Shown here: piece by piece, positions 1-64,000 of the stretch | Layout of the letters: every line of letters begins with the position of its first letter | Numbering within the stretch: the first letter of the stretch is position 1 | NCBI GenBank assembly: GCA_003024785.1 | Contig: PUQB01000364.1 | Location: 129,996 to 193,995 of the forward strand | Source: Selaginella tamariscina | Taxonomy: Eukaryota > Streptophyta > Lycopodiopsida > Selaginellales > Selaginellaceae | Reading direction: 5' to 3' | DNA length: 64,000 nucleotides | The notes under the pieces: generated by a model | Told to the model about the DNA's origin: nothing | Databases searched by the model: none | What the model saw: the letters and a program-made list of their open reading frames with translations, nothing else | Position numbers and translations under genes: made by a program

Positions 1-239
1 TCATTAGAACAGTTGAAGGTCTTAAAATACTAGTCATGTAAGACGACTACGACGAGACGTGCAAGGAGTGAGGTGTTACAAGCAACCTGAAGATCACCAG
101 AGATAGCACTAGCAATGCCTCTGGGCAAGCAGGTGTTGGAGTAAGATTACCAAGGCGCAGAATCCAAAGAGACCAACATCTTTGCTAGTGATGGATACAA
201 ATTGTCAGAGTGAAGGTTAATATGTAATTACATGGAAAC

Positions 240-925
240 AGGCCCTTAAGTGAACATCCCTCGCGCCCAGCCATTAGTGGGAATGGGACTGCAAGTGCCA
301 CCTGAGGAGAGAAGATCAGTACAAACACTTCTTAGCAGCAAGGATCAGAGGATATAGAAGCCGAGATGTAGTGATAGTTGTATGTTACTTCCCACCGGAG
401 TGGAGTCAGTGGACAAGGACCCAGGTCTCCCCGTTTGACGAGCTAGGAGAACTGGTAGTGGCGTGGGCACACGTAGTGATAGTAGGAAACTTCAATACAC
501 GGACAGATTCCACTCAATCCAAGCAAGTCTCCAAGATGGTTTGGACATAGAATTAGTAGAACATGAGATGAGATGGACATGAACACACGCAACTTCAACC
601 CCACCACGGGCCCAAAGTTCATCAAATTCTGCACAGCAGCGATCCACAATGGCACAGGCACGGGGGGGAATAACGTGCAGCACATCCATAGGAGAAAGCA
701 CGAATGATTACCTACTCACCACAGCACCGAGAGTATAGGATCATCAGTGAGTTCCAACTACTTGACTTTTCAGTCAAGTCAGATCATTGCCTAAGCTTTG
801 ACTCCAACGTCCGAGAGATGCACACCAGCAAATCATGTATAAGAGACACAACAAAGTAGACAGCGTTCCAGAGAGCTCTCCAGGAGAGCAGTGGGAATCT
901 CGGGAATCACACACACCACCGGCAG
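240..925 (+). mobile_element. LINE (non-LTR retrotransposon) remnant, endonuclease domain
   Basis: An open stretch from about 335 to 550 reads VVCYFPPEW, then FDELGELV, then HVVIVGNFNTRTDS. This is the core of the exonuclease-endonuclease-phosphatase fold used by L1-type LINE endonucleases (the usual form is VxVGDFNAR; here the catalytic D is N). About 200 bases on, in another frame (about 730-820), DFSVKSDHCLSF matches the C-terminal SDH motif of the same domain. Several frame changes and the stop at 550 show it is dead. No reverse transcriptase follows: at about 926 the sequence passes straight into THOC5 pseudogene sequence. Bases 1-240 carry nothing recognisable and may be LINE 5' sequence. 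The family name is inferred from motifs only. Confidence 0.6.
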
Positions 926-1638
926 AGAGGTTGCTCTGAAAGAAAATCAAGTCCTGCAAGGTGTTGAGCCCATCTGAACCACCTTCGTTTAGAATCATCT
1001 GGTATTTTACTTTCTACAGTAAGCTTGCAGCCTGTACTGAGCGACTACAGTAAATAAATAACAAACTAGTAATGAATAAACTATTTATATGAAGCATGAG
1101 ATTTATAAAGAGTCGAATTACCTGACTAGGTAAGTTGTCGTCAGGGAAAAGACTTGCCAATGAGATTTGATCATCCTCACCCTCCATGCAAACGGAAACA
1201 ACGTTCAACTTGTAAAGATACTCGAATCTCAACGAAAGAAGCTTCAAAACGCTTGGCAGAAATCAACTACTACATGACCACATAAACTTATATGTGTGTG
1301 CAACTATGCATCTATGTTTATATATGCTCTGTGTGTGTATGTGTGTTTCTGTGAGTGCCTTTTGCGTGGATACCTTCTTCATGTCGTAAACTTGGAGAAT
1401 ACTGGAAAGTGGATGAGGTTGGAAACCTCATGCCTCTGTGCTACTTTGTTTATCCTGTCCTTTTCCTCGTCTTTCTGAATCCTCGTCCTCATCTTCATCA
1501 GCATCTGCAGGTACAACTAATGGAAAAAATACACACGCTTCATCTAGTTGCAACAAACTACATATTTTCTTATAAGTAATAACCGAGATTATCTGATATT
1601 CTTGCGTGCTTATTTGTTACGTGCGTGCCTGCCTGTAT

Positions 1639-1684
<46 letters not shown>

Positions 1685-2150
1685 GTGTAATTGATATATA
1701 TGTTACCACCATAAAAACACAGAGACACACATGCACAACTTACCTTCTTCACTTTTGCCTTGTTGCTTGAGCAGTATAGCACTTCCATGATTTCCACTTC
1801 AATGGGTTCGCCAAAAGCTTCAAGCATGGAACAAGCTGAGTATACAAAGGAGTAGGAAGAAATTCGCCAGTTGGTGTTGCTTTGTTCGCCTTGTGCCTAG
1901 TGTTTCTGTACAGCAATGAACAGCTAGTTAGTTAACACAGTCACATACATTTGTATGTATATTCGTGTATGTAATTGTACATGCGATGTTCTCCTGTAGC
2001 ATCTTTTACGTGCTTCTAGTAACTCCCGCTCCTTGCATAAGTTCTTCCCTGCAACCATCACCAGTGCGAGCAAGCACAAACAGACATACATTTCAGATTG
2101 CATTAAACAAGTTTGTACACATATGTGTATGAGATCAAGTAGTGACATTC
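926..2150 (-). pseudogene. THOC5: THO complex subunit 5 (THOC5) pseudogene, locus 1, middle exons
   Basis: Read on the minus strand this matches the middle of plant THOC5, an mRNA-export factor in the nuclear THO/TREX complex. At 1,125-1,247 the peptide LRFEYLYKLNVV followed by LFPDD is highly characteristic. At 930-1,010 the sequence gives IPDDSKRRW, then RWAQHLAGLDF. At 1,740-1,830 it gives EAFGEPIEVEI. Further upstream (1,990-2,060) lies the KQRELLEARKR-type stretch. Intron sequence rich in GT/GA runs separates the exons. This copy keeps about 300 bases (1,135-1,430) and a 24-base piece near 955-980 that both arms of the 38-42 kb palindrome lack, so it is closer to the ancestral gene. It is not functional: the AT-rich repeat at 2,152 separates it from its N-terminal exons. 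Confidence 0.75.
1638..1686. repeat. GT/GA microsatellite in a THOC5 intron
   Basis: A run of GT dinucleotides passes directly into a run of GA dinucleotides. Homologous runs, expanded or altered, sit at 38,728-38,780 (inverse complement) and 42,056-42,107, so the microsatellite marks the same intron in all three THOC5 copies. Confidence 0.9.
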
Positions 2151-2151
2151 A

Positions 2152-5100
2152 TTCACTTCTTTATTTTTTAATTTTTAATAAATTTAACAATTAAGCGAGA
2201 AATCTGTATTTTAATAAAATTAAAATACGGTTGTTCGTATTCTTTAAAAGGCCTAAAAAATAAAGAAGTGAATAAATATTATTATGATATTATGAAACCT
2301 TGATTTTTAAATAAATAAAAAATATTTTTTAATAAAATATAAAACATATAAATCTAATACCTAATTTTATAGTTGGGTTACTAGATTATAGTAAAAACTT
2401 AAATTAAAAATATTTACAAACTAGTGTACAAATTCATTGCATATGAGTTTATATTTATAATTTAACAATTAAAAACCCGTATACCTAATTTATTTTACAA
2501 ACTCATGAAATTTCATGCATCATGCACATTCAAAATTATTTTATACTTTTATGTATTTAAATGGTTCAAAATTTACACTCTCAAGCCTTTTAGGCCATTA
2601 ATTTCACCAATTTGTTTGTACATAAAAACAAATATTACATTAAATTATTCACTTACTAAGTTTTTCAAAGTATACTGTTATTCATTTTAAAAACCATTAT
2701 ATATATTATAAAAATTCATTCTTCATTTTTAAATTTATATTATCCTATTATGTGTATTGTTTATGTTTTTTTAAGTTATACAATTTAAATTTCATTAATA
2801 ATATATAAGCATTCATTTAACATGCTTCATTATAAGCTTTTGATTATAAATTATATTGTACATACATAATTATTTAGATGTTTAAAATTCATATAAATTT
2901 CTTTTAATCATATTTGTTTTATAATTACTTTAAAGCACTTGTAAATGATTGAACCATTTAATAACATTTATAAGTGTATATGCACTTATTAAATATTATG
3001 GTATTTTCAAGTAAAATCATCAAATCTTTCTAAATACTTTTAAATACTAAATTATTAAATAACTATTTGTACATATTATTCTTGATCCATGAGTGTTTAT
3101 TTTATAATATGCAAATTTATTACTTATTACTTATTAACTATATAATTCATTGTTTGTTGTAAGTAATAATAAAAACACATAATATAATTTGTAATATAAT
3201 AGTATTTCTTGTAAATTTTTAATTATATTATCACTACTCTTTGATATTTTTATATTTATTATCAAATATGATGTTTTGCTAACTTACTTACATGTAATTG
3301 TTCATGTATAAACTAATTATATTATAAAGTTTTAAAAAGTAAATTATTTGATGAGTAATTATGTTCATCAAACTATTTATTATAATTGCAATTGAATTTT
3401 AAGTCTAATGTTTAATATTTTCCACATTAATGTTGGGTCAACACATACAAAAAGAAAAGAATAATTATTCGATATTTATAAAATAACGTAATGGTTAACA
3501 TTTTTATTATCAAAACATCTTAGTAACAACACTTCTAATTTAATTTTAACCAAAATTAATAATATTTTAAATACCCTTTAATTTATTTATACAAGAAAGT
3601 GAATTGAATAAAAAATATTTATAATATAAATTAATAAATAAAATAAAAATAAGTGTTGTTTATAAGATTTCTTGTTATAAATTGACCAAGAATTAATGAT
3701 AGTCTATTAAATTATAATACAAATAATGTATTTATTCAAATAATTTTAATTAACAATATTTGTGTATGTTGGCTATGTTATGTTAATATGTAATATAGTA
3801 GCACTTTGTTATTCTATAAACATATAAATGAGATTTATATTGTTAAGTAGCACTAATGATCTAATAGTAAAATAATTTCTTACGATGAAACAAACTTGGT
3901 TTAATAAAATAGGAAAAATGAAAAAGAAAACAATCCATAATCCAAATTTGTTTGGTGTAAAAAAGAATTTAAAAGAATTTTCTCTACTTCTTTCTTGAAA
4001 AAATGAAAAAGAAAAAGAATATGAACATAATCTAAATTTATTTGATGTTAAAAAAATTTAAAGAGTTTCCTCTGCTTTATTATAAAGAATCTGTTAATGT
4101 ACATATATATATGTGTGTATATATGTTTATATATATATATAATATACTTAATTACATACGGATATATACACACATGGAATGACACCAGACATGGGATGTT
4201 AAACACATTTTTATATAATTAAGGTGAGTACAATGCTATTGTACGGATAAAATTGTAAAGTAAAAAAATAAAGGATTTTTTATTGCACATCTTAAGTGAA
4301 TATATTTTGGATATAAGAAGGAAAGTTAATAGAGACCTTTATAATAGATTTATATTTAATAAAATAACATTTTGATCTTATAGAACCTCTTAATTATATA
4401 TATGAACATGTTATTTATCATCAATTCATTTTAACATTATATTAATAAGAATATTAACATTTTAAAAACAACATATGCATTTCACTAAAAAATATCTTGT
4501 AAAGTCACACTTTAAAACTTGATTAAATTTAGGACTTGATGCACTTTGAGTTTAATAAAAAGTTTCATCATAAACTTATATATTCACATAAAATTTCATA
4601 TAATATAAATTCTAAGGTACAACTATATTTATACAATGTGATAAAGTTCAGAGTACATGTTTATAGTGTGATACATGATTTGTTTACAGTAATATAAAGT
4701 TTAAGTATTGGTTATAGTGATACAAAGTTTGAATTTATGTGTTTTTTTATATGTTATTGTTTATAAAGCTGAAAGAGTATATATTTTTTATTTTTGAAAA
4801 ATTTAAGTTTATTATATGAAAAGCTCATATAAAGCTTCATTATATATCTAAGTCATTTTATTTCAATGACTCTCATAAAATTATGTTAAATAATTTTTTT
4901 AAGATTCCTCACATCAAGCTTAGAAATATGCATATTTAAAAAGTGTAAACTATATTAAACTTTTATTTTTTGATTTATTCAAATGAACTCCTTTTTAAGT
5001 TGGTTTTGAAGCTTGAATTTGCATTATATCACTCACAAGAGATAAAAAAAAAAATCCTTATTTATTAAAATTTACAAGGAATTGAGTCTGTTTTTATTTA

Positions 5101-8100
5101 TTAAAAAATCAATATGCTTTTTTTTTCTCAATACGTATTGACAAATACAAATTTCTCACTTAATTATTAAATTTATTAAAAATTTAAAAAATAAAGAAAT
5201 GAATAAATGTCATTACTGAAATTAAGATATATGCTATTTATATTCTTTAAAAAGCCTAGAAATAAAGAAGTGAATAAATGTTACTACTGTAAAATCTTGA
5301 TTTTAAAATAAATAAAAGTACTTTTTAATAAAATATAAAATATATAAATATAAACAATATGATACTTAAGTTTATAGTTGATTACTACTATAGTAAAAAC
5401 TTAGATTAAAACATATTTAAGCTTTAGGACTTGAACTTTATAGACTAGTAGTTAACATTAAAAAACACAAACTTCAAATGGCTTTTGCAGTAGTGCCCTT
5501 GATGCTATCACATAATAGTTTTGTAAATGTGGCAATATGTAGAATTTGTTTCTTTGTTAATTTCGATTTGAATGTGAATCTAAGTGGTTGTGTCTTATTT
5601 ATACTTGTATCAACACCTAGTGAATTTTGAAAAAAATAAATTAATGCACAAACTCACTGCATATGAATTTAATTTAAATGATAAACTTAAATTCATATAG
5701 GTTTAGCAACTTTTTTTTATATAAAAACTATATATCTAATTTATTTTGCAAGCTCAAGAAACTTCGTGTATTGGTGCACATTCAAAATCATTTTATACTT
5801 TTATGTCTCCATAATTTATTTAAATGGTTCAAAATTTACACTCTCAAGCCTTTTTAGAACCACTAATTTCACCAATTTGTTTGTATATAAAAAATAAATA
5901 TTATATTAAAATTATTTACTTTTGCACTTACTAAGTTTTTTCATTTCTATTCATTTTTAAAAAGCCATTATATATATTATAAAAGTTCATTCTTCATTTT
6001 TAAATTTATACTATTCTATTATGTGTATTGTTTATGTTTTTTTACGTTATAACACATTACTTTATAGTGACTTATTCATTAAATTTTATTAATAATATGT
6101 AAGTAATCATTTAACAAGCTCCATTATAAGCTTTTGATTATAAATTATATTGTACATATATAATACTTAGATATTTAAAATCCATTTAAAATTCTTTTAT
6201 CATATTTGTTTTATAATTATTTTAAAGCACTTGTAAACAATTGAATCATTTAATAACATTTATAAGTGTATATGCACTTATTACAATATTATCATATTTT
6301 TAAATAAAATCATCAAATATTTCTAAATACTTTTAAATATTAAATTCTTAAATAACTATTTGTACATATTATTCTTGATCCATGAGTGTCTTATTTTATA
6401 ATATACAATTTTATTACTTATTACCTATTAAATATATAATTCATTATCTATTGTAAGTAATAATAAGAACGCATAATATAATTTATAATGTAATATAATA
6501 GTATTTCTTGTAAATTTTTAATTATATTATCACTACTCTTATGATATTTTTATATTTATTATTAAATATAATGTGTTTACCAACTTACTTATGTGTGATC
6601 GTTCATATATATAAACTCAATTATATTATAAAGTTTAAAAAAGTAAATTATTTGATGAGTAATTACGTTTATTAAACTATTTATTATAATTGCAATTGAA
6701 CTTTAAGTTTTAATGTTTAATATTTTCCATATTAATTGTTAGGTCAACAGATATAAAAAAGAAAAGAATGATTGTTCTATACTTATACAATAATGTAATG
6801 CATTAACATTTTTATTATCAAAACATTTTAATAACAACACTTTTTATTTTAATTTTTAATCATTTATGAAATTAATAATAATTTAAATACCTTTAATTTT
6901 ATTTATTTATATAGGAAAGTGAATTGAATAAAAAACATTTATAATATAAATTAATAAATTAAAATTAAAAATAAGTGCTTGTCTTGTAAGATTCTTGTTA
7001 TAAATTGACCCAGGAATTAATGATGGTTTATTAAACTTAAAATAAAAATAATGTATTTATTCAAATAATTTTTTAATTAATAATATTTGTGTAAGTTGAC
7101 TATGTTATGTTGACAGTATTATACATGTAATATAGTAGCACTTGGAACTAATATTATTATTTTATGAACATACCTATAAACAGTGATAAGCATGAGAATT
7201 TATATTATTAAATATCACTATTGGTGTAATGGTAAAATAGTTATTTACCATAGAACAAACTTAGTTTCAATTTTTATGTAGTGCAATCTAATTTTTCTTA
7301 ACTAAAACTCTATTTAAATTTGATTAAATGGTAAAAAGTATTTGTTAAATAAAAAGTAAAACAAGCAAAGGAATAAAACAAAAATGAAAAAAAGAAAAAG
7401 AATATAAGCATGATTCAAATTTGTTTGGCATGAAAAAAAATTTTAAAAAAAATTAGTTTACTTCTCTCTTAGCCCTTACTATAAATAATCCATTAATGTA
7501 CATATATATTCATGTGTATATATGTTTAGGATATTTTATTGCACATCTTAAATGAATATATTTTAAATATAGGAAGGAAAGTTAATAGAGACCTTTATAA
7601 TAGATTTATATATTTAATAAAATAACACTTTGATCTTATAGAACCTCTTAATTATATATATGAACATGTTCTTTATTATTAATTTATTTTAACATTACAT
7701 TAATAAGAATATTAACATTTTAAAAACAACATATACATTTCACTAAAAAATATCTTGTAAAGTCACGCTTTAAAACTTGATTAAATTTAGAACTTGATGC
7801 ACTTTTGAATTTAATAAAAGTTTCATTGTAAACTTATATATTCACATAAAAATTTATAATATATAAGTTCTAGAGTACAATTATATTTATACAATGTGAT
7901 AAATTTCAAATACGTGTTTATAATGTGATACATGATTTATTTATAGTAATATAAAGTTTAAGTATTGTTTATAGTGATATAAAGTTTAATATATGTTTTT
8001 TTATATGTTGTTGTTTATAAAGTTGAAAGAGTATATAATTTTTTATTTTGAAAAATTTAAATTTATTATATGAAAACTCATATAAAGCTTTATTATATAT

Positions 8101-8397
8101 TTAAGTTATTTTTATTTCAACGACTCTCATAAATTATGTTAAATAATTTTCTTAATGTTTCTCACATCAAACTTTAAAATGTGCATATTTAAATAAGTGC
8201 AAACCATATTAAACATTTATCTTTTGATTCATTTGAATGAACTAATTAACCTTTTTTAAATTAATTTTTAAATTTGAATTTACATTATATCACTCACAAG
8301 AAAGTAAAACAAAATTCTCATTTACTAAAATTTTACAAGAAATTGAAATGTTTTTATTTATTAAAAAATCAATATGCTTTTCCTTTTCTCAATATGT
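2152..8397 (+). repeat. AT-rich repeat, two direct tandem units of about 3 kb
   Basis: Two units lie head to tail, roughly 2,152-5,150 and 5,150-8,397. They align along their length, with shared landmarks such as CTCTCAAGCCTTTT (2,578 and 5,842), ATCCATGAGTG (3,088 and 6,378) and TTGGGTCAAC/TAGGTCAAC (3,433 and 6,742). No open frame longer than about 60 codons is seen, so the unit appears non-coding. The left edge is a hairpin: a CATTCACTTCTTTATTTTT motif at 2,150 is repeated inverted as AAAAATAAAGAAGTGAATAA near 2,258. The repeat sits inside an intron of the THOC5 pseudogene. Related units in inverse orientation occur at 13,876-16,384 and 36,235-38,166. It could be a satellite, the LTR of a large derivative element, or a non-autonomous element; no hallmark decides this. 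Confidence 0.8.
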
Positions 8398-8700
8398 AAT
8401 GTGTATTATGATAGTTTACCTGAAGCATCTCAAAATTGAGATGCTGCAGTATGAGCTTATCTTTATAACATGATCAGACTGTATTTCTTCGGTGCATCAA
8501 CAAAGAACTGTTCCTCGGGAACAAGCTCTACAGTAAATTATGCAGCTGCAGTGTGGTGTAGTCTAATGGGCTCTTTGCTACCTGCGTCTCTAATTTAACC
8601 CTGTCTTCTTCTTGAAGTATCACTCGATTTACCTGTCTTTGGATTTACACGTGAGTATGGTGTGCATGTGTGTACATATATACGTACACAATACGCCTCT
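8398..8700 (-). pseudogene. THOC5: THOC5 pseudogene, locus 1, N-terminal exons
   Basis: On the minus strand, between about 8,650 and 8,420, the pieces PEEQFFVDAPKK-like and DKLILQHLNFEMLQ can be read, the latter followed by a GT donor. In plant THOC5 these flank the region just after the TTLQLHNLL block. The corresponding stretch at 42,594-42,860 has TAG where this copy has CAG (Q), so this copy preserves the codon. The adjacent TTLQLHNLL block contains a stop here as well. The run of about 20 residues expected between HNLL and the PEEQFF motif is missing in both copies, which indicates a shared exon loss. The fragment abuts the AT-rich repeat at 8,397. Confidence 0.7.
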
Positions 8701-8934
8701 CTCTTCTCATGTTTAAATGTTGATATGTATGTCCGTGCATTACGTACTAATAGAATTGGATTGGACATGGTCATGTAGATACGCATTTAAGCCGTGTAAC
8801 ACCTTTTGATATTTATAATAACAGAATTGGAAGGATCATAGACCTGAGGAGAGAAGATCAGGTTTCTAGTCGCGTTTTTGAACTAGCATATTATAATTAT
8901 ACTTTGGCTAGCATTCTAATTATGATGGTTTTCA

Positions 8935-9275
8935 TTACAGGTCAAATTAGCGATCGATTATCCGGGACGTCTACCTTTATTTCAATTCCGGTTAATATCT
9001 GGAAACGTTGGAACGGCACGTCCGCAGGTGCCAGCTGGCGTCGTGGATGCAGAGTGAACGGTGACTCCGTGCTTTGGAGGCTAAGGTACCTATTTCCATT
9101 AATAATAACAAACAATAAACAAATATATAATTCTGTATATAACTTATACAATAGGTGAACGGTGAAGTGCTTCAGAGTTTACCAAAGTGGGAAGAGGGTT
9201 ACATCAGATAGCACAATTGTGTTATTTATTCGATACTCAGATCGATTCTGAATTAAGTTTGCATGATGGGATACG
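8935..9275 (+). pseudogene. THOC5: THOC5 pseudogene, C-terminal exons, opposite orientation
   Basis: Directly after an acceptor-like TTACAG, the plus strand reads VKLAIDYPGRLP, then LISGNVGTARP, then QVPAGVVDAE and a stop. After a short intron-like gap (about 9,085-9,155) it reads VNGEVLQSLPKWEEGYI, then a stop. The order and residues fit the C-terminal part of plant THOC5, where an IDYP motif is followed by a GNxGTAxPQVPA block and a VLQSL helix. It lies on the plus strand while the N-terminal and middle exons nearby are on the minus strand, so the locus has been rearranged by inversion. Confidence 0.6.
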
Positions 9276-9745
9276 ATCTCACAGAGGCAGAGAACGAAGA
9301 ATGATCTCAAATGCTTGAACCTGGTATTACTCGTGTGTGTGTACAAGTTTCACTCCATATTCCTGCCACATTTTCCACGTTCCTTCTCCCCTAGAATTAA
9401 TAACTTAAAGAAAGGTATGAAGTTAAAGCTTTGTATATGTTGACAAAGCTTACTTTGTATGCATTAAGTTTTGAATATAAATAAACCATTAACTTTGACT
9501 TAATTAATTACGCTTTAGAACCGTAGAAATTTATGCGAATGCTCTGTTTAAGGGCTCCAGTGTTTGCCAAATTCCGGGAACTATGACATGCTACCGTTTT
9601 ATTTTAAAAATTTTAGGTTCCAAAAATAATTATAGAAAGTGGTTCGTTTTACATTTTTTAAATATAGGAAAACTACCTTCTTAAATTAATATAAAAAGAA
9701 AGTTCGAAGGTTTAATTAAAACTTTTTAGGAAATAACTTTTTATA
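9276..9745. other. Intergenic, no gene recognised
   Basis: AT-rich sequence with no open frame of note and no clear repeat. A TTTAAGGGCTCC motif near 9,548 resembles the start of some hAT terminal repeats and could mark the left end of the hAT element below. A partial counterpart (AAGCCCTAAA) lies at 12,169-12,180. The match is too weak to call. Confidence 0.4.
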
Positions 9746-9763
9746 TATAGTAGTATATTCTTT

Positions 9764-9908
9764 CGAATATGCTATTGAATATTCTAAAAGAATATATAAA
9801 AATATACTTTAATTAATGTGAATTACTCAACGTACTGCATTGAGTAGTTCAACGTAGTAATTGAGTAGTTCACATTAATTAAAGTATATTTTCGTATATT
9901 CCTTTAGA
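9764..9908. repeat. Short inverted repeat (foldback)
   Basis: The arms AATATACTTTAATTAATGTG (from about 9,803) and its complement CACATTAATTAAAGTATATT (ending about 9,892) are near perfect. They extend outward into AGAATATTC/GAATATTCT-like ends. The loop holds GAGTAGTTCAACGTA repeats. The structure is MITE-like and lies just before the hAT coding region. Confidence 0.75.
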
Positions 9909-9914
9909 ATGTAT

Positions 9915-12025
9915 CACATCTTATGGAGAATGAGCAACATGAGCTTGAGCACGAGCGTAAGAGGAAAAAAATGAGAAATAGACCATTGGATAGCTGGTTT
10001 GGCAGAGTAGAAAAAGCATTGAATAAGAAGCTGAGGTGGTGATTGAAAATCAAGAGCTTAAAGAAAACAGGATTAGAGATGCAAGAAAGCTTTGAGATTT
10101 GATTATGATAAAGGAAGAGTGTTTTGTGTAGCTTGCAAGCAGGATAGGGTAACAGGACTACTTTTGGCAAGAATGGAGCTACAAATATCAGAACTTCAGC
10201 CTTTCAAGAACATGCTAGAAGCTCAGCTCACAAGAATGCCATATGGTTGATGGAAAAAGGAAAAGGTTCTTTGGATACAGTTGTTGAGAAGCAGCAAGTT
10301 CATGTGGATGAGCAGCTAACAACACTCTTCAAGGCTGCTTTATTTGTTGGAAAAGAGGATCTCTCCCTCAACAAGTTTCAATCTTTGTGCTTGCTCTTGA
10401 AGTCATTTGCCTTCACATTACAACAATGACAAGGCATGCAAAAAGTTCATCTCTAGCATCAGCCACATTTTAGAGAAGAATGTTTCTCAAAGGATCAATC
10501 AAAGTCCTTGGTTTGGGCTTATGATTGATGAGGCCACAGATATAAGCACTGTTCAGCACTTGATTTGCTATGTTTGCTACGTTGAAGAGGCCGAAGTTAA
10601 GCATGCTTATTTAGGATTATTAGCCTTAACAGATAATAATGCAAGGCTATTTTCAAGAAAATTATGGAGCTTGGTTTGGACATGAGCAAGCTAGTAGCAT
10701 TTGGCAGCGATGGAGCCTCTGTGATGGTAGGGAGAAATACTGGAGTTGCTACAAGGTTGAAGCAAGTCAATCCTTTCATCACATCTTTGCATTGTGTAGC
10801 TCATAGAAGTAATCTGGCAGTGGGGGATTGTGCAAAGGATGTGAGGTGCAAAGAGATGATGACAAGAGTGGATAAATTGGTGAATTCTGTAGCAGCCTTT
10901 TTTTCTAGGAGCTCTCAAAGATCAAGTCACTTGCAAAGCTTACAGGAAGAACTTGCTTATATTCCAAGTAAGCTTGAAGCAATTCAAGGGACCAGATGGT
11001 TGTCTAGACATGCAGCTGTTGACAAGCTTTGTACAAACTTTGAGCCTGTCATGGAGATCTTGAAAGAGGAGAAACCTACTCTTTTCCAGAAGCTAGCAGA
11101 TTTTACAGTGGTTTATGTATTGCATTTTCTGGCTGATGTTTTACGTCTGGTCACTGACTTGAACCTTGACTTTCAGAAAAATGTTTTGGACGTAACCTTA
11201 GTGGCAGGACTAGTGGAGACATGCATCAGACAAATAGAGATGGAGTTTCTAGAGGAAGCACCTATGGATCTTAATGCCTCAAAGACAGACAGCAAAGGGT
11301 ATGTACTTGTTCCTGATTATGGTCCAGTAGATGGACAATTGCATGCACTTAGAGGGGCTGTGAAAGGATGCTTTTATAGAGGGATTGAGCTAGATAGAAG
11401 TGTGGATGGAAAAACGGATTTAGATTTGGCTCTCCAGTTCCAGCAAGACTTCTCAAAAGTGGTGGTGGAGAGTTTAAAGAGAAGGTTTAAGGAGGCATGT
11501 GTCTTGGAGAACTTCAAAGCACTTAGTCCTTTGCATATGCCTACAAGTAATAGAGCTTTGAAGGATTATGGTATTTTGGAAGTTGATGCTCTTTTGAGGT
11601 TTTATGGAGAAGACAAACAGGTTGCTGGGAAGAGCTTTCTCAAGCTCTTATCTAAGGAAGCTGTTCTAGCTGAGTACAAGAAGTTCAAAGTTCAAGCTTC
11701 AACAGAATGGCAAGGAAAAAGTTTCTTGGAGGTGATGAAGATTATTATGTCTGTGAGAGCTTACCAAGAGAAGTACTCAGAGCTTGTTAAGCTGGGAGGA
11801 CTTGGAATGGTTCAGTGTTGTAGTACAGCTATCTGTGAAAGAGGATTCAGCAAGCTGAGCCATATCAAAGATAAGTGGAGAAACAGATTGAAAACCAGCA
11901 CTATGGATTCTCTGTTGAGAATTGCTTTACAGGGGCCACCAATGGAAAAACTTGATGAGTTTCCCATTCATCTAGCAGTTCAACATTGGAAAGCTTCTGG
12001 GAAGTATGCTAAGCATCTCATGTAA
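9915..12025 (+). pseudogene. hAT-superfamily transposase (cut-and-paste), 5' part frameshifted
   Basis: The 453-codon open frame at 10,664-12,025 carries the body of a hAT transposase: AFGSDGASVMVGRNTG (second catalytic Asp), CVAHRSNLA (the conserved hAT C/DxxH element), the TRWLSR block, and the C-terminal dimerisation region CERGFSKLSHIKDKWRNRL with the catalytic Glu in CERGFS. Just upstream in another frame (10,510-10,560), GLMIDEATDIS supplies the first catalytic Asp. Further upstream (10,110-10,180), GRVFCVACKQ looks like the TTF/BED-type zinc finger, again in a different frame. At least three frame changes between 9,915 and 10,664 make it a pseudogene, although the main exon is clean. 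The layout resembles the ZNF862/C17orf113-like hAT group. Terminal repeats and target duplication could not be fixed. Confidence 0.85.
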
Positions 12026-12289
12026 AAAGGTACCATTTAAAATCACAAGTTTTTTTAAATTTTAACAGGAAGTTTATGCTGGATTTTGTATTTCCTTTTT
12101 TATTTCAAAGTTGTAGGAAATTTTATAAGTTAAAATTTGAAATTTTTTGAACGCTGAAGGGCTCTCATTAAGCCCTAAACCTTGGAGCTGCCGAGGAATG
12201 CGATTCATAAAGAAGAGTGTCCCAATTCGTCCTCTGTATGTTTCATTTGACGCATTATATATGATATATATGATAAACGCAGGAATTCT
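12026..12289. other. 3' flank of the hAT gene
   Basis: AT-rich sequence with the motif CATTAAGCCCTAAACC (12,166-12,181), which might be the right terminal region of the hAT element. No gene is seen. Confidence 0.35.
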
Positions 12290-12900
12290 CGTTTAAGGAG
12301 GCATTTTCTTCCTGCAGAGCAGAATTACAATTGAAATACATAGTAAATAACCGAGGACGCATTTGGGTTTGTGTTCGTTCAAATGGGCAGGCGCTCCTGT
12401 AAAATTGCAACCAGAAAGGTAAGTTTTATACATACGTATTACATTACATACACATACACAGGGTCGTGTGTACGTCTGTTCTTTGTGAATATGTATGTGA
12501 TATAATGTTATATGGTTGTACTCATAGATATTCATTACATATGTGTACATATGCCAGTCTTTGTTTTGTGTGGAGAATATATGTGTTATTGAAACTAGCT
12601 TACAGAAATGCAGAAGTTATTGAGTGGGGCTCAGTGCAGGGTGCACAAGCTGCAAAGGAAAAGGAACCAGCCATAGTCTATGGTGTAGGGCAGAATGGTG
12701 CCTTTAGCATGGGCTTCAGCGGCATTAGCTCCTCCTACACATAAACATATATTATATATGTTGTATATGTTGTTTTTGTTGCAGGGTTCGAGAAGTTGAC
12801 CAAATCCATTGTTAAATCTTGTATTGACTTCTATTTGCAACAGGCTAGAGGAAGGGGATATCCGAAAGAAACATAGAAAAACAACTGAAGAAGGCAATTA
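12290..12900 (+). pseudogene. Unidentified exon-like fragments
   Basis: Three pieces look exonic. The first, around 12,300-12,418, ends in a good donor (AAAG then GTAAGT). The second, 12,604-12,735, reads AEVIEWGSVQGAQAAKEKEP. The third follows a TTGCAG acceptor at 12,784 and reads FEKLTKSIVKSCIDF, then a frame change and KKAINKDQPDFIEFIYEV to about 12,937. The spacing with SSR-rich gaps resembles the intron style of the THOC5 locus, but I do not recognise the protein. It may be part of the gene that neighboured THOC5. Confidence 0.35.
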
Positions 12901-13785
12901 ATAAAGACCAACCAGATTTTATAGAATTTATTTATGAGGTAAAGAATAAAGAACTCACACATACACACATATTACATATGTAGTAATGTAATAACAGTAA
13001 TATGTGAGTTTGTGTTGTTATATTATTTAACAAAATACGATACGAATCACCACAATTGTTTATAATAATTATTTAAATATAAAGAGCTCTCTCTCTCACA
13101 CACACACATAATTAACTATGTAATTATAATTTATTTATAAGTATGAAATTTATTTTCAACCCATTTATTAGTCTTGTTTATGTATATATTTAATATATAA
13201 TATATTAATATTATTAATTATTTAATAAAATTATTACATGTACTTTTTTTTTACTATGTACATATACACATAAAAACATAAGCGTACACACATGCACACA
13301 CATATTCATTTTTAACATTTTTTATAAACATTTTATTACAGACGTATGGTTTTGAAAGTAAATATTTTGTTGAATTGTAAACATGAATATCTTATTAAGT
13401 AGAAAGATTACTGGGCATGCAAATTGACATAGGAATCATTGGAGAATCTATGAGTGTGTGTATATACTTATGTTTTTATGTGCATATGTATTTAGTAAAA
13501 AAAAGTATATGTAGTAGTTTTATTAAATAGTTAGTAATATTAATATATTTATATTAATATATATATATATATATATATATAAATTGTAAAAGAGAGAGTT
13601 CTTTTCATTTAAATAATTATTGTAAACAATTATAGTGAATGGTATTGTATTTTGTTAAATAATGTAGCAATGTAAATTCATAAAATGTTATCATATATGT
13701 GATATGTGTGTATGAGTTTTTTATTGTTTACTTCATAAATAAATTTTATGAAATCTTGATGGTCTTTATTAATTGCCTTTTTCAT
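12886..13785. repeat. AT-rich long inverted repeat (palindrome 1)
   Basis: The left arm, about 12,886-13,300, begins AAGGCAATTAATAAAGACCA. The right arm, about 13,440-13,782, ends with its complement TGGTCTTTATTAATTGCCTT. Matching internal landmarks include ACACATATTACATATG / CATATATGTGATATGTGTG, the AACAAAATACGAT / ATTGTATTTTGTT pair, and an ACAATTGTTTATAATAATTA pair. The spacer (about 13,300-13,440) contains an acceptor-like TTACAG and a short coding-looking piece. Because the left end lies in exon-like sequence, one arm is a duplicated inverted copy of part of that gene. Confidence 0.75.
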
Positions 13786-13873
13786 TTACTTTTAAAGAAA
13801 TTAAGAGAAAAGCCAATTTGTGTATATGTATATATATAGACATAGTGGTGAATGTGGTGTTCAATCCGTTTAA
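13786..13873 (-). pseudogene. Fragment of THOC5-locus non-coding sequence
   Basis: ACATAGTGGTGAATGTGGTG followed by TTCAATCCGTTTAATAGG is the reverse complement of 43,047-43,095, which lies upstream of the N-terminal THOC5 exons in locus 2. It shows that the DNA between 8,700 and 13,786 was inserted into, or rearranged within, a THOC5-flanking copy. Confidence 0.65.
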
Positions 13874-13875
13874 TA

Positions 13876-16384
13876 GGCATAATACATATTGCGTATTGAG
13901 AAAAGAAAAAGCATATTGATTTTTTAATAAATAAAAATACTCAATTTCTCATAAAATTTTATCTATTAACTTTCCCTTTTATATCCAAAATATATTCGTG
14001 CAATAAAAAATCCTAAACATATATACACATGAATATTAATGGATTATTTATAGTAGGGACTAAGAGAGAAAGTAAAAGATTTAAAAAAAAATTTTTTTCA
14101 TGCTAAACAAATTTGGATCATGCTTATATTCTTTTTTTTTTTTCATTTTTGTCTTATTCCTTTGCTCGTTTTATTTTTATTTAATTTCTTATGTCAAATA
14201 CTTTTTGCCATTTAATCAAATTTAAATAGAGTTTTAGTTAAAAAAATTAGATTGCATTACATAAAAATTGAAACTAAGTTTGTTTTATGGCAAATAACTA
14301 TTTTACCACTACACCAATAATGTTATTTACTAATATAAATTCTCATACTTATCATTGTTTATAGGTATGTTCATAGAATAATAATATTAGTTACAAGTGC
14401 TACTATATACATGTATAATACTTTCAACATAACATAGTTAACCTACACAAATATTATTAATTAAAAAATTATTTGAATAAATACATTATTTTATTATAAG
14501 TTTAATAAACCATCATTAATTCCTCGGTCAATTTATAACAAGAATCTTACAAGGCAAGCACTTATTTTTAATAATAATTTAATAATTTATATTATAAATG
14601 TTTTTTATTCAATTCACTTTCCTGTATAAATAAATAAAATTAAAGGGTATTTAAATTATTATTAATTTCATAAATGATTAAAAATTAAATAAAAAGTGTT
14701 GTTATTAAGATGTTTTGATAATAAAAATGTTGATCTATTACATTATGTTATAAGTATAGAACAATCATTTTTTTCTTTTTTATATCTGTTGACCTAACGA
14801 TTAATGTGGAAATATTAAACATTAAAACTTAAAGTTCAATTGCAATTATAATAAATAGTTTGATGAACATAATTACTCATCAAAAATTTACTTTTTAAAA
14901 CTTTATAATATAATTGAGTTTATATACATGAACGATCACACATAAGTAAGTTGGTAAACACATTATATTTGATAATAAATATAAAAATATCATAAGAGTA
15001 GTGATAATATAATTAAAAATTTACAAGAAATACTATTATAACATTATAAATTATATTATGCGTTCTTATTGTTACTTACAATAGATAATGAATTATATAT
15101 TTAATAGGTAATAAGTAATAAAATTATATATTATAAAATAAGACACTCATGGATCAAGAATAATATGTACAAATAGTTATTTAAGAATTTAGTATTTAAA
15201 AGTATTTAGAAAAATTTGATGATTTTACTTAAAAATATGATAATATTGTAATAAGTGCATATACACTTATAAATGTTATTAAATGGTTCAATCGTTTACA
15301 AGTGCTTTAAAGAATTATAGAACAAATATGATAAAAGAATTTAAATGGATTTTAAATATCTAAGTAATTATATATGTACAATATAATTTATAATCAAAAG
15401 CTTATAATGGAGCTTGTTAAATGATTACTTATATATTGGAATTTAATGAATAAGTCACTATAAATTAATGTGTTATAACTTAAAAAAACATAAACAATAC
15501 ACATAATAGAATAGTATAAATTTAAAATGAAGAATGAATTTTTATAATATATATAATGGTTTTTTTAAAAATGAATAGAAGTGAAAAAACTTAGTAAGTG
15601 CAAAAGTAAATAATTTTAATGTAATATTTATTTTTTATATACAAACAAATTGGTGAAATTAATGGCCCTAAAAAGGTTTGAGAGTGTAAATTTTGAACCA
15701 TTTAAATAAATTATGGAGACATAAAAGTATAAAATGATTTTTGAATGTGCATCAATACACGAAGTTTCTTAAGCTTGCAAAATAAATTAGGTATATAGGT
15801 TTTTATATAAAAAAGTTGCTAAACCTATATGAGTTTAAATTTATCATTTAAATATAAATTCATATGCAGTGAGTTTGTGCATTAATTTGGAAATATGTTT
15901 TAATCTAAGTTTTTACTATAGTAGTAATCAACTATAAAACTTAAGTATCATATTGTTTACATTTATATATTTATATTTTAAAAATATTTTTATTTATTTG
16001 AAAATCAAGATTTCACAGTAGTAACATTTATTCACTTCTTTATTTTCTAGGCTTTTTAAAGAATATAAATAACATATATCTTAATTTCAATAATGACATC
16101 TATTCATTTCTTTATTTTCTAAATTTTTAATAAATTTAACAATTAAGCAAGAAATTTGTATTTGTCAATATGTATTGAGAAAAGAAAAAGCATATTGATT
16201 TTTTAATAAATAAAAACATACTCAATTCTTTATAAAATTTTAGTAAATGAGGATTTTTTCTTTTAATTTCTTATGAGTAATATAATGCAAATTCAAGCTT
16301 CAAAACCAACTTAAAAAGGAATTCATTTGAATGAATCAAAAAATAAAAGTTTAATATGGTTTGCACTTATTTAAATATGCATAT
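13876..16384 (-). repeat. AT-rich repeat, inverse orientation, one unit plus part of a second
   Basis: This is the reverse complement of the unit at 5,150-8,397, with the same landmarks inverted: GCATATTGATTTTTTAATAA at about 13,909, CACTCATGGATCAAG at 15,145, and the CACTTCTTTATTTTCTAGG junction near 16,035. A second unit begins near 16,170 (again GCATATTGATTTTTTAATAA) and is cut at 16,384 by the large element, which therefore inserted into it. It is non-coding. Confidence 0.8.
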
Positions 16385-16545
16385 ATGCATGTTATAATTA
16401 AAATGGGCATGGGTATAGTCCCATTTCCTAATAATTAGTAATTTTAGCTATTTAATTAGCATTTTCTAATATTAAAGGAATATTCTTTAGAATATATGTT
16501 TGAAAACAGAATATTCTTTAGAATATTCTATTTTGTATTCGACCC
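16385..16545. repeat. Left terminal repeat of element copy A
   Basis: It starts GCATGTTATAATTAAAATG and closely matches 52,007-52,167. The first 25 bases also match the terminus at 58,846 (GCACGTTGTAACTAAAG), which is the opposite end of another copy. The subterminal region is full of GGAATATTCTTTAGAATAT-type short palindromes, also found in diverged form near 59,010-59,040. Confidence 0.65.
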
Positions 16546-16899
16546 TTTAATAAATTATAGCATTCATTGAACAAAAATTAATAACATTATAAAAGTAGAA
16601 GGTATTAAATTATATAATATATTGCCTAATATAACAATTAAGGAAGAGCATAAGAGGTACATTATATAAATATTGATGTTGTTATTAAAATATTAATATT
16701 TAAATATAACATTATTAATTAAAAATTTGTAGTAGTAATAATATATATATAAATACCCTATAATAATATAGTCAATCTTCCATATCATTTTTTAAATTTA
16801 TATAGTTAAGTAAACAATTTGGTACTATTATTAAAGAGTTTATAATAATTATGAATATTAAATATATGATATTTTATAATTTTGTAATTGCTTTAAGCT

Positions 16900-19800
16900 T
16901 CAGAAAACATACATTCCCTTGCAGTTTTTAATCGTGACTTTATCAACGCTTCTTGACATCCACCCATATCGAATGGATTTAACATTTATAAAACATGCTG
17001 GGTCTTTTTATTGGGAGACCATGTTTTCTCTAGGCATCCATTATATCTTTCGCTCTCCTTCTCGTGTCGCCTTTTTTGTGGTTTGAACCATGCAACCTTA
17101 ACAATACTATTTTTTGTGTTACTTCAGGTGTGTCGATAATTTGACCCATCCAAATAGGCTGATTATATGACACATCTGGAGTAATGAGAACCATCATTAG
17201 TTTTTGAAGATCCTGGCAGCAATCAAAGTATGCTTTAGGTTTTTGGTTCTTTGTCCAACAAAGTGTGGGGTTTGCACTTCCACATCACTACTGGCTTCTA
17301 TGTCGTCTGTGCTCAGTGATGTCATTTCAATCTCCTCTCGCCACCTTGTTTTAGGCCAAAAAGGGTGTTGCAATTCTGTACTTGTGACAGTAGGCCCTTC
17401 CAACTCTCGAACAACAGTCTCCCAATAGTTGACCACATGCTTATATAGTTTGAGTAACCAGTTGCCTTATCAGAATTCTTTGGCATCGATTTTGAACCCA
17501 TGCCACATATTTTTTGATGCCATCAATAATAACCTCTTGTTCCTTGAGCTGGGCACTCAATGGAATAGGGTCTGGTTGTCCTTCTGGGAGAAGTGGCTTT
17601 CCATTCCTCACTTTTGAAGAGCATTAACCCCTCTTTCGTAACCACTTGCTCTGATGGCCGTAACTTGTACTGCATAATAGGTATACCATCTCGTATAGAA
17701 AAAGAATTGTAGCGGCACAAGGTGACCAACTAAAGAATCACTTTCTTTTATATACTCCTTGAGAAATTTTTTGAAGTCTGGCACCTCAGTCACAAGCAAA
17801 GCACAACTTTTTTTGGAGATGCAATTTTCAAAAAGATTCATCATATGCGGTAAGGTAAGTGCACTTGTCCTTTTTGTAGAGTTGGAGACCTTGCTGAAGA
17901 ACGCATCAATATCTTCATGAGTGTGACCAACCATAAGGAAACTGAGCGTGATTGTCAAACACACCTTTGGCAACAAGCATTGACAAGTATGCTAGCACAT
18001 ATCTAGAAAATAAAAGTAAGTATGAGCTTGAGAAACCCTTAAGTAAAATGATTTACCTATTTTTGTTCTCGCCTGCCAATTATCCATCTGTAAAAGCAAA
18101 TGACGAGGAAGCTTATTTGATGTTGAGGACACATGTACACTATTTGAGCTAGATCCCTCCACTGAACCTGAACTCTCAACAGGCCATCTGTTTTTTGTGC
18201 AGCTGTGTGACAATGCCTCTCATATTCCCAAGTAGCCTCAAGTGCAGACGTGTTCATGAGAGCATTATGTAAAGGTTGAAGGTGTTGTTTCTTCACTTTG
18301 AGATCACTGATAGGACTTGTCTGTGAGTGGGCTTCAAGGTTTCTGAAACACATGCCAACGACCCAATAGTGAAATTGGAGTCGCTAGACCAATGTGGAAG
18401 TGAAAAGTGTCCATATGACTAACCGTGTCCATGTGTTAGCACACCTGTCAATGAAATCGGAAGTTTCATGACATTTCCAAGGCACTTTGGTGTTGCAAAA
18501 GCTTTGGAATGCTGGTCTTTGAATGATCCATCTTGTCATGGATCAAGCACAGTACTCTGATGGGCGTGACACAGAAAGCATGCGGTGTGCATAGTACTGA
18601 GACCGGCAAGTTTGTTGTGCAATCATGTGGGCCTCCATCTTCTTTTGAATGGCAGTGATCTCCACCAAGGTTTTGCACAAGCCTCTGCAGCCTTCAATGA
18701 TGTACAAGTGTCACACTTGGAAAAGCTAGAGTGTTTTGCAATCTCCACATCCTTAAAATGAGTATTCCATATGTTAAGGTACCAGTGCAGATTGCTTGGA
18801 GCCCCATCAAACTGAGGCACTTGTTCACATGTTCACACAGCTTCAATTGAGTGTAGATCGAAGGCAAAGCCTTGAGATTTTCCCTGACCCCTGCATTTGT
18901 GGTTTGGCATTTGTGAGGCATCCTGTCTGCATTTGCTTCCACAAAAGCCTTGAGTATCTCTATGGCTGCCATAATGTGAGAGCGGGTTTTGACCAAGTGA
19001 GTGTTCCCATGTACTGAGGTTCGCGCTCCATCTAACCACTCATCCCTCCGACGGTAGAACGTGGTCTTTGGGATCCCGTATATACTGTACCAAGCTTTAA
19101 CACCTTATTAAATACCATGGATATAACCTGTGTCCGAGGCCATTCCATCAATACACCCAGTTAGTGCAACATATACAAATTCATGCCTTTGCTTTTGGGT
19201 GAGCGTACGAAAGACATGTCTACATTGGGTAATTTCATTTCGGTCTGCCATCTGACAACACTTCTTCTTGCAACAATCAATTGTGGAAATGCTTGTAACA
19301 CTTTCGGAAGATGTAGGATCCATCTTGACCCTCTTGCTGAAACTTGCAGGGGAAGATCTACAACCCATAAATCACCTTTTTTTTACAATAGGACCAATGT
19401 AAGGAACCTCTTCAAATATGAGTTGTTCTTCCGAGTTGTTATTATTGAAATCCAACCCAGAATATGTTGAACCATCTTGCCGTCTTAATTCAAATGTTTG
19501 CCACCTCACGAGGGATCCAGGATGCAATGTGCCATTAGGTGAAACCTCTGTCACAACTACACCCACGAAGTCGAATCCTAGTTTCTCTTCTGACACTGCT
19601 TCCATTGGAATAGCTGTGATGATGCTCTCCCAACCTCAATCTCATGAAGAAAGAGAATCACCTCATCCATCACAAAAGCAAGCCATTATCTAGTAAACTT
19701 GTTTACTATTTGTTTGTGACTTTGCATATTCTGTGTCAGCCTTGACTTCATCCAAATTTCACAATACAGGAGAACCCTCCTCAAATTCCATTCTTGGAAC

Positions 19801-19959
19801 CTTAACATGCTTGTAAATGGTATTCACCCATACATACACACAAGATTCTTGAGCAATATTGTGACATGATGCATTATCATCTCGAACTTCCACAGTTCCA
19901 GTGCCAACTATCTCGTTGTTCCGAAGAAGACATACTTTATCTCCAGTATTAAACATCAT
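16900..19959 (-). pseudogene. DUF7869-like transposase candidate, copy A
   Basis: This is a degenerate homologue of the gene at 52,508-55,596. The N-terminus (19,959-19,760) begins MMFNTGDKVCLLRNNEIVG. A Cys-rich stretch (IDCCKKKCC, about 19,265) follows, then a segment at 18,996-18,694 that is in one frame here but broken in copy B, containing the zinc-like FSKCDTCTSLK at its junction. The HDKMDHSKT motif lies near 18,540 and GHTHEDIDAFFS near 17,910. The central DNCxGENKN motif is destroyed by a two-base loss (18,080), so the copy is dead. A 50-60 base intron (17,998-18,052) separates this motif from the HTHEDID exon. The role is inferred: three conserved acidic motifs in an RNase-H-like arrangement suggest a transposase or nuclease. 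Confidence 0.6.
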
Positions 19960-20089
19960 AAATAATTATATTATTTATGATATTGTTTATACAATATTTC
20001 TAAGAAATCATAACTGCGGTTGTTTAATAATATGCATGTGCAATAATACATAATTATGTATAGAGATAATAACTCATGCTTCATTAATA

Positions 20090-20990
20090 TAACTGATGGG
20101 CGGGATTAATCTCGCCCACGACTCCCTCACGAGGAACGATGGGCGGGATTAATCCCGCTGTCAACTCTACCCCTTCGGAGTGAGTCGGCGGGATTAATCC
20201 CGCTGCTGACTCTACCCCTTCAGAGTGAGTCGGGGAGATTAATCCCGCTGACAAAGCTACCCCTTTGGAGAGAGTTGACTGAATTAATCCCGTCGTCAAC
20301 TTTACCCTTTCGAAGAGAGTCGACGGGATTAATCTCGCCACCGATTCCCCGGCGAGGAAGAATCGGTGGGATTAATCCTGCCGCTGGATCCTCCTCGTGG
20401 AGAGAGGTGGCGGGATTAATCCCGCTGCGGACTCCCTCAAATGAGGAGAGAAGCGACGGGATTAAGATTAATCCTGCCACCGGATCTTTCTTGTTGGAGA
20501 GAGGCGGCAGGATTGATCCCACCATTGGATCTTCCTATCCTGCCGCAACTCCCTCCGACGAGGAAGAGGGGGGCGGAATTAATCCTACTCACAACTCTTA
20601 CGACGGGGAATAGGCGGCGGGATTAATCTCGTCCACAATTCTTTTCGAAGCTATGATTTCAATGAGATCTCAGGATAAATCCTGCCTACAAATTTAAAAC
20701 AGGGAAGTGATGGCGAGATTAATCCACCCCCTTCTCTGCCTTTTAAAATGGTTGGCGGGATTAATCCCGTCGACAACTCTTTTTATTAAATTCAGGTAAC
20801 TCTTTATTAATTAAGAGAGTTATATATGGGATTAATCCCGTTGCTCTTTTCAGAGACGGAAAAGCATTGCCCGGACTAATTCTGCCAGACTATCAAAAAG
20901 ATGGTGGCGGGATTAATCCCACCACCTCTTCTAAAAGGCGAAAAAGAAAATGGCCGGATTAACCCGCCGCCTCGGCTAACCGAAAATATT
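20090..20990. repeat. Palindrome array 1, copy A
   Basis: About twenty copies of a palindrome related to GGCGGGATTAATCCCGCC are spaced by some 20-40 bases. Many spacers are themselves self-complementary (for example ACTCTACCCC...GAGTGAGT), giving hairpins between palindromes. The array begins about 130 bases upstream of the DUF7869-like start codon. Most copies differ from the consensus by C-to-T or G-to-A changes at CpG (CCCGCT, TCTCGCC, CCCACC), as expected from methylation decay. It is degenerate compared with the copy at 55,730. Confidence 0.9.
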
Positions 20991-20999
20991 AAGTTAAAA

Positions 21000-22340
21000 G
21001 GATATTTAAATGGGATAAATCCTTAACGGAATATGTAATTCTAATGCATTCCTAAACCCCTAAATTTTAATTTTAAGAAAGAATGTAAGAGAGTGAATAT
21101 TTATAACTATATCTAAATTTGTTTATAATACTTATTTGTAAACAGCATTGAAGACGCCGTGTTTTCTATAAACAATAGCGCACCCAATTTTATGTCGCTC
21201 CTGAGCTGATTACTATGAAGAAAAAAGAAAATCTTAAGAGTGAAAAATAAAAGAAATGAAGAAACCCTTACCGGAGAAAGAACCAGATCTGAATTAGAGT
21301 GGGAAATTAAATGCATTTTCAAATTTACATGTCAGACTGACAATACTTATGTCAGAAATTTAAATTTTTGAAAAGAACAGAAAATAAAATTTAAGATGAG
21401 TTGACACAAATAACCGACACTCTGACATATATACTCTTCAATTCTAATGAGTGTTTTAAAATTGCATTTAATGTCATTTAAGTGATTCAAGTTGTTTAAT
21501 ATTACAAAATTTTAATAATTATTCTACATTCTTAATATTCCAGTATATATTATTAAGTTTGTATTATATATATAATATATATATATATATAATATACACA
21601 CAACTTACACAATAAATAAATTGATATATTATTATGTATTATTTAAAATATATTCATAGTCTGTTTATTATTATTATTTTCTTAATTACTTGAGTAATTA
21701 ATTTACATTTTCTAATATTAATGGGATATTCTTTATTATTTTCTTAATATTCAAAGAATATTCCAATATTAAACATGATTATAATAATTAAATTAGTCTT
21801 ATTCTTAATTATTTCAGTAATTATTCTACATTTGTATATATTAATGGGATTTTCTCAATTAATTTCTTATTATTCAAGAATATTCCTATGTTAACCTTAT
21901 TATCAATATTAAATTAATATATATTATTAAAACTATATATGACTATATATTAGATAAAATGATATATATTATGTATAATTTAAAATATGTTCATAGTGTG
22001 TATATTAATCATTTTCTTAATTACTTGAGTAATTAATCTTCTTTAATTAATGGGATATTCTTTATTATTTTCTTATTATTCCAAGAATATTCTAATATTA
22101 AACATAATTATCATAATTAATTTAGTTAATTATTTCAGTACTTAATCTACATTTGTATATATTAATGGGATTTTCTCAATTAAATTCTTATTATTTCAAG
22201 AATATTTCAGTGTTAAACCTTATTATCAATATTAAATTAATATATTATTAAAACTATATATGGTTATAATATTAGATAAAATATTATTATGTATAATTTA
22301 AATATGCTCATAGTGTGTTTATTAATATTATTTTCTTAAT
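21000..22340. repeat. AT-rich internal region with AATATTC-type repeats
   Basis: A block containing AATGGGATATTCTTTATTA, then AAGAATATTCCAATATTAAA, recurs near 21,718, 21,838, 22,044 and 22,163, so the tract is a diverged tandem repeat of two alternating sub-blocks. It matches 57,110-57,640 in copy B. Flanking non-repetitive sequence (21,000-21,500) also matches copy B and has no credible gene. Confidence 0.7.
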
Positions 22341-22539
22341 TATTTGATGTTTGTTTGCACACATATATAAACACAATCATAAATTTATATATATATGTGC
22401 ACACGCATTAGAAGCACTTATAGAGACACATATGCACACATGCACATTGCACTAAACCAAACTTGAGAAATATGTTGCTTTTTTTATTGAAAAACATCAT
22501 GTTCAACGCATGTATGATGTATATGTACTCAGTCTATGT

Positions 22540-23310
22540 GTATGTAACACATTGAATTTACACATGTAATATATATGTATGTCTGTGTGTATACACATGT
22601 GTATGTATATATGTGTACTAATATATGCAATGTGTACGGATTTAATTTGTTAACACTCTCTCTCTTCTCTCATACATTCAGTGTCACCATGCATAATCCC
22701 TTCTCTCATACATACACACCACGTATAATCATGATCCATAATATATAGCCTGTCTCTCTTCTCTCATACATACATATCATGCATGATCCCATAATATGTA
22801 CTGATGTTACAATATTATGTACTATGTATGACATTGTATATGTGTATGTAATATGTATATACTAATATATGCAATGCGTAAAAAATTAATTTTTTAACAC
22901 TCTCTCTTATTTCATACATACACACCATGCATGATCCATCCTAAACCCTAAACCTAAACCCTAAACCTTAAACCCTAAATCCTATGTAACACATTGAATT
23001 TACACATGTAATATGTATGTATGTCTGTGTGTATACACATGTGTATGTATATATGTGTACTAATATATGCAATGTGTATGAATTTAATTTGTTAACACTC
23101 TCTCAATTGTCTCATACATACACACCATGCATGATCCATGTTAATATGTACTATCTCTATATCTCTCAAACATACACACCATGCATGATCCATAATATGT
23201 ATTGTCCTCTCTTCTCTCATACATACACACTATGTATGATCCATAATATGTATTGTCTCTCTTCTCTCATACATACACACCATGCATGATCCATAATATG
23301 TACTCTGTCT
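22540..23310. repeat. Tandem CATACATACACACCATGCATGATC-type repeats with telomere-like core
   Basis: Variants of TCTCTCATACATACACACC followed by ATGCATGATCCATAATATG recur about ten times. A TTTACACATGTAATATGTATG block is repeated at 22,557 and 22,994. At 22,940-22,981 lie several CCTAAACCCTAAACC units, an interstitial plant-type telomere repeat. The block is shared with 57,880-58,560. Confidence 0.8.
22940..22981. repeat. Interstitial telomeric repeat
   Basis: About six imperfect units of CCCTAAA, the complement of the TTTAGGG plant telomere. Copy B has a shorter perfect version at 58,330-58,354 in the same position of the element, so it is part of the element and not a chance insertion. Degenerate TTTTAGGGTTT units also occur at 23,512-23,600. 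Confidence 0.85.
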
Positions 23311-23639
23311 CTATACTAATAAGTATATGTATAATACTATGTGTGTATATATGTATTGCTACACATGAAACTTTAACACTCTCATGGACACACACATGTT
23401 AAACCCCTGCATGATTTATATTTTTAGGGTGTATGTAATACACCCACACACACGCACACGCTGATAATATAATGAAAGAATATTCGTTTAGGGCAAATTT
23501 ATATTTTATTTTTTTAGGGTTTAAGTATATTCTTAGAAGGAATATTTGATTAAGGTTAATATATATTCTATTCCTTTTAGGGTTTAGGTATATTTTTAGG
23601 GTTTCAAGAAGCAAGGCGGCAACGGCAGCTGTGAAATCT

Positions 23640-24500
23640 CCCTCTCTCTCACACACATGTGATCTCTCTCTCTCTCTCATGCACACTCCTGAGTTTATTT
23701 ATTTATTTTTATTCCCACATACATTTATATGTGTGTATTTTAATAATATAATTTATTTATCTATCTCTCGCACACACACGGACACTCCTATACACACACA
23801 CACACACACACATATACCTCTGTGTGTGTGTGTGTTTGTGTATCTATATAATTTTATTAATTTATTAATTTTATCTCTTGCACACACACGCACACTCCTA
23901 TTTATCTGTATGATTTTATTTGTTTCACTTACACACGCATATACACGATATACATATAAACATATATATATATATATATACCTATATACATATATACATA
24001 CATATATTATGTGTACCAGTATATATATGTGTGTGTGTGTGTATTTGTAAATTTTATTGATTTATTAATTTTATCTCTCACACACACACGCACACTTTTG
24101 TATATATATATATGTGTGTGTGTGTTTATTTATCTGTATGATTTTATTTGTTTTGCTCACACACGCATACACACGATATACATACACACACACACATATA
24201 TATATACTTATGTACATATACATACATATATTATGTGTACTAGTATCTGTATAATTTTATTTATTATTTATCTCTCGCACACACAGTATATACATATACA
24301 TATACATATATACACATATATATGTGTGTGTGTTGTGTATCTGTATAATTTAATTTATTTAGCACGATATACATATACATATATATATGTGTATGTATCA
24401 CAATAATTTATCTGATTTGTCTATCTCTAGCACACACACACACACTCTCCTACACACATACACACACACACATATATATATATGTGTGTGTGTGTGTGTG
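23640..24500. repeat. CA/TG and TA microsatellite tract
   Basis: Alternating runs of CACACACA, TATATATA and TGTGTGTG with partly palindromic arrangement. A unit of about 250 bases (TATGTGTGTG, TTATTTATCTGTATGATTTT, CTCTCxCACACACACGCAC) is repeated roughly three times. Open frames across it are low-complexity artefacts. Confidence 0.85.
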
Positions 24501-24501
24501 T

Positions 24502-25185
24502 AGCGGCGGGATTAATCCCACCGCTCATCCGTCACCCTCATGAGTGACGGGATTAATCCCGCCGCTGAGGCCCTTCATGCAGGTCATGAGCGGCAGGATT
24601 AATCCCGCCGCCGAGGCTCTAAAAATAGCAGCGGGATTAATCCCACCACCCATGGCCTGGACGGAGGGCAGCGGGATTCCATGGCCAGCCACTAAGGCTC
24701 TAACAATATAGCGGCGGGATTAATCCCGCCGCCCATGGCCTGTGCGGAATCGGGCGGATTAATCCCCGCTCATGGCCTACGGGAAGGGCCTAAGCGGCGG
24801 GATTAATCCCGCCGACCCTTCTATGCCTGGTGGAGGGATAAATCTCATCACTTTTCTTTTTTTCCTTCATTGGTGAGTCAAACCAATCCCAAACTTCTCT
24901 GTCTGAGATGTAGAAGGTTTACAACATATCAATGGAGGGGACTGAGAAGGGTGGCGAGATTCATTTCACCATCCCTTACATGGTGGGCGAGATTAATCCC
25001 GCCACCTTTCTGGAGCCACTGAAGAGGTGTGCCAAATAAATCATGCCCAGTTCTCTCTGAGACCGAGAAGGGTGCCGGGATTAATCTTGCACACTCATTC
25101 AAGGGCTCCAGAAAGGTGGCGAGATTAATCCCGCCCACCATTTCAGGAGGCATAGAAGGGGTGGCGGGATAAATCCCGCCCCACC
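24502..25185. repeat. Palindrome array 2, copy A
   Basis: About fifteen copies or relics of GGCGGGATTAATCCCGCC lie between 24,502 and 25,185, and an outlier half-site (AATTAATCCCGTCCAC) sits at 25,376. Perfect copies occur near 24,714 and 24,794. Spacers differ from array 1 (for example GCCCATGGCC, AAGGGGTGGC), so the palindrome is conserved while the spacers are not. The array lies upstream of the ParB-like gene, mirroring array 1 upstream of the DUF7869-like gene. Confidence 0.9.
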
Positions 25186-25297
25186 TTACATGTAAAATAT
25201 ATGTGTATTAATATATATAAGTTGCATACCTCATTTTATTTACTTTTATCATCTTATCATAATATTTGAGTAAAAGCCAGTAAGCTATGTAAAATTG

Positions 25298-25376
25298 TCC
25301 AAAGCTCACATTTGTAGTAGTTCTAAAACTAAATGTTATCTGTCTTTTGCACACTATCACAAACGTGAGCTTTGGA
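25298..25376. promoter_or_regulatory. Conserved hairpin upstream of the ParB-like gene
   Basis: TCCAAAGCTCACATTTGT (25,299-25,315) is complementary to ACAAACGTGAGCTTTGGA (25,359-25,375), with a loop of about 43 bases. The same structure is kept in copy B2 (arms 63,803-63,822 and 63,863-63,883), where paired arm positions differ from copy A, including compensating changes. It lies about 180-250 bases before the start codon. Its role as a promoter, origin or protein-binding site is inferred from position only. Confidence 0.6.
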
Positions 25377-25552
25377 TAATTAATCCCGTCCACTTCTCTC
25401 TGAGACAAAGCAGGGTGTATGTGAATTTATCAGTGTATTATTTTTGTATATTCGGGTTTATACAAGTGTATGTGCATTTTTATATGATTTGTTTCATAGT
25501 GTATTATTTGTAGAAGGACGATTTGATCAAACAAGGAGATTCAGTTATTAGT

Positions 25553-28500
25553 ATGGAGTCATCGTCAAATTCTGGGTAAGAATTAAAATAAAATCTGTTA
25601 TATTCGAACATGTGCTTGACGAACTAATCATTTTTGTATTCAGATGTGGAATTGAGGTAACATTGAAGATGAGAGCAGGAGAAGAGATGGGCAAGGGTAT
25701 TTTGGAATCAACTTGGTCATATTTCAAACTAAACAGGAAGCGCATTGGAACAACCATGGTTGTTATCAAACTAACCTCTGTCACATCGCATGGCCAAGCA
25801 AAACAATGGAAAGTAAATGTGCTAGTAAAGCATCTGAAAGCATGCTACGAACCCAGATTGAACGATGCTCGACACATATGCCTTGTTCCATCCAATGTCA
25901 CGTTCTCGGATCCAGAGGTCGCCAGTTACAACATTAATCTCGGGTGGTCTTGTTGACTTGTGGATAATGATGTTCACGTGTTCACTAATGATGTTGACCG
26001 TGGAGTTCTTCTTCAACTCAATGAAAGCCCATTTATGGAGGGGATCCAATTAGATGTCTACTTCAAAGATCTTCAGACTCATCGAGTAGGTGTATTCTCA
26101 GCAGAGGTTGCTTCACAATACAGAACATCCACAAGTGGAGCAATCGTCCCTCTTCACATTAAAGAAGAACACAGCGACATCATAAGGGAGATTGAGAGGG
26201 TGGCTCGGTCTCAGATTCTTTACAGATCACATTCAATTTGCTTAGAAAACTTCGGGAGTTGGAAGTGTGTGCCGAGAACATTAGAACAACATCAATTGGG
26301 ATAACACATGTTGATTCGGATCGTAAAAGAAAATCATTTGTCGTTTTGTCAGTTGCACCTGTGGCATCCCATGCTACAATAAGCCACAAGGAAATGATGT
26401 TAGATGATAAAATTTATGAATGTAGGGTTAAGTATTGCAGCGTCAGCCCAAACTTCAATTACAGGCCACTCAACCAGGAACGTGTAGCTGAGCTCATGAA
26501 GAAGATGAAGGACAACAATTCTTACACTGTTCCACATAATGTTGTTTGTGCCCATACTACGAAAGAAACAAAGGCGCTGAGAAAGTGTGGATCACAACAG
26601 CAAAACAAATCATGAAGATTCAGACAGAGAATAGAAAATCAATCAAGTATTACATCATTAATGGCTAGCACACAATAACGGCAGCTCAATGACTTCTCGA
26701 TGGCCACAATAAAGGAACCATAGTAACAAAACTTTTCAAGTATACCCGTGAGAAGCTGACAAAAAGATCGGCGTTTTTAGCTAAGCTGAATCTCACAATC
26801 GAGCAGTACCACAAGTTATCGGCGGAATGGGACGCTGCCGACACCAACCACTACAACAGCAAAATATGGGAGAAGTTCAAACACATGCGAGCTGTGTGGG
26901 AATCTCTTCAGTGACCACAAAGAGCTACTACAGGGAATACACAATGTGCAATGTACCGGGTAAGTAAATTGTCTGGGCAGGATTTATCTCGCCGGTATAT
27001 TAATTTGTCTCTTTTTTTTTCAGAGAGTTAAAGAAATTGTAGCAGTTGATTTTGCCCATGTGGGCGGGAAGGAAACATCCTTTCTGATGATGTTGATTTC
27101 TTATTCCGAGATAGGATCTTTGCCAAATGGTTGGGGATTATGGAATCCTTTTCAAAAGAACACTGAAGAAGAAGTAGACAAGTGAAGGGGAGCTGTCAGA
27201 GAAGTCTGAAAAGAAACCCAGTAAAACGCCAAAGGCTAAATCTGTTCAATCTACAAACAACGATTTCAAGCTCACATGGTTGAAGCCTTTAAATGGAACA
27301 ACGATGGAGGAGATGGAAGTTTTGTCTGATTTGGTAATTGATGAAAAACTACAGATTAACAACAGCAGCCCCACCTCTCCTTTTCATCTCAAGGCAATGG
27401 AGTTGAAGACGGTCAGGCACTTCAAGGAGTGGTTGGGAATACACTGCCACAAACTAGGTTGGACCTCGGCATCAACATACAAAGAGGTCAGCAAATATTT
27501 GCATGTGACAAATGATGATATGCTTGTCGAATGGGTGAATCAATCGGAAGATTTGGGCAAAAATCTATTGCACGCCAACTCCAAAAAGGAGAACATTGCG
27601 ATGACGCCTTCTCTTATGGCAGTCCTTCAGCAGCGGAGAACCGAGTTGAATCTTATAAAGGAGGATGCTACAAATCACGACAAGCCCTATAGAATGTTTG
27701 TTGTTGGATTCGGAGACTTTATGAGGTAACATCACTGTTGTAGGAAACCGTTTCAGTTGTTCATGATAGATCGGCGGGTGTCAAAAAATCCTTCGACAAA
27801 CAAGACACTAGAGGATTTGGTGGAGAAACTTAGCCGTGCAAGCATGTACAAAGAAGGTATTTATTATTGAATTCATGCTTGCACTCTTCACTGATACCTA
27901 CATTTTCAGGTATTTATTTCTTGATTCTTGCTCACGTCACTGATACTTTTACCTTTGCCTTCGCCAAGAAGAATAAACATCATTGGACAGGATTTTATAT
28001 GAATGATGCTAATCCGAAGTGCATTGATACGGTTGTTCACTTGGTTATTAGGAATGCGCCAAACAATTTCAAACTTCCAAATGACTGCCTAGGCATCTGT
28101 TTGCACTCCAACGGGCCTGAACCTCCATCCGATACATCGATAGCTGAGAAGGGATGTATTCGGCAATGTATGTTATCCAAACATTACAAGTCAAGCGGCA
28201 TGGAGCATCGTCAACTTGATCAGGGGTCCGCACAGTGATGCATGGGTTTTTGACTACTGCACTAGGGGGTCTGTCTTGAAGGAGTGTTACCTTCGGGATA
28301 CATGTGTGTTTGCCGTTGAAAAGGATAAGACCATGGTTGAGGACCTAAACAAGTGGATAGAAAGGTTCTCAACTGACTACCCCAACAAACCCATACAGGA
28401 GTATTTGGGAGAAGTGCAATAACTCTGAAGATGAATCTGGTTCAATGTCGGAGTTGGAGGACAAACATCAATCAAACATTAGACCAGAAGTCATCTTGAG

Positions 28501-28645
28501 GAGTATAGAACATTCACACACTCCATTACCCATGGAAACATCAACAGAAGATACAGAAGATCATGAACCATCTCACAAGTGGCCTAGACCTTCTTCGCCT
28601 CACTCAAAAGGTAATAGCAAAGAAGAATTGTTAATGAGTTCTTAG
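25553..28645 (+). pseudogene. ParB/sulfiredoxin-like and methyltransferase-like protein, copy A
   Basis: The start MESSSNSG is followed by a donor at 25,576, an acceptor at 25,643 and then CGIEVTLKMRAGEEMG. Introns with clean GT-AG ends also lie at 26,960-27,023 (64 bases) and 27,857-27,909 (53 bases). Around 26,450-26,690 are RPLNQERVAEL and, one frame on, IKYYIINGxHTITAAQ. This order (substrate-loop helix, then I-x-G-x-H/R-x-x-A-A) is that of the ParB N-terminal/sulfiredoxin fold. Near 28,250-28,340, WVFDYCTRGSVLKECY and CVFAVEKD resemble SAM-binding motifs of an amino-methyltransferase placed after the catalytic part. Stops replace Q and R in the ParB-like core and there are several indels, so it is dead. 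No DPPY motif is seen. Function is inferred. Confidence 0.55.
26960..27023 (+). other. Short intron carrying a relic of the 18-bp palindrome
   Basis: The intron begins GTAAGTAAATTGTC and ends TTTTTTTTTCAG. Its centre, GGGCAGGATTTATCTCGCC, is one array palindrome with a few changes. Copy B2 keeps it at 62,229-62,248 (GGCGAGATAAATCCCGCCC in plus orientation), so it was present in the common ancestor. Confidence 0.7.
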
Positions 28646-28787
28646 AGTGACGAATAGTTGTAAATGAGTGTAACATAAGGCATTTTTGTATATTTCGTTT
28701 ATATTTGTACAGAAAATAAATTTTCAAGGATTAATGAAGCTTTTAGTTCAAACATGGGTCACACATTAACAAGGTAAATAATATACC

Positions 28788-29031
28788 TTGATAATTATAA
28801 GGTCAGCTAATTATCATTTTGTAAATGTAATGAAAACAGTTGAGAACATGGATTTTCAAGGTAAGAGAGGGGTTTGGCAAAAATTTCTTGTGCCACATGT
28901 CAGAATGACAGATTTCATGCATGAAATGGATAATAATGCAGCTCAAAACATGGTTACCATGGGGACCACTTCAGTTTTTTCATCACCATTTCTATTGGCT
29001 TCAGTTCTGAAATCACTTTCTTCAACGCCTT
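28788..29031 (+). pseudogene. HAD phosphatase-like gene, 5' fragment, copy A
   Basis: The fragment reads MDFQ, then VRMTDFMHEMDNNAAQN and LASVLKSLSS, matching the N-terminal region of the gene at 59,326-60,410. It is cut at 29,031 by the LTR retrotransposon; the catalytic part is absent from this copy. The frame over SVLKSLSS is continuous here, whereas copy B2 lacks one base at this point. Confidence 0.6.
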
Positions 29032-29454
29032 TGGGGTGAATAGAAGGAAAATGGATATATATTTCCTGTCTGAGTACAACTATCTCCGACAGGGAAGCAA
29101 GATATAAGACACAGACTTGACTCCTCCAAAAAGACCCCGACCCACTACTAGCCTTCCGACTTATATAGTGGGTACCTATCGCTAGTCACTAGCTACAGGT
29201 GGCACTCTCCCACTGGTCTGCCACCTGGTGGCAGAGTCTTGCCTGTCACATTTATGTGCCTCCCCATGCATGCTGTCCTTCATACCCTGGGTAGTTGGTC
29301 CGGACAATCGGATCTTTGCCCGGTTACACCGCCGCCTGACACTGGTTGCCATCAGTTGTACCTGAAGTACCTCCCCCTATCCGGCGCTTCGTCCAGTTGC
29401 TCGTCCACGCCGCTGGGTGTCCTGCCGGCTGGCCACGATGACGGGCCACCGTCA
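29032..29454 (-). repeat. 3' LTR
   Basis: 423 bases, matching 35,809-36,231 with only scattered substitutions and very few indels. Starts TGGGGTGAATAG and ends CCACCGTCA on the plus strand. A good polypurine tract is not obvious inside it. Confidence 0.9.
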
Positions 29455-30062
29455 ACCAGATGCCCGGACTTAATCGTTGGCACGTCCTCGGGCCATGTGC
29501 CCTAGTAGCTGCCCCTTGGAGCTCTCGGTACATGGCAATCTCGCTCTTTGTTGCCGCTAGCGTGGTCTTTAATGTGGTGATGGTCGCCTCTTGAAGTGTG
29601 ATCACCTTCGGAGCTTTGTCTCAGACCCTGCCTGTTGCTCCTGGGCCTGCTGGAGCTGATCCTCCAGGTCTTGCATCCTTTTCTGGGAGTATCGTAATTC
29701 TTGTTCCTTTGCCGCGAGGAGTTGGGCCTGTAGCTGGGTGTGTACCTCTAGCTCTCTGATGGTCCGGGTTGAGTCCTATCTTGGGCCGGCTGGCCTGGGG
29801 CGCTCGCTTCTGGCTTCCTGAGTAGGGGTCCCGGTTGGCTAGCTGTAGGTGTGGTCATGGTTTTGGAGAGTTGAGTCTTTGTCAGTAATTCCCTTCTGAC
29901 TGCCGTCAGTTCTGCTTGTGCCTCAGCGAGCTCCCCACACCTTCGTTCTATCCGAGCTTTGTATTTCTGTATCTGTTGTTCCCTTCTGGCTATGACCCGG
30001 CTGCGGCCGTGCTGGTTATCGTTGAGTAGCCCTAGGAGAGTTTCGCACTCACTGTACAACCA
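29455..30062 (-). CDS. Coiled-coil protein of the LTR element
   Basis: On the minus strand, 30,059-29,748 begins YSECETLLGLLNDNQHG and has a heptad-rich stretch (RREQQIQKYKARIERR, then ELAEAQAELTAVRREL) followed by a Pro/Ser-rich tail. Further on, 29,700-29,500 continues with a Gln-rich QQAQEQQAG segment and ITLQEATITTLKTTLAATK. It occupies the place where reverse transcriptase-integrase would be expected. A structural or accessory role is possible but unproven. Frame breaks suggest decay. Confidence 0.4.
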
Positions 30063-32190
30063 CTAGAAGTCCGCTCTCCTTTCGCTCCAGCTTTCCCAGG
30101 CGTCTTTCGTTCTCTTCATTGTCATCATTCATAGTCGGCCCCTTCACTCAGTAGCTCCTTAGCCCTTTAGGCAACTTTCCATGCTCCCTGTCGTTGCTCT
30201 GTGTGTTCTATCACTATGTCGTCATGTTCCCTCGCCACCGCTGGGAGGTCGAGACCGTCATATATCGTCATGGCTTCGTCTAGCTGGTCGAAGACCCCCG
30301 TGAGCCTGGTATAGACCGTGGATGTCCATCGTTCATTGGCCTGGAAGTGTTGGTAGTACTCTCGTACTCGTCCTCGGGCTTGTCCTCCTTCCCTCCTTGG
30401 CTGGGCCCGGTAGATTGCTCGATTGCGTTTGACGAGGATTCCAGTAGTGGGGATCCTATAGCTAGGGAATCGTGTGTAGGGTTTCTACATTACATACCCT
30501 GGTGATTCCTGTCCAGAAGGGGGCTACCCTCCGCCTACTCTTCTGTTGATGACTGTTCTTTTGTTGAGCCCTATTCTTCTGTAGACGCCGGTCCCTCCGT
30601 TGAATCCTGTTCTTCTGTTGACTCCGGGGGTTCTGGTTGTTCCCCCATTTGGAGTGGTGGTGGTGCTCTTACTACCGTTCGGTCGAACGAGCCCGTGGTC
30701 ATAATAGCAATGTGGCCAGCTGTGGGTAGCCTTTGCTCAGTGCCGGCCCGAACTCCGTGAATCCCACTAGTTAGAGCCGGAATCAGGTATTGCTTAAGGC
30801 AGTCAAACCCAATTTATTGCGACTCCTTCTCATGCCCTGCAAAGACCGTTCGCCAATCACCTGGTGATCGACTCCCTGTTCTTCCATGAGCATGAAGGTT
30901 ACGAACTCAGCTGCTTCCTCCTTTGCTTGTATGCCTTGTAATCCATGAGTTCCTGCGGTGGTGGGCCGTTTGAACCTCTTGTCCGAGCATTCCCCTAGGC
31001 TAGGCCGTCTCTGAGCCGAAAGACTATCGCTAGTTCATCGAACATAATGCGAAAGACGACGCTCCCATCCGTGCAGAAATTGTATCTCCCTACACCTAGT
31101 TTGACTAGCCACTAACTCCGCTAACTAGAGGAATTGTCTGGCCTTCTCATCAAATCCTGGGTCCTCCACTTCTCCCCACAGTAGGTCAAAGAATTCCTCC
31201 AATCGCAATGCTTCCTGACTCGCCGGATGTCGGTTGCCCGACTAATTCTTAAACTTGGAGTACCTAGGCGATACTAGCTCCGCTGCTTGTTCTTGGCCCT
31301 TGATGAGCATGCGAATTTCTCTGATCACCACTAGCCGGTTTCTCTTTGTCACCCCGTGGTCATGGTAATGGTAGTGTGGCATTGTGCACCTCCTTTCTGA
31401 GTGTAGGTGCCGTGACAGTCCTTCTGGCATCCTTCAAGGTGACTGGCACGTCTATCCTTGCGCCTGATACGCAATGATGGCACCGCCCGACCATCATTGC
31501 CTTTGTAGTGCGGCCTCACGCCTTGTGGTCCATGTAATCCTGTGAGCTGGCCACACGTGCGTTTGGAGATCCTGCTTCCGACTCCTCCGTCTTCCCTATC
31601 TCTTCCCCATGGTTCGCTGGTTCTGCCCGGGATTCCTCAATTTATGCTCCATCTGGGTGACCAACGCAACTACTATCGGCCGTCTGTTGTGGTACTTGTC
31701 CATTATCGTAGACTGTGGTGGTTTTTGTCGCCTGGTGAGGCCCATCCTGGCTCTAACTGCATAGTCTTACTGTTGATCCTTCCTACGCTTCTTCCCCACA
31801 CTGGCCCCATATGTCCCCTATCTAGGTTTTCGTGTCCTACTTCCACCCGGGAGGGCTTCCTATAGCTTCTTCCCCCCCCACTTCCCGAGCGATCTTCGAT
31901 GGCCCAGGTAGTGGATGTTTCTCCTTGGGACCATGACCAAAAAGGGCTGCCGATCCCTATTAATACCGGCTCTGGGGTGGCTCTGCTTGATTGGGGCGGC
32001 CATTCAGCTTGGGTATGTCCCATAAGCCCCTGGACTTGTCCTGGTGGTTGGTGAACCAACGTTCCGGTGCCGGATAGTCTCGGGCTTCAGTTGTTCCTGC
32101 GATCCTTAGTTTGTTCACGTTGGCCTGCCTCTGATGCGAGGCCTCTGTCTGGCGCGACCCAATCCCAGAAGTCGGCCTGCGGAGGTCGCT
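30063..32190 (-). other. LTR element interior of unknown content
   Basis: GC-rich sequence in which I find no YxDD, no RNase H or integrase HHCC/DDE motif on either strand. Fragmentary frames on the minus strand include VTKRNRLVVIREIRMLIKGQ near 31,340 and LRLEEFFDLLWGEVEDPGF near 31,190, which look like real decayed protein but match nothing I know. Confidence 0.4.
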
Positions 32191-32191
32191 G

Positions 32192-32662
32192 TTACGCCCT
32201 CGCTCCATCCCCGCGCCTACCGGGCTCCTGATACTCCAATGCCCTGAATCTCCGTGTGAGGGCCTGGGTTTTGCCTGTGGGTATGGACCTTATCGCCTGT
32301 CTGGTGCAAAACCGTATCTGTTGGTGTTCCCAATCGTGTTGTACCTTTGCACCCCTGAGCCAGGGTCGACCGAGGAGTAGTCGAATCCCCCCCTGGCATG
32401 CATATCCAGGACCACAACGTTGATCCAAAATTTGATCGTTTGGATCTCGACCTCTACTGCCCTCAAGATGCCATTGGGCGCCACCTGGCCTGATTGGCCA
32501 TGCGTACTGAAATGGAGTGGGTTCCGGAGTTGGCATACGCAATTTCCTGTGGAGCTCTACTGACATGACATTGACAGCTGACCTCCCATCTATAATCACT
32601 TCGCTAATTGTGTGACCTGCCATGCGAACCGGGATAGTTGGTACGTCGTTCACGTAGTCCAC
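32192..32662 (-). pseudogene. Retroviral-type aspartic protease of the LTR element
   Basis: Begins DYVNDVPTIPVRMAG, then SEVIIDGRSAVNVMS, the form seen in plant Ty3/gypsy proteases where D-G-x-S-x-V-N replaces D-T/S-G. LLGRPWLRG near the end fits the second conserved block (LGRPWL). The glycine normally following the D-G pair is R here, and one or more frame changes surround it. Confidence 0.65.
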
Positions 32663-33121
32663 TATGGTTGCAGTGCCTCTTGGTAGGGGTCTCGCTGCTG
32701 GTCGTACCCGATTCTCCCATCGTGCGGTGGGAACTAGTGGCGATTCCTGTTCTGACCCCGTCTGGGCCTCCCCCCTTACAAATGTGCGGTTTCACCTTCT
32801 CCTTACTTTTCTTAGCAATTCTTAGCCTCGGCTGGGCTCCACAGGTTTCGAGACTGTCAATCCTTGCGTTTGCTTCCTTACCCACTGCTTCAAAACCGGG
32901 GTTTTGTTGCCTGTCTTCTCTTTTCGTGCCTTCGCGCTCCCCTTTCTCCGCCTTTGTGTCTCCCTTGTTTCGTCCGCCAAGGGAGCCTGTGGTACTATGT
33001 CTATTCCGACGTCCTGTTTGGTAGTACCACCGTCACTTGGTTTACTTGCGGTGTGGAGTTTGGATTGGGTTTACGGGGATCTGCTCGTTACTCGTCCTAG
33101 CGACGCCGGCTGCTTGCGCTT

Positions 33122-34190
33122 CTAACATGGTTTGATCAATGATAACCATGAACATCGGTAGAGCGGGTGTGGGCCTCTGCACAATGCACACAACACCTCC
33201 TTGCGTTCCGGTCGTCTCTCTGTCGCCATACCTGGGTCGATATGGTGGCCGTTCTTGAAAAGGGACCTACGATTCCGGTCTCCTGAACGGGACCTCCTAC
33301 AGGGTTGGTTGTCTCCCTCCGTCCTGCGGCCGTAACTCCTTCGGCCACCTGCCCCATCCTTGGTTCCTCGTTCTACCATTAGTGTGGCTGCTTGTGGTGG
33401 CCTTTTGCCCAGAAGTTCGGCTAGCCGGTAGCAATCGTCCGTGTTGTGAGATCCTCGGATGTTGCACACCCGACAGTACTTATGCCCCCGTGCAGTGTAT
33501 CCCATTTGAGCCAGTGTCGTGGATAAGTCTTCCTTCGCGTGGCCCTCCGTAGGGTTTCCCCCCGTTGCAGCTACCTGTGTCCCTTGGTACCCAACTGTTT
33601 CTCCTTTTTGGTCGGCCTTGGAGCGTCCGAGAGGTTTTCCTCATCCGATGCGGTATCGTTCGCCTCCTCTGCATTCGATTTGTCCTGCGCCTTCCTTTCT
33701 TGGCGTCGATCCACTTGTGGATTTCCGACTGCAGTCCCTTTCGATACCACATTTTCTTGGTAAGGTCAACTGGGGTGTCTCTCAGCCGGGCGATATACCC
33801 CAACATGCAGACCGTGTATTCGTTGACCGACTCTCTTGCTTTCTGCTTCAAGCTCGTTAGCTTGTGGATCACCTCCTCTTCACTCTTTTCTTCCCGGAAG
33901 GTATCCAAAAACGCCCTTTGTGCGGTTTCCCAGCGGGCTCCTTCGTTCGCCTCGTGGAATCGCATCCACTAGGCATCTGCCTTCTTGTCCAGAGTGCATG
34001 CAAAGGCACTCAACTTCTTGTGATTGTCGCTCACACTCCGAAGTTTGCACACCTGTTCGAACTTGTGTACGTGTTGGTCCCGTTGTGCCTGAGAGTTGTT
34101 CCGATCTAGACCCTCCACTTCGGACGTGGTGTAGTCCACGTCCTGGTATTTCGCGGGCACCGTTTTCCTTCCTCGCGGCTCTGCCCTCCC
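33122..34190 (-). pseudogene. Gag polyprotein of the LTR element
   Basis: The 34,160-33,480 stretch reads VHKFEQVCKLRSVSDNHKK, then ANEGARWETAQRAFLDTF, then the LTSLKQKARESVNEYTVCM block. This is the Retrotrans_gag domain, with the L-x-x-L-x-Q-x-x-x-E-S-V-x-x-Y signature. At 33,480-33,430 follows a zinc-knuckle-like CRVCNIRGSHNTDDC, and a second CALCRGPHPLYRC is near 33,190. One stop and one or two frame shifts break it. The product would have formed virus-like particles in the cytoplasm. Confidence 0.75.
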
Positions 34191-34199
34191 GTTGAGGGT

Positions 34200-35808
34200 G
34201 GGTGACGAGGACAGGCTCCTCCTGGCTGTCCCTTGGGAGCTCCTGCCGTGGGACCAACCTGACAGCTGGTGGCGTGGCTTACCTTAGCTGGACGGTTTTC
34301 CCTCCTCCAGCAAGTAGTTTTGTATGACCGTGCACGGAATTCCCCGCGACGTCTAGACGGTCGTGATCGATGGGGCGATTCCTCCTTGCCCCGAGACGGT
34401 ATCCCTCGTCTGGTGATGGTTGCAGCTCTGCCGTGTGCCCAGGCGGATTTCCCTCGCAGGGCCGGTGCAATACTAGTCGCTCGGGCGAATCTCTCTTGCC
34501 CATGGACAAATTCCTCTCGTCCCTTCTCCAATGTAGCCGTTGTGCAGCCCCTCTTTTTGGTGCCTCCTCCCAGTCCATCAACTCATCAACGTCCAGTCGC
34601 CTCCGCGCAAGCGGTCGCCCATGTGTACCCCGGCCTTCCGAAGCCTTGGGTTCTCATCCTGGTAACCACCCTAACCTGCTACATCGTCTGATCAGCTAAA
34701 TTCTTGGTGTAGAGGTTGCCTTGTTGGCAATTGATGCCCCTCCCTACGGGGGCTTCCCGGATGAGGCTCTTCCTCCCCTCTTTCCGGGCAGACACGGGCC
34801 CCCGCATCACCCTGATGGGTGATGATGGCCCTAGGTTTCCTATCTTACCTCCACTGTGGTGTTGGTCACGCTGGGCTTCTGGCTCACGTCCTCCGTCACT
34901 ATCTGCGTTGCTTTCGCCCCCTTGAGATTCTTGCCTCCGTCGCAGGCCTGCCCTCTCCTGGGGTTGTCCTGGCCAAAGTTTCCTCCTTCGGGGGTACTTG
35001 TCAAACACCGGTTCTGCTTGTTGGTATGGGGGATCTTCGTGGCCGTCACTTTCACCTACGTCGAGAGGCGGAGGGTTTTCGTCGTCTTGCCATCCGTCCC
35101 ACTCTGCGTCGTAGGTTACTGTCGGGCGAAATCGCCTGTCCGGGTGCTATTCATACCCACATATGCTACCGTGCCTGGATTGTCGTCCAGGCGTGCTGCG
35201 GTTTCTTCATATCCTTCTTCGTCGTCAGTGGCGTGCGGCCACCTCTGCCACTGGTGTGCCGAGTTTACCGCTGCTCGGAGATTTGGCCATGCGGTGTTAC
35301 CGTTGTTCCCTCGGGTAGGTAAGGCAGGGGCCGATTGCGGCAACCGAGGTGCCTCGCCGCCGTCCATCAATCTCCCTCGGTTGGCCCGCTGCATTCTCCT
35401 AGTCAGCTGTTGCTCGTCAATCTCTATTTTCTCGAATGATTAATCCCGGCTCTTCGTCGGGCCACCACTCTACTTGCTACAGTGAACTCCATCTGTGTGT
35501 ACTATCTATCCCTATGTGGTCACCACAAATGGTCGTCGGGACTCTGTAGGCCAGATGTGGTGCTTCTCAAGAAGCTGCAGTGGTCGCCAGGAAGCTGCAA
35601 TGGTCGCCAGGACGCTGTTGAGGGCATCCAACCCCCGGGGTTCGGCCGACAAGCCGGGCCTTACCTCAGGAGTAATGGAAGGTATTGGATGGCCTCTACC
35701 CGGACGCCGCGAGGGTCCATGTACAAGTAAGGGAGGAGTTCTACTGAGATGACTGGGCCAGGAGTGTTGCAGGGCCCAGGAGTTGGGCAAGTGGGGAATG
35801 CCCACTTG
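34200..35808 (-). other. 5' region of the LTR element
   Basis: GC-rich sequence between the 5' LTR and gag. Minus-strand frames encode basic, Arg/Gly-rich peptides without known motifs; plus-strand open frames here are probably shadows caused by base composition. No convincing primer-binding site (TGG...) lies directly against the LTR end at 35,808. Confidence 0.4.
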
Positions 35809-36231
35809 TGGGGTGAATAGAAGGAAAATGGATATATATTGCCTATCTGAGTACAACTATCTCCGATAGGGGAGCAAGATATAAGACGCAGACTTGACTC
35901 CTCCAAAAAGACCCCGACCCACTACCAGCCTTCCAGCTTATATAGTGGGTACCTATTGCTAGTCACTAGCTACAGGTGGCGCTCTCCCACTGGTCTGCCG
36001 CCTGGTGGCAGAGTCTTGCCTGTCACATTTATGCGCCTCCCCACGCGTGCTGTCCTTCGTACCTGGGTAGTTGGTCCAGACGATCGGATCTTCGCCCGGT
36101 TACGCCGCTGCCTGGCACCGATCGCCATCAATTCGTACTTGAAGTACCTCCCCCTATCTGGCGCTTCGTCCCGTCGCTCGTTCACACCAGTGGGCATCCT
36201 GCCGGCTGGCCGCAATGACAGGCCACCGTCA
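35809..36231 (-). repeat. 5' LTR
   Basis: 423 bases, the partner of 29,032-29,454. Starts TGGGGTGAATAG and ends CCACCGTCA on the plus strand. High similarity indicates a fairly recent insertion relative to other repeats here. Confidence 0.9.
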
Positions 36232-36234
36232 ACT

Positions 36235-38166
36235 AGAAATTCTTTTAAATTCTTTTTTACACCAAACAAATTGGATCACGGATTGTTTTTTCTTTTTCAT
36301 TTTTGTTCTATTTTATTGAAACCAAGTTTGTTTCATCGCAAGAAACTATTTTACCATTAGACCATTAGTGCTACTTAACAATATAAATTCTCATCTAACT
36401 TATCACAGTTTATAAGTATGTTTATAAAATAACAAAGTGCTACTATATTACATGTTCAACATAACATAGCCAACATACACAAATATTGTTAATTAAAATT
36501 ATTTGAATAAATACATCATTTGTATTATAAGTTTAATAGACTATCATTAATTCTTTGGTCAATTTATAACAAGAAATCTTATAAGACAAGCACTTATTTT
36601 TACTTTTAATTTATTAATTTATATTATAAATATTTTTTATTCAACTCACTTTCTTGTATAAAAAAATAAAATTAAAGGGTATTTAAAATATTATTAATTT
36701 TGGTTAAAAATTAAATTAGAAGTGTTGTTACTAAGATGTTTTGATAATAAAAATGTTAACCCATTACGTTATTTTATAAATATCGAATAATTATTCTTTT
36801 CTTTTTTGCATGTGTTGACCCAACAATTAATGTGGAAAATATTAAATATTAGGACTTAAAATTCAATTGCAATTATAATAAATAGTTTGATGAACATAAT
36901 TACTCATCAAATAATTTACTTTTTAAAACTTTATAATATAATTAAGTTTATATACATGAACAATTACATGTAAGTAAGTTAGCAAACACATCATATTTGA
37001 TAATAAATATAAAAATATCAAAAGAGTAGTGATAATATAATTAAAAATTTACAAGAAATACTATTATATTACATTATAAATTATATTATGTATTTTTATT
37101 ATTACTTACAACAAACAATGAATTATATAGTTAACAAGTAATAAGTAATAAATTTGCATATTATAAAATAAGACACTCATGGATCAAGAATAATATGTAC
37201 AAATAGTTATTTAATAATTTAGTATTTAAAAGTATTTAGAAAGATTTGATGATTTTACTTGAAAATACCATAATATTATAATAAGTGCATATACACTTAT
37301 AAATGTTATTAAATGGTTCAATCATTTACAAGTGCTTTAAAGTAATTATAAAACAAATATGATTAAAAGAAATTTATATGAATTTTAAACATCTAAATAA
37401 TTATGTATGTACAATATAATTTATAATCAAAAGCTTATAATGAAGCATGTTAAATGAATGCTTATATATTATTAATGAAATTTAATGAATAAGTCACTAT
37501 AAAGTAATGTATATAACTTAAAAAAACATAAACAATACACATAATAGGATAATATAAATTTAAAAATGAAGAATGAATTTTTATAATATAATTGGCTTTT
37601 TAAAATGAATAATAGTATACTTTGAAAGAACTTAGTAAGTGAATAATTTTAATGTAATATTTGTTTTTTATGTACAAACAAATTGATGAAATTAATGGTC
37701 CTGAAAAGGCTTGAGAGTGTAAATTTTGAACCATTTAAATACATAAAAGTATAAAATAATTTTGAATGTGCATTGATACATGAAATTTCGTGAGTTTGTA
37801 AAATAAATTAGGTATACGGGTTTTTATATAAAAAAGTTGCTAAATTTATAAATATAAACTCATATGCAATGAATTTGTACACTAGTTTGTAAATATGTTT
37901 TAATTTAAGTTTTTACTATAATCTAGTAACCCAACTATAAAATGTAGGTATTAGATTTATATGTTTTATATTTTATTAAAAAATATTTTTTATTTATTTA
38001 AAAATCAAGGTTTCATAATAATAACATTTATTCACTTCTTTATTTTTTAGGCCTTTTAAAGAATACGAACAACTTGTATTTTAATTTCTATTAACAAATA
38101 CAGATTTCTCGCTTAATTGTTAAATTTATTAAAAATTAAAAAATAAAGAAGTGAATAAATATCACT
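36235..38166 (-). repeat. AT-rich repeat, inverse orientation, truncated unit
   Basis: Reverse complement of 2,152 to about 3,980, very similar throughout. It is cut on the left at the LTR and ends on the right at GAAGTGAATAAATATCACTACT, next to the same THOC5 intron sequence (TGTGTACAC) that flanks the repeat at 2,150 in locus 1. The shared junction shows that locus 1 and locus 2 descend from one repeat-into-THOC5 event followed by duplication. Confidence 0.85.
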
Positions 38167-38254
38167 ACTTGTGTACACGATATGTGTATGCAACTCATGA
38201 GATAACTCGTTTAATGCAATCCAAAATGTATGTCTGTTTGTGCGTGCTCGCACT

Positions 38255-38730
38255 GGTGATGGTTGCAACGGAAGAACTTATGCAAGCAGCGGGAGTTACT
38301 AGAATCACTTAAAAGATGCTACAGGAGAACATCACAAATCAAAAGAAGTTCCTTTCAAGCTTACCACCGCATGTACAATTACATACACGAATATACATAC
38401 AAATGTATGTGTGTATACTATGGGTTAACTAACTAGCTGTATTCTTTTACAGTTGAAGTCCTTAAAGAAGGCCTCATTGCCTGTACAGAAACACCTAGGA
38501 ATGCTGCACACAAGGCGAATAAAGCAACACCAACTGGCGGATATTCTTCCTACTCCTTTGTATACTCAACTTGTTCTGCATCTTGAAGCTTTTGGCGAAC
38601 CCATTGAAGTGGAAATCACTGGAAGTGCTAAAGAAGTACAGGCACTGCTCAAGCAACAAGGCAAAAGTGAAGAAGGTAACTTGTGCACGTGTGTCTCTGT
38701 GTATTTATGTGTGGTACACATATACTTTAC

Positions 38731-38780
<50 letters not shown>

Positions 38781-40320
38781 TGCACACGCAGGCACGCACG
38801 TAACAAATCATATCAGATAATCTCGGTTATTACTTATAAGAAAATGTGTAGTTTGTTGAAGCGTGTGTATTTTTTCCATTAGGTGTACCTGCAGATGCTG
38901 ATGAAGATGAAGACGAAGGAAAAGGACAAGGATAAACAAAGTAGTTAGGTAATTGGACTCTTTATAAATCTCATGCTTCATATAAAAGTTTATTCATTAC
39001 TTATTATATTTACTGTATAGTCGCTCAGTGTTGTCCTCGTACAGGCTGCCAAGCTTACTGTAGAAAGTAAAATACCAGATGATTCTAAACGAAGGTGGAC
39101 TTGATTTTTCTTTCAAACCACAAGAGAACGTAAGCATGCACGCGCACGCGCACACACAAATAATGAATATTTTTAGAGTAATAATACTATGTCATAATTC
39201 AGGGAATTTCTGCTGGGTTATCTATCTTCCGGAAACAACACCGCGTTCAGACTGTTTTACAGTAGTTGAGATGCAGGAAAAAGTCCCAAATGGCATTGAA
39301 GTGAGTATCTTATTACAAGAACATATCATTTTAATTGCATGGAATTAAATATACCTGTGTGCTTGTGAGCGGGTGTGTATTTATAGCATCATTAATTCCT
39401 CTGCTGGTTTCTACAGGGAGCAGCTCGATTCATTGCAATGCCTCATTCTACATGCAGTCAAGTTCAATAAAGTTCCTTGGGCCTCTCATGTTAGTATAAA
39501 TGATAATATTGTTTAGTGATTATTAATTATCAATGTATTATAATATTCCCTCTCTCACACACACACGCAATCAAACAACAAATCTTTAATAAGGTACATT
39601 ATAGCGATGGTAATAAAATAGAGTCTTCTTAATGTAAGTTGCAAAATGCCAGTTCAAGGCGTGGATTCAAAAAAGGACAGATAAACAGAGTCAGAATATA
39701 CTATTTAGTGCACAAGATAATAAATCTAAAAAAGAATGGCGAACTTCCATCTTTGGGCAGTTCAAAGGAGAACGCTTTAAAAAAGCCAACAAAAAGATCA
39801 AATACAAAGTCTTCACAAAATAGATCACATGGTATACATTTGTTATGTGCATTGCGTCCATGTGTGTGTGAGTTGGGTGTTATGTGTATTATTATGCATA
39901 CATGGTTTAGGCTTATCACAGTTGTAGCGATATCTCTCTCTCTTTACGTGCGTGTGTGCATACACATATCATAACCAGAGGTACACTTGTGTACTCATAA
40001 ACTCTAGTGCTAAAATTTATTTACGTAATAGTGATGTAAAATAAAGCTTTATATAAATATAACTATTATATGTGATGGGTGAAATGTAATTGACATATGT
40101 GTATGTATATAAGTACGTCTGAAAAATAAACAAACAGATACACATTTATTTAATTGGTTTCTCTCCTCATGCCCTCCCTTGTCCTTATCATTTTATGATG
40201 CTACATGTTGTACCATTAAAAACATATTTATAATTAATGACGATGACCTTATGGAATATGAATAGGTTGATGAACCTATTGTTGTTCCTGAACTTAATGA
40301 CTCAAAAAACAAAGAGGTGG
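38255..40320 (+). pseudogene. THOC5: THOC5 pseudogene, left palindrome arm
   Basis: Exons in order on the plus strand: 38,260-38,365 (MVATEELMQAAGVTR, a stop, then MLQENITNQKKFLSSLPPH); 38,453-38,675 (LKKASLPVQKHLGMLHTRR, then QHQLADILPTPLYTQ and EAFGEPIEVEITGSAKEVQ); 38,882-38,935 (VPADADEDEDEGKGQG); 39,045-39,130 (TVESKIPDDSKRRW); 39,230-39,300 (RVQTVLQ, stop, LRCRKKSQMAL); 39,420-39,495 (DSLQCLILHAVKFNKVPWAS); 39,640-39,830 (basic, Lys/Ser-rich); and 40,265-40,320 (DEPIVVPELNDSKNKEVD). The LPPH, KKASLPVQ, LPTPLY and EITGS blocks fit plant THOC5 well. Stops and missing exons make it dead. Confidence 0.75.
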
Positions 40321-40429
40321 ACTTCTTAAACAGTCATATATATAATGAAACACACACAATATATATATACCTGCTTGTTGTATATTTGAGATATATTATT
40401 GAATTGGTTATCCCAAATATACAATAAGC

Positions 40430-42480
40430 AAGTATATATATATCATGTGTGTGTTTCATTACATATACGACCGCTTAAAAAGCTCACCTCTTTATTCTTT
40501 GAGTCACTGAATTCAGAAATTAATAATAAGTTCATTAATCTGTTCATACTCTATAAGGTCATCATCATCAATAGCAGATATGTTCTTAATACTACAACAT
40601 GTAGCATTAGGAAATAATAAAGATGAGGGAGGGAGGGCAGGAAAAAGAGAGACCAATTGAATGAATGTGTATTTATTTATTTATTTTTTAGACGTATTTA
40701 TATACATACACATATATCAATTACATTCCACTCATCACATATAATAATTACATTTATATAAAACTTTATTTTACATCACCATTATATAGATAAATTTTAA
40801 CACTAGAGTTTATAAATACACATAAGTATACCTTTAATTATAGTATGTGTATACACACATATAGAAAGAGAGTATTATATCATTACAATCGTGATAAACA
40901 TAAACAATGTATACATAATAATACACATAACACCCAACTCTCACACACATGAACGCAATGCACATAACAAATGTGTACCATGTGATCTGCTTTGTAAAAA
41001 TTCTATATTTAATTTTCTTATTGGCTTTTTTAAAGCATTCTCCTTTGAACCGCCCAAAAGTGAAAGCTCACCATTCCCTTTCAACTTCACTATCTTGTAC
41101 ATTAGATATTATATTTTAACTCCATTTATCTGTCCTTTTTTGAGCCCATGCCTTGAATTGGCATTTTGCAACCTGCATTAAGAAGACTCCGTTTTATTAC
41201 CATCGCTATAATGTAGCTTATTAAAGTTTCATTGTTTAATTGTGTGTGTGTGAGAGAGAGAATATCGTAATACATTGATAATTAATAATCACTAAACGTT
41301 ATTATCATTTATACTAACATGAGAGGCCCAAGGAACTTTATTGAACTTGACTGCATGTAGAACGAGGCGTTGCAATGAATCAAGCTGCTCCCTGTAGAAA
41401 CCAGCAGAGGAATTAATGACGCTATAAATACACACCCGCTCGCAAGCACACAGGTATATTTAATTCCATGCAATTAAAATGATATGTTCTTGTAATAAAA
41501 TACTCACTTCAATGCCATTTGGGACTTTTTCCTGCATCACAACTACTGTAAAACAGTCTGAACGCGGTGTTGTTTCGGAAGATAGCTAACCCAGCAGAAA
41601 TTCCCTGAATTATGACATAGTATTATTACTCTAAAAATATTCATTATTTGTCACGCGCATGCTTACGTTCTCTTGTGGTTGCTCTGAAAGAAAATCAAGT
41701 CCACCTTCGTTTAGAATCATCTGGTATTTTACTTTCTACAGTAAGCTTGGCAGCCTGTATGAGGACAACACTGAGCGACTATACAGTAAATATAATAAAC
41801 AAACTAGTAATGAATAAACTATTTATATGAAGCATGAGATTTATAAAGAGTCGAATTACCTGACTACTTTGTTTATCCTTGTCCTTTTCCTTCGTCTTTG
41901 TGAATCGTTGTCCTCATCTTCATCAGCATCTGCAGGTACACCTAATGGAAAAAATACACACGCTTCATCTAGTTGCAACAAACTACACATTTTCTTATAA
42001 GTAATAACCGAGATTATCTGATATTCTTGCGTGCTTATTTGTTACGTGCGTGCCTGCGTGTGCGTGTGCGTGCGTGCGTGCATGCGTGCGTGTGTGTGAG
42101 AGAGAGATGTAATGTATATATGTACCACACATAAATACACAGAGACACTCGTGCACAAGTTACTTTCTTCACTTTTGCCTTGTTGCTTGAGCAGTGCCTG
42201 TACTTCTTTAGCACTTCCAGTGATTTCCACTTCAATGGGTTCGCCAAAAGCTTCAAGATGCGGAACAAGTTGAGTATACAAAGGAGTAGGAATAATATCC
42301 GCCAGTTGGTGTTGCTTTGTTCGCCTTGTGTGCAGCATTCCTAGGTGTTTCTGTACACACATACATTTGTATGTATATTCGTGTATGTAAATGTACATGC
42401 CTGATTTGTGATGTTCTCCTGTAGCATCTTTTACGTGCTTCTAGTAACTCCCGCTGCTTGCATAAGTTCTTCCGCCGCAA
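40430..42480 (-). pseudogene. THOC5: THOC5 pseudogene, right palindrome arm
   Basis: The same exons as the left arm on the minus strand, including 42,398-42,155 (VQKHLGMLHTRRTKQHQLAD, then EAFGEPIEVEITGSAKEVQ) and 41,930-41,880 (ADEDEDN-type acidic stretch). It lies in line with the N-terminal exons at 42,594-42,860, so this arm is probably the original and the left arm the inverted duplicate. Confidence 0.75.
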
Positions 42481-42593
42481 CCATCACCAGTGTGAGCACG
42501 CACAAACACAGACAGACATACATTTCAGATTGCATTAAACGAGTTATTTCCTGAGTTGCATACACATATCGTGTACACACACACATACACGCA

Positions 42594-42862
42594 GTGTGTA
42601 TTATGATAATTTACCTGAAGCATCTCGAAATTGAGACGCTACAGCATGAGCTTATCATTATAGCAGGATCAGACTGCATTTCTTCGGGTGCATCAACAAA
42701 GAACTGCTCTTCGGGAACAAGCTCTACAGCAGATTATGCAGCTGCAGTGTGGTGTGGTCTAATGGGCTCTTTGCTGCCTGCGTCTCCAATTTAACCCTGT
42801 CTACCTTTTGAAGTATCACTCAATTTACCTGTCTTTGGATTTACAGGTGAGTATGGTGTGCA
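42594..42862 (-). pseudogene. THOC5: THOC5 pseudogene, locus 2, N-terminal exons
   Basis: On the minus strand, VILQKVDRVKLETQAAKSPL runs into DHTTLQLHNLL, a stop, ELVPEEQFFVDAPEE in another frame, then DKLML, a stop and RLNFEMLQ followed by a GT donor. These correspond to consecutive blocks of plant THOC5, with about 20 residues missing between HNLL and the ELVPEE block. An acceptor-like TTACAG (CTGTAA on the plus strand) stands at the 5' edge. Confidence 0.7.
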
Positions 42863-43655
42863 TGTGTGTACATATATATGTACACGATACGCCTCTCTCT
42901 CTCTCATGTTCAAATGTTGATATTATGTCCGTGCATTATGTACTAATAGACAAAAATAGGTGTTTGTATATGTATACATGCGTCTACATGCATACAGAAA
43001 TATATCGTTTTCCGATTCAGTATCACGACATAAGTGTAACACAATATCCCCTATTAAACGGATTGAACACCGCATTCACCACTATGACTGTATATATACA
43101 TATACACAAATCAGCATTTCTCTTAATGCTGTGCATTATATAAACAGAGAGAGACACACACACACACACACACAAATACACATTAAGGATTATTTGACAC
43201 AAATTAAGAAATAGAACCGATACCTCAGTAGCGAACTCTGGAATGTTGGCTCGATCCGATTGCTTCTTTTCTTAGCTGCTCGTACACCATGGCCAAGAAC
43301 CCTAAACCCTAGAAACAGAGTAGTCCTAACATCAAAATTTATGTAATTATCAGTTATCAAATTGGCCTTAAATTATTAATCAGCTTAATAACAAAGACAT
43401 ATACACCCACACACATGCAATGTTATATATTTTACAATTGAAACAATATATTATCATTTATTACACACGCACAAGAATCTGTATCTATATATTTTCAAAC
43501 ATAAATAAATATAAGTACAATGTCACACACACATAAACACTTCGTGTTCATTTTACCTTGGCGTATCCACGTATATTTATATCTAACCGGGTGATATAGT
43601 TGTGTCTATATACTTATAATATCTATGCTGTGTATACGCACAAACGTTCCTCAAA
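42863..43655. other. THOC5 upstream region, no clear gene
   Basis: CA-rich intron-like sequence. On the minus strand a short frame from about 43,293 reads MVYEQLRKEAIGS, then QHSRVRY and a stop close to a GT; it could be a 5' exon but is not recognised. One AAACCCTA pair sits at 43,300. Confidence 0.35.
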
Positions 43656-43659
43656 GAGA

Positions 43660-46100
43660 AATCGAAAGGGTACCCTTAAAACTGGTGCTCTTTTTTGAGA
43701 ATCTTAGCATCTGGACCATCGTGGGTCTCTCCGAAGGATGCTCACCTCAGCAGATTACTGTAACCCAACCGCGCTTTTACCTTAATCACATAAGTATTAC
43801 ATAATTAGTAAGTTTACAGAAACATGTCTGTTGTTTGCATACATCATATGTTGCATAGATATGCTTTGTACACATGATATACGTTTGGAACACAAAGTAG
43901 ACGAGTACAGTGCGTATCAATATGAATACATATTTGTAAACACATAAACACACATAAACATAGACACGCATAGATGTGTGTGTGTGTGTTCACCTGATGA
44001 ATTGGAAGTTGTGAACCTCTAAGTGTTGTAAGACGCCTTCCTCGATTTGCTTCTTAACGCACTTAACGATGCTTAATCCGTCTCTAAAATCGGCCTCTGT
44101 TGGCCTTCTGCATATAACATTTCAAAAACTTAACATATATATACTGAAGGATTAAAGACAATCACTAAAATATAATAAACAATAAAATAAACTTCTTATC
44201 AAACACAAGTCACAACGACAAACAAAAACAAACAATGCTAGATTGTACGTTAAATAAGATCATAAGCACGGAGTAATGTAGCTATATGTGCATGGAACAG
44301 TGTGCATCAAAGATATATCTAAACACAAATGTCAGACTAAACAGGCAAGCATTAAACGAAACAAAGAATATACCACAATCCCCTCACTGTATATATAATT
44401 AACATTAAAATGCGATGTGTAAATTAAGTATGATAAAATGGTATAGTATAATGAGAAAACGCTCCGTTCATATACACAAATATAACATGACAATGAGACC
44501 AACAAAAATTATATATCAAAGTGACTAAAAGCTGCTTCTACTACAAAAGAAAAGCGTATGATCAATCGAAATATATGCGCGCGCATGTCTATGTATACTT
44601 ATGCACATACATAAACCCAAATAACAAGAGACTAGCAAACAATCCGTAACTTTTGCATCCCTGGATAATACTAGATATACACAGATGACAACATTGTACA
44701 CAGTATATAATTGTGTCTCTAGATGTGGGACATACAGAACTAGCTTAAATACATATACAGACAATGCAAACATGCATGCACAAACCATGCACAAATACAA
44801 ATCATGACGTACCTGGATAAACGGCTTAGCGAGTCTGAAGTCGGCTCGTAACCGGGTTGGACGATGAAGAATGGTTGGCGAGCAATCGCCCAGCCTGAAT
44901 AGGTCCAATCCAACAAAGACCGCTTCTTGCTGTGCAGCAGCTTACCTAGAGACCCATTCGACATGCAGTACTCGTACAGCTCCTCATCCAACAATGTTCC
45001 GGTGTGGGATCTTCCCCAGCGTCAATCCCGTGATCATGCTTCCCACGTTCTCCAACAATCCCTTGAACAGGCATTTTACTGCAACAACCTGCACCTCAGC
45101 ACGGTATACCGTCCTCTCCCATGATATTATCCTCGTTGATCGACTCAAGAACATGCTCCGCCTCGAAATCCAGGTGCTGCAAAGACGTGAGCTCCGCTAG
45201 AACCAGTGAAAGTCCGATCTGCTGCATCCTTCAAGAAGCAGAATACTCCGACTATCAAGAACACCACGCCCGCATGCAACGATGGATGCAACAAGCGTCT
45301 TCATGAGCCCGAGCTTGGAAGAACGGAAGTACCCCGGATCATCCCCGAAGCTGGTGTGCTGCTCCCGCAGTGACTCTTGTACGGTCCAGGATTCCCTAGG
45401 AACCAGCTCATGTTGAGTGGCCCGCCGAAGTGTGCATCGCTAAGAACCGATCCGGGAAGATTGCCGTACGAGAAATCTGCAGCCGTCAAGCTTTTCTGCT
45501 GAAGAATCTGCGGGAATGCTGCCGCTGAGCCGATTCCGTGAGACATTGAGAAGCTCCAACACGGCCATAGAACAGGAATAGGACCGGTGAGGCGGTTCTG
45601 GCTCAAGTCGAGGTAGATACATTGCGAAATATCACGCAGGAGAGCAAGATCGAGATGCAGAAGGTGTCCGAGCTGCCCGAGCTTGGACGGAATCCCTCCG
45701 ACGAACCGATTCGAATTTAAGAACAGCTTCTGAAGGCCGTGGATCGATCTTTGAAGACGGTTTCATGACAAGTCCAGGAAATCCAGCAGCGGTGCATCGA
45801 TGATTGCTGGAATGTACCCTGTCAGCCGGTATCATCTCCAGCGCCTTGAGTCCTAGAAGGCCTTCCGGAATCTGTCCAGAGAGCTGATTTTCGCCGAGAC
45901 GTACCTTGATCAGGCTCTTGCAGTGTCCGAGCTCGGACGCATCGGCCCGGATCTGATTAGCACTTCTAGCTGCCCACCTTTGCAAAGCATCTTCAAAACC
46001 GAACCGCTTCACCGGATCGCTTCCTGCAGCTCTCGGCACCAATGGTAGCTCGACGCCTCATCGAATCTGCTCACCGGACCGCTTGAAATTTGGTCTGATT
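43660..46100 (-). pseudogene. LRR receptor-like kinase pseudogene (CLV1/BAM-like)
   Basis: Minus strand, LRR ectodomain first: LGENQLSGQIPEGLLGL (about 45,890), GGIPSKLGQLGHLLHLDL, LDLSQNRLTGPIP, then the ectodomain end DFSYGNLPGSVLSDAHFG and SWFLGNPG (about 45,400). Kinase N-lobe: VAVKCLFKG with the beta-3 Lys (about 45,090), KIPHRNIV, LYEYCMSNGSLGKLLH (about 44,960). The catalytic loop is deleted: TILHRP runs directly into ADFRLAKPF, where DFG has become DFR (about 44,830). After an intron come RRPTEADFRDGLSIVK (about 44,085) and, in a last exon, GEHPSERPTMVQML (about 43,735). Many frameshifts occur in the LRR part. It would have been a plasma-membrane peptide receptor. The subclass is inferred from the ectodomain-end motif. 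Confidence 0.75.
44110..44815. other. Receptor-kinase intron
   Basis: AT-rich, about 700 bases between the DFG-region exon (donor GTACGT on the minus strand at about 44,815) and the next kinase exon. No gene or repeat is recognised inside. Confidence 0.5.
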
Positions 46101-47118
46101 CTCGTTGCAGGTGAGAGACACGGACTGTCATCCGCTTGTCAATGCATTGATTGATTCACCATATCTCTCCTTATTTGTTTCTGAATCCGACGGTTGATAT
46201 ACTATTCCATCCGACGGTATTATATTAATTGTGTATTTTCCTTGTGAGATCGGCGATCCAACGGCTGGATTTTGTGTACTAGATTACAATATTTTAACCT
46301 TACTTTATGTGGAGGTGACACAATAGTAAAATTCGGTAAAACGTTCTATTAAATATAATATTAATATAATCAGAATTTATTTATTTAAAGCTTTGGTTTG
46401 TGAAATGGTAATTAAAATGCACCTCTACATATATAGGTTTACCATGTGAACTGATGTAAAACATCCCGTACGTGTATGTAAAACTGTGCATTAAAATGTG
46501 AAGAATGTGAAACCGCCACCTATACATATAGGTATAGGATGTGAAACTGATGCAAAACTATATAAATAGGCCTGCTTAGGTTTAATGAATATCGTGAGTA
46601 CTTATATTATTTTCTTAACAGTTGAATGATTAAATATTAATATTACGTATATCATATTAATGCTATATTTTACTAGACCAGTTTTGTATTAAAACGTGTA
46701 ATTTTACATTGTATATTAGGTTTTTACACTTAACTTGTAAAACAAGTCGCATTTCATTATTACATAAAATAAATGCACGACAGTATGTGTATATTATATA
46801 AGCATGTGATTTCTTTTCCACAAAAATTGTAGATTGTGTGTGTTATATATACAGGCAACTACACCTACATACGTATAACAGTGGGTAACCTTATGTAACC
46901 ATGCTTGCCTATACAACAGTGATTCCACAGTCTGACTGAAAGATTATATCTAATTTTTATTATTAAAATTAATTATTATTTAAATATGTAAAATTATACA
47001 TATGGAAATAAAATTCATAAAAAGGTTGGTGTTTGTGTGTGTGAATTACGTGCATAACACGTATCCGCATACATAAAACATATTAACTGTATAATCCATT
47101 GACATTAAAAGATATATC
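46100..47118. other. Intergenic, no gene recognised
   Basis: Upstream of the receptor kinase. CCGACGGT is repeated at 46,188 and 46,210. Two related copies of a block with ACATATATAGGTTTACCATG / ATACATATAGGTATAGGATG and TGTGAAACTGATG occur at 46,424 and 46,524. Otherwise AT-rich. Confidence 0.4.
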
Positions 47119-50100
47119 TGTTTAACATTGTTATGTGCAAGTATTAAATTTTAATTATTAGATATTTTGATCGATATAATAATTTTTATTTTTAAGTCCT
47201 ATTATAATATGTAAATTTTATTAGTATATTATATTGTTAATGGATAATAATATTGTTATTATGTTAATAATATATATTATTATTATTATTGTTAACTAAC
47301 ATTATGCTTTGTAACAATTTATACATTTTACGCTGATGATTATAAATAAAGTTTACCTAGCATACCGTATAGAGCAACTGTATATGAGTTACATATAAAT
47401 AAATTTATATGTCTCACTAAAATATATAAAGAGAGATATCTTGTGCTTTATACACATTAATATAAACATATACGTAATATCTACATATAGTGACGTGATC
47501 CTTACTTCGTACAAAGGGTAAGACACAAATATAATTTAGATATAATACAAAAATTACAGACTCAAAATGATATTTTAATCTCTGAGATTTAGTAGTGAAA
47601 TAGTTACAGTTTTGAGTAGGATATTTATAATATAGCATATTAAACTTGCTCTTTTACATATCATTTAACGTCCGTTTCACCTCCAATTGTATAATATACA
47701 TCTAACATGCACATAGTGCACTTAGATATATTTGTGTTAATTACATAATACTGAACAATTTATTTTCAGGGAACCATATTTATGTCTATTAGCAACTCTT
47801 AATATAAATTAAATATATTTTAGAATTATATAAATATTTTATAGTATGTAAGTAAACTATACTTATATTTTACTGTTTATAAACATATAAATATGATTTT
47901 TATAATATCTAATAGCTATAATAATTAAAAGCACGTTGAGTGATTAATATATACTATTTCTGAGGCAGGTGCCAGCGGGAATGATGATAACAGAGTTATG
48001 GCAAAATCTTACCCTCTTATAAAGAGATAATGTAGGAATGTTTTGCAAATTATATAAGAAATTCAAGTGAAGGTTAATGTTTCTGCTACCATTTGCTTTT
48101 TATGGAAATATAGTGTTGTAGGCATGGATTACATATTTTGAACTACGCAGATGGAGTCGTACAACTGCAAGTATATTTAAATTTACCCAAATGAAGATTT
48201 CATGTAATTGAGTGTGTATATACATAATATGCAAATATTAGTGCTTATGTGAGAAAGCATGGACTCATGTATATATTTATACACAGTCACGTGTGCGTGC
48301 ATGTATTAATTTTATATTTTTATTAAGTAAATATTGAATTTTTCATATATATCAAATATTTAGACACACAGTATAAAGTATGCATATATAACCTGTACAG
48401 AGTTACATGTTGTATAGGCATACACATGATATACATTTGAGGAAGGCCTCTTTTTAATATCTAGATATAGACATCTATAAAACAATATGTTTCAATATAG
48501 ATATAGTATATTTGTAAAGTTTATATATATTGTATTAATATATGTATGTACGATATTAAAACCAACATTATGTATTTCTAAAAATTATATTAATTATAAA
48601 TTGTTCATGAGTTTATATGTTTAATAAAAGTTGATTAGAAGTTTACACATGCGGTTCAACAAAGAGAATGTGTGAACCTTATTCAAAAACACATAGAAGG
48701 TACTTGTGTTTGTGTTGCATATGTATGTATTATTAACCTATATTATCACACACGTGCATGCATGCAAGTGTATGAAATGAGCATATAGACTACAGAATAC
48801 AAAATGTACTGTGTCTACCTGTGTTTTTTTTAAATTTAATTACATACTTTCTTCAAATGTTTGGATATACATGCCATTAGTCCATGATGTGTAAAACCGT
48901 TGGTTGTAAATTGTAAAGGAAAATGAAACAACTTGAGTTGAGAAAATGGTTTTAATTTATATATCTTATTTATTAAGTATTATAAATTATTCTTTAATGA
49001 TAAGATTTAGGCTTTAATACAATTCAACGATTGAGATTAATAAATTCTTTTTATTCCCTAATTATATTATATTAACCAGTTGTACAAAACAGTAATATAT
49101 TCAATGAATTAATCATATGTTTTCAGATATATTAAAGGATAATTCATTGAATATGTCATTGGCTTGCTTTGTGAAGAACTTCTTGTTCATGTGAGTGCCA
49201 ATTGATGGCGACTGGACAGAAAATCTCTACAAAGCTAATCCAATGACTTGTTTAACGAAACTTATCCTCTTAACATATATGTAAAATATGATTAATCTGT
49301 TAATATTATACTATTTGTATAATTAAGGATAAAAGAAATCTATTATAATCTCAATTGTTATATTATATTAAATCCTAAATTTTATCATTAAAGAATAATC
49401 TAACAAATACTTAATAAATAAGATATATTAAAATATTATACCATTAAAACCATCACAAGTTTTGTTTTCTCAAACTTACGTTGTTCATTTTTCCTTTACA
49501 TTTTACAACCAAGCGATTTCTACTCCAAACATTTGAAAAAAGTACGTAATTAAATTAAAAAATTGAATACACATACATTTTGTATTCTGCACCACAAGAT
49601 ATAACTATATGCTCATCCTATACACTGGCGTGCATGCCGTGTGTGATAATATAGTTATAATATATACATATGCAACACAACAACAAAGTACCTTTTGTGT
49701 GTGCTTTTTAATAAGTTTCACATGTTCTCTTTGTTGAACCGCATGTGTAAATTTATGATAACTTCTATTAAACACATATAAACTCTGAACAATTTATAAT
49801 TAATAAATTTAGACTAATGTTTTATTCACATGATTTTAATATTACATAATATATATGAATACAATATATATAAACTCTACAATATACTATATCTATATTG
49901 AAATGTACTGCTTTATAAATGTCTAATTTAGTACTAAGAAAGAGGCCCTTTCTTGAAATGTATATCATGTGTATCCTATACAACATATATATATATGCAT
50001 TGACTCTTTACAATTATATATTTTATATTTTGTGTGTAAATATTTTATATATATGAAAAATTATATTTACTCAACAAAAATTAAAATTAATACATGCATG

Positions 50101-51280
50101 CACATGTATATACCTGAGTCCATTCTTCTCACAACACACTTAACTACATGAAATCTTTCATTGGGTCAATTTAAACATATTTGCACTTATATAAAATCTT
50201 CTTCTGTATAGTTAAAATCTGTAATCAATACTAATTCATGCTTACACTTGTATTTTTCATAAAAGTAAATGGTAACACAAATCTTCAGTAGAAACACTAA
50301 CCTTCACTTGAATCTCTTATATTTAGCAGCTCGCTTATATAAATTAATTATATTTAATAATCATGTAAATATTTTACAGAATGTAAGTAAAATATACTTA
50401 TATTTTACTGTCTATAAAAACATATAAATATGATTTGTTTTTAATGAATATAATATGTAGTAGCCTAATAGTTATTGAGTATTTAAACAAAAGCACATTG
50501 AGTATTATATATACTATTTCTGGGGCAGGTGCCAACTGGATATGATGATAACAGAATTATGGCAAAATCTTACCCGTACAAAGAGACAATGTAGGAATGC
50601 TTTGCAATTAGATAATAAATACGTTCTGTTGAAATAAATTGTTGAGTACGATGTAATTAACACAAAATATATCTCCGTGCAGTACGTGCATGGTGATGTA
50701 TTTATATACTTCGGCGGATGTTAAATGACATATAGAAGAGCAAGTGCAATATGCAATGTGCCCAAGCCATGACTATCTTACTCAAAAACATTTAACTGCT
50801 AGATTTTAGGATTAAAATATCATTTTTGAGTCTGTATAAATTATATTTTGTCTCTTTTGCATGCTTGCTCTCTTGTAGATACGTGTGTGTATTTACATAT
50901 ATGCTTATAGTGATGTGTATAAAGCATCAGATATCTCTTTATATATTTTTTAGTGAGACATCTTTATAAAAGTATGTTTTAATGAATATTTATTTATACG
51001 TAACTCGTATACAATTTGCTCTACACAGTATGCTAAGCAACCTCATTTATAGTAAAACTGTTCATCAGTGTAAAATGTATAAAATTACTACAAAGCATAG
51101 GAAATAGTTACAACAATATAATAACATATTTATTAACATAATAACAATATTATTATCCATTAACAATAATAATAATATTAATAAAAATTACATATTACCT
51201 TCAAAATAAAATTATTTATTGATGATAATATATGTAATTAAAAATATAATACTTGCAATATATGTAACAATGTTAAACAA
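47119..51280. repeat. Long inverted repeat (palindrome 3) with a flipped inner segment
   Basis: The arms are about 47,119-49,170 and 49,240-51,280. Outer ends: TGTTTAACATTGTTA (47,119) against TAACAATGTTAAACA (51,266). Other pairs: CATATCATTTAACGTCC (47,658) with GGATGTTAAATGACATAT (50,719); GCGGTTCAACAAAGAGAA (48,652) with TTCTCTTTGTTGAACCGC (49,724). The centre is near 49,200, with TCATTGG/CCAATGA at its edges. The segment 47,791-48,048 is not inverted in the right arm but appears in the same orientation at 50,335-50,610. No long coding region exists in either arm. Confidence 0.85.
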
Positions 51281-51309
51281 AAGAAAGTTCTCGCTAACCT
51301 TTTCCTCTC

Positions 51310-52006
51310 TAATCCAATGACACTCTCCACCCATTTTAAAAAGTGGATGCCCTCATCCACGGACTCAAGAGTTACTATTATGCCTTTTCAAAGTGAATGC
51401 CCTTACAAGAGTTGCTACTATACCTTCATTCACAAAGTTGTAGCTCTCATCCACGGACTCAAGGGTTGCTATTATACCTTCATTCACAAGATGCAACTTA
51501 GAGAGGATGTCCTCATCACCCATTTGAGAAAGTGAATGCCCTCAAGGTTACTACTATGCCTTCTCCCCTTAAGCCAATGATACTCTCCACCCATTTGAGA
51601 AAGTGGATGTCCTCATTCACGGACTCAAGTGTTGCTACTATGCCTTCTCCCCTTAAGCCAATGATACTCTCCACCCATTTGAGAAAGTGGATGCCCTCAT
51701 CCACAGATTCAAGGGTTTCTACTATGTCTTCTCAAAGTGGATTGCCCTCATCCACGAACTCAAGAGTTTGCTACTATACCTTCATCCACAAAGTTGTGGC
51801 CCTCATCCATGGACTCAAGGGTTATACTATACCTTCATCCATAAAGCTGCAGCCCTCATCACGAACTCAAGAAGGGTTGCTACTATGCCTTGTGTATGGC
51901 CTCATCAACCCATTTGAAAGAGTGGATGTCCTCATCCACGGACTTAAGAAGGGTTGCTCTTATGCCTTATGGATGCCCCTCATCCACCCATTTGAAAAGT
52001 GGATGT
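51310..52006 (+). repeat. Minisatellite of ~40 and ~80 base units
   Basis: Units combine CTCTCCACCCATTTGAGAAA, GTGGATGCCCTCATCCACGG and ACTCAAGGGTTGCTACTATG with variable CCTTCTCCCCTTAAGCCA or CCTTCATTCACAAAGTTG linkers. At least ten units are present. Several are open in one frame (STHLRKWMPSSTDSRV-like), but the indels and order changes argue for a non-coding repeat. Confidence 0.8.
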
Positions 52007-52170
52007 ATGCATGTTGTAACTAAAATGAGCATGGTTATAGTTCCATTTCTTAATATTAGCAATTTTAGCTATTTAATTAGCATTTTCTAATATTAAAGGA
52101 ATATTCTTTAGAATATATGTTTGAAAACAGAATATTCTTTAGAATATTCTATTTTGTATTCGACCCTTTA
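52007..52170. repeat. Left terminal repeat of element copy B
   Basis: Starts ATGCATGTTGTAACTAAAAT. Matches 16,385-16,545 base for base over long runs, with the paired GAATATTCTTTAGAATAT motifs. It abuts the minisatellite ending GTGGATGT. Confidence 0.65.
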
Positions 52171-52507
52171 ATAAATTATAGCATTCATTGAACAAAAATT
52201 AATAACATTATAAAAGTAGAAGTATTAAATTATATAATATATTGCCTAATATAACAATTAAGGAAGAGCATAAGAGGTACATTATATAAATATTGATGTT
52301 GTTATTAAAATATTAATATTTAAATATAACATTATTAATTAAAAATTTGTAGTAGTAATAATATATATATAAAATCCTATAATAATATAGTCAATCTTCC
52401 ATATCATTTTTTAAATTTATATAGTTAAGTAAACAATTTGGTACTATTATTAAAGAGTTTATAATAATTATGAATATTAAATATATATTTTGTAATTGCT
52501 TTAAGCT

Positions 52508-55500
52508 TCAGAAAACATACATTGCAGTTTTGTTAATTGTGACTTTATCAACGCTTCTTGACATCCACCCATATCGAATGGATTTAACATTTATAAAACA
52601 TGCTGGGTCTTTTTGATTGGGAGACCATGTTTTCTCTAGGCATCCATTATATCTTTCGCTCTCCTTCTCGTGTCGCCTTTTTTGTGGTTTGAACCATGCA
52701 ACCTTAACAATACTATTTTTTGTGATTACTTCAGGTGTGTCGATAATTTGACCCATCCAAATAGGCTATTATATGACGCATCTGGAGTAATGAGAACCAT
52801 CATTAGTTTTTGAAGATCCTGGCAGCAATCAAAGTATGCTTTAGGTTTTTGGTTCCTTTGTCCAAAAAGTGTGGGGTTTGCACTTCCACATCACTACTGG
52901 CTTTATGTCGTCTTGTGCTCAGTGATGTCATTTCAATCTCCTCTCGCCACCTTGTTTTAGGCCAAAAAGGGTGAATTCTTATTACTTGTGACAGTAGGCC
53001 CTTCCAACTCTCGAACAACAATCTCCCAATAGTCGACCACATGCTTATATAGTTCTGAGTAACCAGTTGCCTTATCAGAATTCTTTGGCATCGATTTCCC
53101 ATGCCACATATTTTTTGATGCCATCAATAATAACCTCTTGTTCCTTGAGCTGGGCACTCAATGGAATAGGGTCTGGTTGTCCTTCTGGGAGAAGTGGCTT
53201 TCCATCCTCTCCACTTTTGAAGAGCATTAACCCTCTTTCGGTAACCACTCCTGCTCTGATGGCCGTAACTTGTACTGCATAATAGGTATACCATCTCGTA
53301 TGGAGAAAAAGAATTGTAGCGGCACAAGGTGACCAACTAAAGAATCCCCCTTTTATATACTCCTTGAGAAATTTTTTGAAGTCTGGCACCTCAGTCACAA
53401 GCAAAGCACAACTTTTTTTGGAGATGCAATTTTCAAAAAGATTCATCATATGCGGTAAGGTAAGTGCACTTGTCCTTTTTGTAGAGTTGGAGACCTTGCT
53501 GAAGAACGCATCAATATCTTCATGAGTGTGACCAACCATAAGGAAACTGAGCGTGATTGTTTCAAACACACCTTTGGCAACAAGCATTGACAAGTATGCT
53601 AGCACATATCTAGAAAATAAAAGTAAGTATGAGCTTGAGAAACCCTTAAGTAAAATGATTTACCTATTTTTGTTCTCGCCTGCACAATTATCCATCTGTA
53701 AAAGCAAATGACGAGGAAGCTTATTTGATGTTGAGGACACATGTACACTATTTGAGCTAGATCCCTCCACTGAACCTGAACTCTCAACAGGGCCATCTGT
53801 TTTTTGTGCAGGTTGCTGACAATGCCTCTCATATTCCCAAGTAGCCTCAAGTGCAGACGTGTTCATGAGAGCATTATGTAAAGGTTGAAGGTGTTGTTTC
53901 TTCACTTTGAGATCACTGATAGGACTTGTCTGTGAGTGGGCTTCAAGGTTTCTGAAACACATGGCTAACGACCCAATAGTGAAATTGGAGTCGCTAGACC
54001 AATGTGGAAGTGAAAAGTGTCCATATGACTCACAACCGTGTCCATGTGTTAGCACACCTGTCAATGAAATCGGAAGTTTCATGACATTTCCAAGGCACTT
54101 TGGTGTTGCAAAGAGCTTTGGAATGCTGGTCTTTGAATGATCCATCTTGTCATGGATCAAGCACAGGTACTCTGATGGGCGTGACACAGAAAGCATGCGG
54201 TGTGCATAGTACTGAGACCGGCAAGTTTGTTGTGCAATCATGTGGGCCTCCATCTTCTTTGAATGGTAGTGATCTCCACCAAGGTTTTTGCACAAGCCTC
54301 TGCAGCCTTCAATGATGTACAAGTGTCACACTTGAAAAGCTAGAGTGTTTTGCAATCTCCACATCCTTAAAATGAGTATTCCATATGTTGTTGAAGGTAC
54401 CAGTGCAGATTGCTTGGAGCCCCATCAAACTGAGGCACTTGTTCACATGTTCACACAGTTCAATTGAGTGTAGATTGAAGGCAAAACCTTGAGATTTTCC
54501 CTGACCCCTGCATTTGTGGTTCGGCATTTGTGAGGCATCCTGTCTGCATTTGCTTCCACAAAAGCCTTGAGTATCTCTATGGCTGCCATATGTGAGAGCG
54601 GGTTTTGACCAAGCGAGTGTTCCCATGAACTGAGGTTCGCGCTCCATCTAGCCACTCATCCCTCCGACGGTAGAACGTGGTCTTTGGGATCCCGTATATA
54701 CTGTACCAAGCTTTGAAGCAGATGGCCACCTTATTAAATACCATGGATGTACTCTGATAACCTGTGTCCGAGGCCATTCCATCAATACACCCAGTTAGTG
54801 CAGCATATACAAACTCATGCCTTTGCTTTTGGGTGAGCATACGAAAGACATGTCTACATTGGGTAATTTCATTCCGGTCTGCCATCTGACAACACTTCTT
54901 CTTGCAACAGTCAATCGTGGAAATGCTCGTAACACTTTCGGAAGATGTAGGATCCATCTTTACCCTCTTGCTGAAACTTGCAGGGGAAGATCTACAACCC
55001 ATGAATCGCCTTTTTCTTACAATAGGACCAATGCAAGGAACCTCTTCAAATATGAGTTGTTCTTCCGGGTTGTTATTATTGAAATCCAACCCAGAATATG
55101 TTGAACCATCTTGCCGTCTTAATTCAGATGTTCGCCACCTCACGAGGGATCCAGGATACAATGTGCCATTAGGTGAAACCTCTGTCACAACTACACCCAC
55201 GAAGTCGGACCCTAGTTTCTCTTCTGACACTGCTTCCATTGGATTTATAGCTGTGATGATGCCTCTTCCGACTTCAATCTCACGAAGAAAGAGAATCACC
55301 TCATCCATCACAGCAGGCAAGCCATCATCTGGTAAACTCGTGCTACTATTTGTTTGTGACTCTGCATATTCTGTGTCAGCCTTGACTTCATCCAAATTCC
55401 ACAATACAGGAGAACCCTCCTCAAATTCCATTCCCAGAACCTCAACATGCTTGTAAATGGTGTTCACCCATACGTACACACAAGATCCTTGGGCAATATT

Positions 55501-55596
55501 GTGACATGATGCATTATTATCTCGAACTTCCACAGTTCCAGTGCCAACTATCTCGTTGTTCCGAAGAAGACATACTTTATCTCCAGTATTAAACAT
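52508..55596 (-). pseudogene. DUF7869-like transposase candidate, copy B (near-intact)
   Basis: 339 codons are open from the start MFNTGDKVCLLRNNEIVG (55,596) to 54,577: a small beta-rich N-terminal region, a Cys/His cluster (CCKKKCCQMADRNEITQC) and a helix-turn-helix-like GIPKTTFYRRRDEWLDGA. A one-base loss then shifts the frame (copy A is intact there). 54,322-53,660 is open for 220 codons with HDKMDHSKTSIPKL and, at its end, MDNCAGENKN. A 54-base intron (about 53,609-53,662) follows. 53,605-53,075 is open for 176 codons with LSFLMVGHTHEDIDAFFS. The tail exons (53,157-52,803 and 52,756-52,508) are basic. The three Asp motifs fit a DDE-like RNase-H fold; DUF7869 is named from memory of these motifs. 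Three or four frameshifts remain. Confidence 0.65.
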
Positions 55597-55729
55597 ATAA
55601 ATAATTGTATTATTTATGATATCTGTTTATGCAATATTTCTAAGAAATCAATTACGGTTACTTAATAATATGCATATGCAATAATACATAATTATGTAGA
55701 GATAATATCTCATGTTTGATTAATACAAC

Positions 55730-56420
55730 TGATGGGCGGGATTAATCCCGCCCACGAATCCCTCCGACGAGGAACGGTCGGCGGGATTAATCCCGCCGAC
55801 TCAACCCCTTCGGAGAGAGTCGGCGGGATTAATCCCGCCTTCCCTCAAAAGAGGGCGGGATTAATCCCGCGCGCTCCCTTCGGGGAGTCCGGCGGGATTA
55901 ATCCCGCCGCCTCTCCCGAGAGAGTCCGGGATTAATCCCGCCGCATCCTCCGGGAGGAGTCGGCGGGATTAATCCCGCCGGACTCCCTCAGGAGGAGAGG
56001 CGGCGGGATTAATCCCGCCGGCTCTTCTTGTCGGAGAAGGCGCGGGATTAATCCCGCCCACTTCTTACGACGGGGAATGGGGGCGGGATTAAACCCGCAC
56101 ATAACTCTCTCCAAAACTATGATTTCAAAGAGATCTTCCTGTCCCAAATCTTTAAAACAGGGAAGTGGTGGCGAGATTAATCCCGCCACCCCTTCTGCCT
56201 CCTAAAATGGTTGGCGGGATTAATCCCGCCGACAACTCTTTCTAATAAATTCTGGTAACTCTTCATCAGTTGAGAAGGTTATCGACGGGATTAATCCCGC
56301 CACTCTTTTTCAGTGGCGGAGAAGCATTGCCCGGAGATGATGGTGGGCGGGATTAATCCCGCCACCTCTTCGAAGAGGCGAAAAAGAAATGGCCGGATTA
56401 ATCCCGCCGCCCGGTTAACC
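55730..56420. repeat. Palindrome array 1, copy B
   Basis: About fifteen copies of GGCGGGATTAATCCCGCC, most of them perfect, begin 134 bases upstream of the DUF7869-like start codon. From 55,733 to 56,100 the period is about 35-48 bases; after that copies are sparser (56,167, 56,213, 56,286, 56,345, 56,392). Spacers are different from each other, yet nearly all are self-complementary (GACTCAACCCC...GGAGAGAGTC, CTCCCTTCGGGGAG, CCTCCGGGAGG). A single strand would fold into a chain of hairpins. Confidence 0.95.
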
Positions 56421-56429
56421 TAGAATATT

Positions 56430-57720
56430 AAGTTAAAAGGATATTTAAACGGGATAAATCCCTATATATTAATCCTAATGCATTCCTAAACCCTAAATTG
56501 TAATTTTAAGAGAGAATGTAAGAGAGTGAATCTTTATAAGTATTTAAATTTGTTTATAATACTTACTTGTAAACAGCACTGAAGGCGCCGTGCTTTCCTA
56601 TAAAATAGCACCCAATTTAATCTGCTCCTGATGATCACTATGAAGAAAAAAGAAAATCTAAAGAGTGAAAAATACAGAAATGAAGAACCCTTGCCGGAGA
56701 AAGAACCAGATCTGAATTTGAGTGGGAAATTAAATGCATTTTCAAATTTACATGTCAGACCGACAATACATATGTCAGAAATTCAAATTTTTTAAAAAGA
56801 ACAGAAAATAAAATTTAAGATGAGTTGACACAAATATCCGACACTCTGACATATATATCTCCAGTTCCAATGAGTATTTTAAAATTGCATTTAATGTTAT
56901 TCAAGTGATTCAAGCTGTTTAATATTACGAAATTTTAGACTATTTTCTACATTCTTAGTATTCAAGTATATTATTATTATTATATATATATATAATATAT
57001 ACTTATACAATAAATAAATTGATATATTATTATGTATCATTTAAAATATATTCATAGTCTGTTTATTATTATTATTTTCTTAATTACTCGAGTATTTAGT
57101 TTTCATTTCCTAGTATCAATGGGATATTCTTTATATTTTTTAATATTTGAAGAATATTCTAATATTAAACCTGATTATCATAATTAAATTAGTCTTGTTC
57201 TTAATTATTGCAGTAATTATTCTACATTTGTATATATTAATGGGATTTTCTCAATTAATTTTTATTATTTCAAGAATATTCATGTTTAAACCTTATTATC
57301 AATATTAAATTAATATATATTATTAAATTATATGATATATATATATTTTATTATATATATTTAAATATGTTCATAGTGTGTATATTAATATCATTTTTAA
57401 TTACTTGAGTAATTAATCTTCTTTATATTAATGGGATATTCTTTATTATTTTCTTATTATTCCAAGAATATTCCAATATTAAACATGATTATGATAATTA
57501 ATTTAGTTAATTATTTCAGTACTTGAATTATATTAATGGGATTTTCTCAATTAATTTCTTATTATTTCAAGAATATTTCAATGTTAAACCTTTTTATCAA
57601 TATTAAATTAATATATATTATTAAAACTATATATGGCTATAATAAAATCATATATTATTATGTATAATTTAAAATATGTTCATAGTGTGTTTATTAATAT
57701 TATTTTCTTAATTATTCGAT
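56430..57720. repeat. AT-rich internal region of copy B
   Basis: Matches 21,000-22,340. Contains the repeated AATGGGATATTCTTTATTA / AAGAATATTC blocks near 57,117, 57,237, 57,430 and 57,534. No gene is seen. Confidence 0.65.
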
Positions 57721-57879
57721 GTTTGTTTTGCACACATATATAAACACAATCATAAATTTATACACGCATTACAAACTTACAAACACATATGCACACACAT
57801 GCACAACCCTAAACCAAACTGAAGAAATATGTTGCTTCTTTATTGAAAAACATCATGTTCAACGCATGTATGATATATG

Positions 57880-58845
57880 TACTCAGTCTGTGTGTATGTA
57901 AACATTGAATTTACACATGTAATATATATGTATGTCTGTGTGTATACACGTGCATATGTATATATGTGTACTAATATATGCAATGTGTACGAATTTAATT
58001 TATTAACTTTCTCTCTTCTCTCATACATTTAGTGTCACCATGCAATATCCCTTCTCTCATATATACACATCATGCATAATCCCTTCTTCATACATACACA
58101 CCATGCATGATCATGATCCATAATATGTGCATGTGTCTCTTCTCTTATACATACACACTATGCATGATTCATAATATGTATTGATGTTACAATATTATAT
58201 ACTATGTATGACGTTGTATATCTGTGTATAATATGTGTATGTATATATGTATACTATATATGCAATGCGTAAAAATTAATTTTTTAACACTCTCTCTTCT
58301 CTCATACATACACACCATGCATGATCCATCCTAAACCCTAAACCCTAAACCCTACACATTTGAATTTACACATGTAATATGTATGTATGTTTGTGTGTAT
58401 ACACGTGTGTATGTATATATGTGTACTAATATATGCAATGTGTATGAATTTAATTTGTTAACACTCTCTTAATTGTCTCATATATACACACCATGCATGA
58501 TCCATAATATGTACTATTTCTCTTCTCTCATACATACACACCATGCATAATCTATAATATGTACTCTGTCTTTATACTAATAAGTATATGTATAATACTA
58601 TGTGTGTATATATGTATTGCTACACGTGAAACTTTAATACTCTCATGGACACACACATGTTAAACCCCTACTGATTTTATTCTTGGGGTGTATGTGATAC
58701 ACCCATACACATGCACACACTGATAATATAATGAAAGAATATTCGTTTAGGGCGAATCTATATTTTATTCTTTTTAAGGTTTAAGTATATTCTTAGAAGG
58801 AATATTCGATTAGGGTTAATATATATTTATTCCTTTTAAGGTTTA
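57880..58845. repeat. Tandem CATGCATGATC-type repeats and telomeric repeat, copy B
   Basis: Shorter version of 22,540-23,600, with the telomere-like CCTAAACCCTAAACCCTAAA at 58,330-58,354. It ends in TTTTAAGGTTTA at 58,845, where the next terminus starts. Confidence 0.8.
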
Positions 58846-59060
58846 ATGCACGTTGTAACTAAAGTGGCATGATACGTGAAAATGGGAATATAAAATAATT
58901 ACTAATTAATACTTAAGTTTTAATTATTAATTAATCATTTAATTAATATGTAATTAAGCCTTAAATATTATTAATTAATTAATTAATCCTTCAATAACCT
59001 TACTTAGTAAGGAATATTCCTAAAATATCTTAGAATATTCATATTATTCTAAAAATAGTT
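58846..59060. repeat. Right terminal region of element copy B2
   Basis: Terminal GCACGTTGTAACTAAAG, then AT-rich TAATTAATTAATTAAT runs and AGGAATATTCCTAAAATAT. The GAATATTC motifs parallel those just inside the left termini. Confidence 0.55.
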
Positions 59061-59325
59061 TACAATAATGAAGAAATACTATCAAACATAATTACAAATG
59101 AAATCATTTTCTTATCAACATGTTAATTTTTTTATAAATACTTTCTTCCTATCATACAAAGAAATCTTATTTTGTCTAAATCATCACTCTCCGGATTAAT
59201 CAAATCATTTTGGTCAATATCTTGATGTTGTTGCCACCACTTAACACTCTCACGAATGCAATTGGGAGTTGCCATCCTTGTTAATACATAAGATGTGATA
59301 AGAGAAGGTCTGCATAAAGGCTCAT

Positions 59326-60360
59326 CTAAAAATGACGTTCCTTAAGAATAATATTATAAAGCGCCCGGTTGCTATCCTTCATTTTATAAAATTCAATATC
59401 ACGAGAAAGAAAAGCTTCAGGAAATGTATGATACGGTGGATACTGCTCACAAAAATTTTCGAGATTCTTCTTTCTGAGGCACGTATCCAAGTAGTTCACT
59501 AGCTCATCCATGATATCGGTATCAGAATATGGATCGAAAGTGATTGGATGAATACAAGCAATGTTTTGGTTGAGCATAGCCTTCTGAGGAGAGTCGTCTA
59601 CTACTAACATCTGTGCGTTCTTCATTATCCTTAAGCGACTGATCTCCCCATGAGTCCCAATTATTCTTTCATTCTTGAAGAAGTACGGCTTGCTTTCCTT
59701 TCTTATATTGTGAAATTCGAGAGGTTTATAACATATTCGCTGGTCAAAAATCCAATCTTTACGAATCACCTCTTCTGCAACACTACAATGTTTCTTAAGT
59801 AAATTCAACAGCGGTGTTAAGTTATGAATCTGCATGCATGACCAAATCCCCACAAGCGCACCCATCTCCTTAAGCTTTTGAAAGAGACGATCCAACCCTG
59901 GACGAAAAATAATATCATATCGAAATTTACCATGACAAGGAATGAAATCTCCTTGTTTGATTTTTTTTCCTATCCTCGGGCCTTTGTCGATGAAGCAGAA
60001 CACCATTGACATCCAACAACACAATATGGCCATGAGTAACATGAGATAGCGTTGCCTCTTGAATACTTTGCAAATCACTTGTTTGCTCCCTTTCACATTT
60101 ATCCGTTGCCACTATCTCGTTGCCTATCCCTTCATCATTTAATTGTACATCATCCTTACAAGATTCAGATATTGCATGCGCTGAAGAAATTGATTTCGGA
60201 ATGAAGCCAATAAAAATGATGATGAAGTGGCCCCCATGGTAACGATGTTTTGAGCTGCATTATTATCCATTTCCTGCATGAACTCTGTCATTCTGACATG
60301 TGGCACAAGAAATTGTCGCCAAACCCCTCTCTTACCTCATGGCAATGCTGAAAATCCATG
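59326..60360 (-). pseudogene. HAD-superfamily (FCP1/CTD-phosphatase-like) protein, copy B2
   Basis: Minus strand. N-terminal part near 60,300-60,120: TEFMQEMDNNAAQNIVTMG, then (one base lost) ISSAHAISESCKDDVQLN. Motif I is HIVLLDVNGVLLH at about 60,025-59,990, where the usual DxDGT/V has N at the third position. A one-base slip in an A-run (about 59,965) moves the frame to 59,960-59,326: FRPGLDRLFQKLKE, then VGIWSCMQ (motif II Ser), and NAQMLVVDDSPQKA (motif IV, DD). This set and its spacing match the FCP1-like (NLI-interacting) phosphatase fold. If active it would dephosphorylate a protein Ser/Thr, but the substrate is unknown. One upstream and one internal frameshift make this copy inactive as read. 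Confidence 0.65.
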
Positions 60361-60561
60361 TTCTCAATTTTTCATTACATCTGCAAAATGATAATTAGCT
60401 GACCTTAAAATTATCAAGGTATATTATTTACCTTGTTAATGTGTGACCCATGTTTGAACTAAAAGCTTCATTAATCCTTGAGAATTTATTTTCTGTACAA
60501 ATATAAAAAAATATACAAAAATGCCTTATGTTACACTCATTTACAACTATTCGTCACTCTA

Positions 60562-63500
60562 TCAATTCATTATCAATTCTTCTTCGCTATTACCTTCTGA
60601 GTGAGGCGAAGAAGGTCTAAGCCGCTTGTGAGATGGTTCAAGATCTTCTGCATCTTCTATTGATGTTTCCATGGGTCCTGGAGTGTGCGAATGTTCTGTA
60701 CTCCTCGAGATAACTTCCGGTCTAATATCTGATTGAAGTTCGTTCTCAGACTCCGAGATTGAACCAGATTCACCTTCAGAGCTATCGCACTTATCTGGAG
60801 GGAACTTTCTCAAATACGCCTTTATGGAATTGTTGGGGTACTCAGTTGAGACCCAATCTATCCACTTGTTCAGGTCCTCAACCATGGTCTTATCCTTTTC
60901 AACGGCAAACACACATGTATGCCGAAGGTAACACTCCTTCAAGACGGACCCCCTAGTGCAGTAGTCAAAAACCCACGCATCACTGTGAGGACCCCTAATC
61001 AAGTTGACGATGCTCCGTGCCGCTTGACTTGTAATGTTTGGATAACGTACATTGCGAATACGTCACTCATACCTATCGGTGTATCGGATGGAGGTTCAGG
61101 GCCGTTGGAGTGCAAACAGATGCCTGGCCAGTCATTTGGAAGCTTGAAATTGTTTGGCGCATTCCTAACAACCAAGTGAACAACGGTATCAATGCACTTG
61201 GGATTAGCATCGTTCATATAAAATCCTGTCAACGATGTCTATTCTTCTTGGCGAAGGCGAAGGCAAAAGTATCGGTGACATGAGCAAGAATCAAGAAATA
61301 AATACCTGAAAAAGTAGGTATCAGTGAAGAGCGCAAGCATGAATTCAATAATAAATACCTTCTATGTATATGCTTGCACGGCTAAGTTTCTCCACCAGAT
61401 CTCTAGTGCCCTATCTTCGAAAAGATTTTTTGACACCCGCCGATCCATCACGAACAATTGAAACGGTTTCCTACAAGCAGTGATGTTACCCCATAAAGTC
61501 TCCGAATCTAACAACAAACATCTGTAGGGCTTGTCGTGATTCGTAGCATCCTCCTTTATAAGGTTCAATTCGGTTCTCCGCTGCTGAAGGACTGCCATAA
61601 GAGAAGGCGTCATCCCAATGTTCTCCTTTTTGGCGTTGGCGTGCAATAGATTCTTGCCTAGATCTTCCGATTGGTTCACCCATTCGACAAGCATATCATC
61701 GTTCGTCACATGCAAATATTTGCTGACCTCTTCATATGTTGAAGTCGAGGTCCAACCCAGTTTGTGGCAGTGTATTCCCAACCACTCCTTGAAATGCCTG
61801 ACCGTCTTCAACTCCATTGCCTTGAGATGAAAAGGAGAGGTTGGGCTGCTGTTATTAATTTGTAGTTTGCCATCGATCACCAAATCAGCCAAGACTTCCA
61901 TCTCCTCCATCGTTGTTCCATTTAAAGGCTTCAACCATGTGAGCTTGAAATCGTTGTCTACATCCTTTGTAGATTGAACAGACTTAGCCTTCGGCGTCTT
62001 ACTGGGTTTCTTTGCAGACTTTTCTGAGGGCTCCCCTTCACTTGTCTGCTTCTTCTTCAGTGTTCCTTTTGAAAAGGATTCCATAATCCCCAACCATTTG
62101 GCAAAGATCCTATCTTCGGGGCAAGAAATCAACATCATCAGAAATGATGTTTCCTTCCCGCCCACCTGGGCAAAATCAACTGCTGCAATTTCTTCAACTC
62201 TCTGAGGAAAAAGACAGATTAATATACCGGCGAGATAAATCCCGCCCAAACAATTTGCTTACCCGGTATTCCGCAGATTGTGTATTCCCTGCGGTAGCTC
62301 TTTGTGGTCGCTGAAGAGATTCCCACACGGCTCGCGTGTGTTTAAACTTCTCCCATATTTTGCTGTTGTAGTGGTTGGTGTCGGCAGCGTCCCATTCCGC
62401 CGATAACTTATGGTACTGCTCGATTGTGAGATTCGGCTTAGCTAAAAACGCCGATCTTTTTGTCAGCTTCTCACGGGTATGCTCGGAAAGTTTTGTTGCC
62501 ATCGTTCCTTTGTTGTGTTCTCGAGAAGTCGTTGGGCTGCCGTTATTGTGTGCTGGCCACTAATGATGTAGTACTTGATAGATTTTTATTCTCCGTCTGA
62601 ATCTTCATGAGTTGTTCTGGTGTTGTGATCCAGACTTTGTCAGCGCCCTTCCTTCTTTCATAGTATGGACACAAAACAGCATTATGTGGAACGGTATAAG
62701 AATTGTCGTCCTTCATCTTCTCCATGAGCTCAGCTACACGTTCCTGGTTGAGTGGCCTGTAATTGAAGTTTGGGTTGACGCTGCAATATTTAACCCTACA
62801 AGGATAAATCTTATCATCCAACATCATTTCCTTGTGACTTATTGCAGCATGAGATGCCACAGGTGCAGCTGACAAAACGATTGATGATTTTCTTTTGCGA
62901 TCCGAATCAACATGTGTGATCCCCGACTGCAGCTGTTCTAGTGTTCTCGGCACTCTTCCAGCTCCCGAAGCTTCCTAAGCAAATTGAACGTGATCTGTAG
63001 AGAACCTGAGACCGAGCCACCCTCTCAATCTCCCTTATGATGTCGCTGTGTTCTTCTTCAATGTGAAGAGGGAAGATTGCTCCACTTGCTGATTTTCTGT
63101 ATTGTGAAGCAATATCTCCTGACAATACACCTACTCGATGAGTCTGAAGATTTCGAAGTAGACATCCAGATGGATCCCCTCCATAGATGGGCTTTCGTTG
63201 AGTTGAAGAAGAACTCCAAGGTCAACATCATTAGTGAACACGTGAACGTCATTATCCACAAGTCGACAAAACCACCCGAAATTAATGTTGTAACTGACGA
63301 CCTCTGGATCCGAGAACGTGACATTGGATGGAACAAGGCATATGTCGAGCATCGTCCAATCTGGGTTCGCAGCCTGCTTTCGGGTGCTTGACTAGCGAAT
63401 CTACTTTCCATTGTTTTGCTTGTCCATGAGATGTGACAGAGGTTAATTTGACAGCAGCCATGGTTGCTCCAATGCGCTTCCCATTTATCTTAAAATATGG

Positions 63501-63657
63501 CCAAGTTGATTCCAGAATCCCCCTGCCCATCTCTTCTCCTGCTCTTGTCTTTAATGTCACCTCAATTCCACATCTGAATACAAAAATGATTAGTTCAAGT
63601 ATCCGAGTATAACAGATTTTATTTTAATTCTTACCCAGAATTTGACGACGACTCCAT
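60562..63657 (-). pseudogene. ParB/sulfiredoxin-like and methyltransferase-like protein, copy B2
   Basis: Start MESSSNSG at 63,657, intron, then GIEVTLKTRAGEEMG. The ParB-like core is clearer than in copy A: RPLNQERVAELMEKMKDD (about 62,740) and, one frame on, YYIISGQHTITAAQ with RLLENTTKERWQQN (about 62,560). A 295-codon open segment (62,249-61,362) includes a Lys-rich linker (KKPSKTPKAKS) and helices such as KTVRHFKEWLGIHCH. The C-terminal part (61,232-60,562) has NITSQAARSIVNLIRGP, then WVFDYCTRGSVLKECY and CVFAVEKDK, like motifs X-I-II of amino-methyltransferases, and an acidic Ser/Glu tail. No DPPY motif is visible, so methylation activity is doubtful. Several one-base shifts remain. ParB-methyltransferase fusions are known from phages. 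Confidence 0.55.
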
Positions 63658-63798
63658 ACTAATGACTCGATCTCCTTGTTTGATCAAATCGTCCTTCTGC
63701 AAAATAATACACTATGAATAAAAATTATATAAAAACGCACACACACTTGTATAAACCCGAATATACAAAAATAATACACAGAGAGAAGTAGACGTAAT

Positions 63799-63887
63799 TA
63801 ACTGTCCGAAGCTCACATTTGTGTTAGTGCAAAAGAAAGATAACATTTCGTTTTAGAACCACCACAAATGTGAGCTCTGGACAGTTT
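63799..63887. promoter_or_regulatory. Conserved hairpin upstream of the ParB-like gene, copy B2
   Basis: AACTGTCCGAAGCTCACATT (from 63,799) pairs with AATGTGAGCTCTGGACAGTT (ending 63,886). It is the reversed counterpart of 25,298-25,376 and lies about 150-230 bases upstream of the start codon. Confidence 0.6.
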
Positions 63888-64000
63888 TACATAGATTCCT
63901 AGCTTTTACTCGAAATATTATGATAAGATGATAAAAGTAAATAAAATGAGATATGCAACTTATATATACTAATACACATATATATTCACATGGAGTGCGG

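Follow-up and report, generated by a model that had tools for sequence, protein, structure and literature searches.

A giant DNA transposon of Selaginella tamariscina, most likely of the Sola1 group, carrying a DUF7869 transposase gene, two accessory genes and paired palindrome arrays

The 64,000-nucleotide stretch of Selaginella tamariscina DNA analysed here (the window) holds three copies, A, B and B2, which a preliminary description had assigned to one possible DNA transposon. This is borne out by comparison of the window with itself and by a common boundary motif. Copy A (16,370-20,425 and 20,187-23,586) matches copy B (51,992-56,018 and 55,735-58,845) at 93% and 80%, respectively, and A 25,189-29,028 matches B2 63,992-60,178, inverted, at 89%. 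The boundary motif is exact in B (52,009) and B2 (58,848), and has two mismatches in A (16,387). Scanned for Rfam families and tRNAs, the window gave no hit. The features are the following.

16385..16402, plus strand: copy A, left terminal inverted repeat, two mismatches to the motif
16893..19956, minus strand: copy A, DUF7869 transposase gene, disrupted by indels and stop codons, placed by homology to B (ATG computed, stop by eye)
20099..21026, no strand: copy A, array 1 of GGCGGGATTAATCCCGCC-like palindromes, lying ~150 bp upstream of the ATG of the transposase gene
24505..25180, no strand: copy A, array 2 of the palindromes, lying ~375 bp upstream of the second-gene ATG
25553..28645, plus strand: copy A, degraded, intron-containing ParB-like/methyltransferase-like gene (domain names by eye)
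28848..29031, plus strand: copy A, first part of the NIF phosphatase gene, truncated by an LTR retroelement (ATG placed by eye)
52007..58845, plus strand: copy B, left part, going on outside the window from C687:207,635 to ~C687:215,055
52007..52024, plus strand: copy B, left terminal inverted repeat
52501..55596, minus strand: copy B, transposase gene (ATG at 55,596, gene end by eye)
55735..56465, no strand: copy B, palindrome array 1
58846..64000, minus strand: copy B2, right part with the accessory genes, the element being reversed, going on to C687:207,634 across an N gap
58846..58863, plus strand: copy B2, right terminal inverted repeat
59132..60359, minus strand: copy B2, NIF (FCP1-type) phosphatase gene (gene ends by eye)
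60562..63657, minus strand: copy B2, intron-containing ParB-like/methyltransferase-like gene interrupted by frame breaks (start placed by eye)

Position 29,031, formerly taken as the right boundary of A, is not a terminus. An LTR retroelement, whose flanks share no duplication on inspection by eye, cuts the element there, inside the phosphatase gene, and the right terminus of A therefore lies outside the window. B2 extends beyond the window, crosses 5,771 Ns and has its left end at C687:207,634, and B continues after it. The two halves of B overlap by ~400 bp (in A coordinates; 85% alike). Given this overlap, and the absence of a 4-bp duplication at the flanks of B2, the idea that B2 is cleanly nested within B was rejected. 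Three-mismatch matches to the motif at 28,742 and 60,448 were rejected as termini as well, being homologous internal positions of A and B2.

Complete copies measure 13.6-14.8 kb and carry 18-bp terminal inverted repeats (ATGCAYGTTGTAACTAAA), the termini reading ATGCAYGTTG; the two ends of B2 are identical at 17 of 18 bp. Exact 4-bp target duplications flank 13 of the 18 insertions tested outside the window, and those of B and B2 are not exact. The duplicated sequences vary (TTAA, ATAC, TTAG, CTAT, CAAA, TTGT, ATTA and others); the 17 duplication pairs become 15 after merging L039, equal to L032, and L038, the reverse of L030. Other lengths were tested on 16 rows, with L039/L032 merged and L038/L030 kept apart. 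At each offset from 0 to 6, 3-bp duplications were found in 0-2 rows, and 7- and 8-bp duplications, within the tested lengths of up to 8 bp, in none. By itself the window offers weak evidence for the motif with three mismatches allowed, having six matches against 1.6 expected, a number reached by 2 of 100 shuffled windows. Genome-wide (300.7 Mb) the exact motif occurs 1,057 plus 1,066 times, its backward control never; exact 24-base tags of the transposase and of the second gene occur 1,843 and 1,532 times, respectively. MITEs of ~240 bp, internally deleted, have ends in common with the full element (15 examined, selected for having exact ends and for being 227-257 bp long).

The preliminary description envisaged a single element, longer than 12.6 kb, whose transposase and accessory genes face outward, a view to be abandoned if the two halves occurred mostly as separate elements. 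Linked tags and complete copies sustain it. Among the matches listed, a transposase tag stands where it is expected, both in distance (median 9.3 kb) and in orientation, for 58 of 85 second-gene tags; for 10 of 85 a partner at that distance is arranged in some other way. The count covers the first 100 of the 1,843 transposase places, listed to C113:1,202,347, and 85 of the first 100 of the 1,532 second-gene places, those on contigs C1-C113. Two copies complete from end to end, one with 2.5 kb of N, hold both gene groups between their termini and have matching duplications; a third copy has matching duplications at both ends. The second and third genes belong to the same element as the transposase.

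In copy B the transposase gene has a 54-bp GT-AG intron at 53,610-53,663, read by eye, and its DUF7869 domain lies within 53,075-54,322. DUF7869 figures in Pfam as a domain of unknown function, and a literature search on it found no paper. The predicted structure contains an RNase H-fold core, and the best solved matches are integrases and Mos1; a Foldseek search of the PDB gave no match at E 0.001. Near-invariant acids in 29 relatives are D169/D172, D327 and D367/D369. Judged from the predicted core and its alignment to solved structures, DUF7869 is an RNase H-fold DDE/D transposase, in keeping with the role first assigned to the protein. Viral contigs searched with the transposase profile yielded 10 pattern matches, none confirmed.

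The second gene was said to encode a ParB/methyltransferase-like protein, and this holds by motifs only. The motifs read by eye in B2 are RPLNQERV...YYIISGQHTITAA and DAWVFDYCTRGSVL...FAVEKD, while methyltransferase motif IV is not recognisable. A composite of the gene matched no Pfam profile at E 10, leaving both domains without profile support, and no relatives were found at E 1e-3. The gene displays a third-position excess. ParB-methyltransferase fusions exist in phages, according to the available part of PMC12704722; the second protein resembles them in joining both domain types, here by motifs, and differs in that tblastn against 50,697 phage records gave no match at E 1.

The HAD (NIF) phosphatase proposed for the third gene is supported by a significant PF03031 match in B2 at 59,326-60,096 (E 1.5e-8, 34.9 bits against a cut-off of 21.8). 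NIF/FCP1-type phosphatases carry the catalytic motif DxDx(T/V); copies C2, D1, D2, D3 and D8 have DVNGV instead. The gene has a third-position excess when compared against C1 and C2. No relatives were found at E 1e-3 among 1,003 candidates, nor did a PDB sequence search return any at E 0.1.

The palindrome arrays noticed at the outset are real components of the element. The element has two arrays of GGCGGGATTAATCCCGCC, one upstream of the transposase gene and one upstream of the second gene, at the same two positions in 5 of 5 copies, and in A, where the distance was measured, they adjoin both gene starts. Exact GGCGGGATTAATCCCGCC sites number 27,128 in the genome. CpG decay was looked for in the palindromes and not found, array sites varying without CpG excess. 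The arrays are candidate targets of the ParB-like protein.

The following scenario may be drawn. The acids of the transposase motifs DKMD, DNC and HTHEDID would serve cleavage at the terminal inverted repeats of the copy that encodes it, of non-autonomous copies and of MITEs, and the enzyme would insert copies into AT-rich targets with a 4-bp stagger. Less confidently, the ParB-like/methyltransferase-like protein may bind the arrays upstream of both divergent genes and, once bound, might mark or unsilence the promoter region, as VANC does on VANDAL repeats. The NIF phosphatase-like protein could, speculatively, tune transcription of the element or of the host. VANDALs belong to the Mutator-like elements and VANC is not known to resemble ParB, and in both respects they differ from the Selaginella element. 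VANDAL/VANC is a functional model only, a sequence-specific accessory protein plus tandem repeats, and no relationship is claimed; in the available part of PMC10398659, VANC proteins act in anti-silencing on short motifs tandemly repeated in the noncoding parts of their own transposons. Tentatively, a parS-like system may be imagined, in which the ParB-like/methyltransferase-like protein recognises GGCGGGATTAATCCCGCC and shields or re-marks promoters against host silencing, the phosphatase being a third partner. It is somewhat unlikely that the accessory genes were captured as mere passengers and that the palindromes form just a tandem satellite to which no protein binds. The missing profile support and the variable sites without CpG excess fit such a view; yet the third-position excess (for the phosphatase, against C1 and C2), the constancy of the array positions, their closeness to both gene starts in A and the similar gene reported, in the available text of PMC12477816, for a Sola1 element of a brown alga argue against it.

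On its features, rather than on transposase sequence homology, the element is a giant cut-and-paste DNA transposon, most probably of the Sola1 group. Other superfamilies were set aside. piggyBac and Kolobok duplicate TTAA, and here the target duplications vary in sequence; CACTA (EnSpm) elements have CACTA termini and 3-bp duplications, and here the termini are ATGCAYGTTG and 3-bp duplications sporadic. Mutator-like elements make 7-12 bp duplications (PMC10741241, available part), and none of 7 or 8 bp, the lengths tested in that range, was found in the 16 rows. The same part of PMC10741241 describes Sola elements as having a DDD-type transposase, 4-bp duplications and terminal inverted repeats of 11-1,124 bp, and records them from the moss Physcomitrella. 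All three features are found here, namely a predicted RNase H-like DDD/E core, the 4-bp duplications (13 of 18 outside the window, not exact in B and B2) and repeats of 18 bp. Sola elements are mostly 2-9 kb long in that source; the Selaginella element is larger, and has accessory genes. Among the papers listed by literature searches, a land-plant review was the only relevant source on Sola1 and moss, and the Ectocarpus paper the only one on giant transposons with accessory genes.

An opposite-strand ParB-methyltransferase gene has been seen in one described Sola1 element and does not define the group as a whole; in Selaginella the second gene is present and linked, and its domains are named by motifs only. 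The gene order was initially taken as not known from any named superfamily, and the element as possibly undescribed; this is not supported, since the 21.5-kb Sola1-1_Ec32 of the brown alga Ectocarpus carries, opposite the transposase, a gene for a ParB-like plus DNA methyltransferase protein of 1,104 aa (PMC12477816, available part). Both elements are giant and have such a gene opposite the transposase, the one in Selaginella being ParB-like and methyltransferase-like by motifs. They differ in size (21.5 kb versus 13.6-14.8 kb) and in methyltransferase motif IV, not recognisable in Selaginella; moreover, the available description of Sola1-1_Ec32 mentions neither a phosphatase gene nor paired palindrome arrays (PMC12477816). 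The phosphatase gene, and paired GGCGGGATTAATCCCGCC arrays upstream of both genes, are apparently new features. It is rather unlikely that the element represents an unnamed DUF7869 superfamily whose duplication length, size and accessory gene are no more than a resemblance to Sola1. The Pfam status of DUF7869, the lack of a paper naming it in the literature searched and a membership built on features leave room for such a superfamily, but the combination of 4-bp duplications, a DDE/D-type core, large size and a ParB/methyltransferase-like gene on the opposite strand agrees with the Sola and Sola1-1_Ec32 descriptions, as far as these are available. That a DUF7869 transposon and a separate ParB/NIF element are nested together in A is highly improbable and was rejected on tag pairing: truncated copies exist, and 27 of 85 second-gene tags lack an exact transposase tag in the expected place among the matches listed, but 58 are paired in one orientation, in complete copies the termini, flanked by matching duplications, enclose both gene groups, and at one unpaired tag (C1:6,820) the left end of the copy has transposase-gene sequence and misses only the exact tag.

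The Pfam domain DUF7869 is now tied to a predicted DDE/D transposase whose element has ends and target duplications that are defined. The link between ParB-methyltransferase-like proteins and Sola1-like giants is extended to a second genome, with more than 1,000 copies, and a concrete candidate target site is supplied for such a protein. If the parS-like reading is true, the phosphatase would be a previously unreported partner, and a transposon equipped with a sequence-specific epigenetic factor of its own would be a counterpart of the VANC systems, drawn from a protein family unrelated to theirs.

The related repeats in the window, copies A (left end 16,385), B (left end 52,007) and B2 (right end 58,846), belong to an abundant giant transposon with three genes. 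Self-comparison of the window and a motif search confirm the preliminary description, which had noticed three related copies with a common boundary motif. It had also named palindromes, a HAD phosphatase, and genes resembling DUF7869 and ParB/methyltransferase proteins. In the self-comparison, A 16,385-23,586 corresponds to B 52,007-58,845 (80-93%), and A 25,189-29,028 to B2 60,178-63,992, inverted (89%). The motif, ATGCAYGTTGTAACTAAA, which forms 18-bp terminal inverted repeats (TIRs), is exact at the left end of B and in inverted form at B2's right end, and has 2 mismatches at the left end of A. Genome-wide (300.7 Mb, 1,391 contigs) there are 2,123 exact occurrences, against 0 for the backward control. 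The first 8 places among the matches listed (L001-L008) all match the ends of B2: L001-L005 and L008 are similar over about 1.5 kb (96-98%), and L006 and L007 together delimit one short element (80-86%).

That one giant transposon unites both gene groups, as had also been proposed, is upheld by paired gene tags and by full copies. Exact 24-base tags of the transposase gene and of the second gene, which faces outward opposite to it, occur 1,843 and 1,532 times in the genome, respectively. On contigs C1-C113, among the matches listed, 58 of 85 second-gene tags are accompanied by a transposase tag on the opposite strand, at the expected side, 6-16 kb off (median 9.3 kb), and 10 of 85 have one at 6-16 kb in any other arrangement. 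Exact tags undercount, because the copy around the unpaired second-gene tag C1:6,820 (C1:3,119-16,906) carries transposase-gene sequence at its left end. There may also be fewer distinct loci than were counted, since some contigs seem to be duplicates (a tag position is common to C113 and C114). When the second gene was used in a protein search, 7,976 candidates emerged at first look, 65 of which were scored, yielding 143 matches. The reading of copies D8, D3 and D1 covered 5-6 kb at the right end and about 1.3-1.6 kb at the left.

Full copies of the element.
C1:917,618-931,173, 13.56 kb, 4-bp flanks TTAT/TTAT
C2:121,721-135,520, 13.8 kb including 2.5 kb of N, 4-bp flanks ATTA/ATTA
C1:1,804,054-1,817,694 (D8), 13.6 kb, 4-bp flanks ATAA/ATAA
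C1:796,442-811,239 (D3), 14.8 kb, 4-bp flanks ATTA/ATTT
C1:3,119-16,906 (D1), 13.8 kb, flanks not exact

Short elements with both ends exact were found as well (15, 229-243 bp). They are MITEs: each end of the element contributes about 110-210 bp to them, 77-88% similar to B2, and their termini are those of the full element. Directly outside ATGCAYGTTGTAACTAAA, the 4-bp flanks are identical in 10 out of 13 independent MITEs and in the two full copies that head the list, 12 of 15 in all, versus a mean of 1.5 when the pairing of 16 rows was shuffled; beyond the window, 13 out of 18 insertions have exact 4-bp duplications. Within the window, flanks are not exact for B (ATGT versus AAAT, ATGT recurring two bases further on) or B2 (TTTA versus ACCA). 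The copy at C2:121,721-135,520 interrupts a further copy of the element; the two flanks of that interrupted copy meet at reference position 3,707-3,715, and this junction is the empty site. Insertion into own copies has produced end-to-end and nested arrangements (motif places L020, L021 and L024, and the same C2 copy). The element is demonstrably mobile by a TIR/TSD mechanism. We infer that the DUF7869 enzyme, predicted to have a DDE/D fold, is the transposase, and moves MITEs in trans.

Position 29,031 is not the natural end of A, which stops there because an LTR retroelement interrupts it inside the phosphatase gene.

Retroelement interrupting copy A.
29,032-36,237, LTR retroelement; LTR copies at 29,032-29,460 and 35,809-36,237, about 430 bp, 90% alike in self-comparison
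33,480-33,965, minus strand, gag domain PF03732

From its gag, we take the retroelement to be of the Gypsy type. Elsewhere in 1-52,006, the element's final 1.3 kb were not found, except for a 64-bp AT-rich match. B2 is a reversed element extending to C687:207,634, with Ns filling 64,001-69,771 in extended window coordinates, and B resumes beyond it, up to about C687:215,055. A simple nested insertion of B2 in B was rejected, because no duplication was found at the flanks of B2, and, in A coordinates, the two halves of B share about 400 bp (85% alike).

AT-rich repeats occupy 1441-8400, 13962-16384, where the insertion of A at 16,384 falls, and 36237-38944; GC is about 18-21% over much of 2,001-8,000 and 14,001-16,000. 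They include a tandem unit of about 3.25 kb (4,272-5,140 matches 7,528-8,401) and inverted arms (5,638-7,589 versus 13,962-15,888, 93%) enclosing a more GC-rich interior. Between the arms lies a 453-codon open frame (10664-12025, plus strand) whose match to a hAT dimerisation domain is below threshold (E 0.011, 15.9 bits versus a cut-off of 21.4); frame and arms together may represent a further transposon, one with long inverted repeats. At 38482-42357, nested inverted repeats (39,232-39,566 versus 41,242-41,576, 96%) make up a palindrome of about 4 kb, 47,119-48,062 is related to 50,323-51,279, inverted or direct, and a tandem repeat of about 84 bp (51287-52006) abuts the left side of B. Inside the element, between the gene groups, short CCCTAAA-type runs, plant-telomere-like, occur at 22938-22985 and 58337-58356.

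Substitutions were counted at third codon positions against B2, which all comparisons share, so that they are not independent. In the second gene they number 43/84 (C2), 41/82 (C1), 84/172 (A) and 70/146 (B); in transposase exon 1, 14/25, 24/42, 29/64 and 5/8, in the same order; in the phosphatase gene, absent in the A comparison, 6/7 (C2), 7/8 (C1) and 13/32 (B). The final piece of the second gene (motifs I-II) has little third-position excess (7/17, 6/16, 16/43, 15/41). Overall, the pattern indicates that the proteins were under constraint in the source lineages, least clearly so for the methyltransferase-like end of the second gene. Near their N-termini, the transposase (residues 108-144) and the ParB-like protein (second-gene residues 22-58) resemble each other over a short stretch (11/37 identical, E 1e-4 for a single comparison), perhaps a common domain.

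In 5 of 5 copies examined, sites like GGCGGGATTAATCCCGCC form two arrays, one roughly 3.7-4.6 kb and the other roughly 7.5-9.2 kb from the left end; the sites are spaced mostly by 40-46 bp (73 of 94 spacings below 60 bp). In A, where distances were measured, both arrays lie upstream of a start codon: array 1 begins about 150 bp from the transposase ATG, and array 2 finishes about 375 bp short of that of the second gene. When up to 2 mismatches are allowed, the 16-bp core is found 35 times in the window versus 0 expected; exact 18-bp palindrome sites number 27,128 genome-wide versus 0 for the control. Across 166 sites (five copies plus three right parts), the six positions of the central ATTAAT hold 36 mismatches versus 247 at the other twelve, and no CpG transition excess was found (46/664 versus 99/1,328). 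In a proposed parS-like model, the arrays are candidate targets of the ParB-like protein, which, once bound, might control or unsilence both promoters. VANDAL elements offer a functional model, kinship not being claimed: VANC proteins are reported to bind tandem repeats in the noncoding sequence of the transposon that encodes them and to cause silent marks to be lost (PMC10398659).

The transposon had been thought to be of an undescribed kind, a view that the literature does not sustain. Sola elements, in the portions of the accounts compared, have DDD transposases, TIRs of 11-1,124 bp and 4-bp duplications; they are present in Physcomitrella, and some are longer than 15 kb (PMC10741241; PMC9033089). 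In Ectocarpus, the 21.5-kb element Sola1-1_Ec32 encodes a protein of 1,104 aa that combines ParB-like and DNA methyltransferase domains, its gene lying opposite to the transposase. The Selaginella element is filed as Sola1-like because its layout, with the second gene opposite the transposase, matches that of Sola1-1_Ec32, an assignment made by layout rather than by transposase sequence. Neither the phosphatase gene nor the paired palindrome arrays are mentioned in those portions of the Sola accounts; no other description turned up among the papers listed in the literature searches, which is not proof of absence from print. The Selaginella element extends a recently described kind of transposon by a variant.
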